A DNA stretch of 64,000 nucleotides. Source: a virus. Under the pieces are notes generated by a model. It worked only from the letters and a program-made list of their open reading frames with translations. It was not told the DNA's origin and did not search any database. Where the stretch lies: the IMG/VR virus record IMGVR_UViG_3300021963_000083, positions 20,656-84,655 of that record; one strand, given 5' to 3'. Shown in pieces: positions 1-64,000 of the stretch. The position numbers and the translations under genes are program-made. Numbering within the stretch: the first letter of the stretch is position 1; every line of letters begins with the position of its first letter.

Positions 1-333
1 AATCCAGAGGAGTCAGCTCTCGAAGGAGTGCTCTATATTGTGGTTTTAGTTAATAAAATTACTAATAAAAGAGAGTGCGTTAAGATAGGGATTACCAAAG
101 GTCGTAACTGGAAGGCAGCTATCAAAAGGTCTAGCGGCTTTATTGGTTATGATATTAGGATTCAAAAAATAGTTTCAGGAACTCTTGAGGAAGTATTTTA
201 CTTAGAGGACTACCTACACGAACTATGGGCAGACCACAGATATTATGATAGTCATCGGTTCGGTGGACATACGGAATTATTTACTATTGACAAGTTATCT
301 GATATACTTGCAAGCGTGCCAAATGAGCTTTAA
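1..333 (+). CDS. GIY-YIG/T5orf172-like nuclease, 5'-truncated by window edge
   Basis: The reading frame is open from base 1, so the true start lies outside the window; an internal GTG at 28 is the first possible in-window start. The visible part has LYIV near the start and KIGIT about 20 residues later, then a long helix region. This resembles the GIY-YIG fold as found in T5orf172/Mug113-type phage proteins, many of which are free-standing endonucleases. It lies just upstream of a ligase half-gene, a common place for homing-type nucleases between split genes. The family call rests on short motifs only, and the catalytic Arg/Glu cannot be placed with certainty. Confidence 0.45.
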   Translation, partial: NPEESALEGVLYIVVLVNKITNKRECVKIGITKGRNWKAAIKRSSGFIGYDIRIQKIVSGTLEEVFYLEDYLHELWADHRYYDSHRFGGHTELFTIDKLSDILASVPNEL

Positions 334-344
334 AAAAATACTTC

Positions 345-373
345 TTGACTTTGACCCCTATTATGAGTATAAT
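345..373 (+). promoter_or_regulatory. Sigma70-type promoter for the replication operon
   Basis: TTGACT at 345-350 and a perfect TATAAT at 368-373 are separated by 17 bp. The predicted start near 380 leaves a short leader before the ATG at 400. This is the only strong promoter in the first 9 kb, so it probably drives the ligase-helicase-primase-polymerase run. Confidence 0.75.
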
Positions 374-399
374 GGCTTTATCAAGAGCAGAGAGATAAT

Positions 400-1149
400 A
401 TGCAAATAAACATTCCAACAAATTGTCCATCATGCAACAGCTCTCTTGTTCTTATTAACGATCTTCTCTATTGTCGGAATACAGACTGTGGCTCAATGAG
501 TCGTAAGCGTGTCGAGCATTTTGCATCAACGCTTAAAATCAAAGGTCTGGGTCCAGCAGCAGTGGAGAAGTTAGAACTATCTAGTCCTCTAGATATTTAT
601 AACCTAAGCCTTGAGGATATTTCTGAAGGCTTAAACTCGGAGAAGTTAGCAGCTAAGCTGTTTGATGAGATTGAGCAATCTAAGTCTAAACAACTTAATG
701 ATGTGCTACCTGCTCTGGGTATTCCGCTAATCGGTAAAACGGCTACAGATAAACTTGCTAAGATTTGTGATGACATTGAGTCCATTACAGAACAAACGTG
801 TAGTGATGCTGGCCTTGGGCCGAAGGCTACAGAAAACCTTATCAATTGGCTAAATGATAACGACTGGTACTTATTCTTACCGCACAATCTTAGTTTCGGA
901 AGTACCAAGGCTATTAGTCAAGTAAGTAAAGGTGTAGTCTGTATCACAGGAAAGCTTAACAGCTTCAAGACAAAAGCGGAAGCCCAAGTCGAACTAGAAC
1001 GACTAGGTTATGTAGTTAAGTCCTCTATAACGAAGGATGTAACTATTCTAGTAAATGAGAGTGGTAAAGAAACCACAAAAACGCAAAAAGCCAGAGAGTC
1101 TGGTGTTTTTGTTATCACAGACCTAAATCTATTTATCAATGGAGAATAA
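400..1149 (+). CDS. NAD-dependent DNA ligase, C-terminal subunit (zinc finger, HhH, BRCT)
   Basis: The 249-residue product matches only the C-terminal half of bacterial LigA. It has a four-Cys zinc finger (CPSC at about residue 9, then CRNTDC), helix-hairpin-helix segments (IKGLGPAA, LGIPLIGKTA, AGLGPKA) and a BRCT domain from about residue 175 (VCITGKL...). The adenylation (KxDG) and OB domains are absent. The gene has its own promoter and start, so it is not an obvious deletion remnant. Phage T5 is known to encode its NAD ligase as two subunits, and I infer the same here, with the adenylation subunit to the left of the window. A degenerate, catalytically dead remnant is the alternative. Confidence 0.75.
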   Translation: MQINIPTNCPSCNSSLVLINDLLYCRNTDCGSMSRKRVEHFASTLKIKGLGPAAVEKLELSSPLDIYNLSLEDISEGLNSEKLAAKLFDEIEQSKSKQLNDVLPALGIPLIGKTATDKLAKICDDIESITEQTCSDAGLGPKATENLINWLNDNDWYLFLPHNLSFGSTKAISQVSKGVVCITGKLNSFKTKAEAQVELERLGYVVKSSITKDVTILVNESGKETTKTQKARESGVFVITDLNLFINGE

Positions 1150-1156
1150 TTAAATT

Positions 1157-1873
1157 ATGACTACCCCAAAATGGACCGAAGAACGCACCGCACAACTAGT
1201 TGATGGCGTTGCCGACGAGTCCCCAGTAAGCCGCGCAACTGTTGCGGAACTAGCCGATGAGCTAGAAACAAGCACTCGTTCAATTTCATCGAAGCTGCGT
1301 AAGCTAGGCTACGACGTTGAGTTGGCTTCTGCTGCTCCTCGTGCGTTCTCTGATGAAGTTACTGCCGAATTGCGTGATTTCGTTCTCGACAACAGCGGTG
1401 AATACACCTATGCTGAGATCGCAGAAAACTTCCCAGGCGACTACACTGCCAAGGCTATCCAAGGCAAGATCCTTTCGATGGAACTTACCAGCCACGTTAA
1501 GGAAGCTCCTAAGGTTGAGCATGCCAAGTCGTATACTGCTGAAGAAGAAGCACTTGTTCTTAACTTCATCCGTAGCGGCAAGTTCGTAGAAGAAATTGCT
1601 GACGCAGTTGGCAAGTCAGTTCAGTCAGTTCGTGGTAAGGCTCTAAGCCTGCAGCGCGCTGGTGAAATCGACGCAATGCCAAAGCAGCGTGATGTTAAGG
1701 GTCCAGCTGCTGATCCACTAGAATCTATCGGTGACGTAGCTGCTATGTCGGTTGCTCAGATCGCTGAAAAGATTGGCAAGACCGAGCGCGGTGTAAAGAC
1801 CATGCTAACACGTCGTGGCCTCAAGGCTGCTGACTATGACGGTGCAGCTAAGAAAGAGAAAGCTGCTGCTTAA
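1157..1873 (+). CDS. Protein of four tandem HTH/Myb-like repeats
   Basis: This 238-residue protein looks like four successive helix-turn-helix units, each with a tri-helical SANT/Myb or GcrA-like pattern. They start near WTEERTAQ, FSDEVTAEL, YTAEEEALV and LESIGDVAAM, and each ends in a recognition-helix-like segment (TRSISSKLRKLG, TAKAIQGKI, SVQSVRGKALSL, TERGVKTML). The third repeat resembles the single repeat of the 103-residue proteins at 57097-57408 and 60064-60375, so the three form a family. It is probably a DNA-binding regulator or architectural protein. Codons are more GC-rich than in its neighbours, which suggests high expression. A strong hairpin follows. No exact function can be given. 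Confidence 0.7.
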   Translation: MTTPKWTEERTAQLVDGVADESPVSRATVAELADELETSTRSISSKLRKLGYDVELASAAPRAFSDEVTAELRDFVLDNSGEYTYAEIAENFPGDYTAKAIQGKILSMELTSHVKEAPKVEHAKSYTAEEEALVLNFIRSGKFVEEIADAVGKSVQSVRGKALSLQRAGEIDAMPKQRDVKGPAADPLESIGDVAAMSVAQIAEKIGKTERGVKTMLTRRGLKAADYDGAAKKEKAAA

Positions 1874-1891
1874 GTTTTCTCTTTAAGTGAA

Positions 1892-1931
1892 AGCCGGAGC
1901 AGCTTAAATGCTGCTTCGGCTAAACTTGTTT
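1892..1931 (+). terminator. Strong hairpin after the HTH-repeat gene
   Basis: AGCCGGAGCAGC pairs with GCTGCTTCGGCT across a 6-nt loop (1892-1921), followed by AAACTTGTTTT. The U-tract is imperfect, so it may be a partial terminator or an mRNA-stabilising 3' hairpin that keeps the helicase lower than the HTH protein. Confidence 0.6.
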
Positions 1932-1944
1932 TAAGGAGATAACT

Positions 1945-3342
1945 TTGAACCTCGCTAGTGCACTTTTCAAAAGGATTCTCGAAACAGAAGACTTTGATAC
2001 TTGGTCCAGCTTAAGACGGCACTATCTGCCTAGTGAGTATCACGTAATTTATGATGTTATCGACAAACAAATCGACTCATACCATAAGTTACCAACGATC
2101 GAAGAACTTAAGCTGGCAGTTAGAGACGCACCTACCTTAGACAAAGTCTATGCTATTCAAGCAGTTGAGGTAGATGCAGAACCCTTTCTTCTGTTAGACT
2201 ATCTAAAGAACGAATTTACACAAAAAGAGACTCTATTCCAACTACATAGATATGTAGAAAACTCTATCTCGTTTGAGACGGCAGAAGAAACATTAGAGTC
2301 TCTATACGATATTATCTCTAGGATTGAAGATAAGGTAGAATTAAAAGCTATCGAAGACAATCTACAGAAGATGAACCTATTCGAGTCGGATAGTGAGATT
2401 GCCGAGTATATTCCTCTCGGACTTAACGCAGAGTTTGACAATAAAGTCCGCTTTAAAAGTTCAGACTATATTCTTATGGGCGGTAAGCGCGGCTCAGGTA
2501 AGTCAATTACCTGCTCTAATTTAGCGAATACTGTCTATAATCGTAATAAATCTGTGCTATTCTTCACTATCGAAATGCCGACTCGTGAAGTCCTTCAGCG
2601 TCAATGCGCTATTGGATCGGGTGTTCCACACTCTAAGATTAAGTATAGAACACTCGACAATTTAGAATGGTTTAAGGTTGCTCAATGGTGGGCTGATCGC
2701 TATGAAAATGGTGATGTTCACTTAGAAACCTATAAAAAGCATAGGGACTTTGATAAGTTTCATGCTGCCCTTCAGAAAGAAAATCTTAACTCAGTACAGA
2801 TAGATATTGTGTATGACCCTGTACTAACTCTACCGAAACTAAAAGCCGAGATCATTAAAAGAACTAGGAAACTAGGTAATGTTGGCTTAATTATCGTTGA
2901 CTATGTTAACCAGATTAAGAGAACAACTTCCTCAGAAGATCGCTTTGACTGGAAAGATCAGATTGTGGTTAGTACCGCTCTGAAAACTATTGCTGGTGAA
3001 CTTCAAATTCCTGTGTTCTCGCCGTATCAAATTGATGCTAGTGGTGAGGCCCGTTTCGCTAAGGGTATTCTAGACTCTGCGGATGCCGCATTTATTCTAG
3101 AAGCTGGCCCCGATTCCGTACAATTTACTTGTACTAAGATGCGTGGTGATGCTAAGATTAATTTCACATCTAAAACTGACTGGAATACACTGACTATCGG
3201 CCCAGCAAATGGAATGGAGATCACTGTAGAGTCAGCGGAGGAAACTCCAAAGAAGTCAAGTTTTAAGAAAAAGAAAGCACCAAGAGAGGATGAAGATACT
3301 AAACCTATTATGGATGGTATTTATGACGATCCTCCCTTTTAA
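1945..3342 (+). CDS. DnaB-type replicative DNA helicase
   Basis: This 465-residue RecA-fold helicase has Walker A GGKRGSGKS at about residue 178 and Walker B LIIVDYVNQ at about 314, spaced as in the DnaB/gp41 family. It should unwind duplex DNA at the phage fork together with the primase encoded next. The N-terminal about 150 residues are helical and would form the ring collar. The only suitable start is TTG at 1945, preceded by AAGGAG. The C-terminus ends in a Lys-rich then acidic tail, a typical primase or SSB contact. The primase gene follows after 14 bp. Confidence 0.9.
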   Translation: MNLASALFKRILETEDFDTWSSLRRHYLPSEYHVIYDVIDKQIDSYHKLPTIEELKLAVRDAPTLDKVYAIQAVEVDAEPFLLLDYLKNEFTQKETLFQLHRYVENSISFETAEETLESLYDIISRIEDKVELKAIEDNLQKMNLFESDSEIAEYIPLGLNAEFDNKVRFKSSDYILMGGKRGSGKSITCSNLANTVYNRNKSVLFFTIEMPTREVLQRQCAIGSGVPHSKIKYRTLDNLEWFKVAQWWADRYENGDVHLETYKKHRDFDKFHAALQKENLNSVQIDIVYDPVLTLPKLKAEIIKRTRKLGNVGLIIVDYVNQIKRTTSSEDRFDWKDQIVVSTALKTIAGELQIPVFSPYQIDASGEARFAKGILDSADAAFILEAGPDSVQFTCTKMRGDAKINFTSKTDWNTLTIGPANGMEITVESAEETPKKSSFKKKKAPREDEDTKPIMDGIYDDPPF

Positions 3343-3356
3343 CATGAGGCAGGCAA

Positions 3357-4190
3357 ATGATTGTTGATGAACTTTTAACAGCGCAAGGAATAGAGTTCAG
3401 ACCCAGTGGTAAAGATTATCTTATTAGGTGTCTTAGTCCAGATCATGAAGATAGAAACCCTAGTCTTAGAATTGATAAGACTACTGGTATCTTCAATTGC
3501 CTGTCTTGTGGTTACTCTGGTAATTTATTCAATCACTTCGGTGAAAAGCCAGACTGGCTACAGATTAGACGAGAGAGGCTAAAAGGCATGATCTCTGACA
3601 AACTTGTGGAAACATCGGGACTTAGTATCCCAGAAAATGCCGTGTCATTCAATCAGGAATGGCGCGGTATATCTGCCTCTACTTTCAACAGGTTTGAGGC
3701 ATTTCAACATAGTAACTCTGAATATATTGGTCGAGTAGTATTTCCCATACGAGGAATTACTAATAAGATCGTCGCATTTTGCGGTAGACACCAAGGTCAG
3801 GTAGACCCTAAGTATCTATTCCACCCTGCTGGCGCTAAATTACCATTATTTCCTATTGTTAAACCAATACAAGGACGAATAATCCTAGTAGAAGGTATCA
3901 TGGATATGATTAATCTTCACGACAAAGGACTGACTAATGCTGTTTGTGCATTTGGAGTCAACAAGGTTACAGTAGATAAAATAAATATCTTGAAAATTCA
4001 AGGAATTTCTGGTATAGATATATTCTTCGATAATGATGATGCTGGGCAGAATGGATCAACAGCATTAAAAGACTTACTAGAGCGTAATGAGCTGACTTCT
4101 CGTAATATTACATTCGGTAAAGTTAAAGACCCAGGTGAATTGACAGCCTTACAAGTGATCAAATTAAAGGAGACCTTATACAATGGCTAG
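3357..4190 (+). CDS. DnaG-like primase (CHC2 zinc finger plus TOPRIM)
   Basis: The N-terminus carries a CHC2 zinc-binding region: Cys and His in RCLSPDHEDRNPS, then CLSCGYSGN at residues 46-54. A TOPRIM domain follows, with VEGIMD at about residue 180 and the acidic FFDNDDAGQ at about 225. At 277 residues it is much shorter than bacterial DnaG and lacks a helicase-binding domain, as is usual for phage primases of the gp4-primase type. It makes RNA primers for lagging-strand synthesis. The stop overlaps the polymerase start by 8 nt, so the two are translationally coupled. Confidence 0.88.
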   Translation: MIVDELLTAQGIEFRPSGKDYLIRCLSPDHEDRNPSLRIDKTTGIFNCLSCGYSGNLFNHFGEKPDWLQIRRERLKGMISDKLVETSGLSIPENAVSFNQEWRGISASTFNRFEAFQHSNSEYIGRVVFPIRGITNKIVAFCGRHQGQVDPKYLFHPAGAKLPLFPIVKPIQGRIILVEGIMDMINLHDKGLTNAVCAFGVNKVTVDKINILKIQGISGIDIFFDNDDAGQNGSTALKDLLERNELTSRNITFGKVKDPGELTALQVIKLKETLYNG

Positions 4191-6471
4191 TGTAGCAATT
4201 ATTGAGACTAAACCAAGTCGTAGTGACTTCCATAAAAGTTTCAAGGAGGCATTTGAGTTTGATAGGTATTGCCTATGCTCAGATCCTTCAATCAAGAAGG
4301 TTCTTAAAAAGAACGTAGATATTGAATTCGATCCAGATAACTATGAATGGGTTATTTTGGTGGGGTCGGATGCGTGTAAGTATTACACTAAGAACGCTTC
4401 CGTAACAGATTATAGTGGTAAGATTGTAGAAGACAAGTTTCTTCCAGTCATTAATCCAGCTATGGTATCATTCAAGCCAGAGTCGGCTCGACTTTGGGAA
4501 GAATCACGAGATAATATTATTGGCTATGTAACTGGCGCGAAGCGAGTTGTAAAGTATTCCACAGATCGAATCTATGGTATTACTGACTCAGAGCATCTAA
4601 AGCAGTTTCTTCGCGATGCAATTGCCAGCCCCAACCCTTTTATCGGTCTTGACTCTGAAACTACAGCACTATATCCACGTGATGGGTATGTGCTAGGTAT
4701 TAGCCTTTCTTACGAACGAGATCACGGAGCATATATTGACTCCGACTGCATTGATGATGAAGCATCAGAGCTATTCCAGCAACTATTCAACAAGAAGACT
4801 GTAGTATTTCATAACGCTAAGTTCGACTTGGCCTTCATGACTTTTCACTTTGGCTGGAACTTTCCGGTATATGAAGATACTATGCTTCTACACTATTGCA
4901 TTGATGAAAACCCAGGTACTCACGGCCTAAAGCAATTGGCTCTACAACTCACCGACTATGGTGACTATGAGCAGCCCATGTATGAGTGGATTGACGAATA
5001 TCGTAAGAAGACTGGATGCTTGAAGGATGACTTCTCCTTTGATCTTATTCCATTCGATATTATCAAGAATTACGCAGCTATCGACGCTGTAGTAACATTC
5101 CTCATTTATGCAAAGCTAAAACCTGCTGTTACTAAGAATAAGAAGCTGAATCAAGTATATAATGGTATACTTATTCCGGCCTCTACCTTCCTAATTGAGA
5201 TTCAGGACAATGGCGTTCCATTTGATATGGCCCGCCTAAAGTTTGCTCAAGGTGAAATGCAGAAAAGCATTGATGAATCTATTGAAGAACTATATAAGGA
5301 ACCTAAAGTACGTGAATTCGAAGAAGCACAGGGGAAACCCTTCAATCCAAACAGTGTTATGCAGCTTCGTAGTTTCTTATTCGATTACCTTGGCTTGCAA
5401 CCTATTGGCAAGAAAACTAGCACAGGTGCTAATTCAACAGACGCTGAAGTCTTGCAAGAACTTGCCGACCAGCACCACGTACCGCAGCTAATTCTAAATA
5501 TTCGCCAGAAAAGTAAGATTAAGAACACATACCTTGATAAAATTATTCCACAACTCGATCGTGATGGTCGCCTACGTACTAATTTTAACATCCATGGTAC
5601 TACTAGTGGACGGCTCAGTTCTTCTGGCAAGCTTAACCTTCAGCAGCTTCCTCGTGATAACCCAGCTGTCAAGGGTAGTATCAAGGCATCGCCAGGACAT
5701 AAGATCGTAGCGGTCGACTTGACCACAGCAGAAGTCTACATTGTAGCAGTTCTGTCTGGTGATAAGGAGTTGATGGGTGTGTTCAAGAGTGGAGGTGACT
5801 TCCACTCTACAATGGCTAAGAAAGTATTCGGACTAGACTGTCCTGTTGCGGAAGTAAAGGCATTACACCCTCTACTACGTCAGGCTGCTAAGGCCATTAC
5901 CTTCGGTATTCTTTATGGGTCTGGGCCTTCTAAGGTTAGTGAGACTGTTAATAAGGAAGCCAAGGCTAATAATATGGACTACTACTTCAGTATTGAAGAC
6001 GCCCAAGAAGCTATTAAGTCTTACTTCAAAGAATTTAGAAAGCTGCGCGAGTGGCTAACTACTAATCAGGAGTTCATTTCTAAAAATGGATATACCTATT
6101 CTTACTTTGGCCGTAAGCGTCGTCTTCCTAATGTTCTTTCAACAGATGGTGGGATTAAGTCCCATGCTGTACGCTCAGGACTAAACTTCCTAGTTCAGTC
6201 TCCTGCTAGTGACGTCAATCTGCTTGCAGGTATTGAAATGCAGCAGCATATTAAAAAGACTGGCATGAAGGCTCGTATCTTCGCACTTGTTCATGACTCT
6301 ATTCTAGCAGAGGTGCCAGAGGATGAGATCGAGAAGTACATGGAAGACCTAGAAGGATTTATTAAAACGGACCGAGGACTATCTATTCCAGGTTGCTCCA
6401 TCGGATGTGATTTTGAGGTGGGTGATGATTATTCATTCGGAAAGTTTGAAAAGCAATACGGACTGGTATGA
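4183..6471 (+). CDS. Family A DNA polymerase with 3'-5' exonuclease and degenerate UDG-like N-terminus
   Basis: 762 residues. The exonuclease motifs are intact: LDSET at about 157, HNAKFD, and NYAAID. Polymerase motif B (RQAAKAITFGILYG) is canonical, with Phe at the ribose-selectivity position. Motif A reads VDLTTAEV instead of the usual DYSQIELR, and motif C reads HDS where most family members have HDE. Residues about 55-105 (VGSDACKYYTK ... LPVINPAMVSFKPE) resemble the C-terminal half of a family-4 uracil-DNA glycosylase, as in SPO1-type polymerases, but appear inactive. There is no 5'-nuclease domain; a separate gene at 13733 supplies it. This is the replicative polymerase. Confidence 0.92.
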   Translation: MASVAIIETKPSRSDFHKSFKEAFEFDRYCLCSDPSIKKVLKKNVDIEFDPDNYEWVILVGSDACKYYTKNASVTDYSGKIVEDKFLPVINPAMVSFKPESARLWEESRDNIIGYVTGAKRVVKYSTDRIYGITDSEHLKQFLRDAIASPNPFIGLDSETTALYPRDGYVLGISLSYERDHGAYIDSDCIDDEASELFQQLFNKKTVVFHNAKFDLAFMTFHFGWNFPVYEDTMLLHYCIDENPGTHGLKQLALQLTDYGDYEQPMYEWIDEYRKKTGCLKDDFSFDLIPFDIIKNYAAIDAVVTFLIYAKLKPAVTKNKKLNQVYNGILIPASTFLIEIQDNGVPFDMARLKFAQGEMQKSIDESIEELYKEPKVREFEEAQGKPFNPNSVMQLRSFLFDYLGLQPIGKKTSTGANSTDAEVLQELADQHHVPQLILNIRQKSKIKNTYLDKIIPQLDRDGRLRTNFNIHGTTSGRLSSSGKLNLQQLPRDNPAVKGSIKASPGHKIVAVDLTTAEVYIVAVLSGDKELMGVFKSGGDFHSTMAKKVFGLDCPVAEVKALHPLLRQAAKAITFGILYGSGPSKVSETVNKEAKANNMDYYFSIEDAQEAIKSYFKEFRKLREWLTTNQEFISKNGYTYSYFGRKRRLPNVLSTDGGIKSHAVRSGLNFLVQSPASDVNLLAGIEMQQHIKKTGMKARIFALVHDSILAEVPEDEIEKYMEDLEGFIKTDRGLSIPGCSIGCDFEVGDDYSFGKFEKQYGLV

Positions 6472-6976
6472 GTATAGGAACGAGCTTCCTTTAAATACCT
6501 TGAAGGCGTGGCGAGAAGAAATTCTCGCCACAGCCCGATTTGAACACACAGGATGGACTGGTGCGCCGAAGGAACCATATCGGCATTGGTGTTACGCGCC
6601 CGACTATGAAGGTCTATTTGTAAAAATATTTGAGTGCCTAAACGAATCCTTTAAAGAAGAAGGATTGAATCTAAAACCAGAACGATTATTACTAAATGTA
6701 TATAATCATGGGGATAGCTCATGGCTTCATACAGATACAGAAAAGCCAGGTTACTGGACTGCCATATTATTCATGAATGAATATTGGGATGTTAACTGGG
6801 GAGGAGACTTCGTTCTTGTTAAGAACAATGAAATATATAAGTCATTCGCACCCACCCCAGGAAAGTTTGTACTATTTCAATCTAATATCCTACACGGCGC
6901 TAGACCCGTATCTAGAGAAGCACAGTTTCCTAGGGCGGCACTAGCTATACAATGTTCAAACGATTCCAAGATATAA
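6425..6976 (+). CDS. 2-oxoglutarate/Fe(II)-dependent oxygenase
   Basis: The double-stranded beta-helix iron ligands are visible as WLHTDTE (His-x-Asp) near residue 99 and LHGARPVS (distal His) near 155, with an Arg after it suited to binding 2-oxoglutarate. Related phage proteins hydroxylate proteins or nucleotides; the substrate is unknown here. I chose ATG 6425 because GAGGTG sits 5 nt upstream; GTG 6407 is an in-frame alternative. It overlaps the end of the polymerase gene by 47 nt, and the next gene by 25 nt, so it belongs to the replication operon. Confidence 0.75.
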   Translation: MIIHSESLKSNTDWYEYRNELPLNTLKAWREEILATARFEHTGWTGAPKEPYRHWCYAPDYEGLFVKIFECLNESFKEEGLNLKPERLLLNVYNHGDSSWLHTDTEKPGYWTAILFMNEYWDVNWGGDFVLVKNNEIYKSFAPTPGKFVLFQSNILHGARPVSREAQFPRAALAIQCSNDSKI

Positions 6977-7449
6977 AGACAATAAAGTTTCCTGTATATG
7001 CTCTTCCATCTGTGGATTGGTATATGCAGGATGGTGTGCTGTTTATAGACGATGGCAAAGTACTAGATGATAAGAATATGCCGGGAGCTACTCTTGGCAT
7101 TAGAAGAATACAGTGTGGAAGAAAAGATCTATGTAGGCTTAAAAAAGCCTATACAGATTTTAATTCTATGATTAAGGGCAAGCACAAAATCTTCATAGAT
7201 AGTAATGGAAATCCATTCGTATATAAACGAACTATAAACAGTCCTCTTATTCACCATAGAGTAGATAAACTTGAACTAAAGGGAGATTGCTCCGTCATTT
7301 GGTTCAAGAATATTAGTCATCCAATGACTATACCTCGACCTCCATATGGTGATGCTAGATATGCTAGAATACTATATTACAAAGGGTTTCCTTGGCTAAT
7401 ATATGACTTCGTACTAGAAAGAGGTAAGGACTCGTATCGACGAGTATGA
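6952..7449 (+). CDS. Conserved-looking phage protein of unknown function
   Basis: 165 residues, no domain recognised. It is basic, rich in aromatic residues and predicted mostly beta (VDWYMQDGVLFIDD, FIDSNGNPFVYKR, CSVIWFKN). It overlaps the oxygenase gene and is followed by phoH after 6 nt, so it is cotranscribed and likely acts in DNA metabolism or with the oxygenase. Nothing more can be supported. Confidence 0.65.
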   Translation: MFKRFQDIKTIKFPVYALPSVDWYMQDGVLFIDDGKVLDDKNMPGATLGIRRIQCGRKDLCRLKKAYTDFNSMIKGKHKIFIDSNGNPFVYKRTINSPLIHHRVDKLELKGDCSVIWFKNISHPMTIPRPPYGDARYARILYYKGFPWLIYDFVLERGKDSYRRV

Positions 7450-7455
7450 GAAGAT

Positions 7456-8142
7456 ATGCGAAATAGTAAGAAGGGTCCAGGAAGGTTTGCTAAACAGCAG
7501 CACTCCATGGATTTCAAAGTAAAGAACATAACTGCACTAAATGATAGACAGTCAAAAGTATTACGTAGCGATAAGAACCTAGTTCTAACTGGTTACGCTG
7601 GGACGGGTAAGACCTTCCTGACTTCGTATATTGCATATCATGAAATGTTTGCAGGAAACTATGACAGACTAATCTATATGAGAAGTGCTGTGCCAACTAG
7701 AAACACTGGGTTCCTGCCTGGTACTCAAGAAGAAAAACTAGCTATATACGAGGCTCCATATATTGATATTGCCTCTGAGCTATTTGGCCGCGGTGATGCA
7801 TATGACATTCTCAAGAAAAAAGGATTAGTACACTTTACCTCTACTTCTTATGTTAGAGGCATAAATCTTAGAAATGCTGTAATCATAGTAGACGAGACTC
7901 AGAACATGACTTATCATGAACTAGACTCAATTATTACGAGACTTAATGATAACTGCAGAATTATGTTCTGTGGTGATATTAGACAGGCCGATCTTTATAA
8001 GAACGGACTCGAAGACTTCTATAGTGTTTTGAAGAAGATGGACGAATTTGATTTCGTTGATTTCAAGAAAGAAGATATTGTACGTAGTGATCTAGTTAGA
8101 AACTATATCATTAAGAAAGAGCAAATTCTAAATAAAATGTAA
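7456..8142 (+). CDS. phoH: PhoH-like P-loop ATPase
   Basis: Walker A GYAGTGKT lies at about residue 49 and Walker B VIIVDETQNM at about 151, followed by DIRQADL, the typical PhoH sensor region. The 228 residues cover the single PhoH ATPase core without the PIN domain of PhoH2 proteins. The family is widespread in marine and other large phages. A phosphate-starvation role is often cited but not proven, and an RNA/DNA helicase-like activity is plausible. The leader MRNSKKGPGRFAKQ is strongly basic. Confidence 0.88.
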   Translation: MRNSKKGPGRFAKQQHSMDFKVKNITALNDRQSKVLRSDKNLVLTGYAGTGKTFLTSYIAYHEMFAGNYDRLIYMRSAVPTRNTGFLPGTQEEKLAIYEAPYIDIASELFGRGDAYDILKKKGLVHFTSTSYVRGINLRNAVIIVDETQNMTYHELDSIITRLNDNCRIMFCGDIRQADLYKNGLEDFYSVLKKMDEFDFVDFKKEDIVRSDLVRNYIIKKEQILNKM

Positions 8143-8185
8143 GGCTAGTAAATAGCTAAGGGGATATATCCCGGGGATTGAATTA

Positions 8186-9487
8186 ATGAAGGCTATCATT
8201 AGCAACAAGATTTACATGACGGTAGAGCCTTCGATGTATAAGTACCTTGATAAGGAGCTTACATATCATATTCCGTCATATAATGAGCCAGAGAAATTTG
8301 TAAGTATTAAGAACTTAAAAGTCATAAACTACAATATAGCTGGTGGAAAAATGCTGGTAGCGTTTCCAGTTGGTCGTATAGATCTTATACCAAAAACTTT
8401 TGAAATAGTTGATAAACGAGCTTATAACTACTTGGAAGACTTTCCTAAGTTTAAGTTCGAACTAAGACCAAGCCAGCAAGAGATTCATAATGAAGTAGAA
8501 GATAACTGCATCATCAATGCAAAAGTTGGTTACGGTAAAACATTTACGGCTTTAGCTATCGCTGCTAAATTGCAACAGAAGACTCTTGTGGTAACTCACA
8601 CAGTCGCTCTTCGTAATCAGTGGGAAAAAGAAGTAGTAAATACTCTAGGAATAAAACCTGGAGTAATTGGAAGTGGTAAGTTTAATATGGATAGCCATGT
8701 AGTAGTGGCTAATATACAAAGTCTTATTAAGCACGTCGGAAGAATAAGCAGGGAATTTGGAACTGTTATTTTGGACGAAATGCACCACGTATCTAGTCCT
8801 ACTTTTTCTAAAGTTATAGATGCTATGTTCTGTCGTTATAAGATTGGGCTATCTGGTACTATTGAACGCAAAGATCAGAAGCACGTAGTATTTAAAGATT
8901 ATTTTGGTTCGAAGTTATTTAAGCCAGATAAAGAAAATACTATGGTTCCTGAGGTTCATGTTATCAACTCTGGGATATATTTCTCTGACAGCTCCGGAGC
9001 ATCTTGGGCAGAGAAAATTAATGTGTTAAAGGAATCCTATCTATACAAAGACTTAGTGGTTGCATTGGCAGATAAATACGCTAGTGAAGGGCACAAGGTC
9101 ATCATAGTATCTGATAGGGTTGACTTTTTAAGAGCATGTAATCATAACTCTACTTATCCCTCCGATTTAATTATTGGAGAAGTAAAGGATAGAGACGAGA
9201 TAATTAGAAAGATATTTGAAGATGAGATTGACCAAATATGGGGAACTCAAAGTCTAGTATCTGAGGGTTTGTCAATTAATCCTTTAAGCTGCTTAATACT
9301 TGCTACTCCACTTAATAATATGCCTCTACTAGAACAGTTGATAGGTCGTATTATTCGTGAGTATCCAGATAAACTGAAACCAGTCGTAGTGGACATTAGA
9401 CTAGAGGGTAATACTGTCAGTAGGCAATATAACAATCGTCTAGGTCACTACATGAAAGAAGGCTATGAGATAAAATTCATAAAATAG
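8186..9487 (+). CDS. UvsW-like superfamily 2 helicase
   Basis: 433 residues with SF2 motifs in order: Walker A AKVGYGKT at about residue 111, motif II DEMHH at about 197, motif III LSGTIER, and motif VI QLIGRIIRE at about 387. The small N-terminal domain followed by the DExH core matches phage T4 UvsW, an ATP-dependent branch-migration helicase that turns origin R-loop priming into recombination-dependent replication. Its presence fits the SbcCD (gp46/47-like) pair downstream. A GGGATATATCCC palindrome lies just upstream of the start. Confidence 0.85.
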   Translation: MKAIISNKIYMTVEPSMYKYLDKELTYHIPSYNEPEKFVSIKNLKVINYNIAGGKMLVAFPVGRIDLIPKTFEIVDKRAYNYLEDFPKFKFELRPSQQEIHNEVEDNCIINAKVGYGKTFTALAIAAKLQQKTLVVTHTVALRNQWEKEVVNTLGIKPGVIGSGKFNMDSHVVVANIQSLIKHVGRISREFGTVILDEMHHVSSPTFSKVIDAMFCRYKIGLSGTIERKDQKHVVFKDYFGSKLFKPDKENTMVPEVHVINSGIYFSDSSGASWAEKINVLKESYLYKDLVVALADKYASEGHKVIIVSDRVDFLRACNHNSTYPSDLIIGEVKDRDEIIRKIFEDEIDQIWGTQSLVSEGLSINPLSCLILATPLNNMPLLEQLIGRIIREYPDKLKPVVVDIRLEGNTVSRQYNNRLGHYMKEGYEIKFIK

Positions 9488-9490
9488 TTC

Positions 9491-9519
9491 TTGACTTTTA
9501 TCCTTATTTTTGGTAATAT
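9491..9519 (+). promoter_or_regulatory. Sigma70-type promoter inside the replication operon
   Basis: TTGACT at 9491-9496 and TAATAT at 9514-9519, 17 bp apart, directly after the UvsW-like gene. The -10 overlaps the first ATG of the next open frame (9518), which makes that gene's start uncertain. It probably boosts the ssDNA-binding gene. Confidence 0.55.
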
Positions 9520-9913
9520 GCTATTATACAGTTGGAAGAAAATACTAAGAAAGTCGGGTGGCAGCTCTAAAAGGATATTAACTATCCTAAAAGCTATAAC
9601 TCAACGGGAACTACCCAGACATGTATACGATCCAGTGTATAAGTATTATTATACTGACTTTTCGGGGAACAGTTTTCTAGTAAATCCAAGTGCTCTGCTT
9701 ATAAATAGATATAAGTGGAAAGATAAAGAAATAGCAGACTATATCGGTCTAGCTAGCTTTAGAAGCACCGGAGATTACATGGCAACTGGAAAAGTAACAT
9801 TAGACTTAGCCCATAGCCCCATGGGACAAGACGCAATCAACAACAACAGACTACTTCGTATTGACAGAGGTGAAATCCACTTCCTTTACGAAGATTACAC
9901 AGGAGAAAAATAA
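9518..9913 (+). CDS. Small phage protein of unknown function upstream of ssb
   Basis: About 131 residues if read from ATG 9518. The first part is basic; the middle (YDPVYKYYYTDFSGN...) is aromatic-rich. No family recognised. The start is doubtful because the 9491-9519 promoter overlaps the ATG: transcripts from that promoter would lack it, while read-through transcripts would carry it. Its stop overlaps the next start (TAATG), implying coupled translation with the ssDNA-binding gene. Confidence 0.5.
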   Translation: MLLYSWKKILRKSGGSSKRILTILKAITQRELPRHVYDPVYKYYYTDFSGNSFLVNPSALLINRYKWKDKEIADYIGLASFRSTGDYMATGKVTLDLAHSPMGQDAINNNRLLRIDRGEIHFLYEDYTGEK

Positions 9914-10548
9914 TGGCAGGTTTAGGCTTTGGTTCAGTTAAGGGTTCAGCTAAGAAAGAAAAAGCTGAATCATACAAAATGATTGATGGAGACAATTCAG
10001 TTCGTCTCTTCGGAAATATCCTAGCACGTTACGTGTACTGGATTAAGGGTACGAATGGTAAGAATCTTCCGTTCGAGTGCCTTGAGTTCAATCGTGAAAC
10101 TGAAACTTTCGATAAGGCTGAAAAAGATTGGGTTAAAGAATTTTATCCCGATATTAAGTGCGGCTGGTCATACTCAATGATGTGCCTTGATAATGGTGTT
10201 CCAAAGATCTTCAACTTCAAGAAGAAGCTCTTCGATCAGATTATGGCTAACATTGAAGACCTTGGTGATCCTACAGACCTCGACAATGGTTGGGTTCTAA
10301 AGTTCAGCAAGAAGAAGACTGGTCCTCTACCAATCAACGTGGAGTACACTCTACAGACCATTAAGTGTCAGAAGTCGAAGGGTCCAGCTACTCAAGAAGA
10401 GCGTGATGCTATTGAAGCATCAAAGACCATTGAAGAACTTCTACCTCGCGCAACCCCAGCAGCTCAGAAGGAACTTCTAGAGAAGCTACTAAGCGGTGAT
10501 GCGGACGCTATTGATGAGTCAGTAGAAGAAGAGCTCAACGTTCAGTAA
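9913..10548 (+). CDS. Probable single-stranded DNA-binding protein (gp32-like)
   Basis: 211 residues with an OB-fold-like aromatic core (SVRLFGNILARYVYWIKG, CGWSYSMMCLDNG, KIFNFKKKLFDQI) and an acidic C-terminal tail (DADAIDESVEEEL), the arrangement expected of a phage SSB whose tail contacts replication partners. Codons are markedly optimised compared with neighbouring genes, and a strong terminator follows; both fit an abundant DNA-covering protein. Identification is by overall pattern and context. Confidence 0.65.
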   Translation: MAGLGFGSVKGSAKKEKAESYKMIDGDNSVRLFGNILARYVYWIKGTNGKNLPFECLEFNRETETFDKAEKDWVKEFYPDIKCGWSYSMMCLDNGVPKIFNFKKKLFDQIMANIEDLGDPTDLDNGWVLKFSKKKTGPLPINVEYTLQTIKCQKSKGPATQEERDAIEASKTIEELLPRATPAAQKELLEKLLSGDADAIDESVEEELNVQ

Positions 10549-10554
10549 TCAAGT

Positions 10555-10590
10555 AAGCCCAGCTAATCTCGGTTAGCTGGGCTTCTTATT
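10555..10590 (+). terminator. Intrinsic terminator after the ssDNA-binding gene
   Basis: AAGCCCAGCTAA pairs with TTAGCTGGGCTT across a TCTCGG loop, followed by CTTATT. It probably limits read-through so that the SSB is made in excess over the nuclease genes. Confidence 0.8.
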
Positions 10591-10599
10591 CGGAGAATT

Positions 10600-11559
10600 A
10601 TGAGTAAATTACTAATAGCCGATATACACATTAAGCTAGGACAGAAGAATGTACCACGTGAATGGGCGTTAAAACGCTACGATATGTTCTTCGACCAAGT
10701 AGCTGAAGTGGAAGATGATGTGGATGAGATTATCATCCCAGGCGACTTGTTCGATAGGATGCCTACTCTAGATGAGTTATCCCTATACTTCAAGTTTATT
10801 TCGCAACGTACTAAGCGAACGATTATTAGTACAGGCAATCACGAAGCCACAAAGAAAGGTAGAAGCTTCTTCACGGAACTCAAAGGAGTTACAGAAAGAC
10901 TTAATCCTAATGTGGAAATAGTGGTTGATTATATTCACGAATCAGAAGAGTACTATGTAGTTCCTTATGAGTTCGTGAAGAATAAAAGCACGTGGGACGA
11001 CCTAGACCCTAGGTATGTGTTTACCCATGTTCGTGGAGAAATTCCCCCACACGTTAAGCCAGAGATTAATTTGGACTGGCTTGATAAGTTTCCTATAGTA
11101 TTTGCTGGTGACTTACACTCACACTCTAACACTCAGAGAAACATAGTATATCCTGGTAGTCCTATGACTACTTCCTTTCATAGAAATGAAGTACAGGCTG
11201 GATATATTATTATTAATGACGACTGGACTTGGACATGGAAGGCTTTTGATCTTCCACAGCTTATTCGTAAGACAGTCTCAGATCCGTCTGAAATGCTGCC
11301 TACAGATTTCCACCATACAATATATGAGTTGGAAGGCAATATTAAGGACCTAAGTAAAATCGAACATAGTGATCTACTAGATAAAAAGCTAGTAAAACGT
11401 AGCAGTGATACTGCTCTCGTCTTAGATAAAAAGATGACTATTTCCGAGGAACTAACAGAGTATCTACGGTATATTCAGGAACTACCTGATATTGAAATAG
11501 ATAACATTATGGAGGTGTTTAATGAGTACGGTGGTACTTCAATCAATCAAATGGGATAA
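10600..11559 (+). CDS. SbcD/gp47-like recombination nuclease subunit
   Basis: Calcineurin-type metallophosphoesterase motifs appear in order: ADIHIK (residue 7), GDLFDR (about 49), GNHE (about 83), THVRG and GDLHSHS (about 170-175). The 319 residues match the phage T4 gp47/SbcD/Mre11 class, which with the neighbouring SbcC-like ATPase resects double-strand ends for recombination-dependent replication. The first motif has DIH as in gp47. It overlaps the ATPase gene by 38 nt. Confidence 0.9.
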   Translation: MSKLLIADIHIKLGQKNVPREWALKRYDMFFDQVAEVEDDVDEIIIPGDLFDRMPTLDELSLYFKFISQRTKRTIISTGNHEATKKGRSFFTELKGVTERLNPNVEIVVDYIHESEEYYVVPYEFVKNKSTWDDLDPRYVFTHVRGEIPPHVKPEINLDWLDKFPIVFAGDLHSHSNTQRNIVYPGSPMTTSFHRNEVQAGYIIINDDWTWTWKAFDLPQLIRKTVSDPSEMLPTDFHHTIYELEGNIKDLSKIEHSDLLDKKLVKRSSDTALVLDKKMTISEELTEYLRYIQELPDIEIDNIMEVFNEYGGTSINQMG

Positions 11560-13324
11560 GTGCTTTAGCTTTGGTGAAGATAACTTCATCGACCTTAGCA
11601 CTGAGCCACTAACACAAATTATCGCCCCTAATGGTTATGGTAAGTCCTCTATCCCACTTATTATGGAGGAAGCCCTCTACAATAAGAACTCTAAAGGAGT
11701 AAAGAAAAGTGACATTCCTAATCGTTTACTTGATGGTAGTTATTCTGTTAAACTTCAGTTCTCCGTCGATAATGATATATACTTGGTATCTACTGAACGT
11801 AGTTCCGGTATTAAAATCCGTCTCTTCAAAAATGATGAAGATATTAGTAGCCACACTGCCACCAATACCTTCAAACAAATCGAAGAACTAATTGGAATAG
11901 ACTTTAAGACATTTCAACAGTTGGTATATCAATCGACAAATAGTAGTTTGCAATTTTTGACGGCTACTGACACTAACCGGAAAAAATTTCTAATAGATCT
12001 ATTTGACCTAAGCGAGTATACGAAGTTGTTTGAGGTTTTTAAAGAAGCCGCTAAACACTTAGGACTGGAAGTCAATACGTTAGAGAGTCGGATTGAAACT
12101 ATTAACAAGTGGGTTAGCAATAACTCTACGTTAGATTTGGTAAAATACGATTTAGAAGAAATTCCAGAACGGCCTGATTTCGGCACAGAAGTCGGGGATT
12201 TGAACTCCAAACTCTCAAATATAAAATCTCACAATACAGCAATTCAAAAGAATAATCTACTGAAGAAGCAGTTGAGTGAAATTGATATTGAGGAGCTACG
12301 TAGTGTTGATATTGTAAAAGAATCTTACGACGAATATCAAGGCGAGATTGGTGAATTAAAGTCTGCCAAGACTGCCGCGGATGCAGTCATTAAGAAGCTA
12401 AAAGGCCTAGAAGATAAGTGTCCTACTTGTCTACAGGACATTGATAGAAATTTTTATGATGATCTGCTAACAACTAATACTGCTGATTCTGCTACATACG
12501 CTGGTCGTATATCAATGCTAGAAACTGCGGTTGAGCAAATTAAAAAGAATAACCGTCTTTTTGATATGACTCAAGCAGAGATCAAAGAATGGGAACAGCT
12601 TAATAAAATGGTAGATCACACTATGGGTGATGATCTGCTTAGTGCTTCTGATATTGAAGAAGAACTGAAGATAATTAAGAATACCCTATCTAAAGTTGAT
12701 GCTGAAATTACTAAGCTGACAGCCGCTAATAATGAGGCTATCAAGCACAACAGTAAGATTGATATTTATCTGGAACAGAACGAGGCGTTTGCGGAACAGC
12801 TTAAAGAAGCTAAAGAGCAAGTCTGGGTTCTAAATGATAAGTATAAAAATCTTGAAGTATTAAAGAAAGCCTTCAGCACTAATGGTCTGATTGCCTACAA
12901 ACTAGAGAACCTCGTTAAGGACTTGGAAGTATTTACAAATGAGTACCTATCAGAACTATCAGACGGACGCTTTACGATTGAGTTCAGCATATCCAGTGAT
13001 AAGCTTAATGTTGTTGTCACAGATGAAGGCAAAGAGATCAGTATCAGTGCGCCTTCGAGTGGAGAAATGGCTAGGATCAACATTAGTACACTACTTGCCA
13101 TCCGAAAGCTCATGTCTAGCATCTCAAGGAACACCATCAACGTCCTATTTCTCGACGAGGTCATTAGCGTCCTCGACGATTACGGACGGGAACGTCTCGT
13201 TGAGGTATTGTTACAAGAAGAAGGCCTTAATACTTTCCTCGTTAGTCACTCCTGGACACACCCCTTGGTGGATAAATTAACCATCAAGAAGAAAGATAGC
13301 ATTAGCTGGATTGATCGTGGTTAA
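11522..13324 (+). CDS. SbcC/gp46-like SMC-family ATPase
   Basis: 600 residues in the Rad50/SbcC layout: Walker A APNGYGKSS at about 36, a long coiled coil, a zinc hook CPTC near 300, a second coiled coil, a signature-like APSSGEMARI near 508 and Walker B NVLFLDEVISVLD near 540. Pairs with the SbcD-like nuclease upstream to process DNA ends. The signature SSGE replaces the usual SGGE, a mild change. The coiled coil is short, as in T4 gp46. Confidence 0.9.
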   Translation: MSTVVLQSIKWDKCFSFGEDNFIDLSTEPLTQIIAPNGYGKSSIPLIMEEALYNKNSKGVKKSDIPNRLLDGSYSVKLQFSVDNDIYLVSTERSSGIKIRLFKNDEDISSHTATNTFKQIEELIGIDFKTFQQLVYQSTNSSLQFLTATDTNRKKFLIDLFDLSEYTKLFEVFKEAAKHLGLEVNTLESRIETINKWVSNNSTLDLVKYDLEEIPERPDFGTEVGDLNSKLSNIKSHNTAIQKNNLLKKQLSEIDIEELRSVDIVKESYDEYQGEIGELKSAKTAADAVIKKLKGLEDKCPTCLQDIDRNFYDDLLTTNTADSATYAGRISMLETAVEQIKKNNRLFDMTQAEIKEWEQLNKMVDHTMGDDLLSASDIEEELKIIKNTLSKVDAEITKLTAANNEAIKHNSKIDIYLEQNEAFAEQLKEAKEQVWVLNDKYKNLEVLKKAFSTNGLIAYKLENLVKDLEVFTNEYLSELSDGRFTIEFSISSDKLNVVVTDEGKEISISAPSSGEMARINISTLLAIRKLMSSISRNTINVLFLDEVISVLDDYGRERLVEVLLQEEGLNTFLVSHSWTHPLVDKLTIKKKDSISWIDRG

Positions 13325-13772
13325 CCCTCGACAAAAAGGCGCTATAGGAGAAAACAAAGTTAAGGAGTTCCTAGATTCTAGGACTCCTTATACTTTCGAA
13401 CGCACTCCTGGGTCAGGAAGCGGAAGCATAAAGGGAGACTTATACATTCCGAAATACAGGAATGTATTCTGCATAGAGGTTAAGAACTATGCGGAGTCTC
13501 CCTTTAATGATAAAATTTTAACAAACAAAACGAACGACTTTGTACTATGGTGGACTAAGCTACAGAAACAATCTGGAGTAATGAGACCGCTTCTTTTCTT
13601 TAGGTACAATCGTTCAAAGATATTCGTCGCTACAGATATAAAGCCAGCTAATGTTGAAAAATATATTGACATTCCGTGGCTAAATTGCTATGTTATGTTA
13701 TCAGACGAATGGATAGAAAGGGAAACAATTCAATGGCTAATTTTGCCAACAATAGGCGGTCAGAAAATCTGA
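13317..13772 (+). CDS. PD-(D/E)XK nuclease, possible Holliday-junction resolvase
   Basis: About 151 residues. It shows GAIGENKVKEFL, then ERTPGSGSGSIKGDLYIP and FCIEVKNYAE, giving the E...GD...EVK signature of Hjc/VRR-like nucleases. Related phage proteins resolve branched DNA before packaging. There is no ATG: GTG 13317 or TTG 13311 inside the end of the SbcC-like gene must be used, implying translational coupling. The exact structure specificity cannot be read from sequence. Confidence 0.7.
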   Translation: MVNPRQKGAIGENKVKEFLDSRTPYTFERTPGSGSGSIKGDLYIPKYRNVFCIEVKNYAESPFNDKILTNKTNDFVLWWTKLQKQSGVMRPLLFFRYNRSKIFVATDIKPANVEKYIDIPWLNCYVMLSDEWIERETIQWLILPTIGGQKI

Positions 13773-14566
13773 TGATCGTCGACACGATGAACCTCGCTTT
13801 CCGATGGAAACACGCGGGACAGAGTCGTTTCTCACACGACTATCTTAGTACAGTATTATCACTTGCCACGTCCTATGACGCTGGCACAATTATTGCTGCT
13901 GCTGACTGGGGTGGTTCTTCTTATCGCAAGGGAATCTACCCAGAGTACAAAGCTAATCGTAAAGAACTAGTAGAAAAGCAAACTGCTGAAGAGAAGGAAC
14001 AGGCCCGCCTATTCTTCGATGAGTATGAACGCACTTTAGAGGTTCTAGATCAGCATAAAGATATTCAAGTGTTTAGATATAAAGGTGTGGAGGCAGATGA
14101 TATTGCAGCGTATATATGCTCTAGGCTATATGACTATGGCTTTAATCAAGCTTGGCTTATCAGCTCTGATCGTGACTGGGATCTTCTTATTAGTGAGTAT
14201 GTTTCTCGTTTTTCTTATGTTACTAGAAAAGAGCACACGCTCGATACGTGGGATTATCCAGTAACACCAGACCAATACATTTCATACAAGGTTCTAACTG
14301 GAGACGCTGGAGACAATATTCTCGGTGTGCCCGGTATAGGACCAAAACGTGCAGCCGCTCTCATAGAACAATATGGTAGCGCGCTTGACATACACGATCA
14401 ACTCCCTCTGCCTGGTAAACAAAAGTTTATACAAGCACTAAATGACAGTAAGGATCTAATCCCCCTCAATTATGAACTAATGGATCTTGTTAGCTTCTGT
14501 CAAGAAGCTATAGGATACGACAACGTTCAAGATATTGGCCGCAGACTGGCCTTTGGAGAAAAATAA
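13733..14566 (+). CDS. 5'-3' exonuclease (flap nuclease/RNase H family)
   Basis: 277 residues. Acidic metal ligands are visible in MIVDTMNLAFR, GVEADDIAAY and SSDRDWDLL, and the helix-hairpin-helix segment GDAGDNILGVPGIGPKRAAALI binds DNA. This is the family of the Pol I 5'-nuclease domain and T4 RNase H, and it complements the polymerase, which lacks that domain, by removing RNA primers. I chose ATG 13733, preceded by AAAGGGAAAC; a longer frame opens at 13676. It overlaps the upstream nuclease gene by 40 nt. Confidence 0.88.
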   Translation: MANFANNRRSENLMIVDTMNLAFRWKHAGQSRFSHDYLSTVLSLATSYDAGTIIAAADWGGSSYRKGIYPEYKANRKELVEKQTAEEKEQARLFFDEYERTLEVLDQHKDIQVFRYKGVEADDIAAYICSRLYDYGFNQAWLISSDRDWDLLISEYVSRFSYVTRKEHTLDTWDYPVTPDQYISYKVLTGDAGDNILGVPGIGPKRAAALIEQYGSALDIHDQLPLPGKQKFIQALNDSKDLIPLNYELMDLVSFCQEAIGYDNVQDIGRRLAFGEK

Positions 14567-14568
14567 GC

Positions 14569-16533
14569 ATGGTTAGTACCCGCGCACAAATTATTACAAG
14601 ACGTACATATAATCGCCCACTTAATGAAGAGGGCACAGAATTTGAAACATGGGCACAAACAGTAGCACGAGTTATTGACCATCAAGAATGGCTGTGGACA
14701 CGAGCCGTAAATGGTCGTGAACTAACTGATATTGAATACGCAGAACTGTACGACCTAGAGCGACTTATGCTAGAGCGTAAGGTATCTATGTCGGGCCGCA
14801 CACTATGGCTCGGAGGAACTAAGGTTGCTAAGACTCGTGAAGCTAGTCAGTTTAACTGTAGCTTTACAGAAGTAGAAACAGCATACGATGTAGTTGACTG
14901 TCTATGGCTACTTCTACAAGGCTGTGGCGTTGGCTTCAAGCCTGTAATCGGTACTCTTAATGGCTTCTCAAAGCCTATTAGAAATATCGAAGTTGTTCGC
15001 AGCACCCGCACAGAAAAGGGAGGCAAGGAATACAATGAAGAATTTTGGGACGAAGAATCAAAAATCTGGGTCATCAAAGTTGGTGACAGCGCCGAAGCAT
15101 GGGCAAAGTCCATTGGAAAGTTACTCGCGGGTAAGTACCCAGCCAACACACTGGTACTGGACTTCTCGGAGCTACGTCCTGCAGGAGAACGACTAAAAGG
15201 TTACGGCTGGATTAGTAGTGGTGATACTGCGATCTCCAAGGCATATCTAGCTATTGCTAATATCCTTAATGGCCGCGCTGACTCGCTTCTAACCCGTATG
15301 GACATTCTAGATATTGTCAACTGGCTTGGCACTATTCTAAGTTCACGTCGTAGTGCTGAAATCGCACTATTCGAGTATGGACAGCCTGAATGGGAAGAAT
15401 TCGCTGTAGCTAAGAAAGACTTCTGGCTCTATGACCGTGCACATCGCACTCAGTCAAACAATAGCTTAGTATTCAACGATAAGCCTACTCGCCAAGAACT
15501 ATCAGATATCTTTGCACTAATGCAAGAAGCTGGCGGTTCTGAGCCTGGCTTTATTAACGCCGTAGAAGCACGTCGTCGTGCTCCTTGGTTCAAGGGTTGC
15601 AACCCTTGTGTAGAAATTTTATTAGGAAACAAAAGTTTCTGTAACTTAACGGAGATTGACATTGGAAAATTCAAAGGCGATACAGCCGGACTGCATTATG
15701 CAGTTAGACTTGCATCAAGGGCTAACTACAGACAAACATGCGTTAACTTGCGCGACGGTATCCTTCAAGAAGCTTGGCACCTCAACAACTACTTCCTTAG
15801 ATTGTGTGGTGTGGGACTTACCGGGATCGCTAAGCGCCCCGACATGGATTCCTACGCATACGAATACTTAAGCCGTACCGCTACAGCTAGTGCTGTTTCA
15901 ATGGCCGAAGAGCTGGGTCTTCCATATCCAAAGAATGTTACTTGCGTTAAGCCAAGTGGCACTTTATCGAAGATTATGGATACGACCGAGGGTGTGCATA
16001 AGCCACTAGGTAAGTATATTTTCAACAATGTTACTTTTAGTAAGTATGATCCTATTATTGATAAGCTTCGTGAGGCTAAGTACGTTGTTGTAAATCACCC
16101 GACAGATCCAGATGGCGTACTAGTAACCTTCCCTGTTGCTTATGAGGATGTTCCGTTTGATAATTTCAACGGAATGGAAGTTAACTTGGAGTCAGCTCTT
16201 GCACAGCTTGAGCGCTATAAGCTGCTTCAGACTAGCTGGACTCAGCAGAACACTTCGGTAACTATCAGCTATGACCCTACGGAAATTGATGATATTATTG
16301 ACTGGCTTCTAGCTAACTGGGATATTTATGTAGGAGTTAGCTTCCTATATAGGAATGACCCAACTAAAACTGCCAAGGATCTCGGTTATCTATATCTTCC
16401 ACAAGAAGTAGTAACCAAGGAAACCTACGACAAATATGTATCTACACTACTTCCAGTAAGTCTTGAGAATACTGAGAGTTTTGAAGAGCTTGTTCAGGAT
16501 GATTGCGCTACTGGCGCTTGTCCAATCAAGTAA
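14569..16533 (+). CDS. Adenosylcobalamin-dependent (class II) ribonucleotide reductase, monomeric type
   Basis: 654 residues. SQFNCSF carries the first redox cysteine, and NPCVEILLGNKSFCNLTEI carries the N-C-E active-site set with the thiyl-radical Cys. The protein ends in CATGAC, a CX4C pair like the C-terminal shuttle cysteines of the Lactobacillus leichmannii triphosphate reductase. A subset of RNRs of this monomeric kind reduce NTPs using B12. It supplies dNTPs without a host NrdB subunit but requires host cobalamin. It ends the rightward operon just before a bidirectional terminator. Confidence 0.92.
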   Translation: MVSTRAQIITRRTYNRPLNEEGTEFETWAQTVARVIDHQEWLWTRAVNGRELTDIEYAELYDLERLMLERKVSMSGRTLWLGGTKVAKTREASQFNCSFTEVETAYDVVDCLWLLLQGCGVGFKPVIGTLNGFSKPIRNIEVVRSTRTEKGGKEYNEEFWDEESKIWVIKVGDSAEAWAKSIGKLLAGKYPANTLVLDFSELRPAGERLKGYGWISSGDTAISKAYLAIANILNGRADSLLTRMDILDIVNWLGTILSSRRSAEIALFEYGQPEWEEFAVAKKDFWLYDRAHRTQSNNSLVFNDKPTRQELSDIFALMQEAGGSEPGFINAVEARRRAPWFKGCNPCVEILLGNKSFCNLTEIDIGKFKGDTAGLHYAVRLASRANYRQTCVNLRDGILQEAWHLNNYFLRLCGVGLTGIAKRPDMDSYAYEYLSRTATASAVSMAEELGLPYPKNVTCVKPSGTLSKIMDTTEGVHKPLGKYIFNNVTFSKYDPIIDKLREAKYVVVNHPTDPDGVLVTFPVAYEDVPFDNFNGMEVNLESALAQLERYKLLQTSWTQQNTSVTISYDPTEIDDIIDWLLANWDIYVGVSFLYRNDPTKTAKDLGYLYLPQEVVTKETYDKYVSTLLPVSLENTESFEELVQDDCATGACPIK

Positions 16534-16534
16534 A

Positions 16535-16575
16535 GAAAAAGCCCCGCTAGAGCGATCTAGCGGGGCTATTTTTTT
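16535..16575. terminator. Bidirectional terminator between convergent blocks
   Basis: GCCCCGCTAGA pairs with TCTAGCGGGGC across a 4-nt loop, flanked by an A-run on the left and a T-run on the right. It works in both directions and separates the rightward replication operon from the leftward tail genes; the tail gene stop lies inside its T-run. Confidence 0.9.
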
Positions 16576-17251
16576 AATAATTAGTAACATCTATGGCAAT
16601 TAGCCCACCATTATATACAGGTCCGCTGCTAGATAATCTCTCCCCTCTTATGCTCGAGAATTGGGCACTAACTCCCCCAGAGTATGTTCTTATAACAGGG
16701 AAAATCTTTACATCTGGTGCAGCCTTAGTAGGTGCTACAGCTGTATTATATACCGAACCATAGAGCAAGAAAGCAAACCTTCTATCTGTTGGTAAAGAAT
16801 AATTCTGAGTAGTACTTAAAGTTGTTATTGGTATAGTTGAAAAAGACCTCATTAGTTTTGGATAATTACTGCTAAAAGCTACTCCGCCAGTACTATTATA
16901 TATTTCTATACCGTATCCGGATGTAGATGGCGACAAAGAAGTATATTTTTTAAATAACCAATATTTAACGGTGGTCTGTGTACTTAGCTCGTTACTAGTT
17001 ATAGTTGTAGAAGTTGTACTTTGAGAGAATACAGCTTTAGGTATTACGAGACCGTCTTCGGTAGCAACACATATGGCATCGAAGGCGATAGGGTGAGATA
17101 CAGTTACTACAGTACCCCTATTAATACTAGTGGATAGTGGAGATTTGGGCGGAACAATTATTGTGCCTGAGTATAGCATATAATAATTAGCTACTGAGTC
17201 GCTTATTTGTATATACCCATTGTCATTTTTAGATTCAAAACCGTAAGCCAT
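16574..17251 (-). CDS. Tail-tip/fibre-associated protein
   Basis: 225 residues, beta-rich with many Ser/Thr/Tyr. The N-terminus MAYGFESKNDNGYIQI resembles the small distal proteins found at the end of many phage tail-fibre operons, and the pattern YGMQILDSNGNI recurs near the C-terminus of the upstream 915-residue gene. It is the last gene of the leftward late block. Likely a receptor-binding or fibre-cap component; no specific family is certain. Confidence 0.6.
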   Translation of the reverse strand: MAYGFESKNDNGYIQISDSVANYYMLYSGTIIVPPKSPLSTSINRGTVVTVSHPIAFDAICVATEDGLVIPKAVFSQSTTSTTITSNELSTQTTVKYWLFKKYTSLSPSTSGYGIEIYNSTGGVAFSSNYPKLMRSFSTIPITTLSTTQNYSLPTDRRFAFLLYGSVYNTAVAPTKAAPDVKIFPVIRTYSGGVSAQFSSIRGERLSSSGPVYNGGLIAIDVTNY

Positions 17252-17255
17252 ATTA

Positions 17256-20003
17256 TCACCTATAATCCATTAAATTTATTGTAGCCAAGAACCCGGATCC
17301 TCCGGATACAACTAGTAGTTTATTTATATAATCTATACTAACACTTCCAACAGCGAGTGGGTCTGTTCCTGAGCTTAGTTCTATTACTTGAGCTACGGTA
17401 TCGGATATTATGCTTGGTACACTTATTGAGGTGGAAGCAGTGACTGAGACTGAATACTTAACCTCTTTTACTGTATAAGTGCTCGTATCCATTACTATAT
17501 TTCCATTTGAGTCAAGTATCTGCATACCATACGCGTTCGCAGGAGGATCAGTAACTAAAACCGTTGAGGTAGTTAATACTGTTCCTGAAGTAGACCCAGA
17601 TCTTACTGCTAATGTATAAGTTTCTGTACCTTCCGTTAAAGCATCTGGTGAGGCTGTAATACTAAAGGTCCCTGTGTCAGAATTTACAGTGAAAGACCCA
17701 CTAACCGCAGAAAAGTCAGCAGTTGTGGCCCCATTTAAAGTCCAATATAAAGTAGTACCATTAGCCACTCCTACTGTTTCTAACACTAGAGGCATCGTAC
17801 TTCCTTCATACATGCTTATAAAGTTTGGCGTAAGTGAGTAGTCAAACCTCCGAGTAGTTACAGTAAAAGTATCTGATATAATTGCGCCTGTAGTTGTATA
17901 GATATATAATTGAGCACCTAGTGAAGTACTGTAGTTAGGGCTACTTGTGGCTCTAACTGTTATAGTATCATTATTTGTTACAGAACCGGGACTAGACGTA
18001 TATGCTAGCCCGTTTTTACTGTACGTACCATTGTTAATAGTTACTGTGGCTGATAATCCAGTATTTAAACCTGATACAGTTATAGTATTGGAAGTATAAA
18101 CCGTACTAAAAGCTGCATTGGTTATATCATCAAAGGTGAACTGATTTACTTGATTTCCAGAAGAAAATGTAGTTACTGAGAAAGTATCAGACAGAGTGCC
18201 AATAGTAACTACACAATTAACTGTAGTACCAGCACTAGCACTACTTGTCACTCTTGCAGAGACAACTATAGAACCCAAGGCATCTGTAGTTACCGTTTTA
18301 CTAGTAGCGAAAGTGCCTGATAGAGCTGAGGTACCAGCATCTACTGTTCCACCACTTGCTGTTACGGTTATACTATAATTTGGCTGTAATCCAGTAATAG
18401 TTACATTGTCAGTAGTATATACTGTATTAGTTGTGGCCCCGCCAACATCAGTGAAGCTAAATGCATCAGGTGTAGTATCACTAACGAAAGCCAGTGTAGT
18501 ACTGGTAAAAATATCTGATACTCCACCAATTGTTAGTGTAGTATTAGTAGCCGTACTATTACTTGCTGAACTAGTATGCCTTACTGATACTGTCTGACCG
18601 TTGGTTACTGTTCCGGATGTTGAAGTATAGGCGCCACCATTAATACTATATGTACCGCCACTGATAGATATGGCTGATGCCGCATTAATACCAGATACCG
18701 TTATAGTATTGGATGTTATAGTATCATTTAATGCGACGTTAGTTTGGTCAGTAAACGTGAAAGCATCTGGGGTAGTATCAGCAACAAAAGCTAGCGTAGT
18801 GCTTGTGAAAGTATCTGATACGCCACCAATAGTTAGTGTTGTATTAGTAGCTGTACTATTGCTTGCTGAACTTGTATGTCGTACTGAGACTGTCTGACCG
18901 TTTGTAATGGTCCCAGATGTGGCAGTATACGCTCCACCATTTATACTGTACGTGCCTCCACTGATAGATATAGCCGAAGCTGCACTTATGCCGGAGACAG
19001 TGATAGTATTAGAAGTAATTGTGCTACTTAAGGCAACGTTAGTTTGATCAGTGAATGTAAATGCATCAGGCGTAGTATCTGCTGGTGATGTACTAGTATC
19101 ATTTATTGTTATGGCTGAACTAGCTAGAACTGTGCCCGATACTGAACCACTTCTAATATAAACAGTTAAAGACTCAGGATTACTTTCTGTAAGAGAGTCT
19201 GCCGATATAGTAAAATTAAATAGTCCAAAAGTTGAACTGACAGCAAAGCTACCGTCGACAGGAGATACCAAGTCGGAACCACTAGAAGTATTCCAATAAT
19301 ATGTACCATCGGGGGCTGTAGTAGATAGAAAGGCGTATACAAGTTCGCCTTCGTTGAAGTTGGTTCTTACACTAGCAAAAGACGAGTCATAAAAGTTTAA
19401 AGTATACGTTGCTGCTGCGGCCGTAGTACTAGTGAATGTATCTGATACGCCACCAATAGTTAGTGTTGTATTAACAGCCGTGTTGTTGCTTCCGGAGCTA
19501 GTATGCGCTACTGATACGGTCTGGCCATTTGTAACTGTACCGGAGGAGCTTGTGTAAGCCCCTCCGTTTATACTGTAAGTACCTCCAGAGATAGATATAG
19601 CCGAAGCAGCATTTATGCCAGATACTGTTATAGTGTTGGATATAATAGTACTATTTAAAGCTACTCCAGTTTGGTCAGTAAAAGTGAACGCATCTGGAGT
19701 TGTGTCAGATGCGCCACTACTTATAGTTCCACTTAGTACACTAGAGTACCATATGGCTTGCTCTGTATCACGAGTACGAAACGTAACAGAATAGCTTGTA
19801 GCACCCGATATGGGAGTAAGAGTAGTAGTCGATCCGTCTGACCCAGTAGTAAAGTTTAAAGTACAGCCAGTAGGACTTAGGGATAGCCAGGTACCAGTAG
19901 TACCAAAGGTAGTACCAACGGTTACTAGTATAGTATCTGTGGGGCTTATATTTTGAACGACATTTGGATCGCCACATTCTACGAATACTGAATAAGTTGT
20001 CAT
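17256..20003 (-). CDS. Large repeat-containing tail fibre/adhesin with Ig-like and Calx-beta-like modules
   Basis: 915 residues, strongly Ser/Thr/Gly-rich and low in charge. Three 95-residue repeats begin DTTPDAFTFTDQT (residues 100-194, 309-403, 409-503), with two more diverged copies after them. Between copies 1 and 2 lies a Calx-beta-like module (LNFYDSSFASVRTNF..., ending LTVYIRSGSVSGTVL), repeated near residues 745-850. Such chains of beta sandwiches build phage fibres and bind host surface polymers. The start overlaps the preceding gene's stop by 4 nt. Repeat number is likely to vary between relatives. Confidence 0.7.
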   Translation of the reverse strand: MTTYSVFVECGDPNVVQNISPTDTILVTVGTTFGTTGTWLSLSPTGCTLNFTTGSDGSTTTLTPISGATSYSVTFRTRDTEQAIWYSSVLSGTISSGASDTTPDAFTFTDQTGVALNSTIISNTITVSGINAASAISISGGTYSINGGAYTSSSGTVTNGQTVSVAHTSSGSNNTAVNTTLTIGGVSDTFTSTTAAAATYTLNFYDSSFASVRTNFNEGELVYAFLSTTAPDGTYYWNTSSGSDLVSPVDGSFAVSSTFGLFNFTISADSLTESNPESLTVYIRSGSVSGTVLASSAITINDTSTSPADTTPDAFTFTDQTNVALSSTITSNTITVSGISAASAISISGGTYSINGGAYTATSGTITNGQTVSVRHTSSASNSTATNTTLTIGGVSDTFTSTTLAFVADTTPDAFTFTDQTNVALNDTITSNTITVSGINAASAISISGGTYSINGGAYTSTSGTVTNGQTVSVRHTSSASNSTATNTTLTIGGVSDIFTSTTLAFVSDTTPDAFSFTDVGGATTNTVYTTDNVTITGLQPNYSITVTASGGTVDAGTSALSGTFATSKTVTTDALGSIVVSARVTSSASAGTTVNCVVTIGTLSDTFSVTTFSSGNQVNQFTFDDITNAAFSTVYTSNTITVSGLNTGLSATVTINNGTYSKNGLAYTSSPGSVTNNDTITVRATSSPNYSTSLGAQLYIYTTTGAIISDTFTVTTRRFDYSLTPNFISMYEGSTMPLVLETVGVANGTTLYWTLNGATTADFSAVSGSFTVNSDTGTFSITASPDALTEGTETYTLAVRSGSTSGTVLTTSTVLVTDPPANAYGMQILDSNGNIVMDTSTYTVKEVKYSVSVTASTSISVPSIISDTVAQVIELSSGTDPLAVGSVSIDYINKLLVVSGGSGFLATINLMDYR
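18495..18779 (-). repeat. Ig-like 95-residue repeat, copy 3
   Basis: Encodes residues 409-503, joined to copy 2 by a 5-residue LAFVA linker. The same LAFV linker follows copy 3. Confidence 0.85.
18795..19079 (-). repeat. Ig-like 95-residue repeat, copy 2
   Basis: Encodes residues 309-403. It differs from copy 3 at only a few residues, while the DNA differs at many third codon positions. Confidence 0.85.
19422..19706 (-). repeat. Ig-like 95-residue repeat, copy 1
   Basis: Encodes residues 100-194 of the 915-residue fibre. It shares most amino acids with copies 2 and 3 but is separated from them by the Calx-beta-like module. Confidence 0.85.
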
Positions 20004-22981
20004 GCCGCTAGATTTCCTATCTTCACTCTAAGGTTCGCACCTTCAAAGATTTTTATAACTTGACCATCCATCTCTATTCTAGACAGAGAAGTATTAGTAG
20101 ATGTTCTTACACTAAAATTACTTGTGCCAGTAAGCGCTATACTTCCTATTTGTGCGGATCCAATCGCGGCGTTAGCAATAAAAGTGCTTGCATTACCTGC
20201 CGTAATCTGACCACTAATATTGGTTCCAAAAGTTGCACCATACGTAGCATTGAGATCACCAGTGTATCCGAGACCTCCAATAGTAACCTGACCACTACCC
20301 CCTCCACTTAGAGTACCATTGTTATTAATACTAATATTGGAGTTATTGATTGAAGAGGCCGCAGTAGTACTAGAAATTACTATCTCACCACTGGTATTTC
20401 TTATCTGGAATCCTACTGTGTTTGCATCTACGTAACCTAATTTAATTAAATCGTAAGTGCCGTTACTTACAGTAAGAGTACCTTTGCCTGCACCTTGTTC
20501 GGCACCATTTATTCTAAAGTTTGTACCGCCGACATATAGTCTATTACCAATTACACTATCGGCTTTAAATCTATCAGCGTTTACAGTACCAGTAGTAATT
20601 TGACTTCCGTCAATTATGGTTCTGCCGTAATTTGCTACAAAGTCTACGCCACCTCTATATGTGGCAAATACTATGTTGTCAGCACCGTATGCTGTACCTG
20701 TAGCGGTACTAGACTGAAGCGTAGTATTTGGAGTCGTGTCGTTTTTTACCCAGTAAATATATAATGTGCCTGAGGACCAAGTAGTATTACCTGCTGCAAT
20801 ATTAACTACTAATATTGCACCGTCATCTTTGGTATATGTTATAGTACCTGCGGTCCAGCTTAAAGTATTAGTGGCTTCATTTGCTTGAAACTGAATACCT
20901 GCTATATCTACGCCACGCATACCTATCTGTAGCTTATTAGCTGAAACGGTATTCGTAGCAAGAGACCCACCCTCTATCTTGGTAGCATCACTGCCATTTC
21001 TCCAATTAGCGAGAGTTGTTGATCCACTTATAAGAATCTTACCAGGATCAATAGTAGTTGCTCCAGCGTTAATTCTTGTAGTAGGATTAGTAGCACCTGT
21101 AGCGGCATCAGTCTGTACGGTTCCTATGCTTACACCAGTTGCCCCTACTGTGATAGTGCCCGGAAGACTTGTGGTAGTGTTAAATCTATCTCCAGTTAAG
21201 CTCCCTGCTTGTACTCTATCAGCAGTTATAGATCCTACTACAATATCTGAAGTTCCGACTGCTGCTGGAATAGCGGCTGATCTAACTACTGTGAAAGTTA
21301 ATCCAGTAATCGAACCAACACCTGTTGTTAATGTAGTACCATTAGCAGCTACTAGAGTGGCTGTAGTGGATCCATTAGTAGCACTTACTACATAGTTAGT
21401 ACCACTAGTATATCCAGAAATAGTGGCACCTCCTAGAGTACCAGTGATCGTCACAACATTACCTAGACTTAGTGGAGTAGAATTTCCTGTGAATGTAAAT
21501 ACTCCACCAGCTGCTACAGTTACTGAGGATTGATTGGTGGCCGCGCTATTTGTTGATGTGAACGCTGAAATATTGTTTGAAGTATCTACTGACTTTAAGA
21601 AGTAATAATAAGTAGTACCATTTGCTACGCCTGATCTAGTAAATCCGCCAGGGGCACCTTTTACAGCGTTAACTGTAGCTATTTTAGTAGCTGAAGCAGA
21701 GTTATTAGTTGTTGCTTCCCATATTTCTACAGCTGCTAAATCTGTATCCGTAGCTCCATCAGTATTTGTCCAAGATAAGAATATATTCTTAAAAGTAGCT
21801 ATAGCAGTTAGTGTCGTAGGTATTCCAGGTGCTACACTATCTGTGCCGGATATAAGGGCAACCGGGGCAGAATATGCACCTTTATTGTCACTCTTATCGG
21901 CAGCTCTCACTCTTACAGTATAGCTTGTACCTGCTGTTACTGGCCATTCGTAAGAGTTAGTAGCAGTCTGATAACCAATGTAAGTAGCGTCTCCTGCGGC
22001 TGTTAGTTTTATCTCTGGTTCATAGTAGGATAGATCCGCCTCAGTATTAGCCGTCCAAGTTGCTTTAAGTTTAACTTGAATACTTCCACCAGCCAGAGTC
22101 TCAGTACTCGTAGTAAGAGTTAATCCAGCTACTTGTCCTGGTGGGGTAGTGTCTACTACTGCTCCAATTAAGCGAGTAAACGTCTGTACAACAGAAGTAG
22201 TAAATACTACGCCAGAGCTATTTTTACCACTAATATTATAAGTAATACTAGCTGTAGCTGCTGATATAGCGCTATGGTCATTTATTATAGCATAAGATGC
22301 TGAGTCAACAGCCGTAGTCCCGGCAGTTATACCACTAGCCACGACTGATAATATTTTCCAAGTACCTGAGGAAGTGCCTACACCATCATACTCTAGAGTA
22401 GTTAACCCCTCTATTACTGATATATTTGTACCTGAATTTGTGTAGATTCCATTATTACCATTACTGTCAGTCATGATATTAACGGTTGGTCTACTTAAAC
22501 TTACTAGTATAGGAGATACGCCTGAGGTTCCGTCTGCTCCCTTAAATCTAGACCATACGTAGTCGACATAACTATTACTTTCAACAGCCGATGTTTTATT
22601 AACAGCTATACCTATATACGCTCTTGTTATACCTCCGGAATCATATGTTCCAGTAGTAAAGTCTGTGGCTCCGTCCGCACTATTAGCATAGGCTATCCAC
22701 ACGAAAGTCTGAGTAGTCTGTGTACCTACTAACTCCCAATATGCGTTAGATATTGTAGGAAGTGTTGGAGGCGGATTACCAGAGGAAGAAGTATTATTTA
22801 TGTATACCCATATTGAATTCTGGTCATATGCAAGATCACCCTTTTTATAGGTTACTCCTGCAGCATAGTTAGTTGCTTGTGCAAATAACTCTGCAAAAGA
22901 CGTTGACGTAAGATCAATTAGGGAGGTGCCTAAGACACCTCCCGTAACATTCTCTGGATGATAAATAGAGTTAAAGATCAT
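20000..22981 (-). CDS. Central tail fibre protein with fibronectin III domains
   Basis: 993 residues. The N-terminal about 260 residues are beta-rich (KGDLAYDQNSIWVYINN; WSRFKGADGTSGVSPILVSL). Two FN3 domains follow, starting near PPGQVAGLTL and APGIPTTLTA. A repetitive coiled/beta region after them (VGSITADRVQAGSLTGDRF, INADRFKADSVIGNRLYVGG) is typical of the J-protein C-terminal and central fibre of siphoviruses. It lies directly after the tail hub gene with a 4-nt overlap. Likely the shaft linking the tail tip to host-binding parts. Confidence 0.78.
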   Translation of the reverse strand: MIFNSIYHPENVTGGVLGTSLIDLTSTSFAELFAQATNYAAGVTYKKGDLAYDQNSIWVYINNTSSSGNPPPTLPTISNAYWELVGTQTTQTFVWIAYANSADGATDFTTGTYDSGGITRAYIGIAVNKTSAVESNSYVDYVWSRFKGADGTSGVSPILVSLSRPTVNIMTDSNGNNGIYTNSGTNISVIEGLTTLEYDGVGTSSGTWKILSVVASGITAGTTAVDSASYAIINDHSAISAATASITYNISGKNSSGVVFTTSVVQTFTRLIGAVVDTTPPGQVAGLTLTTSTETLAGGSIQVKLKATWTANTEADLSYYEPEIKLTAAGDATYIGYQTATNSYEWPVTAGTSYTVRVRAADKSDNKGAYSAPVALISGTDSVAPGIPTTLTAIATFKNIFLSWTNTDGATDTDLAAVEIWEATTNNSASATKIATVNAVKGAPGGFTRSGVANGTTYYYFLKSVDTSNNISAFTSTNSAATNQSSVTVAAGGVFTFTGNSTPLSLGNVVTITGTLGGATISGYTSGTNYVVSATNGSTTATLVAANGTTLTTGVGSITGLTFTVVRSAAIPAAVGTSDIVVGSITADRVQAGSLTGDRFNTTTSLPGTITVGATGVSIGTVQTDAATGATNPTTRINAGATTIDPGKILISGSTTLANWRNGSDATKIEGGSLATNTVSANKLQIGMRGVDIAGIQFQANEATNTLSWTAGTITYTKDDGAILVVNIAAGNTTWSSGTLYIYWVKNDTTPNTTLQSSTATGTAYGADNIVFATYRGGVDFVANYGRTIIDGSQITTGTVNADRFKADSVIGNRLYVGGTNFRINGAEQGAGKGTLTVSNGTYDLIKLGYVDANTVGFQIRNTSGEIVISSTTAASSINNSNISINNNGTLSGGGSGQVTIGGLGYTGDLNATYGATFGTNISGQITAGNASTFIANAAIGSAQIGSIALTGTSNFSVRTSTNTSLSRIEMDGQVIKIFEGANLRVKIGNLAA

Positions 22982-25900
22982 TGTTGTGTTATCCTATATC
23001 TTACCCAGTAGTACTGATTAATACTACTTACTCCCCCAGCCACTGGAGTTATTGAATCTACATATCGATTTTGTCCAGTTGCTACGGGAACTATAGCTAT
23101 GATACTAGCAGTACTTAGATTGTTGGTTGTTGACCTCCAAATCTCAGTTACCATGTTTTCTATCCCTGTGTTGGAGTCATTTTGCCAAGTGAGAGTAATT
23201 TGATTATACTGATTAGTCGTTGCTACAAGCGAGGTAGGTCCAGAAGTACTTGGGTAAATTACTTTACCAGGATTTGTAGTTGCTCCTGTACCTTCTACTC
23301 TTTTAATGTTTGATAGAGTATAAAAACTATCATCATATTCTTTAGCTACAATGTCTACTAGTCCATCCGGTTGATAATTCACTGATTCTACTCGGAAGTT
23401 CTTTCCTGGAGCTGTCCAGTCATACCTAGGATAAATCACTTGTATAATTGTACCCGCTAGTATCAAGAATCCGGAGGGCCTTATCGTCATACTAATACTT
23501 AGACCAAAACGAGACTTGTTTAAGAAACTATCGGCTAGTAATCTAGTATTATAGTAATTGGTTATTCCTGGTACGGATAGATTGCCTTTCTTGAATACAT
23601 TCCTATCAGTTTTTAAATAATCGGAATTAAAGAAACTAACATTACGAGCTTCGAACTTATTCGCTGGGTCAGCAAATGAGGCTGTTAATGAGTTGAAAGC
23701 GGATCTTGTACCCTCGTCGGATAGTTGAATCTTTCCAATTATATCATCAACAGTAATAGTTCTTATATCTAGTTCCCAAGCATTTGATTCATTGTATCTA
23801 TATCTTCTCTTGTCAGTAGTTAATAATACGCTTCTTCCAATATAATTATTGCTAGATGGTAGCGAAGCAAAGGATTCATAGGAATCTATTTCCTCTACAT
23901 CCAAAGAATACTTACCTGCGCTATATCTTAGTATACCACTAAAGTGGTCCAATAATGCATTCGTATTATCAAACAATGGTAGAGAAGTATCTAGGGTGAT
24001 ATTACACTGATTTCTAGTAACGTATCTCTGAGCATGTTCATCCCATCCTGACATTCTCCAGTAATTTACGTCATCACAATCATAAATAGAATAACCTGAT
24101 ATAGATTGTCCATCTGCGTTTATTCCCTTAATAGGATTTCCAGAAGTAGTAGGGGATAATGTCGCGCTTCCAGTTCCAGATACTCTTGTAAGAATAAATG
24201 AAGTCAGGGTGCTAGTCATGCCTGAAGGTGCTGTGGTAGGGCTCGACGCCCACGTATTATCTTGTGCTGTAGCATATACGCCCGCAGTATTAACTATAAA
24301 TAGTGAGCCTGCGCTATTATATACTACTTCATTTTGTTTCCATGATTTCCAAGAATTCCACTTATTGGTTAATTTACCTATAACATCAGTAAATTTAATA
24401 TAAGAGCCTGAAATTGAGCTGACAGTACCCTGCCATAGTATATTGCCAGTAGCAGGATATTTATATACATCACCAACTACTGGAGTACCTGCTGATGTTA
24501 ATACTGTTACATCGGATCTTGTATCACACTTTCTGGCGGATTCTGTAAAAGAAGGTAGAATTAGATCGTCTGTATAGTCTAATCCTTTGCCGTATGTTTG
24601 TGATGTTAGATAATCCAATGTTTGTATTGCTGGATTTATGCTTACTCGTCTATCCGAATATTTAGGGTAGATTCTTACATAATCAGATGCAACTGGAATA
24701 AAGTCCCAAATGCCATCAATAGCTGCTACTTTGTTAGTGCCATCATAAGCTGATATAACCCCTGATTGAGTAATTAGCTTTCCAGTACCCGCAATGTATC
24801 TGGTTATCTCTATATTATCGCCCACATAAAAAGTATTATCACTACTTGCTGTATTAGGCAATTTTACAGTATTTTTAGATGCTATAAGTAATGTACCTGT
24901 TGTACCATTTATTGTCTTTCCGCTTGTACTTGCTAGTGCCGTTGCTTCTGATCCGTATGACGCTGAAGTATAGTAACTAACCAATGATGTACTAGTAGGT
25001 GTGGAGCTGCCTTCCATTATAGCATATGGGAATGTATTACTTCCAGTTATATTATCATATACTGAATTATTTAAATAAACTATTTGATAAGTCTTTGTTG
25101 CAGATGCAGGATAAGTCATATCGTTATTTGCAGTGTAATTAAAGGTTACATATGTTCCTGCTGTCGAAGGTGTAGAACTTAATCTGGCTACTATAGCTCC
25201 ACCTAGAGTTACTCTATTTGCGCTATCTGAAAATTCTGAACCTAACTTGTTATAGTTGAAAGTATTCATGGTCCAAGTATTGGTACCACTTTTCATATAG
25301 AACTTTTTAATAAGTGGTTTACCGTTTGAATCATACATAAGACTAGGTGGAGTACTAAATCTAAATCTAACATTCTCAGATCCGTCTGGATTATAGAAAG
25401 TCCACTTATCAATAATTTGTACGTTTGAATTCAATAAAGTCTCTGTTCCATCATAGTTAGTGCCAGTCTTATAGTATAGTGATACAGTCTGACCCAATAC
25501 AAAGTTATCTGCAGATTCTCCAGTAACTTTATTATCATGAATATAACTATAATCATAGTTATAGCAGTCTAACAGCTTTCCTCTCACTACTACATTCATT
25601 TCTGGAATAGTGGTTTCGCCCTCTTTAATGATGAACTTACCAACTATATAAGCAGTGTCTAGTAGTCTGTGGTTTGGACCCCAGTATTCATAAGTATTGC
25701 TACCAGTCCAGTACGATTTTTGTATCTTGAATTTCTCTTCAAATGCTAGGCTTGATAGTTGAGCTGAGGCTTTCTGTCCTGGCTTGCCTGTAAATATATC
25801 TAGTGTTATTTCTTGTTGACTTGTTGGAGGAGCTAGTCTTAGCGAGTCTCCGTCTTTTAGTCCATATCCTGTTGGTGCTTGTGTAACTATTGGATTAGTA

Positions 25901-27429
25901 CCTAAATAATTAAAGCCTCTCCATTCTGTAACATAGTTAGCTATACCAGGCTCAGAGATAGATATGGCTTCTCCATCAGGCCCATAAAAAGTATATGGTG
26001 TGCCTATTAACTGTTCTCCACCAAGAGCATCACCTCTATCGGCTCTTCCTCTACATACTAATTCTACTGTATTTTCTGCAGACTGACTACCTCTAGCATC
26101 AGAGTCTGCTTTGTCGCTGCATAAAAGGCTGTTGCCATTTATGCTGACGTCGTATATTCCGCCAATCTCACCTTCTGATATAGCTGCTACTACATAGACC
26201 TCACTACTGTCTGAGGATAGTGTATCAGCGAATACAGGTATTAGGGTTTCAGGCTTTCTAACTCCATAAATTACTGGAATAGCCTTGGCTTGTATTTGGA
26301 AATCTAAGTTGGTAAAACGATCTTCTGGAACATTGTACTTCTTTACTTTTACACTGGCTCCAATACCTAGAACGCCTTTCTTCGATTTAATATCTTGTTT
26401 CTCTACCTGCACAACATATTTTGTGAGCATGTTAACCGAAGTTTCACCATGAATGAAACCCTTATCGTATGCATAAATAGGTTTTAGTGCAGAGTTAGGT
26501 TGTGGCGCTCCATTAGCATCCAGCGCTCTATGTGCCGAGTCAGAAGTTACTCTTCCTTTTACCTGGGCAAAATCTGCCCAGTGGCTAGAAAGATTCCAGC
26601 TTACTCTGATAGCGCCTTCTGAGTCTTCGAACCCTACACCACTTATGATGCCCTTGAATAGTAATACAGCTCCATCTTTTTTGGTAGTAGTATTTTGACC
26701 CACCATTATGCCATCTTTGAAATACGCTCTGTAGATAAATACTTCTCTGTTAATAAAGGAAGCATAGTCAGCTGCATTCTTATTTAAAAGAATACTAATA
26801 ATTTCTTCTGAGGCTAGTTTAAGCTGAGTAGATTGAGTAGCTGTAGTTAGATTTTCGTCGATTTTTGAGACTCTTAACACATTGCCGGATCTAAACGAGG
26901 TTATGTTAACTGTAATTCCGTTACCAGAAACACCTAAGTTAGAGGCACCTTTAACAGTTACTTTGTCTCCCTCTCTAAAGCCTTCAGCGAGTAAGTCGTC
27001 TAAAGAAATTGGTGCTGCATAAGTAATGTCCCATAATGCAAGTCCAGTAATAGGATCAATACCGGCGGAGGCTATAGTAGCAGTGCCAGTAATATCTGCA
27101 CCTAGACCATTCCCATCTAGTACTACTGTGGTATTAGATGGGGTTGCTCGTGTCTGCTCTTGAATAGCACCAACATTTAAAACCTTATTAGCTAGATATG
27201 TTTGTATGCCATTAGCTACGCCATCTAGACTGTTACTAGCATCATCAAAGGATACATTTATGCTGGCATCTGTTAAGTATGTGTATCTTTGTTCAGAAGT
27301 AGAGACCTGCCCGAATTCATCCGGTCTTGAAGGTCTTTCGAACTTTATAAGATGTGCATACTGAAACGGCTCGTTATTAACAAGCATAGTTTTCAGAGCT
27401 GTCGATACTGGTCTTTCTGTTGCGCTCAT
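22978..27429 (-). CDS. Tail tip hub/host-specificity protein (J-like)
   Basis: 1483 residues. Its position after the tape measure and distal-tail genes, and its N-terminal region with a baseplate-hub-like layout (SLLTDASINVSFDD-type strands, IPVIYGVRKPETLIPVF), match large siphovirus tail hub proteins related to lambda J. The C-terminus holds one FN3-like domain (SGPTSLVATTNQYNQITLTW). It forms the tail tip and contacts the receptor or starts DNA release. No peptidase motif was recognised. Overlaps its neighbours by 4 nt on both sides. Confidence 0.75.
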   Translation of the reverse strand: MSATERPVSTALKTMLVNNEPFQYAHLIKFERPSRPDEFGQVSTSEQRYTYLTDASINVSFDDASNSLDGVANGIQTYLANKVLNVGAIQEQTRATPSNTTVVLDGNGLGADITGTATIASAGIDPITGLALWDITYAAPISLDDLLAEGFREGDKVTVKGASNLGVSGNGITVNITSFRSGNVLRVSKIDENLTTATQSTQLKLASEEIISILLNKNAADYASFINREVFIYRAYFKDGIMVGQNTTTKKDGAVLLFKGIISGVGFEDSEGAIRVSWNLSSHWADFAQVKGRVTSDSAHRALDANGAPQPNSALKPIYAYDKGFIHGETSVNMLTKYVVQVEKQDIKSKKGVLGIGASVKVKKYNVPEDRFTNLDFQIQAKAIPVIYGVRKPETLIPVFADTLSSDSSEVYVVAAISEGEIGGIYDVSINGNSLLCSDKADSDARGSQSAENTVELVCRGRADRGDALGGEQLIGTPYTFYGPDGEAISISEPGIANYVTEWRGFNYLGTNPIVTQAPTGYGLKDGDSLRLAPPTSQQEITLDIFTGKPGQKASAQLSSLAFEEKFKIQKSYWTGSNTYEYWGPNHRLLDTAYIVGKFIIKEGETTIPEMNVVVRGKLLDCYNYDYSYIHDNKVTGESADNFVLGQTVSLYYKTGTNYDGTETLLNSNVQIIDKWTFYNPDGSENVRFRFSTPPSLMYDSNGKPLIKKFYMKSGTNTWTMNTFNYNKLGSEFSDSANRVTLGGAIVARLSSTPSTAGTYVTFNYTANNDMTYPASATKTYQIVYLNNSVYDNITGSNTFPYAIMEGSSTPTSTSLVSYYTSASYGSEATALASTSGKTINGTTGTLLIASKNTVKLPNTASSDNTFYVGDNIEITRYIAGTGKLITQSGVISAYDGTNKVAAIDGIWDFIPVASDYVRIYPKYSDRRVSINPAIQTLDYLTSQTYGKGLDYTDDLILPSFTESARKCDTRSDVTVLTSAGTPVVGDVYKYPATGNILWQGTVSSISGSYIKFTDVIGKLTNKWNSWKSWKQNEVVYNSAGSLFIVNTAGVYATAQDNTWASSPTTAPSGMTSTLTSFILTRVSGTGSATLSPTTSGNPIKGINADGQSISGYSIYDCDDVNYWRMSGWDEHAQRYVTRNQCNITLDTSLPLFDNTNALLDHFSGILRYSAGKYSLDVEEIDSYESFASLPSSNNYIGRSVLLTTDKRRYRYNESNAWELDIRTITVDDIIGKIQLSDEGTRSAFNSLTASFADPANKFEARNVSFFNSDYLKTDRNVFKKGNLSVPGITNYYNTRLLADSFLNKSRFGLSISMTIRPSGFLILAGTIIQVIYPRYDWTAPGKNFRVESVNYQPDGLVDIVAKEYDDSFYTLSNIKRVEGTGATTNPGKVIYPSTSGPTSLVATTNQYNQITLTWQNDSNTGIENMVTEIWRSTTNNLSTASIIAIVPVATGQNRYVDSITPVAGGVSSINQYYWVRYRITQQ

Positions 27430-28205
27430 GGTAATATTTCTTCCAATGATAGAGAGAATTGATAGAGATTATCAGTATCTAGATCATACTCCATCGTATC
27501 TCCTTTTTGAATTACTCTGAATTGTGGATTTATAAAATTAATAACAGCAGTAGCAGCTACAGCTCTTGAGATCGGAGGCTGAGTCCAGACACGTCTCTGA
27601 GTATTTAACGCTGGTGCTGTAGTTCCAGCCTGATATGTGCCGTTGTCTTCTACTCTTATTACTTTATAAGCTTTCTTGTGATTTACATCAGAAGAATCAG
27701 TAATAGTAAAGAAGTCTCCTGGACTAGGGCTTCCTGATATTGCTGAGAACCCATTTAACATAAGAGTAGGCGAACCTGCAGCAGTTGCTGATGCAACAGT
27801 TATAGCACTAAGATTGGCTAGTGTATATGCTGCGAAGGTAGCATTCTTCGGTTTAGCGTGCTGTGGTAAAATAACATAAAAAGGGTTTAATCTTCCTCTG
27901 CGACTCTCAAGAAATGAACCTACAGGATCAAACTCATCACGAGTTAGTGGATTGTAAGATATATCGAAGGACCACTTATGATAACTGGGAGAGGCGGTTA
28001 CGCCCCTCCCACTTATTGTTCTTGACACCTGTGTAGTGTTATCTGATGTAAACTTTACTTTAGTAAAGCCAGGACCAGCTACGCCGTCCGTAACTTTAGT
28101 AGACGTTGTGCTAAATTGAGAGCTATTACTAAAAGTAGCTCCTGCGCTATTGATACCAAAGTTTGGATCTGGTAACAAGTCTGAAAAGTTTGTAAAAGTT
28201 GCCAT
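27426..28205 (-). CDS. Distal tail / minor tail protein
   Basis: 259 residues between the tape measure and the hub, the position of Dit or lambda M/L-type proteins. Contains HKWSFDISYNPLTRDEFDPV and RRGRLNPFYVILPQH, a strand-helix pattern seen in phage distal tail proteins that bind the end of a substrate tube. Identification is mainly positional. Confidence 0.65.
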   Translation of the reverse strand: MATFTNFSDLLPDPNFGINSAGATFSNSSQFSTTSTKVTDGVAGPGFTKVKFTSDNTTQVSRTISGRGVTASPSYHKWSFDISYNPLTRDEFDPVGSFLESRRGRLNPFYVILPQHAKPKNATFAAYTLANLSAITVASATAAGSPTLMLNGFSAISGSPSPGDFFTITDSSDVNHKKAYKVIRVEDNGTYQAGTTAPALNTQRRVWTQPPISRAVAATAVINFINPQFRVIQKGDTMEYDLDTDNLYQFSLSLEEILP

Positions 28206-31200
28206 TAGAGTTTCCCTACTGAAGGACGAGTATAAACATTAACGTTTACATCTTCCATGAATGTCTTGCCACTAGCATTGGCTGCTTCGCGTAGCATCTT
28301 GATTATGTTACCCTTCTGACTTACAAGAACATCTTGGATGCCTTGTGAGTCGATAGCATTGATGGAGAAGTTGGCATTGATTGGCGATCCGCCTCCAACA
28401 TCATTAGCTGGTGTTACTGAGATTGGAGTTTCTGGAGTAATAACTTCAGGACCCTTCTCACCAACAACGAAGCCTCGGTTTCCATATCCTCTCATTAGCT
28501 CACCACCGTAAGCCGAGCCTACTGTGCGATAATTTGAGGCATTTGAGCCTGTGCCCTGTGAGCCACGTAGATAAGCTACTTCTCCGCCTGCGCTAGCATT
28601 TGGACCCTTAGCTAAGTCTACTGTATCTGAGCGCTTGCCTATTGATAGTGATGTTGGCATAGATGCTGCTTTTGGAGTATAGCTGCTTTCGTATTGAGTA
28701 CCAGAAATAATCGCTATCTGAGCAAGACCCATAGCACCTATCATACCTGCTAATATAGCTGCTGCAATAGGACCTACTTGTGCTGATGAAGCAAGAGCCC
28801 CAGCCACACCAGCTGCTGTTGACATAACTGCTTGTGCCATCATTAGCTTTTTGTTAGTATTGAACTGCTTTCTAGCTATTCCGTCCTTTTTCTTTTCTAG
28901 AGCATCTAATTTGGCCACGCTAGCGGCCGATTTACCATCTCTCTTTTCTTCTGCCGATATTTCTTTGTCTATGTTCTCTATCTTAGCTTTGGAAGTAGCA
29001 TTTAGTATGCTCATTACTCCACCAATAACAGAAGATATAGCAGAAGCTACAGCGGCTACCTTATCGCCGGCACTAGCACCTGCGTCAGCTAATACGGCGA
29101 AAGTATCTTGGAAAGAATTGGAAATATTGACAGCGGACTGACCTATCGCCAGTACTATCTCTCCTTGCGGACCAAGGGCCTGTAATGACTCTTTCATTTG
29201 ATTAACGAAAGCTCCGAGTCCTTCGGTAACAAATTCCGTTCTAGTCATTAGCCCGTCTTTTACATCAGCAGCCATGTTTCTTACATTATTATACATGGAG
29301 ATTAAGCCGTCGGGAGACTTTAATCCTTTTTCCATTGCTTTCTGTAAGTTTATACCTAAAGTATCTAAAGCCTTCTGTACAGTATCTACAGCATTAGTTT
29401 CGGCTCTATCTATAGACTCGTTAGTAACTTTGCCTAGCCTTGTACTGGCGTCTTTAAATGTAGCTATCTGAGTATCTACAGCGGCAAGTCTTGCAGTTAG
29501 ACCTTCTACTGAATCCTGCTGTGCGGTAACTACTATATCACCAGGAGCTTTTGTGCCTGCGGCAGCGGTAGTTGCTGCTGGAGCCTCTGCTTTCTTTGTT
29601 TTTGCTGCTGCTAGTTTATCCGCTATATCTTTTCTTTCGTCGGCTAATACCTTGGATCTACTTTCTATATCTGCTAGCATAGTATCTCGTTTAGCTTTTA
29701 GAAGAGCAAATTCTAGACGAATTATAGCTATTTTACCTTCGGCCTCTGCCTTTGCAATATCAAAAGCATCCTGAGCAGCCTGGACTTGTCTACGATACTG
29801 TACAGCTTCGGTATTTTCTATGCCCTTTCTCTTGGCCATGAGATCGAATACTGCGAGATTGTAGTCTTTCTGGGCCTTTATAGCCTCTGTAGCAGCCGAT
29901 ACTATTTGCTGCTCTATATTTAGAACTTCTTTCTTAAAATTTAGTCTATCTTCTTCGTTCTTAAAAGCGGCTAAAGCTATTCTCTGGCCTCTTTCTTCTA
30001 CATCGACTAATGCGTCTGCGGCATCGTATCTTTCTTTTTCTATATCACGAAGATTAGTATAATACTTTACTTGAGAGGAATTTCCACGTCCAGTCGCTCT
30101 CTTTATTTCCTGATCTAGAATCTGCTGTCTAATGTCCCACTCTTCTGACAGAGAGTCTCTCTTTTGCCGAGCAATTCTACCAATGTTGTCCAATTCTCTG
30201 GCGGTACTGTCATTAGCCATAGTTAGTAGACTTAAGGACTCTGCTTCTGACTTGGTTATGCTATCTTTTACCGCTCTAGTTTCTCTTTGTATTGCTAAAG
30301 ACTCTCTTTCGTTTTCTAAGTCTTTAATTTTACTTGCTACTGACCTCTCCAGGGCCGAATTGCCTTGCATTAGTGCGGCGGTTATTTGCTTTTGTAGTGC
30401 TACGCTCTGTGCGTCTCCTACTCTTAGTTCATCCTTCTTATCTGATATAGCGTCCGTTAATCTTTGCTGCTCTTTATTATAGTTTAATTTGGCCTGCTCC
30501 AAGCTAACTATTTTACCTTCTGCAGCTGCGACAGCTACAGCTTTTTTAGGGTCATTACTGTCAGTCTTAACTTGAGTACGTAATATAGAAAGTTGATCCT
30601 CTATATTTTGTTTCTCTTTTTCTGCTGTTATGTCCTTTAAGCTTTTAAGAAGTTCTAGAGTATCCTCTAGCTCTTTTAGTCTATTTCTCTGTTTTTGTAG
30701 ATCAATATCCAAAAAGCTTTTTTGTATTTTTAGCTGCTCTACTTGTAGCGCGATGATTGCATTCTCAGCTTTCATCTGTCTAGCAACATCGTCTCCGGTT
30801 ACGATACCCTGCTTTTGTATAACGTTTAACTGCGCCTGAGCTATTGCTAAGTTACCTTGAGCTAATATACTTTGTTCTTGAGCGTTTGCTAATAACTTAT
30901 TATAATCCTGTACCTGCTTTGAGATTAGAGGAGTTATAGCCGTCATTATCTTTGAGCGTTTGTCCTCAACTGGCCCTATTTGATTAGCTAAAGCACTGTA
31001 CTCTTTCGTTCCCTCATTATACTTAGCTTGTTCTGCCTTTAGATTTTGTAGTTTAAGATCTACGTCATCAAATACAGATAAATTAGCTTGTACATCTAAT
31101 GAGAAAATGTTTCTTGCATCGCCCTTAAATCCTGTGAGAGTTTCAGATAATCTCTTATTAAGATCAGTAGTTGATGTGCCTATAGATCCTGAATCTTCAA

Positions 31201-33514
31201 TTGCCGCATTTACTTCTCTGAAAGAAGTCTTGAACGACTTGAATTTATCTATGATCGTATCATAAGCGGTTGTAGGAGTTATGCTCTTAATAAAGTCGGT
31301 ATAGCCAGTATTAATACCAGATATAGATTTAGATAGAGAGTCAAATCCTGATTCTATTCTTTTTAATGCAGTACTTGTTATACCAGCTTGTTGTGCTATG
31401 GCAGCTAGTTTTTTATCTGTATCGAGCTTATTGAACTTCTCTGCACCCCCTTGAGCAGCATAAAATGCTTTAGCTACTCCAGGTAGTTGTTTCTCTAAAT
31501 TATCTAGATACTGTGCGCCTGCTTCTGCATCATTCGACAGGTATAATCCACTAGCCTCGTTTTGGAAAGCTTGAGCTGCTTGTGTGCTTGAGGATACGCC
31601 GAGTCTGTTCGCGTTATTTAGAAGTTTTTGCTTATTCTGTAAATTTCTAACTTCCTCAGCATCACCTTTATTAGTGGCTTCTATCAGCTTCTTTTGTAAC
31701 TCTAATCTTTCATTTACCTTCTCTTTTGCTGAGGAGTCTTCCTTTTCTGATTTTCGTCTAGCCTCATAAACAGCTACGTATGCGTCGGCTAGTTCATAGA
31801 TTGTAGCTGATTGGTTTTTAACTGCAGCTACGGCTCTATCAGCCGCGCTAGCTGTGCTTGCTTCTATTTTCTTTAATCCATCTATTTTTTTAGAAGTAGA
31901 ATCTAGTACAGTATTGAATTCTTCGAAGGCTTTAATTGTATCTTCTGTTTGTCCGGTTAGTTTGTTAAATAACGGTCTTCCTATAAATTCCCAGAGTATA
32001 CTTACAACGGCAATAACTTGACCTATTACTGGAAGGAAGTTTAAGAATCCAATTGCGGCTACTTTACCGGCCGCAGCTATACCCTTACCAGTAGCTGTGG
32101 CTGTATTAAGTAAGCCTTTTAATGATTTTTCTGAAGTCTTAGCTGCATTATAATTGACTGTAAACGAGTTACTTAGTGCTCTTACTGTTTCACCTAATTT
32201 TTGCTTACTATTAGCTAAGCCCACTCCCTCCGAGGCTGCGAAGCCCTGTGCTTTAGCTTCTTCAAGTAATACTTTCGACTGAGTTTTCTGTATTGACTCT
32301 AAACTTTTTCTTCTAGCTATTTCAGCTTCTTGTACTTTCTCTTTATTTTTAGCATTTCTATCCATCGAAGCTTTTTCTCTGGCTTCGGACTCTTCTCTGG
32401 CAGCCTTATACTGCTCCGTAGTAGCCTGACCCTGCTTAGCGGCAAGTATATAGTCATTAATAGCTTTTCTTTTACCGCCAGCTAGTGTTTTCTGTCCTTC
32501 TAATTCTGTTACGGCGGCTTTCTTATTATTTTCCGCTGCCTTTAAAGCTGTCTTAGATGCGTCCTGCAATCCAGGAATAATTTGTCCACGTATACTACTT
32601 ACGAATAGAGTAGAGAATCCAAGTAGTATCATCTGACTAGAGGATAAGAAAGATACTAATGGTTTTAGTAGAACATTTATTATGCCTAATCCTGATTTTA
32701 TTAAGTTATCAAATGTTGATGCTAACTGGTTATATGGATTTGGGTCTACTTCTTCTGCTAATCCACCGAATTTTAAAGTACCCTGCTCAACCCAAGCATT
32801 TAGTAGTGCTTGTTGTTTTTGCATTTGAGTCATACTGCCAGCAGTTATATTATTCTGTCTAGCATACTTTTCGGAAGCTTCTGTTATCTTGGTGGTTAAT
32901 CCAAGTTCGTCGACTAGTTCTGGCTCCATCTTAGTGACGGCTAGTATCATACGATTTAACGAATCCGGAACATCTCTACCGAGGGCTAATGAGGCTTCAT
33001 AAGCTACTTTTGTAAGTTTTTCTAAATCGGCTGAGCTTATACCTGAGGTGGAACCTTGTGCTGTAGCTCTCATAGCTTCGGTCGTACTGATTGAGTCTTT
33101 TGTTATATCTTTTAGTCTTGAACTAAGTACACTAAGTGTCTTACCAGTTCTTGCTCCTTGAGCTTCTAATCCTTGTAATAAAGATTCTGCTTGTGCTGCA
33201 TTATTTAATGCACTAAAAGCGGCCGACACGGCGAAGGCGTTCGCTGCAAGTGCTGCGTATGCGCCAACTAAACCATTATTCCCATCTCCGATAGTCTGGC
33301 TTAATTTAGCGAAACTTTTAGTAGAATTAGCAGTACCAATTATACCTTTATTCTGCTTAGAATAGTGATCGTCCGCCTGCTTTCCAGCAGCAACTTGTGC
33401 GTTGCCTAAGCCAGTTACAGCTTTACCAGCTTTATTGATTTGCTTTTCAGCTAATGCTAAGGATCCGTCTTCACGGACCTTGAATGTCATTGTAAATGTT
33501 GCGTCGTTAGCCAT
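28205..33514 (-). CDS. Tail tape measure protein
   Basis: 1769 residues. Starts with a short folded segment (MANDATFTMTFKVREDGSLALAEKQIN), then very long helical and coiled-coil stretches rich in Ala/Lys/Gln/Glu, with hydrophobic segments near residues 70-95, 285-310, 490-515 and in the 1540-1630 region (ISSVIGGVMSILNA; AAGVAGALASSAQVGPIAAAILAGMIGAMGLAQIAI). These features and the size are diagnostic. By the usual about 0.15 nm per residue the tail would be near 260 nm, so a long-tailed siphovirus. No lysozyme or peptidase motif recognised. Confidence 0.95.
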   Translation of the reverse strand: MANDATFTMTFKVREDGSLALAEKQINKAGKAVTGLGNAQVAAGKQADDHYSKQNKGIIGTANSTKSFAKLSQTIGDGNNGLVGAYAALAANAFAVSAAFSALNNAAQAESLLQGLEAQGARTGKTLSVLSSRLKDITKDSISTTEAMRATAQGSTSGISSADLEKLTKVAYEASLALGRDVPDSLNRMILAVTKMEPELVDELGLTTKITEASEKYARQNNITAGSMTQMQKQQALLNAWVEQGTLKFGGLAEEVDPNPYNQLASTFDNLIKSGLGIINVLLKPLVSFLSSSQMILLGFSTLFVSSIRGQIIPGLQDASKTALKAAENNKKAAVTELEGQKTLAGGKRKAINDYILAAKQGQATTEQYKAAREESEAREKASMDRNAKNKEKVQEAEIARRKSLESIQKTQSKVLLEEAKAQGFAASEGVGLANSKQKLGETVRALSNSFTVNYNAAKTSEKSLKGLLNTATATGKGIAAAGKVAAIGFLNFLPVIGQVIAVVSILWEFIGRPLFNKLTGQTEDTIKAFEEFNTVLDSTSKKIDGLKKIEASTASAADRAVAAVKNQSATIYELADAYVAVYEARRKSEKEDSSAKEKVNERLELQKKLIEATNKGDAEEVRNLQNKQKLLNNANRLGVSSSTQAAQAFQNEASGLYLSNDAEAGAQYLDNLEKQLPGVAKAFYAAQGGAEKFNKLDTDKKLAAIAQQAGITSTALKRIESGFDSLSKSISGINTGYTDFIKSITPTTAYDTIIDKFKSFKTSFREVNAAIEDSGSIGTSTTDLNKRLSETLTGFKGDARNIFSLDVQANLSVFDDVDLKLQNLKAEQAKYNEGTKEYSALANQIGPVEDKRSKIMTAITPLISKQVQDYNKLLANAQEQSILAQGNLAIAQAQLNVIQKQGIVTGDDVARQMKAENAIIALQVEQLKIQKSFLDIDLQKQRNRLKELEDTLELLKSLKDITAEKEKQNIEDQLSILRTQVKTDSNDPKKAVAVAAAEGKIVSLEQAKLNYNKEQQRLTDAISDKKDELRVGDAQSVALQKQITAALMQGNSALERSVASKIKDLENERESLAIQRETRAVKDSITKSEAESLSLLTMANDSTARELDNIGRIARQKRDSLSEEWDIRQQILDQEIKRATGRGNSSQVKYYTNLRDIEKERYDAADALVDVEERGQRIALAAFKNEEDRLNFKKEVLNIEQQIVSAATEAIKAQKDYNLAVFDLMAKRKGIENTEAVQYRRQVQAAQDAFDIAKAEAEGKIAIIRLEFALLKAKRDTMLADIESRSKVLADERKDIADKLAAAKTKKAEAPAATTAAAGTKAPGDIVVTAQQDSVEGLTARLAAVDTQIATFKDASTRLGKVTNESIDRAETNAVDTVQKALDTLGINLQKAMEKGLKSPDGLISMYNNVRNMAADVKDGLMTRTEFVTEGLGAFVNQMKESLQALGPQGEIVLAIGQSAVNISNSFQDTFAVLADAGASAGDKVAAVASAISSVIGGVMSILNATSKAKIENIDKEISAEEKRDGKSAASVAKLDALEKKKDGIARKQFNTNKKLMMAQAVMSTAAGVAGALASSAQVGPIAAAILAGMIGAMGLAQIAIISGTQYESSYTPKAASMPTSLSIGKRSDTVDLAKGPNASAGGEVAYLRGSQGTGSNASNYRTVGSAYGGELMRGYGNRGFVVGEKGPEVITPETPISVTPANDVGGGSPINANFSINAIDSQGIQDVLVSQKGNIIKMLREAANASGKTFMEDVNVNVYTRPSVGKL

Positions 33515-33929
33515 TTCCCTTCTTTTTGACGGAATCCCGTGCTTTTTTCATTTGCTCTGCCGATCTCTGTATTAAATGAGCATCAAGGCGAACTAGAGCT
33601 TCTAGAAAAATATCTTTCTCTGTTACCCCGACTACATCCATGTGTAGTGGTAATGATGTATAATCTTTACCCATATAACCTATATCGGGGTAAACTCTAT
33701 CGCCGAGCCTGTTAAAGACTTCGATTGCTTGCTGCAATGGTATCGGGAAATCTCCGTATTCAGGAGGACATTTATCTTCGGAAGGATCCTGACCCATCTG
33801 GTCACAGAGGGTCAGGTATTTATCCTTCGTCATCCCGATATCAAGGTTCTTGTGCCACTTTTCCAGCCTTTCCCACATCTGCTCCCTTTGTTCCTGAACG
33901 AAAGTTCTCAAGATCGAACACCGTATCAT
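33507..33929 (-). CDS. Tail assembly chaperone, C-terminal (T-like) part, probably made by frameshift
   Basis: 140 residues if read from ATG 33929, but it overlaps the upstream chaperone frame by 89 nt and has no convincing start signal. It sits in the +1 (equal to -2) frame relative to that gene. The upstream stop context is CCT-TGA (33841-33846), where slippage of the proline tRNA into CTT would join the two frames. This is the place and logic of the lambda G-GT frameshift. The unique part is basic at its end (KKARDSVKKKGNG) and precedes the tape measure with an 8-nt overlap. Confidence 0.65.
   Translation of the reverse strand: MIRCSILRTFVQEQREQMWERLEKWHKNLDIGMTKDKYLTLCDQMGQDPSEDKCPPEYGDFPIPLQQAIEVFNRLGDRVYPDIGYMGKDYTSLPLHMDVVGVTEKDIFLEALVRLDAHLIQRSAEQMKKARDSVKKKGNG
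33841..33846 (-). promoter_or_regulatory. Candidate +1 frameshift site CCT-TGA
   Basis: In the G-like frame the last codons are GAA CCT TGA. A +1 slip of the P-site tRNA from CCT to CTT reads CTT GAT ATC in the T-like frame. A CCC-UGA site of this kind is used for +1 frameshifting by Listeria phage PSA. Confidence 0.45.
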
Positions 33930-34293
33930 TTACCCAGGTATCAAACTCTGATGAGTTAGTAACTAGTAGCTTGGCGTTGTCTTGTGAGTAAGGAAGGAGA
34001 TCTTCTGGATTAACTGAAGATAAGTTAACTAGAATGAAGTCTTCGAGATACTTATACTTAAATCCTTTCCAGTTCTTGATTGTAGCCTTAGTGAACTCTG
34101 AAATGAATTTTTCTTCATTTAGTTCTTCTACTGGCTTACGTGTAGCCTTATCATATTTAGTAATTAGGCAGCGCTTACGTAGCGCTGTTAATTCTGGGCG
34201 AGAGAGGTTTACTACCTCTACTTCGAAGCCTTCGTAGCCTGGATATTCTACCCACGCTGACTTTGTATCGACCATTAGTTCACTTAAATTCAT
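33841..34293 (-). CDS. Tail assembly chaperone (lambda G-like)
   Basis: 150 residues directly upstream of the tape measure region and after the tail tube genes, the conserved place of G-like chaperones. Sequence such as RPELTALRKRCLITKYDKATRKPVEELNEEKF, and the acidic helical body, fit this class. The end of the gene contains GGGAAAG (a lambda-type slippery heptamer, minus strand 33868-33874) and stops at CCT-TGA. It should coat the tape measure during tail assembly. Confidence 0.72.
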   Translation of the reverse strand: MNLSELMVDTKSAWVEYPGYEGFEVEVVNLSRPELTALRKRCLITKYDKATRKPVEELNEEKFISEFTKATIKNWKGFKYKYLEDFILVNLSSVNPEDLLPYSQDNAKLLVTNSSEFDTWVNDTVFDLENFRSGTKGADVGKAGKVAQEP

Positions 34294-35217
34294 TTATGCT
34301 CCTTTGTAAAGAGGTTTTACAATTGTTGAGTTGGAATTGAGTCTAAAATCGTAGACTCTGTTAATAAGCTCCTCAAAATTCAATCTTCTTGTAAATACTG
34401 TAGAAGGTAAGTTGAATTGTAATATTGGAGTTGTTGTTGAATATGACTGCTCGTATATTTCTATATTAACGGCTGCAGTCGTACTTGAATCTGATATTGA
34501 ATCTACGTTATCAGACGTAATAAATTGAGTTACTGAACCAGAGAAAGTTCTTTTCTCTAATACATATGAAGTAAGATATTTAATAGTATTCTCTGCTAGA
34601 GACTCCTGTAAGGTGTTCCCATCGTACCATTTTATATCATTTTTTAAATCCATGTTAATGGACGCTATACTATCTAATACTGTACCACCTATTGTGACTC
34701 TCATAGTATCAATAGTAGCGTACTTATTGCCTACTCCATATGTTGGAGTAAATACTGTGCCTGGTATTGCTGTTGGTACATTTCCATGCTTAGAAATCTT
34801 AGACGCAGTACCAGAAACTGACATAGTTATAACAGATCTCATTTCTAAATTAAAAGTAATGGATTCTATAACGCACTTAGCAATCTTATATATAACATTG
34901 TCCGATTCTATATACATATCGAAATTAGTTATAGTGCCAGTACTATATTCTCTAGCTAATGTTAACACTATTGGTGTTGTAGTAATATTTAATACAGGAG
35001 TAGTAAAACTAAAATTGGCCACATTAGCACTATTAACTACAGCGTATTCATGTAGAGATGTTTGGCTGTGCAGTGTTTTTCTAGGGGCGCTTTGCTCGTC
35101 AAATGTCTGAGAAGCACTAATGTCGGAATATATTTCTATAGAGTGCTTATTGGTAGCAGTACCAGTAGCATCTAACTCTACAATATACAGTTTTGCGTTT
35201 TTCTTAAGGTTGTACAT
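34294..35217 (-). CDS. Second tail tube-like protein
   Basis: 307 residues with beta-rich content and strand patterns like the larger tail tube protein upstream (YKIAKCVIESITFNLEMRSVITMSVSGTASKI compares with YRIANACVNEATVNFEIDGIATVSWSG). This indicates a paralogue. It has its own promoter (35269-35297). It may be a minor tube or tube-initiation protein. The start ATG 35217 lies about 12 nt after a 9-bp hairpin and lacks a clear Shine-Dalgarno. Confidence 0.68.
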   Translation of the reverse strand: MYNLKKNAKLYIVELDATGTATNKHSIEIYSDISASQTFDEQSAPRKTLHSQTSLHEYAVVNSANVANFSFTTPVLNITTTPIVLTLAREYSTGTITNFDMYIESDNVIYKIAKCVIESITFNLEMRSVITMSVSGTASKISKHGNVPTAIPGTVFTPTYGVGNKYATIDTMRVTIGGTVLDSIASINMDLKNDIKWYDGNTLQESLAENTIKYLTSYVLEKRTFSGSVTQFITSDNVDSISDSSTTAAVNIEIYEQSYSTTTPILQFNLPSTVFTRRLNFEELINRVYDFRLNSNSTIVKPLYKGA

Positions 35218-35229
35218 ATCTTACACGAA

Positions 35230-35257
35230 GGGGGAGCAAAATTTCTTCTGCTCCCCC
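35230..35257 (-). other. 5' leader hairpin
   Basis: A 9-bp perfect stem (GGGGGAGCA / TGCTCCCCC) with a 10-nt loop lies 5 nt downstream of the predicted start of the 35.27 kb promoter and 12 nt before ATG 35217. No U-run follows, so it looks like an mRNA-stabilising or translation-tuning leader rather than a terminator. Confidence 0.6.
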
Positions 35258-35268
35258 GAGTTTCTATA

Positions 35269-35297
35269 ATTATAGAATGGTTGGTCCTTAATGTCAA
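35269..35297 (-). promoter_or_regulatory. Leftward promoter for the second tail tube gene
   Basis: Reading leftward, TTGACA (35297-35292), 17 bp, TATAAT (35274-35269): a full consensus sigma70 promoter in the gap between two tail tube genes. Confidence 0.85.
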
Positions 35298-35310
35298 GAA
35301 CTATTTTTTA

Positions 35311-36732
35311 TTAGGCTACGTAACGAATTTTTGTTAGTTCATCTGTGCCACTAATAGTTGTTGGCAGGGCGGTGAAGTTTACTTCGAATGCGATTACATC
35401 GTCAATATTAATGCTAGGAATTTCTAAGTGACACTGGCCCATTTCGAACATAATACCTGGAGAGGCCGGATACCCAGCAGTATTGCCCTTTCCACCTACA
35501 AAGAATTCTAGATCGAACTTGTTAGTAACAGTTGTGGTAGCACCTAGAAGATCCTGATAAAGATCTATACTTCCGTTTGTTGCCTCGTCCAGGTAGCAAG
35601 TGAATGATCCTGAAACAGAGCGAGTACCTGTTACGTGCTCAAGTGGCTGATTAACAACACCAATTACTTCTGGTGTTAGGAAACTCATGTTATTACTAAT
35701 CGTGATGCTTCCTCCAGTTAGAGTAACTGCGTAAGTCTTAGCGTTAGGTGTTACACCAACAGCGTTTAGAGCAGTTAGACGGTTACGAATCATGTTACTT
35801 GTTGAAGTAACACCATTAGTGATTAGGGTATAACCAGCAGCTGAGAAGTCTACAGAAGCTACTTCTGAGATTGTTCTACCCATTCCTGACCAAGAAACTG
35901 TTGCGATACCGTCAATTTCAAAGTTAACAGTAGCTTCATTAACACAAGCATTGGCAATTCTATAAATTGTTGTGGCTTCACTTGCAGGGAATACGCCGTT
36001 TGTTGCCCCATCCTGGATGGCTTTATTGGCACCTAGAACAAAATAAAGGTCAAAAGTACCTAGTCTTGTTTTATTTGACCCGGTTGTAAAGAAGTCCAGT
36101 TCTGTTGCTGTTGTAGCGAAGGCAGTAGAAGCTACCTTACCAGAAGTTGCGGTTACTGCTGTTGTACCTGCTGGTGCAGCATAGCTTACTGTGGTATTTG
36201 TTACGGCTGTAACTACGAAGGTATTTGTACCAGTAACTGCAGGGCTACTGTTAGTATAGGTTACTCCAGATACTGAGATTGGATCTCCGACCTTGAAGTA
36301 TGTTCCTCCTGCTGATGCAGCTGTTGTAAATGTAAGTGTAACTACGCCTGAAGCCAGTGCAGCGCCTGTACCAAAAGGAAGACCTGCGGTTTGACCTGCT
36401 GTTGCTGTGTAGTTAGTTTCTGCAAACATAGAGTGCCATAGAATTTCTTCTGGTGCACGAACTACGGTAGCTAGAGTTGGGCGAGCATATGTATCGAAGC
36501 TCCACTCAGCTGGTGCTAGTGAGTCATTGAATGAGCGCTGACCACGACGGCTTCTGCCAGTAGCATCTGCCATTTCATTTAGCGTAATCTGACTTGAATT
36601 TGTTGATTGACTGAATGAGTAACCACTTAGAACTGGGATTTCCCATACGTTGAATGTTGAGGTACCTACAGCCTGAACTGCGTATACCTTTGTATCTCTA
36701 TTGAAGAAGAGGTTTGAATCACCTACTGCCAT
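35311..36732 (-). CDS. Major tail tube protein with Ig-like insertion
   Basis: 473 residues, well adapted codons, beta-rich. MAVGDSNLFFNRDTKVYAVQ...SFSQSTNSSQITLNEM is typical of large-phage tail tube subunits. A Gly/Ser/Thr-rich segment around residues 120-205 (LTFTTAASAGGTYFKVGDPISVSG) looks like an inserted Ig-like decoration domain. Followed by a strong promoter and a second, shorter paralogue. Position between tail terminator and chaperone supports the call. Confidence 0.78.
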   Translation of the reverse strand: MAVGDSNLFFNRDTKVYAVQAVGTSTFNVWEIPVLSGYSFSQSTNSSQITLNEMADATGRSRRGQRSFNDSLAPAEWSFDTYARPTLATVVRAPEEILWHSMFAETNYTATAGQTAGLPFGTGAALASGVVTLTFTTAASAGGTYFKVGDPISVSGVTYTNSSPAVTGTNTFVVTAVTNTTVSYAAPAGTTAVTATSGKVASTAFATTATELDFFTTGSNKTRLGTFDLYFVLGANKAIQDGATNGVFPASEATTIYRIANACVNEATVNFEIDGIATVSWSGMGRTISEVASVDFSAAGYTLITNGVTSTSNMIRNRLTALNAVGVTPNAKTYAVTLTGGSITISNNMSFLTPEVIGVVNQPLEHVTGTRSVSGSFTCYLDEATNGSIDLYQDLLGATTTVTNKFDLEFFVGGKGNTAGYPASPGIMFEMGQCHLEIPSINIDDVIAFEVNFTALPTTISGTDELTKIRYVA

Positions 36733-36754
36733 TTTAATCTCCTAAAGTACTTCA

Positions 36755-37201
36755 CTAGTACTTTACCTGTAGGGTCATCTCTCCGACTCCAAGTGGTGCG
36801 AGAGCTCCCTGATCTGTATCTATGTCTGTTATAATAATATCTCTTGTGTGACCACTGTTACCGGAAGAGTCGACGTATGCCAACCTGCCATTTCTGTCTA
36901 TGATTAATTCGACATCTTCCAGTAACTTTTCAAGAGCCATCGTTGAATCTTCTTCGTTAACGTAAGCACGAAGGATGACGTCTAGGTATCTATCCTTAGC
37001 TCCTCCGCCTTGGTGGACGATAGATTCTGCTCCGGCGACTAAACATATACAAGGAAATTCTTGGATCTCGTCCCAGAATCTCATTTTAGGATATGCCTGT
37101 TCGCCTAAATCTGTTGAATAACCATTAGCATAGCTAACGGTTTTTAGCTTGTCCGTAAGAGCTTCTACAATTGAGCTTCTACGAGTTCTATTTGTAACCA
37201 T
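36755..37201 (-). CDS. Tail terminator (gpU-like)
   Basis: 148 residues. Pattern SIVEALTDKLKTV...KMRFWDEIQEFPCICLVAG...YLDVILRAYVNEEDSTMALEKLLEDVELIIDRN matches gpU/tail-completion proteins that cap the tail tube at the head-proximal end. It sits between the neck gene and the tail tube gene and starts 1 nt from the upstream stop. Confidence 0.7.
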   Translation of the reverse strand: MVTNRTRRSSIVEALTDKLKTVSYANGYSTDLGEQAYPKMRFWDEIQEFPCICLVAGAESIVHQGGGAKDRYLDVILRAYVNEEDSTMALEKLLEDVELIIDRNGRLAYVDSSGNSGHTRDIIITDIDTDQGALAPLGVGEMTLQVKY

Positions 37202-38602
37202 TTAGGCTCTCCTTGTGTAGAATCGACCTATTGCCATTGCCTGTACGATTTCTCGTACGGATTTGTCAACCAAAGTTCTTGGATCTCTTGCTGGAGTGTT
37301 CCATGGCGGCGCTCCTTTTGTCCTATCAAATACATCGTATGGATCTCTTTGATAATCAAATACAACGCTTGGGTATCCATCTTTTGTAGTCTCTACATTA
37401 ACTATTCGGGTACTGTTTGCAAAACGACCAGTTCTATATACCAGTCCTGGTGCTCCCATGTTATTGGCCACTTGTTCTGGTAGTCTTTTATTAATGATAG
37501 CTATTAATGATGCCCAATTAGTTTTTGGTCTAGCCGTTGCCTCCTCTTTAGGGGCAGATAACTTATTACCTTTAAGTGACTCTTTTTCGGCACTAGTGCT
37601 TGATCGTCCTGTTATTTTTGATTGGGCCTGGCTTTTAGATGAAGTAGCTTTGCTTATTTTTGAGGTCTTGGCTCCACTATTTTTAGCTGCGGTACCTAGT
37701 CTAGAAACTGCTATTTCTACGGCACTGCTGGAACTTTTTGTAGTAAATAGATTTGTACTTTTTAATAAGTACCTTTCCACTTCTTTACTTAATGCATTAA
37801 GAGTAGCTTTTTCCCTGCTAGAATCTCTTTGGTTTCTAAAGGCTGATTCTTCGTTGAGCTTCAAAGTAGTAGTAAATTGCTTTATTAAATTACCTGCCTC
37901 TTTTTTCGCATAGCTAGCTACTTGTATCTTTAATTCTGCTCTATCTTCTTTACTGGCTTTTATTCCAGATAATGCTGTCGAAGCTCCCTTTATAGAAGAT
38001 AGCTTCTTAAGTATTTCAGCCTTTCTTCTAATACTTACTGATCCACTCTTGTCATGACCTAACTGAAATAGACCACTACTTCTTACCTCGTTTCCGTATT
38101 CGTTTATGTATTTATTACCATATAAGGCTTTATCCACAGATTCGGAGTCATCAGCAAAAAATACGTCTAAATGAATCTTATCTCTTAGTCCTGGTAATTT
38201 ACGTGCTCTAACTTGGTTAATAGATCTAAATACATCTATATTTCCTGACCCAGATTTTTTCTTACCACCAGTAGCTATAACTACAAAAGACTCGGCCGTA
38301 CTACCTTTGGAGAATCTTAAAGAAGCCTCTCCCTTAAACTTACGCATTGAATCGTATAAATCTTTTACATAATCTTTTAATAGTGCATGTAGGACTTGTT
38401 TGCGTCTGGCTATTTCACCAGCAGTAGGATTTCCTACAGTCATTATTAGATTATCTAACTGGTATAGAGCCTCTTCGTTTAGACTATTAAGATCTACACT
38501 AAATTCATGTTTATAAGAGTTTAAGGTCTCTCTTAAAGTACTATTAGCCTCTATCTGTTTGGTTATATTACCTACTATAATAGATAGATTGCGACTAGAC
38601 AT
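37202..38602 (-). CDS. Neck / HK97 gp10-like protein with long N-terminal extension
   Basis: 466 residues. The C-terminal part (LVYRTGRFANSTRIVNVE ... YDVFDRTKGAPPWNTPARDPRTLVDKSVREIVQ) has the RTGRF-type pattern of gp10-like tail-completion proteins. The N-terminal about 330 residues are basic and helical with a Ser/Lys-rich linker (SKISKATSSKSQAQSK), far longer than usual gp10 (about 120-150). Overlaps the connector gene by 8 nt. The extension's role is unknown; it might be a fused head-tail joining protein. Confidence 0.6.
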   Translation of the reverse strand: MSSRNLSIIVGNITKQIEANSTLRETLNSYKHEFSVDLNSLNEEALYQLDNLIMTVGNPTAGEIARRKQVLHALLKDYVKDLYDSMRKFKGEASLRFSKGSTAESFVVIATGGKKKSGSGNIDVFRSINQVRARKLPGLRDKIHLDVFFADDSESVDKALYGNKYINEYGNEVRSSGLFQLGHDKSGSVSIRRKAEILKKLSSIKGASTALSGIKASKEDRAELKIQVASYAKKEAGNLIKQFTTTLKLNEESAFRNQRDSSREKATLNALSKEVERYLLKSTNLFTTKSSSSAVEIAVSRLGTAAKNSGAKTSKISKATSSKSQAQSKITGRSSTSAEKESLKGNKLSAPKEEATARPKTNWASLIAIINKRLPEQVANNMGAPGLVYRTGRFANSTRIVNVETTKDGYPSVVFDYQRDPYDVFDRTKGAPPWNTPARDPRTLVDKSVREIVQAMAIGRFYTRRA

Positions 38603-39173
38603 TACGGTACATATCTAATATTCTAATAATATGTACTGGCCACTCCGTAGCTAGGCTCGATCCTTTGCTAGTGCTATTATCAATAGAGGTATTACCAAGT
38701 GTACGCTTTTCTTTATACTCTTCTTTGACATACATATGTATTAAGTCTAAGCAGGCCATTCTTAGATCGAGAGGTACAGTAGCGTAGCCAGCTGTATAAG
38801 TTACTTTTACAGCGCCATAGCCTTCAGGCCAGTATGCTGATTTTCCGTGTATGTATATGCAGTCTACATCAGGGTCCACGTAGTATTCTACAGGATCCAT
38901 AGTCACATATGCTTTATCGTAGTCTTCTCTAGTCTGTACGCTCACTACTGCTTTTATTGGCCATTCATTTAATTGTAAGGAAGCCTGGCCCTGTTGTACA
39001 TTAAATGTTTCAACACGTGGAGTAGTGTAGTAGTCTATAATAGAGTGTCCCACGAAAGTTCTTACAAGAACATTTACAGAGTTGATAATGTACTGTAGTT
39101 CAGTATCTGCGTCTGTTTTAGTAATCTTCTTATAAGTTTTGTAATCTTCTAAAGTTACTAATGGTGCTCCCAT
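38595..39173 (-). CDS. Head-tail connector (gp6-like)
   Basis: 192 residues. LVTLEDYKTYKKITKTDADTELQYIINSVNVLVRTFVGHSI and later YTAGYATVPLDLRMACLDLIHMYV match phage gp6/gp15-type head-tail adaptors that attach under the portal. Follows the capsid gene by about 60 nt and is coupled to the neck protein gene. Confidence 0.85.
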   Translation of the reverse strand: MGAPLVTLEDYKTYKKITKTDADTELQYIINSVNVLVRTFVGHSIIDYYTTPRVETFNVQQGQASLQLNEWPIKAVVSVQTREDYDKAYVTMDPVEYYVDPDVDCIYIHGKSAYWPEGYGAVKVTYTAGYATVPLDLRMACLDLIHMYVKEEYKEKRTLGNTSIDNSTSKGSSLATEWPVHIIRILDMYRNV

Positions 39174-39235
39174 GGTGTCTCCTAATAAGAAAGGGGGCTG
39201 CTGGTAGCAGCAACCCCCTCCCAGTTAATGTAGAA

Positions 39236-40600
39236 TTAAGCGTACTTAAGACCGATAACTGACTTAGCGTTTGGAATGATTTCCTTGAAGCCAAGACGCT
39301 GAGTTGTTGCAAGAACCTTGTGCTGATTTTCAACTAGGTACTGGCTCTCAACTGTTACGCCACGCTGACGTGGAACAACGAAGTTACGTGTGTTAACTGC
39401 TAGCGCGTGGTACTTACCAGTTGCTGCTGCTGGGAATTCGTCGCAAACCATTACGGATGAACCGAAGATCTGACCTACTTCACCAGTTAGCTTTGTAGCC
39501 TGCTGGTTAACTAGGTTGAAGTCCTGGAATTCAGCATCTTCTAGTAGTTCGAAGTAGCACTGCTGTGAAACGATGTATGCAACGTCATTTGGACGTAGAC
39601 CATACTTGCCCATGTTCTTACGTAGGCCTAGTAGAGCAGCTGCGGTTAGCGGTGTTGCTGTACCAGCGGCTGTTACTGTGCGGCTCTGTGTAGAAGCGTA
39701 CTTTAGAAGACCTGATGCAGCTGTTGCTGAAACTGAAGGATATGCACCATCAGCGTGTCCACCAAGAAGGATTAGGTTTTCAACACCACGTGCGTGCTGA
39801 CGGATCATGCCTTCGCGTAGTAGTGGAAGAATTGGGATAATTCCATCTTCTTCTGTTTCGTTACCTAGGTAGCTCTTAGCAATCATCTTGATTGTGCGTA
39901 GTTCGATTTCAGTTAGTGCTATACCATCTTCTGAACCTACTGCAACGCCACGTGAATCAAGAGTACCAGCTGGTGCTGTACCTGGAAGCGCAGCATTACC
40001 TGTGATAGTTGCATAGTTGGTGTCTGGCATGATCGGTAGAACCATGCTTGCAGTTGTCATCGCGATTTCACGGAACATAGGAGCTAGGATTAGTTCTAGC
40101 TGGATATCACGTTCGATATTGATTGAAACTTCGCGCTCGAAGTTATCGCTTGATACAGCAACGGATGACATTGTGTTGACCTTCTGAAGAAGATTCTTTG
40201 CAAACTCTGTGTTATATCCCTTTCCAGTGATACGACCTAGTAGGAATGCATCGTCCATTTCCTGGGCGAATTGCTTCTGCCATTCGTTGCTGTTGCCGCC
40301 ACGGTCAGCGAATACACGCTTGCTGTTAGCAATGTTCTGTAGTTCAGCTGACTTTTCAGCTAGTTCTGTACGTAGACCTTCGAGCTTTGTATTTAGGTCT
40401 GTGTTGTCATCCTTGAAGCGCTTTTCTAGTTCTGCGAATAGCTTTTCTTCTGAAGATGCGATAACTTGTGCTACGATCTTTTCGTTAGCAGCCTTTTCGT
40501 CAGCAGCCTTCTGTGCAGCAGCTGCATCAGCGGCAGCCTTTGCTGCCATTGCGTCTGCAATGCCTTTCTGAATCTGTGCGTTAATTGTTTCGTCGTCCAT
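39236..40600 (-). CDS. Major capsid protein translated from an internal start (predicted)
   Basis: ATG at 40600 (MDDETINAQIQ) is preceded on the minus strand by GAGGAAAATTAAA, the best ribosome site in this region, in frame with the fusion. The 454-residue product is a normal HK97-type capsid protein: an about 110-residue delta/scaffold helix region followed by the capsid fold. Codon adaptation rises sharply from here to the stop, which fits separate, abundant synthesis. Whether capsids use this product, protease cleavage of the fusion, or both is undecided. Confidence 0.6.
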   Translation of the reverse strand: MDDETINAQIQKGIADAMAAKAAADAAAAQKAADEKAANEKIVAQVIASSEEKLFAELEKRFKDDNTDLNTKLEGLRTELAEKSAELQNIANSKRVFADRGGNSNEWQKQFAQEMDDAFLLGRITGKGYNTEFAKNLLQKVNTMSSVAVSSDNFEREVSINIERDIQLELILAPMFREIAMTTASMVLPIMPDTNYATITGNAALPGTAPAGTLDSRGVAVGSEDGIALTEIELRTIKMIAKSYLGNETEEDGIIPILPLLREGMIRQHARGVENLILLGGHADGAYPSVSATAASGLLKYASTQSRTVTAAGTATPLTAAALLGLRKNMGKYGLRPNDVAYIVSQQCYFELLEDAEFQDFNLVNQQATKLTGEVGQIFGSSVMVCDEFPAAATGKYHALAVNTRNFVVPRQRGVTVESQYLVENQHKVLATTQRLGFKEIIPNAKSVIGLKYA

Positions 40601-41875
40601 TTTAATTTTCCTCGACGCCATTTCAGCGCCCTCTGATGAGCCTCCGGTTTCAGCGAGAGGCTGACCACCTAGAGCATTTTCGAATTGTTTTCTAAAAGTA
40701 AGATAGTCGCTTTGACTATCGAATGATTTAGCTACAGAGAATGTAGCGTCTTGATTACAAGGTATAGAAACTACTGATACCTCAAGTAATTCTGCATCTT
40801 TAACGATTAAGCCATCAACTGACTTATCGTATTCCGCATCTTTAATTAAAAAGCCTACAGAGAATGTCGAAAGAACTCCTTCTTTGACTAAGTTGTGAAT
40901 ATCTCCAGCACTCTTGCTGATGATTCCCTTGATCTTTAGTCCTGTATTATCTGTAAGTATTTCTACAACCTTGCCTATTGGTTTATCATAATTATGATTG
41001 AATAGTAAGATTGGATTGGTTTGAAAGTTTTTTAGGCCTCCCTTAGTCCATGCAGTAGATAAGATTCTATCAGCTGAACGGTCAATAGCGTTTGTGCTAG
41101 CATAACCTGCTATAATAAGCTCACCGTCACTATCTTCGTGCATGTCCTTGATGGAGGAATCAAGCTTAAATATTTTATTCACACTATTCTCCTCTGGAGC
41201 AGGCACATTTTCGATACCTTTTCTCTTAACTTTAGTAAGCGTAGAAAAACGATGACCTACAAGAGTATCAGTTTCTACTTCATCCTTATATATCCGAATG
41301 AGTGCCGCGGGGTCTTCTTTAGTTGCATCTATGGAGAAGCTGCTATCAGGAATACCTAAAGTGCCTTCTCTCATAATGTGCTCTATACGGCCCATTGCCT
41401 TTCCGCCAGAAGAGTTCCACTCTACAAAATCACCAAGTTTTAAATCTTTTGGACCTGCTGTTTCATGTACGTCTTCTAGACCGTCCTCGTCTTCATCTTC
41501 AGAGTATTCTTTAGTATAGTCTAGGGATTTACCTTCTAGCCTATCTAGCGTCTCACTCTTGGCTCTAGCCCATGTCTGGCCGGGGTCTCCACCCCAAAGT
41601 GCCCAAGCAACTCTACCGTTAGAAGGAAAACCAGGCTCTCCAGGACTAAATCCTTCGCCTTGTTTATCTACTTCGTGTCTGCTGAAAAAGCTATGCATCC
41701 TACGTACAGTACTTGGTGATAGTTCTTGCTTATTTACAAGTTGCCTTGCACGAGCTAGACCTACCGGAGTACCTCCGTCGAATCCATCCTTTCTCCAGTC
41801 GAGAGCTTTTTGTGCCTCTTTTGCCATGCCATCGGTAGGAGTTAAATCAATATCTTCTCCACCTACTCTCGCCAT
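39236..41875 (-). CDS. Fused Tudor-like domain, prohead protease, scaffold and HK97-type major capsid protein
   Basis: 879 residues in one frame. Residues 1-100 (RKDGFDGGTPVGLARARQ ... GRVAWALWGGD) are a small domain often found in phage head genes. Residues about 145-215 resemble an HVA1/Tudor-like SH3 fold. Residues about 240-395 are a U35/S78 prohead protease (FNHNYDKPIG His, STFSVGF Ser). Residues about 430-520 are an Ala/Lys/Glu-rich helical scaffold, and the rest is HK97 capsid (IELRTIKMIAKSYL..., QHKVLATTQRLGF). A Shine-Dalgarno GAGGAAA precedes an internal ATG at 40600, which would release a 454-residue capsid protein. Confidence 0.85.
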   Translation of the reverse strand: MARVGGEDIDLTPTDGMAKEAQKALDWRKDGFDGGTPVGLARARQLVNKQELSPSTVRRMHSFFSRHEVDKQGEGFSPGEPGFPSNGRVAWALWGGDPGQTWARAKSETLDRLEGKSLDYTKEYSEDEDEDGLEDVHETAGPKDLKLGDFVEWNSSGGKAMGRIEHIMREGTLGIPDSSFSIDATKEDPAALIRIYKDEVETDTLVGHRFSTLTKVKRKGIENVPAPEENSVNKIFKLDSSIKDMHEDSDGELIIAGYASTNAIDRSADRILSTAWTKGGLKNFQTNPILLFNHNYDKPIGKVVEILTDNTGLKIKGIISKSAGDIHNLVKEGVLSTFSVGFLIKDAEYDKSVDGLIVKDAELLEVSVVSIPCNQDATFSVAKSFDSQSDYLTFRKQFENALGGQPLAETGGSSEGAEMASRKIKMDDETINAQIQKGIADAMAAKAAADAAAAQKAADEKAANEKIVAQVIASSEEKLFAELEKRFKDDNTDLNTKLEGLRTELAEKSAELQNIANSKRVFADRGGNSNEWQKQFAQEMDDAFLLGRITGKGYNTEFAKNLLQKVNTMSSVAVSSDNFEREVSINIERDIQLELILAPMFREIAMTTASMVLPIMPDTNYATITGNAALPGTAPAGTLDSRGVAVGSEDGIALTEIELRTIKMIAKSYLGNETEEDGIIPILPLLREGMIRQHARGVENLILLGGHADGAYPSVSATAASGLLKYASTQSRTVTAAGTATPLTAAALLGLRKNMGKYGLRPNDVAYIVSQQCYFELLEDAEFQDFNLVNQQATKLTGEVGQIFGSSVMVCDEFPAAATGKYHALAVNTRNFVVPRQRGVTVESQYLVENQHKVLATTQRLGFKEIIPNAKSVIGLKYA

Positions 41876-41877
41876 TA

Positions 41878-42186
41878 TTAAGCTCCTTTAGTCTTTTCGA
41901 CTGCTGGCTTAACTGCTGGTGCCGGTGCTTCTACTGGAGCCTCTACTGGAGCTTCTGTAGACTGGGCTGGAGCTGAAGGAGTAGTTGGTACTGATGTGGA
42001 ACCATCATACTGCTTAATATCTCCAACCATATTTAATAAACGTGACCATGATCCGATTCCTCTTTTTACGAGTTGGAATCTAATTGGAACATCATTAGCG
42101 TTTTTATATTCTTCTGCAGTTAGTACTCTACCTTTAGAGGCAAAATATGCACCAATCTGCTCTACGATATTTGTTCGTCTAGTCAT
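41878..42186 (-). CDS. Small head-region protein with Pro/Ala-rich tail
   Basis: 102 residues. The first 60 are folded and basic (TNIVEQIGAYFASKGRVLTAEEYKN); the last 40 are Pro/Ala/Glu repeats (PVEAPVEAPAPAVKPAVEK). No known family. Between portal and capsid-fusion genes with tight coupling on both sides. Could be a minor head or scaffold-associated protein. Confidence 0.6.
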   Translation of the reverse strand: MTRRTNIVEQIGAYFASKGRVLTAEEYKNANDVPIRFQLVKRGIGSWSRLLNMVGDIKQYDGSTSVPTTPSAPAQSTEAPVEAPVEAPAPAVKPAVEKTKGA

Positions 42187-43373
42187 TAGTTGTTTCCTGT
42201 GTTATCATCTTGAGGTGGTGCGCCCCCTTGTGAAGGATCTACTGCACTTCCTGCTATATTTTGAGGTATACGTATACCATCATTTCCAGGCAGTACATCC
42301 CTACCCAATCCGATTCTAGCTTCATTGGCAGTAATAATACCGCCATTGACTAGTGTTGAGTAGAAGGCTGCTTCGTCTCTTAACTCTGGCTGTAGAGCGG
42401 GTATTCCGGATACGTTCTCTATAATCTCAAATCCAAAGAACATTTGTAACGCAGAGTTCACCTTCTTAATAATAGGAATGATGGTCTCTAAGTAGTATAG
42501 TCTATGGTTTGGTCTAAGATTAGCGTTATTACCGCTATCAACTAGGACAGGTGGTACGCCTAAAGCCTTTAAAATTACTTTTTCGTTGGTGTCTATTGAC
42601 CCAGCGAAATCTAAATCTTTAAAACTGACAGTAGTTAGTGGATCTACCACCATACCGCCGTCTAGAATTAATGGACTTCTTCCGCCAGACTGAGGTCTGT
42701 AAGAAGTCTTCCAATCTTCTTTCATTCTTTCTTTAATACGGTGACTTAGTACGTCCGGACTTCTAATCACTAGGCCCGGTACTGCTCCGTTTGTAAAGAA
42801 GTTATCTTGAAAATCTCTCATTGACTTCATAAGCTTCATTGTTCGTAAAGCTGGTTTCAGTCGAGATGCGCCTCTATAAAGTGAGATAGCGCTATTATCT
42901 TTGATATGAATAATTTCATTAACATTGAAATCTATAGTCCCTTGGAACGTATATTTTTCAACATATGTCTTTTCGTCTGAGTAGATAGTTACCTTATTCG
43001 CTGGTAGCTGATATAAGTGCTGACCGTCCCAATATAGGAAGATGTTACCATCAATAATCAGGTCCATAATCATATTTCGTCTAAACGAGTGAATGTCTTG
43101 GAAAGGGTTAGGCTGAACATTTAGTAATGTTTCTACCGTTTTCTTCTTTACTCCGCTTACTTTAGGAAATCCAATCTTGTCAGATCCTACTTTGAAATTT
43201 ATCTCAGCGGCATCGTCAATAATCATATTAACTGCGCGATTAACAATTTCTAAGTTTTCATAATAATAAATGTAAGTGCGTTCTGGCTCAGTGCTAGGAC
43301 TTTGTGACTCCATATAGGAGATCCAGCGCTGACCAGGATTTAGTTTTTCAACTAGCCAACTTCCTAGTTTCAT
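42186..43373 (-). CDS. Portal protein (HK97-like)
   Basis: 395 residues. ENLEIVNRAVNMIIDDAAEINF, NLYWDG-type strands, NEIIHIKDNSAISLYRGASRLKPA, and LKALGVPPVLVDSGNNANLRPNHRLYYLETIIPIIKKV are typical phage portal segments including the stem and wing. The C-terminus is a disordered Gly/Pro/Asn tail. It forms the 12-fold DNA channel that docks TerL. Overlaps the HNH gene by 26 nt. Confidence 0.92.
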   Translation of the reverse strand: MKLGSWLVEKLNPGQRWISYMESQSPSTEPERTYIYYYENLEIVNRAVNMIIDDAAEINFKVGSDKIGFPKVSGVKKKTVETLLNVQPNPFQDIHSFRRNMIMDLIIDGNIFLYWDGQHLYQLPANKVTIYSDEKTYVEKYTFQGTIDFNVNEIIHIKDNSAISLYRGASRLKPALRTMKLMKSMRDFQDNFFTNGAVPGLVIRSPDVLSHRIKERMKEDWKTSYRPQSGGRSPLILDGGMVVDPLTTVSFKDLDFAGSIDTNEKVILKALGVPPVLVDSGNNANLRPNHRLYYLETIIPIIKKVNSALQMFFGFEIIENVSGIPALQPELRDEAAFYSTLVNGGIITANEARIGLGRDVLPGNDGIRIPQNIAGSAVDPSQGGAPPQDDNTGNN

Positions 43374-43740
43374 ATTTCTCCTTTTGGATCATTACCCAAT
43401 TTTTCTGCTTATCAGCAGTAAAAAGTGCTGGATCCTTACCATAGACACTATGAAGCCTCAGGTGATGTTCGTGGCACAGCGTTACAGTTTGGTTGTAGAC
43501 CTTATCTTCTTCTTCAAGTATAAATTCGTCTCTGATTTTCAAGATGTCATCTACTACTTTAACTGTATAACCCTTCGACTTACACCATTTATTAAACAAT
43601 GGAGTCATTGTATAATAATGATGAAAATCGAGAGATTCTGTTGCCCCACAAATCTCACATTGAGAGCCTTTTTCATATCTAGACTTTGCTCTATCCCTCA
43701 CATATTTGATAGGGTCTCGAAGCAGAGTTGTTCCGGACAT
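43348..43740 (-). CDS. HNH endonuclease
   Basis: About 130 residues from ATG 43740. CEICG ... LDFHHYYTM ... VTLCHEHHLRLH gives two Cys pairs and the H-H-x-H pattern of HNH nucleases. Such nucleases next to terminase and portal genes support cos-type or headful packaging in HK97-like phages, and a homing role is the alternative. AAGGAGACAAAA before ATG 43740 and the promoter at 43766-43794 exclude the longer frame to 43794. Confidence 0.82.
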   Translation of the reverse strand: MSGTTLLRDPIKYVRDRAKSRYEKGSQCEICGATESLDFHHYYTMTPLFNKWCKSKGYTVKVVDDILKIRDEFILEEEDKVYNQTVTLCHEHHLRLHSVYGKDPALFTADKQKNWVMIQKEKYETRKLAS

Positions 43741-43765
43741 TTTTGTCTCCTTTTCTTCTTTTGTA

Positions 43766-43794
43766 ATTATATTATTTTGAGGGGATAAAGTCAA
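43766..43794 (-). promoter_or_regulatory. Leftward promoter for HNH-portal-capsid operon
   Basis: Leftward TTGACT (43794-43789), 17 bp, TATAAT (43771-43766). The predicted start near 43759 gives a 19-nt leader to ATG 43740. This is the main visible internal promoter of the head module. Confidence 0.85.
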
Positions 43795-43827
43795 GGTGCA
43801 AATTACAATAGGTACGAAAATAACTCA

Positions 43828-44019
43828 TTAAGTAAAGAAACCTGCATTTATATTCTGCGTCAGTTCCTGAATCATTTGCGTATTGCCTACTTTTTTAGCA
43901 ACTCCATCTACATCTGTAAGATACTGTTCAGCATAATTACCGTTTCTAACAAAGTATAGTGCATTAGGCACTAACGTTGTTGGTAATACTGTTACTTTAA
44001 AAAATCTTATATCTGCCAT
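43828..44019 (-). CDS. Small virion-associated protein of unknown function
   Basis: 63 residues. MADIRFFKVTVLPTTLVPNALYFVRNGNYAEQYLTD: a short beta protein often seen near terminase and tail genes of aquatic phages. No function assigned. Confidence 0.6.
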   Translation of the reverse strand: MADIRFFKVTVLPTTLVPNALYFVRNGNYAEQYLTDVDGVAKKVGNTQMIQELTQNINAGFFT

Positions 44020-44020
44020 T

Positions 44021-44227
44021 TTACCACCCTACTGTTTCCCAATTATAGATTTCAACACTAAATATAGCTTGAGGGATTATAGTGCTTGGCCCGCTGGAAG
44101 GATAGACCTGGTCTGGATTCTCTAGCACTCTTTTACCTGAGTGCAGCCAATCTACTTGTGCTGGAAATACGTAAGTAGCCCAGTTTATTTTTGCTGCAGG
44201 CTCTAGCCTTTCCAGTAGTTCTATCAT
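44021..44227 (-). CDS. Small protein of unknown function
   Basis: 68 residues, no motif recognised. It overlaps the stop of the upstream gene by 4 nt and is tightly packed, so it is likely expressed. Aromatic-rich (INWATYVFPAQVDWLH). Confidence 0.55.
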   Translation of the reverse strand: MIELLERLEPAAKINWATYVFPAQVDWLHSGKRVLENPDQVYPSSGPSTIIPQAIFSVEIYNWETVGW

Positions 44228-44541
44228 ACTACGCTTTCCTTGACTGTGACTTTCTTAGGTATACCCTTAAAAGTTAGCCCAGTCACAATGTACTCAAAGT
44301 TAACATAATATATTCCTGGGGCTAAAGAATCTGTATTGGATAGAGTAAATAGATAACCTTGAGTCACTTCTGGACTAGTATAATCTGCAACAGTAAACGT
44401 TTTGAGTACTGCGGCTGATTCTAATGGTACTTCGCCTCTTTGAGACGCTTTTAGTACTGCGGTTACTCCTGAAATAAGTGACTTAGTGCCAGTTACTACA
44501 GCGGGAATAACCAGGCTCTCACCTTGATATATAACGTACAT
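44224..44541 (-). CDS. Ig-like small structural protein downstream of TerL
   Basis: 105 residues predicted as a single beta-sandwich (YVIYQGESLVIPAVVTG ... GIYYVNFEYIVTGLTFKGIPKKVTVKE). Small proteins of this sort near terminase genes may be head decoration or fibre parts. Function not known. Confidence 0.55.
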   Translation of the reverse strand: MYVIYQGESLVIPAVVTGTKSLISGVTAVLKASQRGEVPLESAAVLKTFTVADYTSPEVTQGYLFTLSNTDSLAPGIYYVNFEYIVTGLTFKGIPKKVTVKESVV

Positions 44542-45830
44542 TAAAAACCTCCTGCGCTAGTTTTATAGCTATAAAGCGCGTACCTAATAGCGTCGGCCAT
44601 GTGGGACGCGTCATTATGTAGTGGCTTTTCTTTTTGTAAACTTTGATTTGGATCCCACTGATACTGATCAATTGAATACAGAGTATTCTTTAAATTGGGA
44701 TCCACAATAATTCTATCATTATCCGCTAGGGAGGCTACATAGCCTATACCATCTAAAACGGATTTTTTCGCATTTGTAGTGGGAATATCGTATTCCTGCG
44801 CGAAGTCATAACGCTGCTGCTGGTTAGCAGAATCAATATAAATATAATCTATATTCCACTTATCCATCAGAGCTTTAATATTTTTAGCGTGTCCAGAGGT
44901 AACTTCCTCGTTATCTAGGTATTCATCTAGTATATAGAACTTTTCATCTTCCCAATTGAACGCTATGACACACATTGCTGTTGGGTCACGGAAGCCAAGG
45001 TCGAGTCCTGCGAATACGTCGCATTTCTTAAGATTTAAATCCTTAGTATCACGAACACACTCTTCTTTGATCTGCCAGCATTTACCTTCGAAGGTAGAGA
45101 AGTCAGCTTCATATTCCTGTCTGAACTCTGCGTCTGACATTGATCTGCGTGCCTCTTGAACATCTTGTTCCGACATTCTAGGATTATCCTTATAAGTGGC
45201 CTTAACAGAGAACCACTCTGGGAATTCATTAGTAAATCCTCTATCAAATAGCTTTGAAAACCAGTTATTCTTACCACGAGGTGTAGAAATAAATAGTGCC
45301 TTTGAGTTTGGCTTATCTAGTGTAGGTCTTAGTGATACGTTGAACGCATCTAGTCCATCTGTAAGCGCGGCTTCGTCAAAGATAATTAGATCATAAGAAC
45401 GACCTACGCAGCTATCAACCTGATTAATAGAACCGATTCTAATTGTGGATCCGTTAGATAGCTCAATAACTCTATCTTTTGCGTTATCCTTAGCTACCTC
45501 TAGATTGAACCTCTTAATAAGCGATCTTTGTAAATCAAAAGAAATACTCGATAGATTATAGTTTGGCGCCATGATTAGTACATTGGAGCCAGGTACTAAT
45601 GAAACTACCTGGCCCACAACGTTTGCTATGTAGGTCTTGCCTTGACGACGTGATAGAGCAGCACACCCAAAACGATACTTAGGGTTATTTATACCATTTA
45701 TAAGAGCTATCTGAGAGGGTAAAGGATCTATCTCTAACTCTTTTAGATAGTTTCCAATGGGTACGCGCATAAACGCATTTGGATATTGAACTATAACGTC
45801 TTGTGGTATGTCTGCTCTACTTACTATCAT
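44541..45830 (-). CDS. Terminase large subunit
   Basis: 429 residues. ATPase domain: Walker A SRRQGKT near residue 61, Walker B LIIFDEAA near 148 and motif III LFISTPRG. Nuclease domain: GLDLGFRDPTA, YIDSANQQQRYDF and NDASHMADAIRYA provide the RNase H-like acidic residues. It cuts and pumps DNA into proheads. Separated from its small subunit gene by about 8.3 kb of lysis and curli-like genes, which is unusual. Confidence 0.95.
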   Translation of the reverse strand: MIVSRADIPQDVIVQYPNAFMRVPIGNYLKELEIDPLPSQIALINGINNPKYRFGCAALSRRQGKTYIANVVGQVVSLVPGSNVLIMAPNYNLSSISFDLQRSLIKRFNLEVAKDNAKDRVIELSNGSTIRIGSINQVDSCVGRSYDLIIFDEAALTDGLDAFNVSLRPTLDKPNSKALFISTPRGKNNWFSKLFDRGFTNEFPEWFSVKATYKDNPRMSEQDVQEARRSMSDAEFRQEYEADFSTFEGKCWQIKEECVRDTKDLNLKKCDVFAGLDLGFRDPTAMCVIAFNWEDEKFYILDEYLDNEEVTSGHAKNIKALMDKWNIDYIYIDSANQQQRYDFAQEYDIPTTNAKKSVLDGIGYVASLADNDRIIVDPNLKNTLYSIDQYQWDPNQSLQKEKPLHNDASHMADAIRYALYSYKTSAGGF

Positions 45831-45842
45831 ATTATTCCTAAA

Positions 45843-47903
45843 CTACTTTGAGGTTGCTCTATATATTCCATCCCAATTAGTGGGAGGATTACTCTTGTAT
45901 TCTTTAATTCTTTCCAGCATCATATCGTAATACTGGGTCATTTCATCTTTCCAGCATTTCTTTAGATCATTTGCGTACTTTTCCGCAACTTGCCAATTAC
46001 CCAGACGATATAGCTCTAAGAACTTGACATGCTGTTTCTCAGCTAATGGGTCATGGAACGGTAACACGGTAAATATTGTGGCGGGCTCGGTCTTACCTTT
46101 TACTGCGAGTAGATCGAGCTCAACGACTTGGTATGTTTCTCGCACATACTTAGCCGTTTTTGGTCCAATGACGATTTTGACACCGTAAGGCTTGGATTGA
46201 CCTTCGAGGCGAGCAGCAAGATTAACGCCATCGCCAAGACAGGTATAATCAAAACGCTGATCAGAGCCCATATTGCCAACAACCACGGTATCAGTATTAA
46301 TACCGAGGCCCATACCAAAAGCTGGTATACCTTCTTTCGTAATTTCTGCATTAAATTCCTCCAGGGAGCTCATCATCTGGAAGGCAGTCTTCACAGCATC
46401 CAGTGCGTGGTCTTGATTATTAACAGGTGCATTCCAGAATGCCATCTGAGCATCTCCGATGTACTTATCTAGTGTGCCCTTGTTCTCAAGAATTGCTTTA
46501 GTCATAGCAGTCATGTAGCGGTTCATGATCTGCGTGAGCCCCTGCACATTCTTACCATAGTGTTCAGAAATTGTAGTGAATCCGCGAACGTCTGTGAACA
46601 TGATTGATAGTTCTTGTTCAGTGCCACCAAGTTGTAGTAGTTCTGGCTGACGTTGTAGCTGAGCAACTAAGTCTGGGCTTAGATAAGTACCAAACTGCTT
46701 CTTAATCTGTTGTTTCTGTAAATACTCACTGATAAACTTAACGGTATAGATGTGTAAGTAAATTACCAATGCTGCAAGAATGTTGAAGGAAATATCAAAC
46801 AATATCATACTATGGGTAAACAGATAGATTGGAGCGTAAACATACCCAACTAGCAATATACCAATCCAGACTATTGAATACCTTACTCTTGACAGTATTA
46901 TAATCGACAACGAAAGTACCACGAATGCCACAAGATCAACAAGACCTACCCAATTCGGAATTGATACTGAATCTCCCTTTATTAGAGTTTCAAGCAGACT
47001 GGCTTGTAGCTGATGGGGGTGCTGCGCGCCTGAAGGAGTTGCTACAGGATTATTCAATCCAGCTGCAGTCACTCCTAGAATCACGATTTTACCTTTCAAA
47101 TCAGGTAAAGGATCAGCACCAATTTCTACTGACTGGAATCGGTAATTAGGATTAATGAATGTTCTTCCATATTCATCTGTTTTAATTGTTTCAAAAGAAG
47201 GAATTCGTAATGCTTCAACACCCGTCTGATTTACCTTTGCCTGATACGAAGGATCTCCGGCAGCAACACGCAGCATCTCTAGAGCAAATGCGGGGTAGTA
47301 TTCCCCGGATGATTGCGCTAGAAGAGGAACTCGCCTTACGACCCCGTCAGTCTCAGGTAGAGTTGATGTTACTCCCACACCGGCAGCGGCTTCTTGAAGA
47401 AGTGGGATATTACTTAGAACGCATGGATATTGAGGAAGAAATTCAGTTGCTTCTCCATCGCCGACTATTGCTACTCCAGTACGGCGGGTTGTTAAAGCAC
47501 TCTTTGAACCAGAGCAATCCGTGGTTACGGTTTGACTTAGGACTGTTGGAGTGCCTGTGAGACTTTCTGAAAAAGCTTTGTCTCCGCCGAAGCGATCGGC
47601 TTCAGGATAAAGTATTGTGCTGCCAACGATACCAGCGCCAGCGCTATAAATATCTGAATTAATTTTAGCATAAACACTCCTCGGGAAAGGCCATTGTCCA
47701 TACTTTTCAATTGCCTTTTCACCAATATTTGCGACTACAATCTGTTCTGATTGTACTGGACTATCTAGCATAAGATAGTCGTAGTACTTTAATTTCATGC
47801 TGTCGACTAAGAACGGATTCATCAACTTTACTGATAACAATAGCAGTACTGTAGCTACTGCTAGCCACGGTGATAATAGAATTTTACTCGCCTTGTTTAA
47901 CAT
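45843..47903 (-). CDS. CHASE2-domain membrane adenylate cyclase
   Basis: 686 residues from ATG 47903, chosen because GGAGGA lies 10 nt upstream (47930 is a longer alternative). One N-terminal TM (WLAVATVLLLLSVKL), an extracytoplasmic CHASE2 sensor (about 40-300), three TM segments (about 320-400), then a class III cyclase domain: IMFTDVRGFTTISE (metal Asp), DKYIGDAQMAFW (Lys for adenine and second metal Asp) and FDYTCLGDGVNLAARL. The Lys plus Thr pair predicts ATP use, that is cAMP production. It overlaps the FecR-like gene by 20 nt. I know of few phage cyclases, so this is an unusual signalling gene. Confidence 0.88.
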   Translation of the reverse strand: MLNKASKILLSPWLAVATVLLLLSVKLMNPFLVDSMKLKYYDYLMLDSPVQSEQIVVANIGEKAIEKYGQWPFPRSVYAKINSDIYSAGAGIVGSTILYPEADRFGGDKAFSESLTGTPTVLSQTVTTDCSGSKSALTTRRTGVAIVGDGEATEFLPQYPCVLSNIPLLQEAAAGVGVTSTLPETDGVVRRVPLLAQSSGEYYPAFALEMLRVAAGDPSYQAKVNQTGVEALRIPSFETIKTDEYGRTFINPNYRFQSVEIGADPLPDLKGKIVILGVTAAGLNNPVATPSGAQHPHQLQASLLETLIKGDSVSIPNWVGLVDLVAFVVLSLSIIILSRVRYSIVWIGILLVGYVYAPIYLFTHSMILFDISFNILAALVIYLHIYTVKFISEYLQKQQIKKQFGTYLSPDLVAQLQRQPELLQLGGTEQELSIMFTDVRGFTTISEHYGKNVQGLTQIMNRYMTAMTKAILENKGTLDKYIGDAQMAFWNAPVNNQDHALDAVKTAFQMMSSLEEFNAEITKEGIPAFGMGLGINTDTVVVGNMGSDQRFDYTCLGDGVNLAARLEGQSKPYGVKIVIGPKTAKYVRETYQVVELDLLAVKGKTEPATIFTVLPFHDPLAEKQHVKFLELYRLGNWQVAEKYANDLKKCWKDEMTQYYDMMLERIKEYKSNPPTNWDGIYRATSK

Positions 47904-48975
47904 TGATGATGGTTCCTCCAGCCGGGTCATTTATTTCAATTAGGAATGACTTTCCATTACTATCTATAAAGAGATTTTTATTCTCATCTTTCTTGAATCT
48001 TACGTCAATGGTAGTTCCTAATGATCTTACGAGACGAATAGAATCACCAGATAAAATAGTGGCAATCTGAGTTACAGTATCTAAACCGAATGTAGTGCCA
48101 CATAACTTAGTCTCTTCTCTAGTGATACAGTTATCAATCCCTAAACTATTGTCAAGAAAGTCTTCTTTGAGAAAGTCAGCATCTATTGTATTAATATCTA
48201 GATCTGAACTTGCAAGCGTGTCTTCTGCAAGATCATCTTTTGCTAAGAAGTCTATATCTAGTTCACTTAGGTCAAGAATGTTCTCTCTTCTGTCACTACC
48301 ATCTTGATCATACTGCATTTCTTGTGCAGGAGACACGATTAGCATATTGTCAATCATATCTAGCGTTAGGTTAAGAATAACAGGTTGTGATGGTCTGCTG
48401 TCCATCGTAGATACCATAGTAGCTTGGAACGCTTTAGTAAGAATAACTGATCCGGCAGCATTAGACACTGTAATTTCCCCTACCGAACCATCAGGTTCCG
48501 GAAGTAGAATGACCAAGCTTTTACCGAAGTCATCTACTGTTGTAGCGAAATCCGTACCGCGTACCGCGATGGTAGCGGTTGGAGTTCTAAGACTAATATT
48601 ACTCTTGCTTATTCTGCCGCTCTGTCCTGTTGCGAATCTTGCTGTACCACTTGCGAACTTAAGAGCCATTCTTGAAGTAGAGGGTTTGCCACTATATACA
48701 AAATCGTCAATCACAAGCTTAGAATGCTCAGTGACCTTAACAATAGAGTTATCTATAAATGTAATTTCAACTCTACCATTACCAGTTTGCACCTTATCTA
48801 ATTTGGCAATAGGTAGCTGAGGTCGTGTAGCAACCTTAGTGGTTTTCTTCACGACCTCACTTATACCTCGGTTTTGTGTAACTTTACCTATATTAGCATG
48901 GGCCACCGGCGTTACACTGATTAATAGTAATAGTGCTGCCGTTGCTTGTGCTATTGATCTTAAGTGTGTCAACAT
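47884..48975 (-). CDS. FecR-domain exported protein
   Basis: 363 residues. A signal peptide (about 1-27, TAALLLLISVTPVAHA) is followed by a FecR domain (VEITFIDNSIVKVTEHSKLVIDDFVY, RMALKFASGTARF, ISLRTPTATIAVRGTDF). The C-terminal half is highly acidic with DL/DI repeats (LDLSELDIDFLAKDD) and two Cys. In bacteria, FecR-like proteins are frequently encoded beside CHASE2 cyclases, as here. Its first 83 nt overlap the curlin-like gene in another frame, and its end overlaps the cyclase gene. Likely periplasmic partner of the cyclase sensor. Confidence 0.82.
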   Translation of the reverse strand: MLTHLRSIAQATAALLLLISVTPVAHANIGKVTQNRGISEVVKKTTKVATRPQLPIAKLDKVQTGNGRVEITFIDNSIVKVTEHSKLVIDDFVYSGKPSTSRMALKFASGTARFATGQSGRISKSNISLRTPTATIAVRGTDFATTVDDFGKSLVILLPEPDGSVGEITVSNAAGSVILTKAFQATMVSTMDSRPSQPVILNLTLDMIDNMLIVSPAQEMQYDQDGSDRRENILDLSELDIDFLAKDDLAEDTLASSDLDINTIDADFLKEDFLDNSLGIDNCITREETKLCGTTFGLDTVTQIATILSGDSIRLVRSLGTTIDVRFKKDENKNLFIDSNGKSFLIEINDPAGGTIINVKQGE

Positions 48976-49591
48976 TAGTTGTACTCTGTTGGTTTATTGC
49001 TACTGTATTAGTGTTGCCTGTAAGAAGCATTTCAATGTTCTTCCCAGCAGTGCCGTTCTGTACGGTAGTAATAGTATTACCATCGCCTGCTATTGTCTTG
49101 GTGTTCACAACATCATCTGCGTTTATAGTAGATGTAAGTGTATTGGTGTCGCCAGTGACTGTGATAGTCTGAGTTGCATTCGTAGCAGAAGCCGCTGTAC
49201 CTTGGTTAAATGTGAGATTATTTGAATCCCCAGTAACTTCAAGGGTCTTGGTTGAACCAGCTACACTAGCGGCATCACCTTGATCATATATTAATTCGTT
49301 ACTATCTCCTGTAACAGTAACATTCATATCAACATTATCCGCCTGAACAATAGAGCCTTGTATAGAGTTGTTATTGCCTTCTTGAGTTGTTGTTATTGTT
49401 TGACTATTTCCCTGAAGAACTACACGATTTTGTTCTGTTCCAATAGTATTGCCCTGCCCCTTTTGAGTAACAGTAATTACACTACTATCACCGACCTGGT
49501 CAATAAAGATTGAGTTAGTAGTTGATTGTGCCATCACTGCTGTACTAGCTAGTGATGACATTGCTACAAGTATTAATGAATTCCTTCCCAT
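48893..49591 (-). CDS. Curlin-like (CsgA/CsgB-type) amyloid subunit
   Basis: 232 residues. Signal peptide to about residue 22 (SSLASTAVMA), then about nine 20-25-residue beta repeats rich in Asn, Gln, Thr, Gly: DQVGDSSVITVTQKGQGN, TTTQEGNNNSI, VTGDSNELIYDQ, VTGDSNNLTFNQ, VTGDTNTLTST. This is the S-x5-Q-x-G-x2-N style of curlin, with some repeats changed to TVTGDSN. It ends in QCNAGGPC, two Cys not normal for curlins. Adjacent csgG and csgF make an exported amyloid fibre the best reading. Confidence 0.78.
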   Translation of the reverse strand: MGRNSLILVAMSSLASTAVMAQSTTNSIFIDQVGDSSVITVTQKGQGNTIGTEQNRVVLQGNSQTITTTQEGNNNSIQGSIVQADNVDMNVTVTGDSNELIYDQGDAASVAGSTKTLEVTGDSNNLTFNQGTAASATNATQTITVTGDTNTLTSTINADDVVNTKTIAGDGNTITTVQNGTAGKNIEMLLTGNTNTVAINQQSTTNVDTLKINSTSNGSTITINQCNAGGPC

Positions 49592-50382
49592 TACTCCCTT
49601 CCAACATAGTTAAAGTATCCTTTCTCTATTCCTTGTTTTATTAATTGTAAAACTGCTTCTTCAATGGCCATCTTTACGGCCATAGTATTTGCTTCATTTT
49701 CAGTCATGCCTACTTCGGCCTCGACTAACTTTGTGCCTACATCTACAAACTTAAATAGTGACAAGTCCCTTCCGACGGACAATACCGTTTTAGAAACCTG
49801 TACATTAAGAATTACTTCTCCCGTGTTAGTGTTAACGGCACGTAACGCTACTACCACTTGATCCTTTCTATACATGGTTGTGCCACCAATGCCTAAGTAC
49901 CTAGCACCAGCACCTCCGGTTTGTATATTGGTGTCATATCCTATGATGCCTCCCTGAATGATAAGGCCTGCGAATAACATTGGTTCGAGTTTATTTACAC
50001 CCTCACCTAAATACTCTTCTCGAGTTTGGCGAACAATTTGACGCTCCTTTGCAAGATCATCAACTCTATTACGCTCCACTACCCTAAACCACGTTCCCCC
50101 ACCAGCATCTTTTAATGCTGCAATAAGGAGTGAAGTTCCTCCTTGAGTTACTGCGGTTGAAAGATCTGCTCCGGCTGCCGAAGCTTTACGCTGACCAGTT
50201 AGGTCTGGAAAATCATATACTGCAACAACAGCTTGTCTTTCTGGGGGAGGTAGACTTCGCAAGTCTTTAGACTGCGTATTTACTACGGCTGCCTTTTCCC
50301 TGATGTCAAGAATTCCGGTCCCGGTGGACACACAGCCGCCTAATAACAGGGGCGCTAGCAAGACTACGTACTTCATTACCAT
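49591..50382 (-). CDS. csgG: CsgG-like curli secretion pore lipoprotein
   Basis: 263 residues. Lipobox LLLGGC (Cys17). Core segments match CsgG closely: VYDFPDLTGQ, LSTAVTQGGTSLLIAALKDA, WFRVVERNRVDDLAKERQIVRQ, IIGYDTNIQTGGAGARYLGIG, VVVALRAVNTNTGEVI, VSKTVLS, and VEAEVGMTENE. CsgG forms a nonameric outer-membrane pore for curlin export. The constriction loop differs from E. coli: by hand alignment the Tyr/Asn/Phe eyelet is replaced by small residues. Coupled to csgF (overlap) and to the curlin gene (adjacent). Confidence 0.95.
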   Translation of the reverse strand: MVMKYVVLLAPLLLGGCVSTGTGILDIREKAAVVNTQSKDLRSLPPPERQAVVAVYDFPDLTGQRKASAAGADLSTAVTQGGTSLLIAALKDAGGGTWFRVVERNRVDDLAKERQIVRQTREEYLGEGVNKLEPMLFAGLIIQGGIIGYDTNIQTGGAGARYLGIGGTTMYRKDQVVVALRAVNTNTGEVILNVQVSKTVLSVGRDLSLFKFVDVGTKLVEAEVGMTENEANTMAVKMAIEEAVLQLIKQGIEKGYFNYVGRE

Positions 50383-50819
50383 TTGAATCCGCTCGTTGGA
50401 ATTATAATTTCTGTTTGATTACCTTGAGCATCAACGATAACCAATTTTATCTCAGTGTCAGTCTTTTCATACTTAATAACATTACCTTCGAGGGTAAATT
50501 CTCCGGATTCTCCACCCATTTCACCAAACAGGTTATTAGTTAACTGTTGAGCTAACTGAGAATATATACGAGATTGTAAGTTGTTTAGAAAGCGATTGAG
50601 AATAGAATTCTTTTCTTCAAGAGCCTGTGCCTTTAGGTCAGCTTCTATCTTATCTTGGATAGCTTTCTTACGTAGAGTTTCTTGGTTTTCAATGGTCAAC
50701 CATTGCGCTCCGGCATTGTTACCCGAGAAAGATGGATTCTTGAATTGAAATACTATATCACTTGCATGTGCAGGAGTGCTTACTAAGAGTAGTGACAGTA
50801 TGATTATTCTTTTCGGCAT
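50376..50819 (-). CDS. csgF: CsgF-like curli assembly factor
   Basis: 147 residues. Signal peptide (LLLVSTPAHA) then SDIVFQFKNPSFSGNNAG, equal in pattern to the CsgF N-terminal peptide that lines the CsgG pore (FQFxNPxFGG). A helical middle (LNRFLNNLQSRIYSQLAQQL) and a beta C-terminus follow. In E. coli CsgF moors curlin fibres to the surface. Overlaps csgG by 7 nt. Confidence 0.92.
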   Translation of the reverse strand: MPKRIIILSLLLVSTPAHASDIVFQFKNPSFSGNNAGAQWLTIENQETLRKKAIQDKIEADLKAQALEEKNSILNRFLNNLQSRIYSQLAQQLTNNLFGEMGGESGEFTLEGNVIKYEKTDTEIKLVIVDAQGNQTEIIIPTSGFKW

Positions 50820-50829
50820 TTGTTCTCCC

Positions 50830-51132
50830 TTAGTTACTATCTTGTTTTTTAGTGATTTTGTTGATCTCTTTCTCTGCCTCTAGTCTTTCGTGTTCGATTG
50901 ATTTACCGCGCAAATAGAGTACAGTATCTACTTTTTGCTTTAAACGAATTAAATCGTTGTCAAGCATACGAATACGATCAATTAATCCAATTAATGTAGA
51001 GTTTGCTTGGCTCAACACTGGATCGACTTCCTCAGTTGCCCACTGCCAAACATAAAATACAAAGTATCCCATACCGGCGGCGGCAATGACTGGGAAACCA
51101 TACTCACTGATTAGTGCACCAATATCTCCCAT
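50830..51132 (-). CDS. Membrane protein with coiled coil, holin-like, paralogue B
   Basis: 100 residues. One TM near the N-terminus (GFPVIAAAGMGYFVFYVWQW) then a heptad-like helix (LIGLIDRIRMLDNDLIRLKQKVDTVL) and a charged Lys/Glu tail. Same plan as the next gene upstream (GFPIAAALAAGYFVF), so they are duplicates. Resembles single-TM BhlA/holin-type phage proteins. Directly upstream of csgF (10 nt gap). Confidence 0.6.
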   Translation of the reverse strand: MGDIGALISEYGFPVIAAAGMGYFVFYVWQWATEEVDPVLSQANSTLIGLIDRIRMLDNDLIRLKQKVDTVLYLRGKSIEHERLEAEKEINKITKKQDSN

Positions 51133-51413
51133 TAATCTTTCCTAGCGTCATCTTTGCCGTCTGCTCTAGAAATACGGTCAATGTCAGGTCTAAGACCTAG
51201 TGCATTGGATACAACTGTATCAATACGTATAACGTCGTGATTCATAGTTTTAACACGATTGTCTAGTCCCGTAATGATGCCCTTCATGCCACTGATACTG
51301 CTAGTGACACCAGCAAGGATGAACTTAAGTGTTAAAAACACGAAATACCCAGCAGCTAATGCCGCGGCAATAGGAAATCCTACGTCGGCTATAAGTTTAA
51401 AGAACTCTTCCAA
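51132..51413 (-). CDS. Membrane protein with coiled coil, holin-like, paralogue A
   Basis: 93 residues. N-terminal TM (GFPIAAALAAGYFVFLTLKFIL), then GITGLDNRVKTMNHDVIRIDTVV and a charged end. Paralogue of the 100-residue gene directly following (1-nt overlap). The two may form a heteromeric membrane complex; holin or spanin-like roles are possible but unproven. Confidence 0.6.
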   Translation of the reverse strand: MEEFFKLIADVGFPIAAALAAGYFVFLTLKFILAGVTSSISGMKGIITGLDNRVKTMNHDVIRIDTVVSNALGLRPDIDRISRADGKDDARKD

Positions 51414-51426
51414 CTTTTAGCTCCAC

Positions 51427-51491
51427 GACTAATTTTATAGTCCCTTGGGTATGTAACCCACTTGTTAACATACCATAGAGAATATGTTAAC
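51427..51491 (-). promoter_or_regulatory. Clustered inverted repeats upstream of the curli-linked block
   Basis: GTTAACATA (51464-51472) and TATGTTAAC (51483-51491) form a perfect 9-bp inverted repeat with a 10-bp spacer. GGTATGTAAC (51448-51457) is a third near-copy, and GACTAATTTTATAGTC (51427-51442) is another palindrome covering a TATAAA. They sit in a 113-bp gap just before the start at 51413. Candidate operator; no good -35 is visible. Confidence 0.45.
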
Positions 51492-51526
51492 CTATTTATT
51501 AAATTTCATTTAATTTAAACCTTAGA

Positions 51527-52717
51527 TTAGAGTTGAGCAGCAAATTTACGGGTAAGAGATTTTCTTTCCTCTAGGCCAATTGTACCACCATTAATTTTTT
51601 TAGTCAAAGCCAGGATAACCGCATCACTAACTCCTAGATCACATACTGACCATAGTTTGTTGCGTTCGAAGAAGAATAGCGCTGACTCAAAGGCTAGTTC
51701 TCCTGCTACTAGATCTGGATTATCCATAATCTCTGGGCGACCGCAGAATTTTGCAAATGCGGTATAATTATCTTTTCCGGTTAACTGAAGAGCGCCGCGT
51801 CCACGATACTTGTATCCGTCTCCAGAAGACTCAGGACCATTACCCATTCTATTGGCATATACTTTATTAGCAATCTTTTCTGGATTACGAGCATAGCCTG
51901 CTGTAGAAGCAATAGTTGGGAAGTACTTGCGGAAAGTACTATTTAATCCTTTATCTGAATAGTTTAGGTTTTCTGAGAAAGCCTTGAAATGTCCACTTTC
52001 GTGACAGGTCTGAGCAAAGAAGTGAGCCGCTCTAGCAGGAGTCATTTTGAAATGGGCCATCGCCGCTTTCATAGTTCCTGGGCCAAAAGCTCCGTCTGCT
52101 GTTACACCACATTTTTCTTGTAGTGCTGCAATAGGATTCTTTGATTTAACGGCTGTGGCTACTGCAGCTACTGCTACTGTTGCCGCTACAGGCGCTGCTG
52201 ACATGACCTTATCTTTTAGTTCCAAAGGAACGGTGGAAGGGTCGAAGTCCGCGACTGGCGTATAAACGGTGCCGCCTTTTGCTGATTTAGTAGCAATTAG
52301 GCGCTGTCCTCTATTATTACCATTGCGCTTTAAAGAGGCATGAACCCATCCTGAGTTAGCTCCTTCTTTAGCGCTATAAAATTCTAAGATGACCTGGTCG
52401 AATACTAAATGATCCGCTACCCAGTCTGCTAGCTCTTTATTGGAGATACCAGGTACCTCGAAGTCAATAGCCTCACCATTACAGTGCTGCGAAGTCTTTG
52501 AACCCTTAACCTTAGCATTTACGGCTGGAGACCTGTAACAAGAATTTACTTTTACTGGCTTTCCGTAGTGTGAACGAACCTTCTCAAGAATATTTTCACA
52601 TACGTGTCTCATATTCTCAATATGTTCTTGAGTTGGCATATTGGAAAGTCCTAGCTTCTTAGCCGTAGGAGATGCAGTTAGCTCTTCTAGGGTAAAATGT
52701 TCCGTAATTTTGGTCAT
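51527..52717 (-). CDS. Two-domain endolysin (M15 peptidase plus GH19 glycosidase)
   Basis: 396 residues. The N-terminal peptidase M15 domain (about 1-150) has SQHCNGEAIDF (zinc His and Asp) and GWVHASL (third zinc His). A hydrophobic Ala/Val segment follows (APVAATVAVAAVATAV, about 175-195) and may anchor the enzyme. The C-terminal GH19 chitinase/lysozyme domain begins near KNPIAALQEKCGV, with the catalytic Glu in TCHESGHF and YRGRGALQLTGKDNY. It cuts both peptide cross-links and glycan strands of the wall. Modular fusions with two catalytic domains are uncommon in Gram-negative phages. Confidence 0.9.
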   Translation of the reverse strand: MTKITEHFTLEELTASPTAKKLGLSNMPTQEHIENMRHVCENILEKVRSHYGKPVKVNSCYRSPAVNAKVKGSKTSQHCNGEAIDFEVPGISNKELADWVADHLVFDQVILEFYSAKEGANSGWVHASLKRNGNNRGQRLIATKSAKGGTVYTPVADFDPSTVPLELKDKVMSAAPVAATVAVAAVATAVKSKNPIAALQEKCGVTADGAFGPGTMKAAMAHFKMTPARAAHFFAQTCHESGHFKAFSENLNYSDKGLNSTFRKYFPTIASTAGYARNPEKIANKVYANRMGNGPESSGDGYKYRGRGALQLTGKDNYTAFAKFCGRPEIMDNPDLVAGELAFESALFFFERNKLWSVCDLGVSDAVILALTKKINGGTIGLEERKSLTRKFAAQL

Positions 52718-52989
52718 TACTTCACCTTTTTAGCTAGTTTAGTTACCTGAGTCGCTGTCTTCTTTAGCTCGGTCTTAGCAATGGTTAAATCAGCTACATC
52801 TACTTTACCATCCTTATTAAGGTCTAGTGCGAGTTGTGCGTCTTTAACATCTAGCTTGCCGTCTTTATTGAAGTCTAGCATTTCTTTAGCTTGTGCTTCG
52901 AATGAGCCGTTTAATTTATTTCCTAGTGCGATGCCTACTAAAATACCGGCTAGAAACGCTAGGACTGCTGCTATAATAATTGTTGTCAT
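52717..52989 (-). CDS. Membrane-anchored protein with paired EF-hand (dockerin-like) calcium loops
   Basis: 90 residues. An N-terminal TM (IIIAAVLAFLAGILVGIALG) is followed by two 12-residue calcium loops, DFNKDGKLDVKD and DLNKDGKVDVAD, both with perfect D-x-N-x-D-G-x-[LV]-D-x-x-D spacing, then a Lys-rich helix. It overlaps the endolysin start by one base. A calcium-sensing or cohesin-binding partner in the lysis cassette is suggested but not shown. Confidence 0.75.
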   Translation of the reverse strand: MTTIIIAAVLAFLAGILVGIALGNKLNGSFEAQAKEMLDFNKDGKLDVKDAQLALDLNKDGKVDVADLTIAKTELKKTATQVTKLAKKVK

Positions 52990-52999
52990 TTATATCTCC

Positions 53000-53386
53000 T
53001 TAGAACGGACCGTGGTCTTCGTCATCATCGTCTTGTGTTATTTCTACGGCATCAGGGAGTGCAGGCATCTTAAAATCTGCGTAATTAGTTGTTCCCATCT
53101 GTTGCTGCTTGATATTTGGATCGAAAGTTTCAGTCTTCATACCCATCATAGTAGCAAAGGAGCCTACAAACGCACCTATAACCATACTAAATGCTGGACC
53201 TATAATTTTAAAGATCTCGTTGTTGTCTATCATCGCGTTAGGTAGAAATAATCCTACTAGTAGAACCAGGACAACGCCAAGCATTACGGAAGCTAAAGTC
53301 ACCGCCATCAGCCATAGAACACGAAGCTGTACGACCACTTTTGTGTCTTCTATACTCTGCGACACAGGCTTACTCCGGAAGAACAA
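53000..53386 (-). CDS. Candidate holin, two transmembrane segments
   Basis: 128 residues with two TM segments (VLWLMAVTLASVMLGVVLVLLVGLFL at about 28-53; IIGPAFSMVIGAFVGSFATMMG at about 62-83) and an acidic C-terminal tail (QDDDDEDHGPF). Position two genes upstream of the endolysin makes it the best holin candidate. Confidence 0.6.
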   Translation of the reverse strand: MFFRSKPVSQSIEDTKVVVQLRVLWLMAVTLASVMLGVVLVLLVGLFLPNAMIDNNEIFKIIGPAFSMVIGAFVGSFATMMGMKTETFDPNIKQQQMGTTNYADFKMPALPDAVEITQDDDDEDHGPF

Positions 53387-53531
53387 CAGTTTCTTCCTCT
53401 ACGGGTGCTTCTACTACTGCCGGTACTTCTTCTACCACTGCAGGTGCTTCTTGGGCTAAAGGCACTTTATAGACTAGCTTGTCGCCTTCGTATCCCATTT
53501 TTTGATTACGCTTAATATATTCAATAACCAT
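53370..53531 (-). CDS. Small Val/Pro/Glu-rich protein
   Basis: 53 residues from ATG 53531: a basic N-terminus (IEYIKRNQKMGYEGDKLVYK) then an Ala/Pro/Val/Glu repeat (APAVVEEVPAVVEAPVEEE). It starts inside the end of the TM-GAF-like gene (11-nt overlap) and ends inside the holin candidate start (17-nt overlap), so coupled translation is likely. Function unknown. Confidence 0.55.
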   Translation of the reverse strand: MVIEYIKRNQKMGYEGDKLVYKVPLAQEAPAVVEEVPAVVEAPVEEETVVLPE

Positions 53532-54174
53532 TGTTTAGGTATCCTGTAACACTCTTTGCTAATACGGAAGTTCTACGAAGAGTAACCTCATCAGCTGTCG
53601 TGTTGCTTTCTGAAAACCCAACGACCATTATGCCGATAGGATAGTTCAGTAAATTTACTAGTGGACATACCACTGCTTTGTTTAACTTGTGCGCTTTGAA
53701 ATATCTACGAGTAGAAGTATCTACTGGTGAATACAGCACTATACACTCCGGTTTGTCTATACGTTGCCAAACCTGACGTAAGCTTCTATTCATAGCTGAG
53801 ATGGGTTCATCTATATCGGGCTCGTGCCCATCATCATCCGAGGGATCTACATAATAAGTTGTTGAGACATTAGTAAAAGGTATCCCTGTTAAATCATGTC
53901 GCCCATTATGAAATTGCTTAATAATAACATTATCAGCTTTCGTATATACCCTAAGGTCTTCTATGCTTTTATTTATAATGTCTGTACTATGCAATTGAGC
54001 TTTGAATCTTGCTGCTTGTTGGTCGGGTGTAACTACTAAGCTCTGTATCGTGTTATAGCTCTTCACGCCTACATAAGAGGCAAAGACTATAAATACAGCC
54101 ACCATAGTAGCTACTGGCTTCGCGGACAGGGAATCTATAAGTGCTTTGACAGCCTTACTTAGATCCTTTATCAT
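53521..54174 (-). CDS. Membrane-anchored GAF-like domain protein
   Basis: 217 residues. One TM (VATMVAVFIVFASYVGV, about 21-38) followed by a GAF-like fold (VYTKADNVIIKQFHNGRHDLTGIPF ... IGIMVVGFSES). Proteins of this plan are common in lysis and late regions of large phages, with unknown ligand. It overlaps the terminase small subunit gene by 20 nt. Confidence 0.6.
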   Translation of the reverse strand: MIKDLSKAVKALIDSLSAKPVATMVAVFIVFASYVGVKSYNTIQSLVVTPDQQAARFKAQLHSTDIINKSIEDLRVYTKADNVIIKQFHNGRHDLTGIPFTNVSTTYYVDPSDDDGHEPDIDEPISAMNRSLRQVWQRIDKPECIVLYSPVDTSTRRYFKAHKLNKAVVCPLVNLLNYPIGIMVVGFSESNTTADEVTLRRTSVLAKSVTGYLNNGY

Positions 54175-54583
54175 TTGTTAATAGTTTTTCCATCAACTGT
54201 CCATAGTTTCCTTGGCCAAAGTTAGCAATATTAACTGTGGGGCCACCATTTCCATTCTCCTGCTTCAGCTCGTCCATTCTTATCTTATGAGCAAACTGTA
54301 ACAGCTCTAGTAAGTCCTTCGAGGTATACATACCGGACTCTTCTGCTTCTTCAAGTTTAGCGTCAATCATCCGGTCGAGAACCTGTCCCAACTTATGTCT
54401 ATTTCTAAAGCCCCTATCAAGATAGACGCCCGTTATATAGTCTTTAACATCCTTGCGCTCTAATAGCTGAATAACTTGATATTCAGGAACTTGAAGCTGG
54501 TTAGCCGTTTCCTGTGCGGAACCATATTCAAGATAGGCGTTTGCAATGTCAAGACATTCTGGAGTAAGTGCGATTTGTGTCAT
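54155..54583 (-). CDS. Terminase small subunit (probable), leaderless
   Basis: 142 residues from ATG 54583. An HTH near ETANQLQVPEYQVIQLLERKDVKDYITGVYLDRGFRNRHK and a helical oligomerisation part (LGQVLDRMIDAKLEEA, KDLLELLQFAHKIRMDEL) fit TerS. The -10 of the promoter ends 7 nt before ATG 54583, so the mRNA would begin at or 1 nt before the start codon and lack a leader. The longer frame to 54619 would start inside the promoter and is rejected. First gene of the leftward late operon. Confidence 0.75.
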   Translation of the reverse strand: MTQIALTPECLDIANAYLEYGSAQETANQLQVPEYQVIQLLERKDVKDYITGVYLDRGFRNRHKLGQVLDRMIDAKLEEAEESGMYTSKDLLELLQFAHKIRMDELKQENGNGGPTVNIANFGQGNYGQLMEKLLTNDKGSK

Positions 54584-54590
54584 AATGTGC

Positions 54591-54619
54591 ATTATAACAG
54601 CAAGGGGATTGTGGGTCAA
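54591..54619 (-). promoter_or_regulatory. Late operon promoter, leftward
   Basis: Leftward TTGACC (54619-54614), 17 bp, TATAAT (54596-54591). It is divergent from the rightward promoter at 54674, with about 55 bp between the -35 boxes. Confidence 0.88.
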
Positions 54620-54673
54620 GCTATTTTTAGGCTAGGTGCCGGTATAGGCGATTCAACTCGCAAAATATTTATC

Positions 54674-54702
54674 TTGACTTTCGTTCGTGGATGATGTATA
54701 TT
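54674..54702 (+). promoter_or_regulatory. Rightward promoter giving a leaderless mRNA
   Basis: TTGACT (54674-54679), 17 bp, TATATT (54697-54702). ATG 54709 is 6 nt after the -10, at the predicted transcription start. Confidence 0.75.
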
Positions 54703-54708
54703 AACAAA

Positions 54709-54834
54709 ATGGAAATAGAAACATTAAAGAGCATTTCAGAGGCATTGCTGCCGCTGGACGATATTAACGAGCAGTGGGAGCAATCCTGGAAAGCAATAGA
54801 GGAGTTTTTAGATGAACTACATATTAGCAGGTAA
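54709..54834 (+). CDS. Small protein of unknown function (41 aa), leaderless
   Basis: 41 residues, acidic and helical (MEIETLKSISEALLPLDDIN). Its ATG coincides with the predicted transcription start. It overlaps the next small frame by 23 nt, whose GAGGAG ribosome site lies inside it. Confidence 0.55.
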   Translation: MEIETLKSISEALLPLDDINEQWEQSWKAIEEFLDELHISR

Positions 54835-54946
54835 TCGTCCAGGCTGGAGTCTAGAAGGTCTGAGAAGAGAAGATAGAGGTGAATACAGCTTCTTTTATAG
54901 GGGCGACAAGTGTGTACGAGTAATCGCGACCTGGCTACTCGCCTAA
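54812..54946 (+). CDS. Small protein of unknown function (44 aa)
   Basis: 44 residues, MNYILAGNRPGWSLEGLRRED start, preceded by GAGGAG 9 nt upstream. Overlaps the 41-residue gene in another frame. Basic, with one Cys; no family recognised. Confidence 0.5.
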   Translation: MNYILAGNRPGWSLEGLRREDRGEYSFFYRGDKCVRVIATWLLA

Positions 54947-54990
54947 TGTTTGGTTTCCGCGACGCGATTTTTTAAAATGGAGAAAAGTTT

Positions 54991-55407
54991 ATGTTAGAAT
55001 GTTTAATTTTGGGCGACTCGATTGCAGTCGGTACAAAAATGTTCGCCCCTCAGGAGTGCGTCTCCTATGCTAAGGGCGGATTTAACTCTTGGCAGTGGAA
55101 TCGGCGTTGGGGTACGAGTCCTGTCGAGGCTAAAACGGTGGTGATTAGTTTGGGAGCGAATGATCACGCGGGTGTGAAGACGGAAGCGGAGCTGCTGAAG
55201 CTTCGTAAGCGAATTCGGGCGTCTAGAGTGGTGTGGATTATGCCTCCTTGTAACGCGAGATTCTGTAAGTTGGGCGTAAATACGGTGGTTCGTAGCGTGG
55301 CGGTGAGCTACGGGGACAGAACGATCTCGACGAGTTACTTGCAACCGGATAAAATCCACCCTAGCTGGCGTGGATATAAAGAATTGGTGAGGTTGGCTGG
55401 TATTTAG
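54991..55407 (+). CDS. SGNH-fold hydrolase (GDSL esterase-like)
   Basis: 138 residues. Block I GDSIAVG with the nucleophile Ser, block III GAND (oxyanion Asn), and block V DKIHPS with the Asp-His pair, all in order. The domain is minimal in length. In phages, SGNH proteins may deacetylate or cleave surface glycans or lipids. No signal peptide, so cytoplasmic or virion-associated. GGAGAAA precedes ATG 54991. Confidence 0.85.
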   Translation: MLECLILGDSIAVGTKMFAPQECVSYAKGGFNSWQWNRRWGTSPVEAKTVVISLGANDHAGVKTEAELLKLRKRIRASRVVWIMPPCNARFCKLGVNTVVRSVAVSYGDRTISTSYLQPDKIHPSWRGYKELVRLAGI

Positions 55408-55550
55408 CACCTTAGTCGGTGTTTTTACCCAAAGTGGTACGTGCGGAGTAGTCTGAGCGTGTTAGGAATCAACTAGTCTAACAACCCCCATACCATACCC
55501 GCCCCCTCCTGTCAAGCATTATTTTTATTTTATTTTTTTTATTTTTTATA

Positions 55551-55579
55551 TTGACAAGGCAAGCGGTCATTGGTATAAG
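55551..55579 (+). promoter_or_regulatory. Rightward promoter, conserved-leader type
   Basis: TTGACA (55551-55556), 17 bp, TATAAG (55574-55579), followed at 55581 by the leader GTGCATCAAGACAGAAGGA shared with other early genes. An upstream T-rich tract resembles an UP element. Confidence 0.8.
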
Positions 55580-55607
55580 GGTGCATCAAGACAGAAGGAC
55601 TAAGACT

Positions 55608-55790
55608 ATGGTTGAATATGTTGTTTCTCTTATCGTTTACTTTGCATCTATCGCTGGCGTGTTTGTGTGCTTGTGGGGCATGGTTCAGATGCGGGATGAC
55701 CGCAAGATGGTTTGGTTTTTTACTCTGACCTCATTTGTTTTTATGTTTACAATGTGGCTTGGCGTTACTATGTTTCAGAATATGGCATAA
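55608..55790 (+). CDS. Small membrane protein, two TM segments
   Basis: 60 residues from ATG 55608, chosen for its GAAGGAC leader site. Two TM helices (VVSLIVYFASIAGVFVCLWGMV; MVWFFTLTSFVFMFTMWLGVTMF) joined by RDDRK. Possibly an early membrane-acting or superinfection-related protein; function unknown. Confidence 0.65.
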   Translation: MVEYVVSLIVYFASIAGVFVCLWGMVQMRDDRKMVWFFTLTSFVFMFTMWLGVTMFQNMA

Positions 55791-55795
55791 GGAAA

Positions 55796-55999
55796 ATGGA
55801 CATGGAATTTGAATCTTGGCTTGCCGCCGTTGACAAGGCTTTCAATCGCATTACTGGCATGAGCCGCGATTGTTGGCCTGACCAAGATTATTGGTCAATG
55901 TATGATGCAGGCGACACGCCAACGGAAGCGGCCATTGCCGCAATCGAAAATGAATATGGCGAGGAAGGCTTAGAAGCCTTCGGCCTTCAACTAGCATAG
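55796..55999 (+). CDS. Small acidic protein of unknown function
   Basis: 67 residues (MDMEFESWLAAVDKAFNRITGMSRDCWPDQDYWSMYDAG...). Starts 5 nt after the upstream stop with AAGGAAA. Acidic, Trp-rich. Similar small proteins with a DYWSMYDAGDTPTEA stretch occur in plasmids and phages; function unknown. Confidence 0.6.
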   Translation: MDMEFESWLAAVDKAFNRITGMSRDCWPDQDYWSMYDAGDTPTEAAIAAIENEYGEEGLEAFGLQLA

Positions 56000-56012
56000 A
56001 AGGGAAAGAATA

Positions 56013-56153
56013 ATGGTTACGCCAATACAAGCGGCCCCAATGGGCAAGACCTATCGCGTATCATCCGAAAGCGCATGGCCCTTGCGAGGACTGGACGGCA
56101 AGACCTTTGCCGAACGGCGCAAAGAAAAAGACAATGGCCCTAGCAAAAGCTAG
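56013..56153 (+). CDS. Small basic protein ending inside a terminator hairpin
   Basis: 46 residues, preceded by AAGGGAAAG. The last codons (GGC CCT AGC AAA AGC TAG) are the left arm, loop and right arm of the GGCCCTAGC/GCTAGGGCC hairpin, so coding sequence and terminator are the same bases. Function unknown. Confidence 0.5.
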   Translation: MVTPIQAAPMGKTYRVSSESAWPLRGLDGKTFAERRKEKDNGPSKS

Positions 56154-56160
56154 GGCCTAT
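56136..56160. terminator. Hairpin terminator overlapping a stop codon
   Basis: GGCCCTAGC / GCTAGGGCC with an AAAA loop. The U-tract is weak rightward (TATTGG); leftward it is followed by ATTGTCTTTTTC. It may stop both the operon and the short leftward transcript from the promoter at 56190-56219. Confidence 0.65.
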
Positions 56161-56189
56161 TGGCGCCAAAAATTTTGCACGCTACCTTA

Positions 56190-56219
56190 AATGTAGCACG
56201 TGCGACTAGGGCCTGTCAA
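56190..56219 (-). promoter_or_regulatory. Leftward promoter facing the operon end
   Basis: Leftward TTGACA (56219-56214), 18 bp, TACATT (56195-56190). The transcript would run about 50 nt through GGCGCC at 56162 into the 56136 hairpin. Confidence 0.55.
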
Positions 56220-56253
56220 TAGCATTTATTTTTTATTTTTGCGATTTTTTCTG

Positions 56254-56282
56254 TTGACACTATGGCAAGGCATTGGTAAAAG
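56254..56282 (+). promoter_or_regulatory. Rightward promoter, conserved-leader type
   Basis: TTGACA (56254-56259), 17 bp, TAAAAG (56277-56282), then the leader GTGCATCAAGACGGAAGGA at 56284 and ATG 56310. Confidence 0.8.
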
Positions 56283-56309
56283 AGTGCATCAAGACGGAAG
56301 GAAAAACAA

Positions 56310-56792
56310 ATGGCTTATGTAATTTTTGACCTCGACGGCACTGTGATTGATTCGACGCATCGCCAAGCGACTAAGGCTGATGGCTCGCTTGACCTTGACC
56401 ATTGGATTGAGCGCAACAAGCCAGAAATGATTATGCGCGATTCGCTTTTGCCATTGTCTCGCGTTATGCGTATCATCAAAGCAAACGGCCATAAGGTTAT
56501 CGTTTGCACTGCCCGCTCTTATCAAATTGCTGATGAGGAATTTTTGGCAATGCATGGCCTTGACTATGACGTTTATTTGTCACGCGCTGCTAAAGGCGAT
56601 ATGCGTGACGATGCCAGCCTTAAGGTTCAATTGCTTAATGATTACTTCACTGGCCTAGGCTTTCGGTCGGTTGAAGCTGCCAAGCCAATGATGTTTGACG
56701 ATAACCTAAAGGTTATTGATGCAATGATTGCAATTGGCGTAACTTGCTATGATGCAAAATATGCTAACCACCGCCTTGCAAAGCGCGCTTAA
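56310..56792 (+). CDS. HAD-superfamily phosphatase, polynucleotide 3'-phosphatase-like
   Basis: 160 residues. HAD motif I FDLDGTVID (residues 6-14), motif II VCTARS near 70, motif III Lys near KVQLLNDY, and motif IV MMFDDNLKV. Size and the CTARS step match the phosphatase half of T4 polynucleotide kinase. It could restore 3'-OH ends of nicked RNA or DNA. A 5'-nucleotidase role is the alternative. Followed by a strong terminator, so it is a single-gene transcript. Confidence 0.78.
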   Translation: MAYVIFDLDGTVIDSTHRQATKADGSLDLDHWIERNKPEMIMRDSLLPLSRVMRIIKANGHKVIVCTARSYQIADEEFLAMHGLDYDVYLSRAAKGDMRDDASLKVQLLNDYFTGLGFRSVEAAKPMMFDDNLKVIDAMIAIGVTCYDAKYANHRLAKRA

Positions 56793-56795
56793 GGA

Positions 56796-56830
56796 ATAGG
56801 CGGGAGCAATCCCGCCTATTTTTTTTTTAT
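56796..56830 (+). terminator. Intrinsic terminator after HAD phosphatase
   Basis: ATAGGCGGGA / TCCCGCCTAT with a GCAA loop followed by nine or more T. Confidence 0.92.
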
Positions 56831-56838
56831 TTTTCCTA

Positions 56839-56868
56839 TTGACAAGGCCAGGCCCACTATGGTATAAT
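56839..56868 (+). promoter_or_regulatory. Rightward promoter of convergent pair 1
   Basis: TTGACA (56839-56844), 18 bp, TATAAT (56863-56868). No ORF starts nearby. It faces a leftward promoter at 56924-56953. Confidence 0.85.
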
Positions 56869-56869
56869 G

Positions 56870-57000
56870 GGCTGATGCCCAAAATTCGCGCCAAAAGCGC
56901 CGAAAATTTTGCCCGCTACTACCATTATAGCACGCGCGGCTGGGTGCTGTCAATAGGGAAAATGAAAAAATGCGATGAACGGTTCGTCGCATTTTTTGGC
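56870..57000 (+). ncRNA. Candidate short noncoding transcript between promoter and hairpin terminator
   Basis: From the predicted start near 56875 to a hairpin TGCGATGA/TTCGTCGCA with a 3-nt loop (56971-56991) and ATTTTTT. About 120 nt. The beginning contains the tandem elements CGCGCCAAAA and GCGCCGAAAA. An alternative frame in frame with the downstream HTH gene also runs through here, so noncoding status is inferred. Confidence 0.4.
56924..56953 (-). promoter_or_regulatory. Leftward promoter of convergent pair 1
   Basis: Leftward TTGACA (56953-56948), 18 bp, TATAAT (56929-56924), then GGTAGTAGCGGGC and GGCGC elements. About 55 bp from the facing -10 at 56868. Confidence 0.85.
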
Positions 57001-57018
57001 GTTTGGTGTTTTTTTCTC

Positions 57019-57047
57019 TTGCAAGCTTTGCCGATTGCGTCTAATAA
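57019..57047 (+). promoter_or_regulatory. Weak rightward promoter for the first HTH paralogue
   Basis: TTGCAA (57019-57024), 17 bp, TAATAA (57042-57047), followed by TTCATCAAGAGGGG, a variant of the conserved leader. Confidence 0.5.
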
Positions 57048-57096
57048 TGGTTCATCAAGAGGGGATGGGCCTCTCCTGATAACGAAAGAAAATTTT

Positions 57097-57408
57097 ATGA
57101 CTAAGGTTGTTGAAAAGAATTACTCTGAAGCCCAAGAATCGGCTTTGCTTGCGGCTGGCGTTATTGATAACGCAAAGGCTTTGGAATTTGCCGAAAAATT
57201 CGGCAAGGATGTTCGCTCGATTCGCGCTAAGGCGGTTCGCATGGGCATTTATAAGGCACAGCCCAAGGTTTCCAAGACTGGCGGTAAAATCGAATCCAAG
57301 GAAGCGATTGCTGCCGATATTTCGGAAATCATTGGCAAGAGCCTTGAAGGTCTGGAAAAGGCCCCTAAGCTGGTTCTGCAAATTTTGCGGGAAAAGCTTT
57401 CGGCTTAA
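57097..57408 (+). CDS. HTH-domain protein, paralogue 1 (103 aa)
   Basis: 103 residues from ATG 57097. The body SEAQESALLAAGVIDNAKAL ... KFGKDVRSIRAKAVRMGIYKA is a single HTH like the third repeat of the 1157-1873 protein. The C-terminal half (IAADISEIIGKSLEGLEKAPKLVLQIL) is helical. It is of the same length as, and mostly identical in sequence to, the protein at 60064-60375. Probably a DNA-binding regulator; the promoter array around it is a plausible target. It is transcribed as its own unit with a strong terminator. Confidence 0.72.
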   Translation: MTKVVEKNYSEAQESALLAAGVIDNAKALEFAEKFGKDVRSIRAKAVRMGIYKAQPKVSKTGGKIESKEAIAADISEIIGKSLEGLEKAPKLVLQILREKLSA

Positions 57409-57430
57409 CCGATAAAATCTAAAGCCTAAC

Positions 57431-57460
57431 GGCGGGGAGAAATCCCCGCCATTTTTTTTT
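57431..57460 (+). terminator. Intrinsic terminator after HTH paralogue 1
   Basis: GGCGGGGA / TCCCCGCC with a GAAA loop followed by ATTTTTTTTT. Confidence 0.92.
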
Positions 57461-57480
57461 GTTTTTTGCAATTTTTCCTA

Positions 57481-57509
57481 TTGACAAGGCCCGACCAATA
57501 TGGTATAAT
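57481..57509 (+). promoter_or_regulatory. Rightward promoter of convergent pair 2
   Basis: TTGACA (57481-57486), 17 bp, TATAAT (57504-57509). Closely similar to pair 1 (TTGACAAGGCC ... ATGGTATAATGGG). No ORF follows before the facing promoter. Confidence 0.85.
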
Positions 57510-57554
57510 GGGGTGATGCGCTGAAGGCGCCAAAGCACCGATAGGTGCGCCGAA

Positions 57555-57583
57555 ATTATACCAGATTTCCGCGTGCCTGTCAA
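57555..57583 (-). promoter_or_regulatory. Leftward promoter of convergent pair 2
   Basis: Leftward TTGACA (57583-57578), 17 bp, TATAAT (57560-57555), followed by TTCGGCGCACC. The two -10 boxes are 45 bp apart with AAGGCGCC and GTGCGCCG between them. Confidence 0.85.
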
Positions 57584-57640
57584 GCAAAAAAATTCGATTG
57601 AACAAACTTTTTTAATCGGTTTTTTCCATCAATAAATCGC

Positions 57641-57669
57641 TTGCAATAGGGGCAGGGATTGGCTATAAA
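57641..57669 (+). promoter_or_regulatory. Rightward promoter for the three-TM protein
   Basis: TTGCAA (57641-57646), 17 bp, TATAAA (57664-57669). An ATG at 57675 is 5 nt after the -10; the better-supported start is 57696. Confidence 0.65.
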
Positions 57670-57695
57670 GAGGCATGGAAACGAAAGGAAACGAA

Positions 57696-57983
57696 ATGAA
57701 AAAAATGTTCAATAAAATCAAGGAGATGCCAAAATCCGAATTGTGCGGCTGGCTTGGCATGATACTTGTGCAATCGGCAACATTGCCTACCACAATTTCG
57801 GTTCTGCTAGGCTATAGCGACAAATTGCCGCCTATTTCTATGGTTCTGCTAGTCTGGGCTGGCTTGGCGCTTTACTTTGTCCGCGCTTTCAAGAATAAAG
57901 ATGTTCTTTATATGGTATCTAACGGATTCGGTTTTTTCGTTAATACTATTCTACTCGCCCTAATCGTTTATCCTCAATACTAA
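57696..57983 (+). CDS. Three-TM protein resembling PQ-loop/SemiSWEET transporters
   Basis: 95 residues from ATG 57696, preceded by AAAGGAAACGAA. Three TM helices (GWLGMILVQSATLPTTISVLLG; ISMVLLVWAGLALYFVRAF; LYMVSNGFGFFVNTILLALIVY). The size, three-helix plan and a LPTTISVL stretch where PQ-loop proteins carry PQ suggest SemiSWEET-like half-transporters. The signature residue differs, so this is a resemblance only. Alternative start 57675 would make a leaderless mRNA. Confidence 0.6.
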   Translation: MKKMFNKIKEMPKSELCGWLGMILVQSATLPTTISVLLGYSDKLPPISMVLLVWAGLALYFVRAFKNKDVLYMVSNGFGFFVNTILLALIVYPQY

Positions 57984-57997
57984 GGAAAGGAAAGAAA

Positions 57998-58276
57998 ATG
58001 CCTGTTACTTTCAACTCTGATACTGTCGCGTTTCTTATTCATGAGATTGACGACATTTTATCCCATGCCGATATTACTGCGGGCATGTGCGATGATTTGT
58101 CTAACTTTCTCAATGGGTTGGTCGATATAAATAAAGCTGGATCAATCGTTATTGTTCCCGATGATGATAATATCGGGGACGATTGGGACGATGATTTGGA
58201 CGGCTACCCGCCCGATGATGACGGCCCGAATTATGACGGCGGCGAGCTTGTAGGCTGGACTGTTGCCGATACCTAA
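57998..58276 (+). CDS. Acidic small protein of unknown function
   Basis: 92 residues, very acidic in the second half (PDDDNIGDDWDDDLDGYPPDDDG). Preceded by AAGGAAAGG. DNA-mimic proteins are similarly acidic and small, so inhibition of a DNA-binding host protein is possible but not shown. Ends just before a strong UUCG hairpin. Confidence 0.6.
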   Translation: MPVTFNSDTVAFLIHEIDDILSHADITAGMCDDLSNFLNGLVDINKAGSIVIVPDDDNIGDDWDDDLDGYPPDDDGPNYDGGELVGWTVADT

Positions 58277-58281
58277 AGACT

Positions 58282-58310
58282 GGGTGTGTTACTTCGGTAA
58301 CACACCCTAG
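58282..58310. terminator. UUCG-capped hairpin
   Basis: GGGTGTGTTAC / GTAACACACCC with a C(TTCG)G loop, 11-bp perfect stem. No T-run rightward (TAGCGCCG), so it may act as an mRNA 3' stabiliser or as part of the leftward transcript. Confidence 0.65.
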
Positions 58311-58337
58311 CGCCGAAAATTTTTGAACGCTACTCTA

Positions 58338-58367
58338 AGTATACCACGCAAGCGTATGGGCTGTCAA
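58338..58367 (-). promoter_or_regulatory. Leftward promoter facing the acidic-protein gene
   Basis: Leftward TTGACA (58367-58362), 18 bp, TATACT (58343-58338), then AGTAGCGTTCAAAAATTTTC and GGCGC, the same post-promoter elements as at 56190 and 56924. Confidence 0.7.
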
Positions 58368-58433
58368 CCCACAAAATGAAAAAATATGAAAAAAGTTATC
58401 CACAGCTTTCGCATTTTTTTATGTCGATTTTGT

Positions 58434-58462
58434 TTGACGGCATGGGCTGGATTTGGTAAAAG
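58434..58462 (+). promoter_or_regulatory. Rightward promoter, conserved-leader type
   Basis: TTGACG (58434-58439), 17 bp, TAAAAG (58457-58462), then GTGCATCAAGACGGAAACAA at 58464 and ATG 58496. Confidence 0.78.
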
Positions 58463-58495
58463 AGTGCATCAAGACGGAAACAAGGAAAAAACGAA

Positions 58496-59221
58496 ATGGC
58501 TGCTAAAAAATTCTTCGTCATCATTGACACGGAAACCACGCAATCGGGCATGGTTGCCGATATTGGCATTATTGTGTCTGACCGCAAGGGCAATATTCAT
58601 CATGAGGCTGGAATCCTTATTGGCGATTTTTTCTCTGACCGCGAGGCTCACCCGTTGTTTCATATCTATGGCGACAAAAACGACGTTTTTTCTGCCGAAT
58701 CGCTGCCTAAGCGTTACGCGAATTATGAACAAATGTTGCAAGATGGTCGTCGCGTTTTGGCAAGCGTTGGCGCTGTCAATCGTTTCTTGTCTAAAGTAAA
58801 GGCAAAGTATAACCCGACAATGACCGCCTATAACTTGGCTTTTGACTCTAACGTCATGGACAAAAGCGGAATTGTCGCAAACGAATTGTTCCCCGAATCG
58901 TTTTGTTTGTGGCACGCTGCTGTTGCCAAATGGGGCAATACTAGGGCGTTTAAGCAATTCGCGCTAGAAAATCACTTTTTCGGCAACCGAACAAGTAAAA
59001 CGGGCCACATGGGAATTAAAACCAACGCAGACGTTATGGCGAAATACTTGCTAGGCATGGGTTTGCCTGACGAGCCACACACTGCGCTAGAAGATGCCAA
59101 GTATTATGAGCTGCCTATACTTACCGCTCTGGTCAAGAATACTTCACCAAAAGAGTATATGTCGCCACCACCTTACAATTACCGCGCTTTTGCTGTCCGC
59201 GACCACTTCAAGGTCAAGTAA
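58496..59221 (+). CDS. DEDD-family exonuclease (RNase T/DnaQ-like)
   Basis: 241 residues. Exo I IDTETT (residues 10-15), Exo II YNLAFDSNVMD near 112-122, and Exo III with HTALEDAKY near 198-206: the His five residues before Asp indicates the DEDDh subgroup. No polymerase domain, so a free-standing DNA or RNA exonuclease. A single-gene transcript with conserved leader and terminator. Phages use such enzymes for host DNA or RNA degradation or proofreading support. Confidence 0.85.
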   Translation: MAAKKFFVIIDTETTQSGMVADIGIIVSDRKGNIHHEAGILIGDFFSDREAHPLFHIYGDKNDVFSAESLPKRYANYEQMLQDGRRVLASVGAVNRFLSKVKAKYNPTMTAYNLAFDSNVMDKSGIVANELFPESFCLWHAAVAKWGNTRAFKQFALENHFFGNRTSKTGHMGIKTNADVMAKYLLGMGLPDEPHTALEDAKYYELPILTALVKNTSPKEYMSPPPYNYRAFAVRDHFKVK

Positions 59222-59240
59222 AGGCCAAGTAAAACTAAAG

Positions 59241-59272
59241 TCCGCTCAAGTAAAACTGGGCGGATTTTTTTT
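59241..59272 (+). terminator. Intrinsic terminator after exonuclease
   Basis: TCCGCTCA / TGGGCGGA (two G-T wobbles) with an 8-nt loop followed by TTTTTTTT. Confidence 0.85.
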
Positions 59273-59293
59273 TGTCTGGGGCAATTTTTTCGC

Positions 59294-59322
59294 TTGACAC
59301 AAGAAAAAAATCCTGTTAAAAT
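59294..59322 (+). promoter_or_regulatory. Rightward promoter without a gene
   Basis: TTGACA (59294-59299), 17 bp, TAAAAT (59317-59322), followed by GCCCTGCGGGCGCCG. Runs about 90 nt into the next promoter. Confidence 0.75.
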
Positions 59323-59409
59323 GCCCTGCGGGCGCCGAAATTTTTGTTCACGTTTTGTTCCATGCCGCGCTAGGGCGAGAATTATTTTTCGGATGGCGAT
59401 TTTTTCTAT

Positions 59410-59438
59410 TGACAAGGCCGCTGGACTCTGCTATAATG
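59410..59438 (+). promoter_or_regulatory. Rightward promoter of convergent pair 3
   Basis: TTGACA (59410-59415), 17 bp, TATAAT (59433-59438), followed by two GCGCCGA elements and the facing promoter. Confidence 0.85.
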
Positions 59439-59470
59439 GGTTTGATAGCGCCGAAATTGGCCTGGCGCCG

Positions 59471-59499
59471 ATTTTAGCAGGATTCGCCGCGCTTGTCAA
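59471..59499 (-). promoter_or_regulatory. Leftward promoter of convergent pair 3
   Basis: Leftward TTGACA (59499-59494), 17 bp, TAAAAT (59476-59471), directly followed by CGGCGCC. The two -10 boxes are 32 bp apart. Confidence 0.82.
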
Positions 59500-59548
59500 G
59501 AGAAAAAATTTTCTGGACGCAATTATTCTGGGCGCGATAAATGATATT

Positions 59549-59695
59549 ATGTTAAATGAAAAAACGTATTGGAATCAATCACTTAGGGCGGCTGGGGCTG
59601 ATAAATGGCGTTATGTTAAATGCGTGATACGATATATCATCACCAATGATATGTTATATCATCTCATGAGGCTTATTGATAATGATTCGCAATAG
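59549..59695 (+). CDS. Weak 48-codon ORF
   Basis: MLNEKTYWNQSLRAAGADKW... Downstream of the 59410 promoter but no Shine-Dalgarno and no family. Protein-like composition is the only support. Could be chance. Confidence 0.22.
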   Translation: MLNEKTYWNQSLRAAGADKWRYVKCVIRYIITNDMLYHLMRLIDNDSQ

Positions 59696-59708
59696 CAGCG
59701 CTATTGCG
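59688..59708. other. 9-bp perfect hairpin with three-base loop
   Basis: CGCAATAGC-AGC-GCTATTGCG. No U-run on either side. It ends in GCGCC and lies within the leftward transcript of the 59750-59778 promoter. Confidence 0.6.
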
Positions 59709-59749
59709 CCAGAGTGCAAAATAAACAAGTGCTAAAATTACGTGCGCCA

Positions 59750-59778
59750 ATTATAGTGCGAAAATTACAGGTTGTCAA
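59750..59778 (-). promoter_or_regulatory. Leftward promoter, GGCGC type
   Basis: Leftward TTGACA (59778-59773), 17 bp ending TTTTCGCAC, TATAAT (59755-59750), then TGGCGCACG. Confidence 0.85.
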
Positions 59779-59845
59779 GCGATTTTTTTTTTGGTTAGCG
59801 AAAAAATTTATTTTAACCTATTTGGTTAAAGCGCGCAGCGCCAAA

Positions 59846-59874
59846 AGTATAGTGCAAATTTGACCCGCTGTCAA
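59846..59874 (-). promoter_or_regulatory. Leftward promoter, GGCGC type
   Basis: Leftward TTGACA (59874-59869), 17 bp ending AATTTGCAC, TATACT (59851-59846), then TTTGGCGCTGCGCGC. Confidence 0.82.
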
Positions 59875-59917
59875 GTGAAAAATTTGCATGTGGCCGGAGC
59901 AGATGCAAAAATTGCAC

Positions 59918-59946
59918 TTGACCGGCCCACCCCTTTCCGCTATAAA
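59918..59946 (+). promoter_or_regulatory. Rightward promoter upstream of HTH paralogue 2
   Basis: TTGACC (59918-59923), 17 bp, TATAAA (59941-59946). The transcript carries GGAAGGGAGAGGG and ATG 59970, which is in frame with the HTH gene and would add 31 residues. Confidence 0.7.
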
Positions 59947-60003
59947 GGATGGGTCGGAAGGGAGAGGGAAATGCAAATTATTTCAACGCTGAAAAAATTG
60001 TTC

Positions 60004-60032
60004 TTGACTTCTCTGTCCGATCTAGGTATAAT
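60004..60032 (+). promoter_or_regulatory. Main rightward promoter of HTH paralogue 2
   Basis: TTGACT (60004-60009), 17 bp, TATAAT (60027-60032), then ATCATCAAGACACGGAAGGG, a variant of the conserved leader, and ATG 60064. Confidence 0.85.
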
Positions 60033-60063
60033 CAATCATCAAGACACGGAAGGGAACATTGAT

Positions 60064-60375
60064 ATGACTAAGGAAGTTGTGAAGAACTACTCGGAAGCGC
60101 AAGAAGCCGAAATGCTGGCTGCTGGCGTTATCGACAACGACGCTGCGATTGAGTTCGCTGCGAAGTTCGGTAAGGACGTTCGTTCTATCCGCGCTAAGGC
60201 TGTCCGTATGGGCATCTACAAAGCTAAGGACAAGGTGTCCAAGAGCGGTGCTCCTATTGAGCGCAAGGAAGAAATTGTTGCGGACATCGCAGCAATCATC
60301 GGCAAGAACCTCGACGGCCTCGAAAAGGCTCCTAAGCAGGTTCTCGTTGCGTTGCGTACTCGCTTGAGTGCGTAA
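60064..60375 (+). CDS. HTH-domain protein, paralogue 2 (103 aa)
   Basis: 103 residues from ATG 60064. Same fold and length as 57097-57408: KNYSEAQEAEMLAAGVIDND..., FGKDVRSIRAKAVRMGIYKA, then AIIGKNLDGLEKAPKQVL. The two proteins are highly similar while codons differ (this copy is more GC-rich), so the duplication is old or one copy was acquired. Two promoters, at 59918 and 60004, could give two N-terminal forms. Likely a DNA-binding regulator of unknown targets. Confidence 0.75.
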   Translation: MTKEVVKNYSEAQEAEMLAAGVIDNDAAIEFAAKFGKDVRSIRAKAVRMGIYKAKDKVSKSGAPIERKEEIVADIAAIIGKNLDGLEKAPKQVLVALRTRLSA

Positions 60376-60577
60376 CTAATAGGAAGGGGCGAGAGGGCAG
60401 ATAGCTTTCACACCCCCTTCCGAAAGCCTACAGTACACGACCGGCTCCCGCCGAGTACCAGTTATTCACCCTAGGTTGTATATAACTGAGTCTCCACACG
60501 GATCGGCTAAGTACGAAATAAGCCTGCTACCAGCCCATCTGGTAGCAGGCTTTTTTGCGTCCGCCTGCGGCGCCAAA
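60376..60577 (+). other. Untranslated 3' region of HTH paralogue 2
   Basis: Starts with a GGAAGGGG/CCCCTTCC stem (60382-60421) enclosing a 24-nt loop and ends in the strong terminator at 60521. About 100 nt between them (60422-60520) show no ORF and no promoter. It may be a structured 3' UTR or processed sRNA. Confidence 0.45.
60521..60556. terminator. Strong, probably bidirectional terminator
   Basis: AGCCTGCTACCAG / CTGGTAGCAGGCT with a short loop, TTTTTT on the right and an AAATA tract on the left. It would stop the HTH transcript rightward and the three tandem leftward transcripts from 60.58-60.79 kb. Confidence 0.88.
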
Positions 60578-60606
60578 ATTATAGTGGAAAATCGACGTGA
60601 AGTCAA
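60578..60606 (-). promoter_or_regulatory. Leftward promoter, tandem unit 1
   Basis: Leftward TTGACT (60606-60601), 17 bp, TATAAT (60583-60578), TTTGGCGCC follows. About 20 nt to the terminator stem. Confidence 0.85.
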
Positions 60607-60668
60607 GACAAATTTTTAGCAGCCCTGCGCGTTCCACCGCGCAAACTCGCACCCGCCCAGGGGCGCCG

Positions 60669-60697
60669 ATTATAGTGGCAAATCAATGCAAAGTCAA
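60669..60697 (-). promoter_or_regulatory. Leftward promoter, tandem unit 2
   Basis: Leftward TTGACT (60697-60692), 17 bp, TATAAT (60674-60669), CGGCGCC follows. Confidence 0.85.
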
Positions 60698-60760
60698 GTC
60701 AAATTTTTTAAGCCCTGCCACATCTACACCCAGAAACATCCAAATCGCCAAAAGGCGCCG

Positions 60761-60789
60761 ATTATAGTGGCAAATCAACACCCTGTCAA
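60761..60789 (-). promoter_or_regulatory. Leftward promoter, tandem unit 3
   Basis: Leftward TTGACA (60789-60784), 17 bp, TATAAT (60766-60761), CGGCGCC follows. It is divergent from the rightward promoter at 60833, with about 44 bp between the -35 boxes. Confidence 0.85.
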
Positions 60790-60832
60790 GTACAATTTTT
60801 ACCAAGCCTCGCGACTCCGTCGCAAATTGGTC

Positions 60833-60861
60833 TTGACTTGCGAGGCCAAACGCAGTATAGT
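60833..60861 (+). promoter_or_regulatory. Rightward promoter for the 86-aa gene
   Basis: TTGACT (60833-60838), 17 bp, TATAGT (60856-60861). AAGGAGAGAACC precedes ATG 60887. Confidence 0.82.
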
Positions 60862-60886
60862 GTATCTTCAACCTAAGGAGAGAACC

Positions 60887-61147
60887 ATGCGTAAGATTTT
60901 CATTCTAGATGACATTGAAGTAGTGCTCTATCAGAGTGCTATTGCTATTCCTGAAATTTTCCTTAACTACGACGTAAATAAGATCGAGCTTCACGTCGAC
61001 GACGTAGATCGTCCGACTGTTTGGGAGATCGTATTCGTCGAGTCTGACGATAGTGAAGTAGTAATCGGTGAAATCACCCTTATGGAGGATTTTTCTGCGT
61101 ACTTTGACCTATTTGACGATGATGAGGGAATTATCGACGAAAGTTGA
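60887..61147 (+). CDS. Acidic protein of unknown function (86 aa)
   Basis: 86 residues, strongly acidic (VDDVDRPTVWEIVFVESDDSEVV ... DLFDDDEGIIDES), predicted beta-rich. AAGGAG gives a strong ribosome site, and a terminator follows, so it is an independent early gene. A DNA-mimic role is possible by charge only. No family recognised. Confidence 0.65.
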   Translation: MRKIFILDDIEVVLYQSAIAIPEIFLNYDVNKIELHVDDVDRPTVWEIVFVESDDSEVVIGEITLMEDFSAYFDLFDDDEGIIDES

Positions 61148-61171
61148 GATAAACCCAGATAAGTTGACATA

Positions 61172-61205
61172 AAGCCCGTTGGACTAGTTCCGGCGGGCTT
61201 TTTTG
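61172..61205 (+). terminator. Intrinsic terminator
   Basis: AAGCCCG / CGGGCTT with an inner GGA/TCC step, followed by TTTTTTG. Confidence 0.9.
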
Positions 61206-61329
61206 TTGTCTAAAATCAACTTGGCGCCGACAAAAACGAAGATTTTTTACGTGCGGCGGACCTTTTGCACACTTTTGCGTACTTTTTCAACCTCAGGGGA
61301 AGTTTATTCCAAACCACAGCAAGCAGACA

Positions 61330-61366
61330 AAAAAATAGCCCACTACAGTTTAGTAGCAGGCTAACG
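61330..61366 (-). terminator. Leftward intrinsic terminator
   Basis: Reading leftward, AGCCTGCTAC pairs with GTAGTGGGCT (two G-U pairs) across a 6-nt loop, followed by ATTTTTTT. Marks the end of the predicted noncoding transcript. Confidence 0.8.
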
Positions 61367-61902
61367 ATCTTCGTCGTAATTCTAGTAGTATTTAAGTGTA
61401 ATAGTAACGCTACGGCGGGCTAGAGTGGGCTGACGCGCGACTAGTATGGTATGGACAAGTTTGCGTTGAAAGGGTTATAAACCAGTATAAATTTAAAAAT
61501 AAGTAGGAACAGTTGTTGACCAACAAAGAGGCTTAAAATGACCTTTGTAGCTTGTTTGTATTGCAAATACAATTGTAGCCGTTAAATCGGATATTATACT
61601 GTTTTAGTTGAGCATAAACAGTTGTCTCAAACTTTGTTGCGTGTTTGGTGTATCTTCGATACTTATTGGTGAACTTCGTTCGGTTACTTGTTCTTAGGTT
61701 GATGCTTTAGTTTGAGACTTCGTCTCTGTGTGCTTGCTTTATATTAAACAGTATAAAATAGATTCTTAAAATCTTCTCCGGTACTGTTGTAGAAAGACTA
61801 CCGCTTACGCTCCCGTCTTTCTGACAACAACCCTGGAGGTTAAACTAGTGTGTAATAAACTGTATAAGTAAATATAAGCTATTACCAACTAACTATGTTA
61901 GT

Positions 61903-61931
61903 ATAATATCATGACTTTTGCGAAAAGTCAA
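61903..61931 (-). promoter_or_regulatory. Leftward promoter inside the hairpin region
   Basis: Leftward TTGACT (61931-61926), 17 bp, TATTAT (61908-61903). Its spacer contains the perfect hairpin TGACTTTT-GCG-AAAAGTCA, which overlaps the -35. Confidence 0.7.
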
Positions 61932-62016
61932 GAGTTATTTTTCTAAGGTATGGTTTAAACTTATTGTATCCTAGCGTTTGGAAACTTCGTTTCCCTGGTT
62001 GGGCTGTGATGAACTC

Positions 62017-62045
62017 TGTATAACACGGCCTGGGCTTGAAGTCAA
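62017..62045 (-). promoter_or_regulatory. Leftward promoter for the candidate ncRNA
   Basis: Leftward TTGACT (62045-62040), 17 bp, TATACA (62022-62017). It is divergent from the rightward promoter at 62062. Confidence 0.7.
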
Positions 62046-62061
62046 GTGCTAAATTTATGTC

Positions 62062-62090
62062 TTGACTTTAGCTTGTTTATGTAGTATAGT
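62062..62090 (+). promoter_or_regulatory. Rightward promoter giving a leaderless mRNA
   Basis: TTGACT (62062-62067), 17 bp, TATAGT (62085-62090). ATG 62098 is 7 nt after the -10, so it is at or 1 nt after the predicted start site. Confidence 0.82.
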
Positions 62091-62097
62091 GTCAACT

Positions 62098-62694
62098 ATG
62101 TTTAAAGATGCAGAAATATCTAACGAGAATTACTTCAATAGGCCCTTTGCCTACAGAGACTTTACACAGTCTGAATTTAAAGATTGCGAGTTCGAGGACT
62201 GTGGCTTTACAAAGGCGGACTTCCTAGGCGCGATCTTCGTCGGTTGCGACTTCTTTAGGTGCGACCTTGATATGGCGTATCTAACTGGCGTGCGCTTCGA
62301 GCACTGTCGTTTTATAGAGTGTAGCTTCAATGAAGCCTACATCTTTAGGTCGCAGTTCAAAAACTGTGAGATTACTCTATGCACGATGCGTGACGCGATG
62401 CTGTCAACTGTAGACTTTCCTGGCACGGACTTCGACTCTGTGAGCTGGAATGGCACTATAATCCATAGTGCTCCTATAATCATAGATGGGATAGAGTATC
62501 CTATTGTAGCACTAGACAATGGCTATATGCACGTCGGGTGTGAGTTCAATACTATGGATTGGTTTTATACTACAGAAGAGCAGTATAGTGCTAGAATGGA
62601 AGGGCTTCGCGCTCGCCGCTTCTGGAAGCAGAATAAGAAGTGGATATTTGATATGTTAGTAGCAAGGAAATTATATGTATACCCTGAAAATTGA
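62098..62694 (+). CDS. Pentapeptide-repeat protein
   Basis: 198 residues from ATG 62098. Residues about 15-120 form pentapeptide repeats A/C-[DE]-F-x-x (DFTQS EFKDC EFEDC GFTKA DFLGA IFVGC DFFRC DLDMA YLTGV RFEHC RFIEC SFNEA YIFRS QFKNC), giving a right-handed beta-helix. A C-terminal basic helix (RARRFWKQNKKWIF) follows. Some members mimic DNA and protect or inhibit gyrase. The longer frame from 62062 begins in the promoter and is rejected. No Shine-Dalgarno, consistent with a leaderless mRNA. Confidence 0.85.
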   Translation: MFKDAEISNENYFNRPFAYRDFTQSEFKDCEFEDCGFTKADFLGAIFVGCDFFRCDLDMAYLTGVRFEHCRFIECSFNEAYIFRSQFKNCEITLCTMRDAMLSTVDFPGTDFDSVSWNGTIIHSAPIIIDGIEYPIVALDNGYMHVGCEFNTMDWFYTTEEQYSARMEGLRARRFWKQNKKWIFDMLVARKLYVYPEN

Positions 62695-62872
62695 ATCAGT
62701 AAATGATGACTTTCTAAGAGCTGTACAGGCCGTTATTCAAGAGAATAAACTATGGCGTTATCGCGAAGTCACAGTAGGACTCTACAGTACTAGTGTAGAA
62801 GTAAGTACTATGAGTATAAAAGAACTTAATTATCTAATAAATGTTCTAAGGGAACTTGAGCATAATGAATGA
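62675..62872 (+). CDS. Small protein of unknown function (65 aa)
   Basis: 65 residues (MYTLKIESVNDDFLRAVQAVIQENKLWRYREVTVGLYS). Overlaps the pentapeptide gene by 20 nt and the next gene by 8 nt, so coupled. No family recognised. Confidence 0.6.
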   Translation: MYTLKIESVNDDFLRAVQAVIQENKLWRYREVTVGLYSTSVEVSTMSIKELNYLINVLRELEHNE

Positions 62873-63089
62873 CAGGATACAAGATGAATCAACGGCGTAC
62901 TTTCATTATTATAGTGAATTCTCCCGAGATAGAACCACCAGTATAGTTAAAGAAACTGAAGACGGCGAGTTATATATAGAACTATCCGATGAACTCCTGG
63001 AACGAATGGGCTGGACAGAAGGAACAGCACTAGTCTGGATAGTAGAGGATGATAGAATTATTCTACGCGAAGAAAAGGAACAATTATGA
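62865..63089 (+). CDS. Small protein with AbrB/MazE-like C-terminus
   Basis: 74 residues from ATG 62865. The C-terminal GELYIELSDELLERMGWTEGTALVWIVEDDRIILRE has the swapped-hairpin pattern of AbrB/MazE DNA-binding domains (L-P-x-x-L-x-x-x-G-W-x-x-G-D). It is normally found as antitoxin or regulator; no toxin gene adjoins. Overlaps both neighbours by a few bases. Confidence 0.55.
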   Translation: MNDRIQDESTAYFHYYSEFSRDRTTSIVKETEDGELYIELSDELLERMGWTEGTALVWIVEDDRIILREEKEQL

Positions 63090-63265
63090 AGTATGCAATT
63101 AAGGTATATTTACCAGACAATAGCTGGGTCTACGTAAGTGAGGGGCCGGTTGATGAAATGCGTGTATGGACTACTGACTCTCTAGAGAAAGCGGAAGCCT
63201 ACAGACAGGTCTGGGTAATTGATGGTAACGAGGAAGAAGTCGAGATAGTTGAATATCAACCTTGA
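63086..63265 (+). CDS. Small protein of unknown function (59 aa)
   Basis: 59 residues (MKYAIKVYLPDNSWVYVSEG ... EEEVEIVEYQP), AAAAGGAAC before the ATG. Predicted beta-alpha, acidic C-terminus. It ends inside the 63262 promoter. Confidence 0.6.
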   Translation: MKYAIKVYLPDNSWVYVSEGPVDEMRVWTTDSLEKAEAYRQVWVIDGNEEEVEIVEYQP

Positions 63266-63290
63266 CATCTTCGTGTCAATCCGCTATTAT
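63262..63290 (+). promoter_or_regulatory. Rightward promoter with palindrome over the -35
   Basis: TTGACA (63262-63267), 17 bp, TATTAT (63285-63290). TTGACA-TCTTCG-TGTCAA forms an inverted repeat, a possible operator. Confidence 0.75.
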
Positions 63291-63311
63291 CATTGCATAA
63301 GGAGAGAAACG

Positions 63312-63491
63312 ATGACATTTGATGATATGCTAGACCGAGTTTATGATGACCATGACCTAGTTGAGTGGGTTGAGAATGTTAGCCGCGAGACGCTGGAGCT
63401 TCAGTACATGGAACTCGTTGCTCGCTATCGACTCAAGTTTAAAGAATTGCGTGATCTATCTAAGTGTATACAGGAGGTTCACTATGGTTAA
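63312..63491 (+). CDS. Small helical protein of unknown function (59 aa)
   Basis: 59 residues from ATG 63312 (AAGGAGAG upstream). All-alpha and acidic at first (MTFDDMLDRVYDDHDLVEWV), ending in a basic segment. The longer frame from 63249 is rejected because it begins before the promoter. Confidence 0.6.
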   Translation: MTFDDMLDRVYDDHDLVEWVENVSRETLELQYMELVARYRLKFKELRDLSKCIQEVHYG

Positions 63492-63684
63492 AAATATAGT
63501 TGAAAACCTATCCGACATGGAGCGAGAATGGCTGTCAGGATGGCAGGGGGTAACAGGTGCAGCATTTAATTGTGTTGCTACTGATTTACTCCGCAAAGGT
63601 CTTTTGAGAAGCAACGTGGACTGGAACTTATCTCCTCTAGGAGTAGAAGTTCTTAATTACATAAAGGAACATGACAATGTCTAA
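63484..63684 (+). CDS. Small HTH-like protein of unknown function (66 aa)
   Basis: 66 residues from ATG 63484, AGGAGG before it. Winged-helix-like outline (AAFNCVATDLLRKGLLRSNVDWNLSPLGVEVLNYI). Overlaps neighbours by 8-14 nt. Confidence 0.6.
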   Translation: MVKNIVENLSDMEREWLSGWQGVTGAAFNCVATDLLRKGLLRSNVDWNLSPLGVEVLNYIKEHDNV

Positions 63685-63877
63685 GCATTTTATTACTGTT
63701 ATGGAAGGCATGAATGGCTTCTTCGGAGTCCATGTATGGCTTAATGAGGAAGAAGAAGATATTGGCCCCTTCTGGGAACCATATGAGCGTAGCCTTCTCA
63801 CTCATCCGACTCGTGAAGAAGCTGAAGTAGAAGCCCAACAGTGGGCAGAAGATATGGAGATGGAATACCGTGCTTAA
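63677..63877 (+). CDS. Small acidic protein of unknown function (66 aa)
   Basis: 66 residues from ATG 63677 (63671 is a close alternative). Aromatic and acidic (MEGMNGFFGVHVWLNEEEEDIGPFWEPYE ... EAEVEAQQWAEDMEMEY). No family recognised. Confidence 0.6.
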   Translation: MSKHFITVMEGMNGFFGVHVWLNEEEEDIGPFWEPYERSLLTHPTREEAEVEAQQWAEDMEMEYRA

Positions 63878-64000
63878 TATTTATTTTGATAATCTTTCAC
63901 CACAAGACGCGAAGGCACTCTTTGATGCGTTCGCTGATAAAAGCTATCTGTCTAATGCAGAGTGCAATCTAAACGGGCATAATTCAAGTGTTCGTCTAGA
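63870..64000 (+). CDS. Small protein, truncated at the right window edge
   Basis: Frame open from GTG 63870 to the end (MLNIYFDNLSPQDAKALFDAFADKS...). It overlaps the upstream gene by 8 nt. The remainder is outside the window. Confidence 0.5.
   Translation, partial: MLNIYFDNLSPQDAKALFDAFADKSYLSNAECNLNGHNSSVRL

What the first reader, a model, noticed from the sequence alone, without database searches (positions are those of the whole stretch)
45843..50819. Phage late operon carries a curli-like secretion cassette joined to FecR and a membrane adenylate cyclase
Seen: csgF, csgG, a curlin-repeat gene, a FecR-domain exported protein and a CHASE2-adenylate cyclase lie in one tightly overlapped run between lysis genes and terL. 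Known: CsgG/CsgF export and anchor curlin amyloid, and FecR-type proteins often adjoin CHASE2 cyclases in bacteria. I recall curli genes being reported in some marine phages, but not, to my knowledge, with this cyclase pair. Inference: late in infection the phage makes an extracellular amyloid and couples outer-membrane or periplasmic state to cAMP. Uses could be biofilm trapping of progeny, blocking re-adsorption, or altering host state before lysis. csgE, csgC and csgB are missing, so host parts may be needed.
Basis: partly seen in the sequence, partly recalled or inferred. Interest (0 to 1): 0.93.

Follow-up and report, generated by a model that had tools for sequence, protein, structure and literature searches.

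The report
Phage curli cassette with membrane cyclase
A long-tailed (T5-like) virus of an unidentified aquatic bacterium carries a seven-gene set to export a curli-like sticky protein together with a surface protein and a membrane enzyme that makes cAMP; this gene set was already reported in other marine phages, but here it appears in a new phage type and its FecR protein looks like the fibre's anchor rather than an iron regulator.

Summary
Observation confirmed: csgF, csgG, a curlin-family gene, a FecR-domain gene and a CHASE2-class III cyclase form one tight run between endolysin and terL. The central novelty claim fails: the same set, FecR and cyclase included, was published in 2022 for pelagi-podo- and myophages (PMC9599517), and curli genes of pelagimyophages before that. 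New here: (1) the carrier is a T5-like siphophage, and contigs of 258-361 kb also carry the set, beyond the two families reported; (2) the unit is really seven genes: two paralogous ~95-aa single-helix proteins (most likely the published "histidine kinases", but without a kinase domain) stay with it in 74 of 80 sampled loci through several internal inversions; (3) the FecR protein is exported, not an anti-sigma factor, has a predicted fold like an adhesin anchoring domain, and ends in a curlin-like strand in 44 of 45 homologs; (4) the closest bacterial CHASE2 cyclases often sit next to large FecR-domain surface proteins, whereas the six bacterial csgFG operons examined lack both. Best reading: an amyloid export set of the infected cell whose FecR protein anchors the fibre and reports its state to the cyclase. 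Fibre, anchor and cAMP are all untested experimentally.

The parts
51132..51413 (-). s93: 93-aa protein, one N-terminal membrane helix plus coiled-coil tail; most likely one of the genes that the literature calls 'HK'
   Evidence: 60% identical in Melnitz and 52% in HTVC008M, found in no other phage record; cassette genes in 74 of 80 IMG/VR loci; paralogue of s100
50830..51132 (-). s100: 100-aa paralogue of s93
   Evidence: phrog_18771 (unknown function) E=5.2e-29; faint YvrJ resemblance, best E 0.027
50376..50819 (-). CsgF, with signal peptide and the N-terminal FQFKNPSFSG segment that in E. coli enters the CsgG barrel
   Evidence: Pfam CsgF 3.6e-24; alignment to PDB CsgF; P29, F31, G33 invariant and F26 nearly so
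49591..50382 (-). CsgG, outer-membrane secretion pore lipoprotein (lipobox LLLGGC)
   Evidence: Pfam 1e-50; E. coli CsgG 1.1e-48
48893..49591 (-). curlin-family fibre subunit, 232 aa with signal peptide
   Evidence: 20 of 24 homologs hit Curlin_rpt; invariant N26, Q32, G34, Q43, G45, N48; all-beta model, mean confidence 81.8, pTM 0.79
47884..48975 (-). exported FecR-domain protein; its signal peptide is encoded inside the 83-base overlap with the curlin gene
   Evidence: Pfam FecR 5e-11; no membrane helix beyond the signal peptide in 31 homologs; anchoring-domain-like fold
47887..48129 (-). C-terminal beta segment of the FecR protein (residues 283-363) ending in a curlin-like strand ...GGTIINVKQ
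   Evidence: last Gln invariant; end motif in 44 of 45 homologs, shuffles mean 2.5, maximum 8; model confidence about 80
45843..47930 (-). CHASE2 class III nucleotide cyclase, 4 membrane segments; start more likely Met10 (47903)
   Evidence: Pfam CHASE2 and Guanylate_cyc; catalytic motifs intact in 63-64 of 65 homologs; membrane segments
51527..52717 (-). endolysin (M15 peptidase plus GH19), upstream neighbour, not part of the set
44541..45830 (-). terminase large subunit, downstream neighbour; places the phage near T5-like siphophages
   Evidence: 48% identical to T5-like Vibrio phages

Best explanation
A phage-borne type VIII (curli) export set in a T5-like siphophage. CsgG with CsgF forms an outer-membrane pore and exports a curlin-family subunit (inferred from homology). 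The FecR protein is exported; its FecR domain stays on the cell envelope like an adhesin anchoring domain, and its curlin-like C-terminal strand joins, caps or nucleates the fibre (inferred, the weakest step). The periplasmic CHASE2 domain reads the FecR or fibre state and the cytoplasmic class III cyclase makes cAMP (pairing shown by genomics, signalling inferred). No phage record tested encodes a cAMP-binding protein, so cAMP would act on a host regulator. The two small one-helix proteins are constant partners of unknown role. The likely benefit is a changed surface of the infected cell (aggregation, or exclusion of other phages) before lysis.
For: Domains and PDB matches; curlin family; CsgF pore-entering segment conserved; cyclase motifs intact; purifying selection; gene set kept together through inversions; FecR exported with no second membrane helix, fold match to anti-sigma FecR domains and to 5ix9 'cell surface anchoring domain', rmsd 1.1 A over 61 residues, a match also seen weakly by sequence (E=0.14); curlin-like FecR end in 44 of 45 homologs against 0 of 42 bacterial FecR proteins; bacterial FecR-CHASE2 adjacency.
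Against: The tail resembles curlin only modestly: 30% of tails exceed the 95th percentile of controls, with no preference for the phage's own curlin. The curlin-repeat model scores above zero in only 18 of 45 FecR proteins, and at least two of those matches lie outside the tail. The FecR model has low overall confidence (pTM 0.49). The curlin model has no significant PDB match. csgE is absent. Melnitz-infected cells showed no clumping in culture (PMC9004378).
Confidence: 0.5

Rival explanations
1. Lysis timing: CsgG(F) acts as a gated outer-membrane pore that helps trigger lysis, as proposed for Melnitz; the cyclase and small membrane proteins tune it.
For: Here the set lies beside the endolysin; an endolysin like the window's is found in 30 of 160 viral loci; s93/s100 are small one-helix proteins with a faint YvrJ or holin resemblance.
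Against: 33 of 56 loci of at least 20 kb show none of the lysis and other neighbour genes tested, though other endolysin families would be missed; in T4-like phages the set lies between ssb and baseplate genes. A conserved curlin and a curlin-like FecR tail have no role in a simple pore.
Confidence: 0.15
2. Uptake pore: CsgG without CsgE stays open and imports nutrients or iron complexes for the infected cell; FecR is an iron-linked regulator (ideas raised in PMC9599517 and PMC7029224).
For: csgE absent in 15 of 15 phage records.
Against: FecR has a signal peptide and no anti-sigma region or second membrane helix. The curlin gene is under strong purifying selection and curlin-like genes also adjoin the pore genes in the six bacterial loci examined, as expected for export.
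Confidence: 0.12
3. The FecR-cyclase pair is a surface sensor borrowed as a unit; the FecR C-terminus is an ordinary beta tail that does not touch the fibre.
For: FecR-CHASE2 pairs exist in bacteria without curli (PMC9239204); weak tail-curlin scores and no own-locus preference.
Against: Near-universal terminal strand motif with an invariant last Gln, absent from the bacterial FecR neighbours; FecR lies between two curlin genes in many loci.
Confidence: 0.2

Closest known systems
Pelagiphage T8SS module (PMC9599517, 2022)
   Same: Same gene order: short genes, CsgF, CsgG, CsgA/B, FecR, (CsgA/B), adenylate cyclase.
   Different: Reported for podo- and myophages of SAR11. Here a T5-like siphophage with no second curlin gene; the short genes have no kinase domain; FecR re-read as an exported, curlin-tailed protein.
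Methylophilales phage Melnitz and Pelagibacter phage HTVC008M (PMC9004378, PMC7029224)
   Same: Homologous cassette: cyclase about 40%, CsgG 45-50%, FecR 37-46% identical.
   Different: T4-like myophages, two curlin-region genes, different insertion site.
Escherichia coli curli system (CsgBAC/DEFG)
   Same: CsgG pore, CsgF with its N-terminal pore segment, curlin repeats.
   Different: No CsgE found; no annotated CsgB; FecR and cyclase added.
Bacterial FecR-CHASE2 cyclase pairs (Campylobacterota, PMC9239204; Sinorhizobium smc02177 and cyaD1, PMC5498481)
   Same: FecR-domain protein beside a CHASE2 cyclase; in 31 of 80 loci within 300 bases.
   Different: Bacterial FecR partners run to thousands of residues, lack the curlin-like end and have no csgFG within 10 kb.

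Membership tests
Type VIII secretion (curli) | CsgG-family outer-membrane pore | tested here: met
   Pfam 1e-50, PDB CsgG 1.1e-48
Type VIII secretion (curli) | CsgF with N-terminal CsgG-binding segment | tested here: met
   Pfam 3.6e-24, conserved segment
Type VIII secretion (curli) | Curlin-repeat substrate | tested here: met
   Family matches PF07012 in 20 of 24 members though the window protein itself does not
Type VIII secretion (curli) | CsgE (accessory, in E. coli) | tested here: not met
   Absent in G000 and 14 other records; absent in alphaproteobacterial modules too according to PMC9599517
Type VIII secretion (curli) | Amyloid fibre is formed | not testable with these tools
   needs expression and dye or EM assay
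Pelagiphage T8SS module | CsgF-CsgG-CsgA/B-FecR-AC in fixed order, preceded by one or two short genes | tested here: met
Pelagiphage T8SS module | Short genes are histidine kinases | tested here: not met
   93-100 aa, no kinase match in Pfam; no HATPase_c above cut-off in 15 phage records, none at all in HTVC008M or Melnitz. That these are the genes meant by the paper is inferred from position and size
FecI/FecR anti-sigma system | FecR with cytoplasmic anti-sigma region and single transmembrane helix | tested here: not met
   Signal-peptide-like N-terminus in 28 of 31, no later membrane segment in 31 of 31
Class III adenylate cyclase | Metal-binding Asp pair and transition-state Asn/Arg | tested here: met
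   motifs in 63-64 of 65
T5-like siphophage (Demerecviridae) | TerL similarity and gene order D12-D13-flap endonuclease, tail genes, capsid, portal, TerL | tested here: inconclusive
   TerL 48% identical; gene order corresponds by eye to Vibrio phage PG07; capsid fused to protease, unlike PG07; no phylogeny made

The most novel reading that the evidence does not exclude
The phage FecR protein is a curlin-tailed anchor/nucleator, functionally replacing CsgB, that ties an extracellular amyloid to a CHASE2 cyclase, so that fibre assembly on an infected cell directly sets its cAMP level.
Probability: 0.3. Interest if true: 0.8.

Novelty: new member of a known kind. Interest (0 to 1): 0.5.

Why it matters
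The set is widespread in aquatic phages (587 or more IMG/VR stretches) and spans at least three phage types, yet no function has been tested. Reading FecR as part of the fibre and naming two constant small partners turns a puzzling list of host-like genes into a defined seven-gene system with testable parts. If correct, phages rebuild the host surface and wire it to a second messenger, and bacterial FecR-CHASE2 pairs could be read the same way.

Tried and rejected
Phage-encoded cAMP effector: none of 34 records has a cNMP-binding domain. Riboswitch as in Melnitz: no Rfam match in the window. Histidine kinase: not supported. Donor operon with all five genes: the six strong bacterial CsgG loci hold csgF and csgG with curlin-like genes and neither FecR nor cyclase by these models, and the closest bacterial cyclases have no csg genes within 10 kb, so the joining may have happened in phages or in an unsampled bacterium. 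Co-variation of FecR tail with own curlin: none. Simple periodicity test of the window curlin: weak, only G reaches p about 0.04. Structure search of the curlin model: nothing significant.

Full report
What is there. The window is 64 kb of an 84,655-base IMG/VR virus record. On the - strand between endolysin and terL run s93, s100, csgF, csgG, a curlin-family gene, a FecR-domain gene and a CHASE2 cyclase, with overlaps of up to 83 bases. The FecR signal peptide is encoded within the overlap with the curlin gene. dN/dS against two relatives is 0.07-0.14 for the five named genes, so the genes are maintained.

Prior art. PMC7029224 reported csgF/csgG in pelagimyophages, PMC9004378 in Melnitz (with a lysis hypothesis and no clumping seen), and PMC9599517 reported the complete module including FecR and adenylate cyclase in podo- and myophages of SAR11. 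Tblastn against annotated phages finds long cyclase and FecR matches only in Melnitz and HTVC008M, plus short cyclase-domain matches in two Acinetobacter phage records.

Which phage. TerL is 48% identical to T5-like Vibrio phages, and the order recombination nucleases - flap endonuclease - tail - capsid - portal - TerL corresponds by eye to Vibrio phage PG07 of Demerecviridae. The T4 capsid family Gp23 is absent here but present in 19 of 34 carrier records, among them contigs of 258-361 kb. The set therefore occurs in T4-like, large-genome and T5-like phages, and in podophages according to PMC9599517. The host of the window phage is not known.

Seven genes, not five. s93 and s100 are paralogues. 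A search for them recovers cassette genes in 74 of 80 loci; the other six are mostly cut off by contig ends, though L196 and L231 have some free sequence. Across 160 viral loci the seven genes appear in several internal orders, with s93-s100 upstream, or convergent beside the cyclase, or between the cyclase and an inverted csgF-FecR block. The sample is limited to the best 80 hits per search, so these are not population frequencies. By position, size and number they are most likely what PMC9599517 calls one or two 'histidine kinases'; they are too short for one, and HTVC008M and Melnitz contain no HATPase_c match.

FecR. Homologs begin with a signal peptide (28 of 31) and have no later membrane helix, unlike FecR anti-sigma factors. 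The model has a beta FecR domain, a disordered linker and a C-terminal beta segment. Foldseek matches FecR-type anti-sigma domains (E=8.4e-4) and, at probability 1.00 and 1.1 A over 61 residues, 5ix9, described as a cell surface anchoring domain; the sequence profile finds the same chain as its best but non-significant hit over the FecR region (E=0.14). The C-terminus ends in a curlin-like strand: the terminal motif is in 44 of 45 homologs against a shuffle mean of 2.5 and maximum of 8 and in 0 of 42 bacterial FecR neighbours. In L204 it reads STTNSIFIKQ, and the window curlin reads STTNSIFIDQ. The resemblance is modest overall: 30% of tails beat the control 95th percentile, with no own-locus preference. 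The motif was chosen after seeing the alignment, so the shuffle test overstates its surprise.

Cyclase. CHASE2 lies between one N-terminal and three later hydrophobic segments, and the catalytic motifs are intact. The 80 best bacterial relatives, 32-37% identical and nearly all titled as Alphaproteobacteria, have a FecR-domain protein within 300 bases in 31 cases; the phage-built FecR model may miss others, so 31 is a lower bound. No csg gene was found near them. Conversely, the six strong CsgG loci found among 385 genomes lack FecR and cyclase. No carrier phage tested has a cNMP-binding protein.

Mechanism and confidence. Shown: the genes, their families, their intactness, their linkage and the export features of FecR. 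Inferred: pore assembly, amyloid formation, FecR as anchor or nucleator, cyclase signalling and benefit to the phage. Lysis control is less favoured because the position next to an endolysin is not general.

Noticed in passing
window 39236-41875: Prohead protease (S78) and major capsid protein are fused in one 879-aa gene with an Hva1_TUDOR-like segment; found only in this record and L004's record among 34.
   Followed up: partly
window 52717-52989: 90-aa protein with one membrane helix and two DxNxDGxxD motifs (calcium-binding, EF-hand or dockerin-like) beside the endolysin.
   Followed up: no
window 53521-54174: 217-aa membrane protein, possibly GAF-like by eye, in the same block; no clear family.
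   Followed up: no
L068, L166, L240, L174, L216, L051: Contigs of 258-361 kb with a divergent Gp23 capsid carry the cassette, so large-genome phages have it too.
   Followed up: partly
L084-L163: FecR-domain proteins next to alphaproteobacterial CHASE2 cyclases are often 1,000-3,000 residues long and look like surface adhesins.
   Followed up: partly
OR851715.1 (phages collection): A 1,499-base 'Salmonella phage' record encodes CsgG; probably host DNA filed as phage.
   Followed up: no
L168, L243, L165-L167: Some loci hold two cyclase matches near the cassette; in L168 they may be one gene broken by a frameshift.
   Followed up: no

What the first reader, a model, noticed from the sequence alone, without database searches (positions are those of the whole stretch)
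54591..63290. About 28 near-consensus sigma70 promoters in under 9 kb
Hand scanning finds about 15 rightward and 13 leftward promoters, nearly all with exactly 17 bp spacers and close to TTGACA/TATAAT, compared with about four in the other 54 kb. This far exceeds the number of genes in the region. It suggests strong capture of host RNA polymerase early in infection.
Basis: seen in the sequence. Interest (0 to 1): 0.72.

Follow-up and report, generated by a model that had tools for sequence, protein, structure and literature searches.

The report
Opposing promoter pairs in phage pre-early region
The start-up region of an uncultured T5-like freshwater phage is packed with near-perfect host promoters, and the strongest of them do not drive genes but point head-on against them beside an RNA hairpin, an arrangement kept by dozens of related phages that probably acts as a polymerase-collision barrier between genes.

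Summary
The promoter cluster is real. With >=11/12 consensus matches it has 14 sites in 8.7 kb, against 0.16 in shuffles and 4 in the other 54.6 kb of the window; about 23 sites reach >=10/12. "Early RNA polymerase capture" explains only part of it.

The region lies beside the terminase small-subunit gene, where T5 keeps its pre-early (first-step-transfer) genes. It encodes two homologues of T5 A2 and a dmp-family phosphatase. Promoters whose leaders run into genes are mostly the weaker ones. All seven perfect 12/12 promoters instead face each other, or point back against the genes, mostly across GGCGC(C)-containing inverted repeats.

In 79 loci from related uncultured phages, sampled by an unrelated gene, promoters with GGCGC at the start site lie 256:5 on the strand opposite the early genes. 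About 80% abut a strong hairpin. G.U/A.C asymmetry suggests the hairpin works in gene-sense RNA. Both hexamers are conserved while the spacers diverge.

Best reading: hairpin plus opposing sigma70 promoter is a collision terminator or insulator between pre-early gene cassettes, a natural version of a published synthetic part. Antisense shut-off, supercoiling coupling and cassette shuffling remain possible. There is no expression data, and no cultured member was found.

The parts
56839..56868 (+). Perfect sigma70 promoter (TTGACA-18-TATAAT), left half of face-to-face pair C; no gene before the next hairpin
56924..56953 (-). Perfect leftward promoter (TTGACA-18-TATAAT), right half of pair C; -10s 55 bp apart
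56965..57001 (+). Long hairpin with T-run: rightward terminator after pair C
   Evidence: fold
57481..57509 (+). Perfect promoter, left half of face-to-face pair D
57555..57583 (-). Perfect leftward promoter with GGCGC at the start, right half of pair D; -10s 45 bp apart
59409..59437 (+). Perfect promoter, left half of face-to-face pair F
59471..59499 (-). Leftward promoter TTGACA-17-TAAAAT with CGGCGCC at the start, right half of pair F; -10s 33 bp apart
56190..56219 (-). Leftward promoter (TACATT -10), GGCGCC 22 nt downstream, then hairpin 56136-56157
58338..58367 (-). Leftward promoter TTGACA-18-TATACT, GGCGC then 10-bp hairpin 58283-58306 with a UUCG loop on the gene-sense strand
59750..59778 (-). 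Perfect leftward promoter with TGGCGC at the start
59846..59874 (-). Leftward promoter TTGACA-17-TATACT with TTTGGCGC, then TTTAACC/GGTTAAA hairpin
60578..60606 (-). Leftward promoter of the tandem triplet (about 92 bp spacing), TTTGGCGCC, facing hairpin 60520-60552
60669..60697 (-). Leftward promoter of the tandem triplet, CGGCGCC
60761..60789 (-). Perfect leftward promoter of the tandem triplet, CGGCGCC
59294..59322 (+). Rightward promoter TTGACA-17-TAAAAT, not directly before a gene
55551..55579 (+). Gene-proximal promoter (TATAAG) with the shared CATCAAGA leader
56254..56282 (+). Gene-proximal promoter (TAAAAG, 9.1 bits), CATCAAGA leader, for the phosphatase gene
58434..58462 (+). Gene-proximal promoter (TTGACG/TAAAAG, 7.9 bits), CATCAAGA leader, for the exonuclease-like gene
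60004..60032 (+). Gene-proximal promoter (TTGACT/TATAAT), CATCAAGA leader, for the second A2-like gene
54591..54619 (-). Leftward promoter before the late (terminase) block; no GGCGC, not part of the opposing element
56310..56792 (+). HAD phosphatase, PHROG 415, the family that holds the T5-like dmp proteins
57097..57408 (+). A2-like HTH protein, copy 1
60064..60375 (+). A2-like HTH protein, copy 2 (74% DNA identity to copy 1)
58496..59221 (+). DnaQ-like exonuclease family protein, used to sample the clade without bias
54155..54619 (-). Terminase small subunit, first gene of the leftward late block

Best explanation
The region is the pre-early control region of a T5-like phage. Each pre-early gene has its own modest sigma70 promoter. 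Most gene boundaries also carry a composite barrier: an RNA hairpin at the 3' end of the gene-sense transcript, a GGCGC(C) word, and a near-perfect, usually extended -10 sigma70 promoter (P<-) pointing back at the hairpin. In the window's lineage a second perfect promoter (P->) often faces it at 33-55 bp. Host RNA polymerase that is bound at, or fires from, P<- meets polymerase coming from the gene head-on at the hairpin. Sense transcription then stops there even though the hairpin usually lacks a U-tract, so neighbouring cassettes are insulated from each other. Shown by sequence: the promoters, their orientation bias, selection on both hexamers, the hairpin, its position and probable strand, and conservation across the clade. 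Inferred: that P<- is active, that polymerases collide or stall there, and that insulation is the benefit.
For: Enrichment over shuffles and over the rest of the genome. Unbiased clade sample of 79 loci: 256 GGCGC promoters on the strand opposite the early genes against 5 on the sense strand, control words 0-3. Strong antisense promoters at 1.82/kb of early intergenic DNA (38% of boundaries) against 0.19/kb (4%) at late boundaries of the same contigs. Hairpin beside 77-83% of these promoters against 5% in shuffles, its end most often 8-9 nt from the P<- -10, with a U-tract in 11 of 134 such hairpins against 72 of 320 others. Mismatches are 27 G.U to 9 A.C read on the gene-sense strand (p=0.004; 15 to 5, p=0.04 in the unbiased set), the same bias as ordinary U-tract terminators of these loci. 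Hexamers 97%/83% conserved against 73% in the spacer for leftward promoters, and 92%/87% against 57% for rightward ones. Sixteen face-to-face elements keep both promoters almost letter for letter while everything else drifts. Published precedent: a hairpin between converging E. [quoted passage not shown] a synthetic 'terminator followed by antisense promoter' represses a gene in proportion to promoter strength (PMC4731013).
Against: No transcript data; P<- activity is not shown. In pairs C and D of the window ordinary U-tract hairpins stand nearby, so a collision would be redundant there. Geometry is not neat: polymerase sitting in the P<- open complex would stop the sense enzyme before the hairpin is fully transcribed. 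The precise GGCGC word, its quantised offset (1, 3 or 21-22 nt after the -10) and the self-complementary -10 of one subclass are not explained by collision alone. Loci of one clade are not independent, so the p-values are optimistic.
Confidence: 0.42

Rival explanations
1. Antisense shut-off or expression tuning: P<- transcripts run leftward through the pre-early genes and repress them, either constantly or as an early-to-late switch, possibly timed by the A2-like DNA-binding proteins acting at GGCGC.
For: P<- points at the 3' end of each gene and mostly has no terminator of its own; all P<- point toward the late block; the published synthetic part does just this; A2-like genes occur in 1-4 copies per locus.
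Against: Hairpin mismatches favour a role in the sense RNA, not the antisense RNA; consensus promoters should act from the first minute, which would throttle genes the phage needs at once; no antisense coding capacity is conserved.
Confidence: 0.2
2. Supercoiling coupling: P<- and the gene promoter stand back to back, so transcription from P<- leaves negative supercoils that help open the gene promoter on freshly injected, relaxed linear DNA.
For: In the window the gene promoters follow P<- within 35-130 bp and are weaker; in the clade sample 145 of 257 P<- have a divergent promoter-like site within 300 bp.
Against: 44% have no such partner at a permissive cut-off; does not predict the hairpin or the extra facing promoter; the topology of this DNA is unknown.
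Confidence: 0.12
3. Promoter plus stem-loop cassettes kept because they are recombination modules that shuffle early genes, like the PeSLs of T4-type phages.
For: Elements repeat within a genome and resemble each other more within a contig than between contigs (k-mer Jaccard 0.070 against 0.030); gene content between elements varies between relatives.
Against: Recombination needs only homology, not two intact hexamers at 17-18 bp with a diverged spacer, and does not explain orientation against the genes.
Confidence: 0.1
4. Early capture of host RNA polymerase: many strong promoters draw transcription to the phage.
For: Pre-early position and density; T5 uses strong sigma70 promoters for all classes (PMC7472727).
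Against: Strongest promoters drive no gene; orientation, hairpin and GGCGC are unexplained; T5 and a Vibrio T5-like phage do without such an array.
Confidence: 0.08

Closest known systems
PeSLs (promoter early stem-loop) of T4-type phages (Arbiol 2010; Comeau 2014, as cited in PMC4503421)
   Same: Composite promoter plus stem-loop motifs between early genes, repeated through the genome
   Different: From what I recall, in PeSLs the promoter serves the downstream gene; here the characteristic promoter points against the genes, carries GGCGC at its start and abuts the hairpin head-on
Synthetic 'unidirectional terminator + antisense promoter' part (Brophy and Voigt, PMC4731013)
   Same: Same order of parts at the 3' end of a gene
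   Different: Engineered; its terminators are complete, here the hairpin usually lacks a U-tract; natural and repeated at many boundaries
Bidirectional termination by head-on RNA polymerase collision at hairpins (Liu laboratory, PMC13082048)
   Same: Hairpin between converging polymerases
   Different: Described there for convergent transcription units; here one of the two units has no gene and is only a promoter
Face-to-face promoters of temperate phages 186 and P2 (from general knowledge)
   Same: Two sigma70 promoters converging within tens of base pairs
   Different: There a single pair drives two regulatory genes; here many pairs drive none
T5 first-step-transfer (pre-early) region
   Same: Next to the terminase gene, A2 and dmp families, sigma70 transcription
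   Different: T5-type genomes examined have few near-consensus promoters there and no opposing element; the A1 gene was not found in the new clade

Membership tests
T5 pre-early (first-step-transfer) region | Lies immediately upstream of the terminase small-subunit gene, opposite in direction | tested here: met
   Terminase small subunit 54155-54619; A1, dmp and small terminase adjacent in Vibrio phage VspSw_1; terminal repeat near it in Shivani
T5 pre-early (first-step-transfer) region | Encodes A2 (DNA-binding) and dmp | tested here: met
   Profile of the clade's HTH family hits two T5-like A2 proteins (2.5e-12 and 5.2e-10, a two-sequence database), PHROG 1725 shared by the second copy (5e-4); phosphatase shares PHROG 415 with dmp. 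The orthology of dmp is not proven
T5 pre-early (first-step-transfer) region | Encodes A1 (DNA transfer protein) | tested here: not met
   PHROG 1745: no match in 21 large records of the clade, found in both cultured control genomes; the records may be incomplete
T5 pre-early (first-step-transfer) region | Terminal repeat and two-step injection | not testable with these tools
   Needs read coverage or infection data
PeSL cassettes | Promoter plus stem-loop repeated between early genes | tested here: met
PeSL cassettes | Promoter serves the downstream gene | tested here: not met
   GGCGC promoters 256:5 against the gene direction
PeSL cassettes | Mediates gene shuffling | tested here: inconclusive
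   Raised within-genome similarity only
Intrinsic terminator | Hairpin followed by a U-tract | tested here: not met
   Hairpin yes; U-tract in 11 of 134 hairpins next to P<-
Stoperator-type repressor sites that resemble promoters (mycobacteriophage L5) | One protein-binding sequence conserved through its whole length | tested here: not met
   Spacer diverges while both hexamers are kept, at 17 or 18 bp; one 18-bp subclass does have a conserved self-complementary -10 region
sigma70 promoter | -35 and -10 hexamers at 16-18 bp conserved independently of the spacer | tested here: met
sigma70 promoter | Directs transcription in the host | not testable with these tools
   No host, no RNA data

The most novel reading that the evidence does not exclude
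A clade of uncultured T5-like phages has built a systematic promoter-against-gene architecture: nearly every pre-early cassette ends in a hairpin answered by a consensus promoter that exists only to place an opposing polymerase, with GGCGC as a binding site for the co-encoded A2-like protein, so that termination is conditional on polymerase occupancy and can be switched during infection.
Probability: 0.15. Interest if true: 0.85.

Novelty: new variant of a known kind. Interest (0 to 1): 0.62.

Why it matters
If P<- is active, this is natural, repeated use of promoters as stop signals, which has been built synthetically and studied with purified polymerases. It would give many sequence variants for testing how a hairpin and an opposing promoter set a 3' end. 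It also warns that promoter counts in phage genomes should not be read as gene-expression strength without orientation, and it gives an orientation-based signature for finding the pre-early region of uncultured T5-like phages, for which none of the cultured records examined is a close model.

Tried and rejected
(1) Antisense proteins from the leftward promoters: an antisense frame (57055-57471) stays open in six relatives, but leftward ORFs lack convincing ribosome-binding sites and only 65 of 346 A2-family genes lack the codons that would close that frame. (2) Known RNA families: no Rfam hit in 54-64 kb. (3) Leftward promoters as sRNA genes with their own terminators: T-rich tail after the hairpin in only 10-14%. 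(4) Decoys for host DNA-binding proteins: parS-like and Fur-box-like sites do occur in some relatives but are as common in control loci, many of them from the same clade, and one exact DnaA box stands at 58396 in the window; not general to the element. (5) Cultured relatives: no nucleotide match to the region nor to the 39-nt consensus of the 18-bp subclass, and no protein match for the A2-like genes. (6) Host from genome contigs: one MAG contig and one weak hit, uninformative. (8) Searches for papers on antisense or convergent promoters in phage early regions found nothing on this arrangement; the library is open-access only.
Full report
OBSERVATION. The cluster is real and far beyond chance. 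At >=11/12 matches there are 14 sites in 8.7 kb, against 0.16 +/- 0.41 in dinucleotide shuffles, 4 in the other 54.6 kb of the window and 4 in the 20.7 kb of the record left of it. A weight-matrix scan agrees: 16 sites at >=12 bits against 0.03 expected. The densest part is 56.8-60.9 kb.

WHERE IT IS. The window is 20656-84655 of an 84,655-base virus record. DNA polymerase, large terminase and portal are T5-like at 44-48% identity to cultured phages. The region begins at the small-terminase gene, where cultured T5-like phages have their pre-early genes A1, A2 and dmp. Two genes here (57097-57408 and 60064-60375, 74% alike in DNA) belong to a family of 435 ORF hits in the fetched loci whose profile matches T5-like A2 proteins, and the phosphatase at 56310-56792 shares PHROG 415 with dmp. 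A1 was not found in 21 large records of the clade, although the same search finds it in both cultured controls. So the region is pre-early by position and by two gene families; two-step injection cannot be inferred.

WHICH PROMOTERS DRIVE GENES. Most gene-proximal promoters share a CATCAAGA leader and score 6.8-12.9 bits, with imperfect -10s such as TAAAAG and TATAAG. The seven 12/12 promoters are different: three (56839, 57481, 59409) run rightward into a leftward promoter 33-55 bp away, and four (56953, 57583, 59778, 60789) run leftward against the genes. No leftward gene with a convincing ribosome-binding site follows them.

CONSERVATION. Relatives at 65-83% DNA identity were found through the A2-like gene. 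Over aligned leftward promoters the -35 is 97% and the -10 83% conserved against 73% in the spacer and 78% in the flanks; for rightward ones 92% and 87% against 57%. Sixteen face-to-face elements from the window and five other contigs align with TTGACA, TATAAT, GCGCC, ATTATA and TGTCAA almost invariant and the rest diverged. Both promoters of a pair are therefore kept as promoters.

A CLADE-WIDE ELEMENT. The leftward promoters carry GGCGC at the start site. To avoid choosing loci by the motif, 79 loci were taken by an exonuclease gene. There, GGCGC promoters number 256 on the strand opposite the early genes and 5 on the sense strand, in 63 of 79 loci. Strong antisense promoters occur at 1.82/kb of early intergenic DNA and 0.19/kb of late intergenic DNA on the same contigs. 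Related contigs are not independent, so these are effect sizes, not strict probabilities. Some lineages keep the element with GGCGC 21-22 nt downstream instead of 1-3 nt. A large subclass with an 18-bp spacer has a self-complementary -10 region whose arms change together (7.40 of 10 pairs against 6.72 +/- 0.05 with shuffled partners; subclass structure may account for part of this).

THE HAIRPIN. After GGCGC, 77-83% of these promoters have a strong hairpin, against 5% in shuffled sequence and 9% after sense promoters. Its end lies most often 8-9 nt from the P<- -10. Where stems are imperfect, mismatches are 27 G.U to 9 A.C when read on the gene-sense strand (p=0.004), the same bias as ordinary U-tract terminators of these loci (15 to 4), so the hairpin probably works in the gene-sense RNA. 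It usually lacks a U-tract: 11 of 134, against 72 of 320 other intergenic hairpins; part of that is because GGCGCC occupies the place.

MECHANISM. The parts add up to a 3' hairpin answered by a promoter aimed at it. Published work shows that a hairpin between converging E. coli polymerases fixes the collision point and stabilises the collided complex (half-life 150 against 6 min; PMC13082048), and that a synthetic terminator followed by an antisense promoter reduces expression of the gene in proportion to promoter strength (PMC4731013). I therefore favour a collision terminator or insulator between pre-early cassettes (0.42). Shown: the parts, selection on them, their orientation and their adjacency. 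Inferred: activity, collision and benefit. Antisense shut-off (0.20), supercoiling coupling (0.12), PeSL-like shuffling (0.10) and polymerase capture (0.08) stay open.

STATUS. Promoters, hairpins and collisions are known kinds; the systematic, clade-wide use of opposing promoters that drive no gene was not found in the literature searched, with the limit that only open-access papers are held. I rate it a new variant of a known kind.

Noticed in passing
L041 intergenic regions (e.g. 739-1035, 1600-1835, 2307-2630); also L043, L057, L132 and others: Exact or near-exact chromosomal parS sites (TGTTTCACGTGAAACA) and Fur-box-like palindromes (AAATGCGAATGATTCGCATTTG) recur between early genes of related phages; a scrambled parS gives none. 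Possible host-protein binding sites; 9 parS-like sites in 6 of 79 unbiased loci.
   Followed up: partly
58396-58404: Exact DnaA box TTATCCACA in the non-coding gap before the exonuclease gene.
   Followed up: no
55000-60400 against the rest of the window: Leucine codon use differs: early genes prefer TTG/CTT/CTG and nearly avoid TTA, while late and replication genes prefer CTA/TTA. May reflect host-like codon use or a different origin of this block.
   Followed up: no
Clade loci L191-L269: GGCGC sits at quantised offsets after the -10 of leftward promoters (1, 3 or 21-22 nt), about two helical turns apart, which would suit a protein bound on one face.
   Followed up: partly
39236-41875 (-): One 879-aa ORF matches both head maturation protease and major head protein families, a likely protease-capsid fusion.
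   Followed up: no
57097-57408 and L041 4081-4407, 5576-5890: The A2-like family shows weak similarity to the GcrA cell-cycle regulator and sigma70 region 4 HTH models (below the Pfam cut-offs), and occurs in 1-4 copies per locus.
   Followed up: partly

What the first reader, a model, noticed from the sequence alone, without database searches (positions are those of the whole stretch)
56839..59499. Face-to-face consensus promoters with no gene between them
Pairs at 56839/56953, 57481/57583 and 59410/59499 place two sigma70 promoters 30-55 bp apart at their -10 boxes, aimed at each other, around GGCGCC or GCGCCGAAAATTTT elements. Polymerases fired from both would collide or make complementary short RNAs. 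Such a repeated arrangement is unlikely by chance. Ideas: RNA polymerase or sigma decoys, antisense insulation between single-gene units, R-loop priming of replication, or targets of the two HTH paralogues located beside them.
Basis: partly seen in the sequence, partly recalled or inferred. Interest (0 to 1): 0.85.

Follow-up and report, generated by a model that had tools for sequence, protein, structure and literature searches.

The report
Conserved face-to-face promoters before phage genes
A virus of bacteria, distantly related to phage T5, carries pairs of near-perfect promoters aimed at each other just upstream of small genes; the pairing is kept by evolution in at least six lineages, and the most likely use is that RNA polymerase at the antisense promoter gates transcription arriving from upstream.

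Summary
Three convergent pairs of 11-12/12 sigma70 promoters, both with an extended -10, lie at 56839/56953, 57481/57583 and 59409/59499. Shuffles give none. The pairs are syntenic in six lineages: in 15 pairs the hexamers are 97% identical and the spacers 43%. T5 and two other classical relatives lack them. They are not gene-free oddities: each sits 50-144 bp upstream of a co-directional gene.

The constant element is the antisense promoter with a GGCGC core. The sense promoter lies either upstream of it ('pair'; preceding gene ends in a hairpin plus T-tract, and the next gene often lacks another good promoter) or downstream ('solitary'; preceding gene ends in a hairpin without T-tract, abutting the core).

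Best explanation: antisense-promoter gating by promoter occlusion and collision, resembling the tested convergent promoters of Bacillus helD/pps and phage 186/P2 switches, but serially repeated, with start sites mostly closer. Conserved small-RNA structure was not supported; decoy and replication-priming readings have no positive evidence. A similar GC-core class occurs in unrelated AT-rich phages. New variant of a known kind; function inferred, untested.

The parts
56839..56868 (+). pair 1 sense promoter TTGACA-N18-TATAAT (TGn)
   Evidence: conserved in L010, L011, L012, L058
56869..56923 (.). pair 1 core, 55 bp, with GCGCCGAAAATTTT at 56897
56924..56953 (-). pair 1 antisense promoter TTGACA-N18-TATAAT (TGn)
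57481..57509 (+). pair 2 sense promoter TTGACA-N17-TATAAT (TGn)
57510..57554 (.). pair 2 core, 45 bp, GGCGCC at 57526
57555..57583 (-). pair 2 antisense promoter TTGACA-N17-TATAAT (TGn)
59409..59437 (+). pair 3 sense promoter TTGACA-N17-TATAAT (TGn)
59438..59470 (.). pair 3 core, 33 bp, GGCGCC at 59464
59471..59499 (-). pair 3 antisense promoter TTGACA-N17-TAAAAT (11/12, TGn)
56190..56219 (-). solitary antisense promoter (10/12) with core GGCGCC at 56162
58338..58367 (-). solitary antisense promoter (11/12) with core AGCGCCGAAAATTTTT
59750..59778 (-). solitary antisense promoter (12/12) with GGCGC
59846..59874 (-). solitary antisense promoter (11/12) with GGCGC
60578..60606 (-). solitary antisense promoter (11/12) with GGCGCC
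60669..60697 (-). solitary antisense promoter (11/12) with GGCGCC
60761..60789 (-). solitary antisense promoter (12/12) with GGCGCC
59294..59322 (+). solitary sense promoter TTGACA-N17-TAAAAT followed by GGCGCC (59331)
56791..56824 (+). intrinsic terminator with T-tract of the gene before pair 1
57431..57450 (+). intrinsic terminator with T-tract of the gene before pair 2
56136..56157 (+). hairpin without T-tract abutting the core of the solitary promoter at 56219
58282..58307 (+). UUCG hairpin without T-tract abutting the core of the solitary promoter at 58367
57097..57408 (+). gene after pair 1: putative DNA-binding protein HTH1 (paralogue of HTH2, 75% identical)
57675..57983 (+). gene after pair 2: small protein, apparently membrane-bound (judged by eye)
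59549..59695 (+). gene after pair 3: 48-aa ORF, conserved in L011 and L012
60064..60375 (+). HTH2, paralogue used to find relatives

Best explanation
The pairs are leader-region gates for the next gene. The sense promoter (P1) drives the downstream gene; an equally consensus antisense promoter (-P) fires back at it. By estimate (start site 7 nt after each -10) the two start sites are 21-43 bp apart, so in most pairs RNA polymerase can hold only one promoter at a time, and an elongating polymerase from one meets a polymerase bound at the other. -P has no gene; its job is to occlude P1 and to block or collide with sense polymerases, so output of the gene depends on how much active host sigma70 polymerase there is, and could rise when the phage poisons, modifies or depletes it. 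In solitary units the same -P and GGCGC core face read-through from the preceding gene, whose hairpin lacks a T-tract, while the next gene has its own promoter on the far side; there -P would act as a head-on block at the gene boundary. Shown: anatomy, conservation of both promoters, placement, the two layouts. Inferred: initiation in vivo, occlusion, sensing of active polymerase, role of the GGCGC core.
For: Both promoters of a pair are under selection: 15 pairs in six lineages, hexamers 97% and spacers 43% identical, TGn in all. Same gene slots, although neighbouring proteins are mostly only 48-91% identical. The sense promoter points at a co-directional gene, with no strong terminator in between except in window pair 1. 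The genes after pairs 2 and 3, and after pair 1 in the window and L010, have no internal promoter better than shuffles (after pair 1 in L011 and L012 there is one), whereas nearly all genes after solitary -P do. The gene before a pair ends in a T-tract terminator in the p1/p2 units; before a solitary -P it ends in a hairpin without T-tract in about 12 of 13. The slot after the kinase-phosphatase gene is a pair in most lineages but a T-less hairpin plus solitary -P in L014, as if the layouts can substitute. Tested precedent: two convergent promoters 39 bp apart, antisense represses sense, relieved when polymerase is poisoned (PMC12802891).
Against: No transcription data. In helD the antisense promoter escapes faster than the sense one; here both are near-consensus and relative strength cannot be read from sequence. 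Cutting the helD start-site distance by 17 bp (to about 22 bp) abolished rifampicin induction, and several phage pairs are that close, so the helD sensing step may not carry over. Three -P in tandem after HTH2 (60606, 60697, 60789) are more than a gate needs. Pair 1 in the window has an intrinsic terminator between the pair and HTH1.
Confidence: 0.45

Rival explanations
1. Boundary insulator: -P mainly terminates or blocks read-through from the preceding gene by head-on polymerase block, so each single-gene cassette is transcribed alone; the sense promoter of a pair protects the preceding gene from antisense RNA in the same way.
For: Elements sit between the end of one gene and the start of the next; solitary units follow hairpins without T-tract; the same order (terminator, GC hairpin, antisense promoter, next promoter) is seen in unrelated AT-rich phages.
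Against: Pairs already have a strong intrinsic terminator upstream and several downstream genes lack another good promoter, so pairs are unlikely to be pure insulators.
Confidence: 0.25
2. Paired antisense RNA control: the two RNAs share complementary 5' ends and regulate each other as in IS10 RNA-IN/RNA-OUT or ColE1 RNAI/RNAII.
For: Start sites 21-43 bp apart give complementary 5' ends; some antisense RNAs could end at +115 to +123 on the reversed terminator of the preceding gene; GC-rich hairpin cores in AT-rich phages.
Against: No consistent fold of core or RNAs in this clade, no Rfam family at gathering score, core sequence drifts between orthologous pairs.
Confidence: 0.12
3. Sigma70 polymerase decoy: many near-perfect sites titrate host polymerase.
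For: Extended-consensus sites in high density.
Against: Only about a dozen per genome copy in this region; fixed placement, pairing and orientation relative to genes would not be needed for titration.
Confidence: 0.07
4. R-loop primed replication origins.
For: A TTATCCACA box at 58396, also at L011 5966 and L012 8938 in the same slot.
Against: At least ten sites per genome; the DnaA-type box is not at the three pairs and is missing in L010, L014 and L058.
Confidence: 0.04
5. Operators for the HTH1/HTH2 proteins at the GGCGC core.
For: GGCGC-core promoters also occur in about half of the loci of distant HTH relatives; HTH2 weakly matches a DNA-binding family.
Against: Binding not testable here; kinship of the phages alone could explain the co-occurrence. 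Compatible with the best explanation rather than exclusive.
Confidence: 0.07

Closest known systems
helD/pps two-convergent-promoter system of Bacillus subtilis (PMC12802891)
   Same: Two face-to-face housekeeping-sigma promoters upstream of a gene, start sites 39 bp apart, extended -10 on the antisense side, antisense RNA without a gene, terminator of the preceding gene also able to end the antisense RNA.
   Different: Here in a phage, repeated at several genes, near-perfect consensus on both sides, start sites often closer (21-43 bp by estimate), GGCGCC core, solitary antisense variants; response to polymerase inhibition untested.
Phage 186 pR/pL and P2 Pe/Pc face-to-face promoters (own knowledge; 186 is cited in PMC12802891)
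   Same: Convergent phage promoters with transcriptional interference.
   Different: There each promoter drives a gene outward and forms a lysis-lysogeny switch; here only the sense side has a gene and no lysogeny module was seen in the part read.
PeSL mobile regulatory cassettes of T4-type phages (own knowledge; the paper itself is not held)
   Same: Intergenic promoter plus stem-loop units between small genes in a variable region.
   Different: PeSLs carry a sense promoter; the defining part here is an antisense promoter.

Membership tests
helD/pps-type dual convergent promoter | two convergent housekeeping-sigma promoters in an intergenic region within 300 bp of a downstream gene | tested here: met
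   genes start 50-144 bp beyond the antisense promoter
helD/pps-type dual convergent promoter | distance of promoters in the published search range (45-55 between -10s in B. subtilis, 45-100 in the wider search) | tested here: inconclusive
   gaps 33-55, only some within the range
helD/pps-type dual convergent promoter | antisense promoter stronger and faster to escape than the sense promoter | not testable with these tools
   needs in vitro transcription
helD/pps-type dual convergent promoter | sense transcription induced when RNA polymerase is inhibited | not testable with these tools
   needs expression assays
P2/186-type face-to-face switch | each promoter drives its own gene on opposite sides | tested here: not met
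   the antisense promoter faces into the preceding + strand gene
PeSL cassette | sense early promoter with stem-loop between genes of a variable region | tested here: inconclusive
   sense promoters and hairpins present, but the antisense promoter is the constant part
Antisense RNA pair (IS10 / ColE1 type) | stable, conserved structured antisense RNA | tested here: not met
   no consistent fold in this clade; no Rfam match at gathering score

The most novel reading that the evidence does not exclude
The antisense promoter with GGCGC core is a reusable head-on polymerase block that replaces the U-tract of a terminator at some gene ends and, when a sense promoter is put in front of it, becomes a polymerase-sensing gate for the next gene: one part with two uses, evolved in this T5-related clade and, with GC-hairpin cores, in unrelated AT-rich phages.
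Probability: 0.2. Interest if true: 0.75.

Novelty: new variant of a known kind. Interest (0 to 1): 0.55.

Why it matters
If true, phages use RNA polymerase itself, parked on a useless-looking antisense promoter, as terminator and timer of small genes, with no dedicated regulator. It would extend an experimentally proven bacterial antibiotic sensor (helD/pps) to virus gene control and explain why annotation finds perfect promoters with no gene behind them.

Tried and rejected
Rfam search of the region: only sub-threshold hits. tRNA genes downstream of the antisense promoters: none in the window; tRNAs lie in the left 20 kb. RNA folds of cores and of the first 60 nt on both strands: no consistent structure. 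Named phages by DNA similarity: no match; T5, AhSzq-1 and vB_ValS_X1 lack the pairs. T5 nick motif RGCGC: present in the cores but also frequent on both strands outside the region, 40 and 57 sites in the first 50 kb, so no link claimed. DnaA-type boxes: not tied to the pairs. Paper searches gave no description of such repeated pairs in phages; only open-licence papers are held.

Full report
What the window is. The window is bases 20656-84655 of an 84,655-base virus record. Its DNA polymerase and terminase are 44-48% identical to those of Demerecviridae (T5-like) phages such as Aeromonas phage AhSzq-1 and Vibrio phage vB_ValS_X1, with no DNA-level match to named phages. The finding lies in a stretch of small + strand genes to the right of the - strand structural genes.

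The observation. Five of the six promoters match 12/12 and one 11/12, with 17-18 bp spacers and TGn before the -10. The held parts of the genome contain 24 promoters of at least 11/12 against 1.3 in dinucleotide shuffles, and 3 convergent pairs against none in 200 shuffles. The motif GCGCC[AG]A... occurs 14 times in the window, all within 56157-60755 and 13 of them in one orientation. Seven more - strand promoters with a GGCGC core stand alone.

Conservation. Relatives of the neighbouring HTH2 protein were sought in IMG/VR. L009 is nearly identical to the window. L010, L011, L012/L013, L058 and L014 are diverged, yet keep pairs in the same slots: after the kinase-phosphatase gene (p1), after HTH1 (p2) and after the exonuclease-like gene (p3). 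Over 15 pairs, -35 and -10 hexamers are 97% identical between lineages and spacers 43%; invariant alignment columns are mostly the two promoters, TG, GCGCC and a T-rich stretch upstream of the sense -35. T5, AhSzq-1 and vB_ValS_X1 have no match to the pattern; Proteus phage PM135 and Erwinia phage KEY have one or two matches to this looser pattern, which does not ask for the antisense -35, and those are AT-rich inside and unlike the pairs here. The record behind L014 overlaps itself at its ends, so it is probably a complete genome of about 99 kb.

Two layouts around one constant part. The constant part is the antisense promoter (-P) with its core. In pairs, the preceding gene ends in a hairpin with a T-tract, then come the sense promoter, the core and -P, then the next gene. 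In solitary units the preceding gene ends in a hairpin without T-tract that abuts the core (about 12 of 13 units listed), then -P, then a promoter of the next gene. Genes after p2 and p3 have no internal promoter that beats shuffles; those after solitary -P nearly all do (mononucleotide shuffles, short intervals, small numbers). The p1 slot is a pair in most lineages and a T-less hairpin with solitary -P in L014. This is why I read the pairs as leaders of the downstream gene rather than as gene-less curiosities.

Mechanism. With start sites placed 7 nt after each -10, the sites of a pair are 21-43 bp apart. Polymerase covers about 20 bp downstream of its start (established knowledge), so in most pairs both promoters cannot be held at once. 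The nearest tested system is upstream of helD and pps in Bacillus subtilis: two convergent promoters, start sites 39 bp apart, the antisense one stronger and repressing the sense one, repression lifted when polymerase is poisoned by rifampicin, and lost when the distance is cut by 17 bp (PMC12802891). By analogy, -P should occlude or collide with sense polymerase, and the gene's output should depend on the supply of active host polymerase, which a phage changes during infection. The last step is inference. The closer spacing of many phage pairs puts them in the occlusion range, so they may dampen or time expression without behaving like helD.

Wider distribution. Viral pairs fall into a GC-core class, with gaps peaking at 36-39 bp and usually a gene on one side at most, and an AT-core class, often with genes on both sides like P2/186 switches. 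The window belongs with the first. In several AT-rich phage records (G007, G011, G012) a GC-rich hairpin is flanked by the two promoters or followed by a lone antisense promoter at gene boundaries. A stricter pattern gives 46 convergent stretches against at least 120 divergent ones, so the convergent layout is uncommon but not unique.

What was not supported. No conserved RNA structure in this clade, no Rfam family at gathering score, no consistent terminator for the sense RNA, no tie to DnaA-type boxes. Sigma70 decoy and replication priming remain possible but have no positive evidence.

Limits. Promoters are predicted from consensus, with no transcript data. Relatives are metagenomic contigs. 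Part of the layout evidence rests on small counts and on a simple ORF and promoter scorer.

Noticed in passing
L274, L275, L276 (records G011, G007, G012): AT-rich phages with a 12/12 promoter in front of most single genes, and antisense promoters followed at once by GC-rich hairpins with different stem sequences at cassette boundaries; G011 also has a repeated dyad TTGCACAAA...TTTGTGCAA next to them.
   Followed up: partly
window 58396; L011 5966; L012 8938: A perfect TTATCCACA (DnaA-type) box in the leader of the exonuclease-like gene, conserved in three lineages and absent in L010, L014, L058.
   Followed up: partly
L204, L224, L225, L226, L232, L241, L250, L254, L260: Ruminococcus and related genomes share convergent promoter pairs around a conserved core like TGTATCAATATGGAA; another family (e.g. 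L208, L216, L265) has a CATAAC-GTTATG palindrome in the core.
   Followed up: no
window 57510-57554 and L012 7557-7601: The core of window pair 2 resembles L012 pair 1, a different slot, more than its own slot elsewhere, which suggests exchange of elements between slots.
   Followed up: no
L015, L016, L019, L021, L023, L025, L029: GGCGC-core antisense promoters also occur within about 4 kb of distant HTH homologues.
   Followed up: partly
L282 and L283 (record G005): The ends of the 98,999-base record overlap, so this relative is probably a complete genome.
   Followed up: partly
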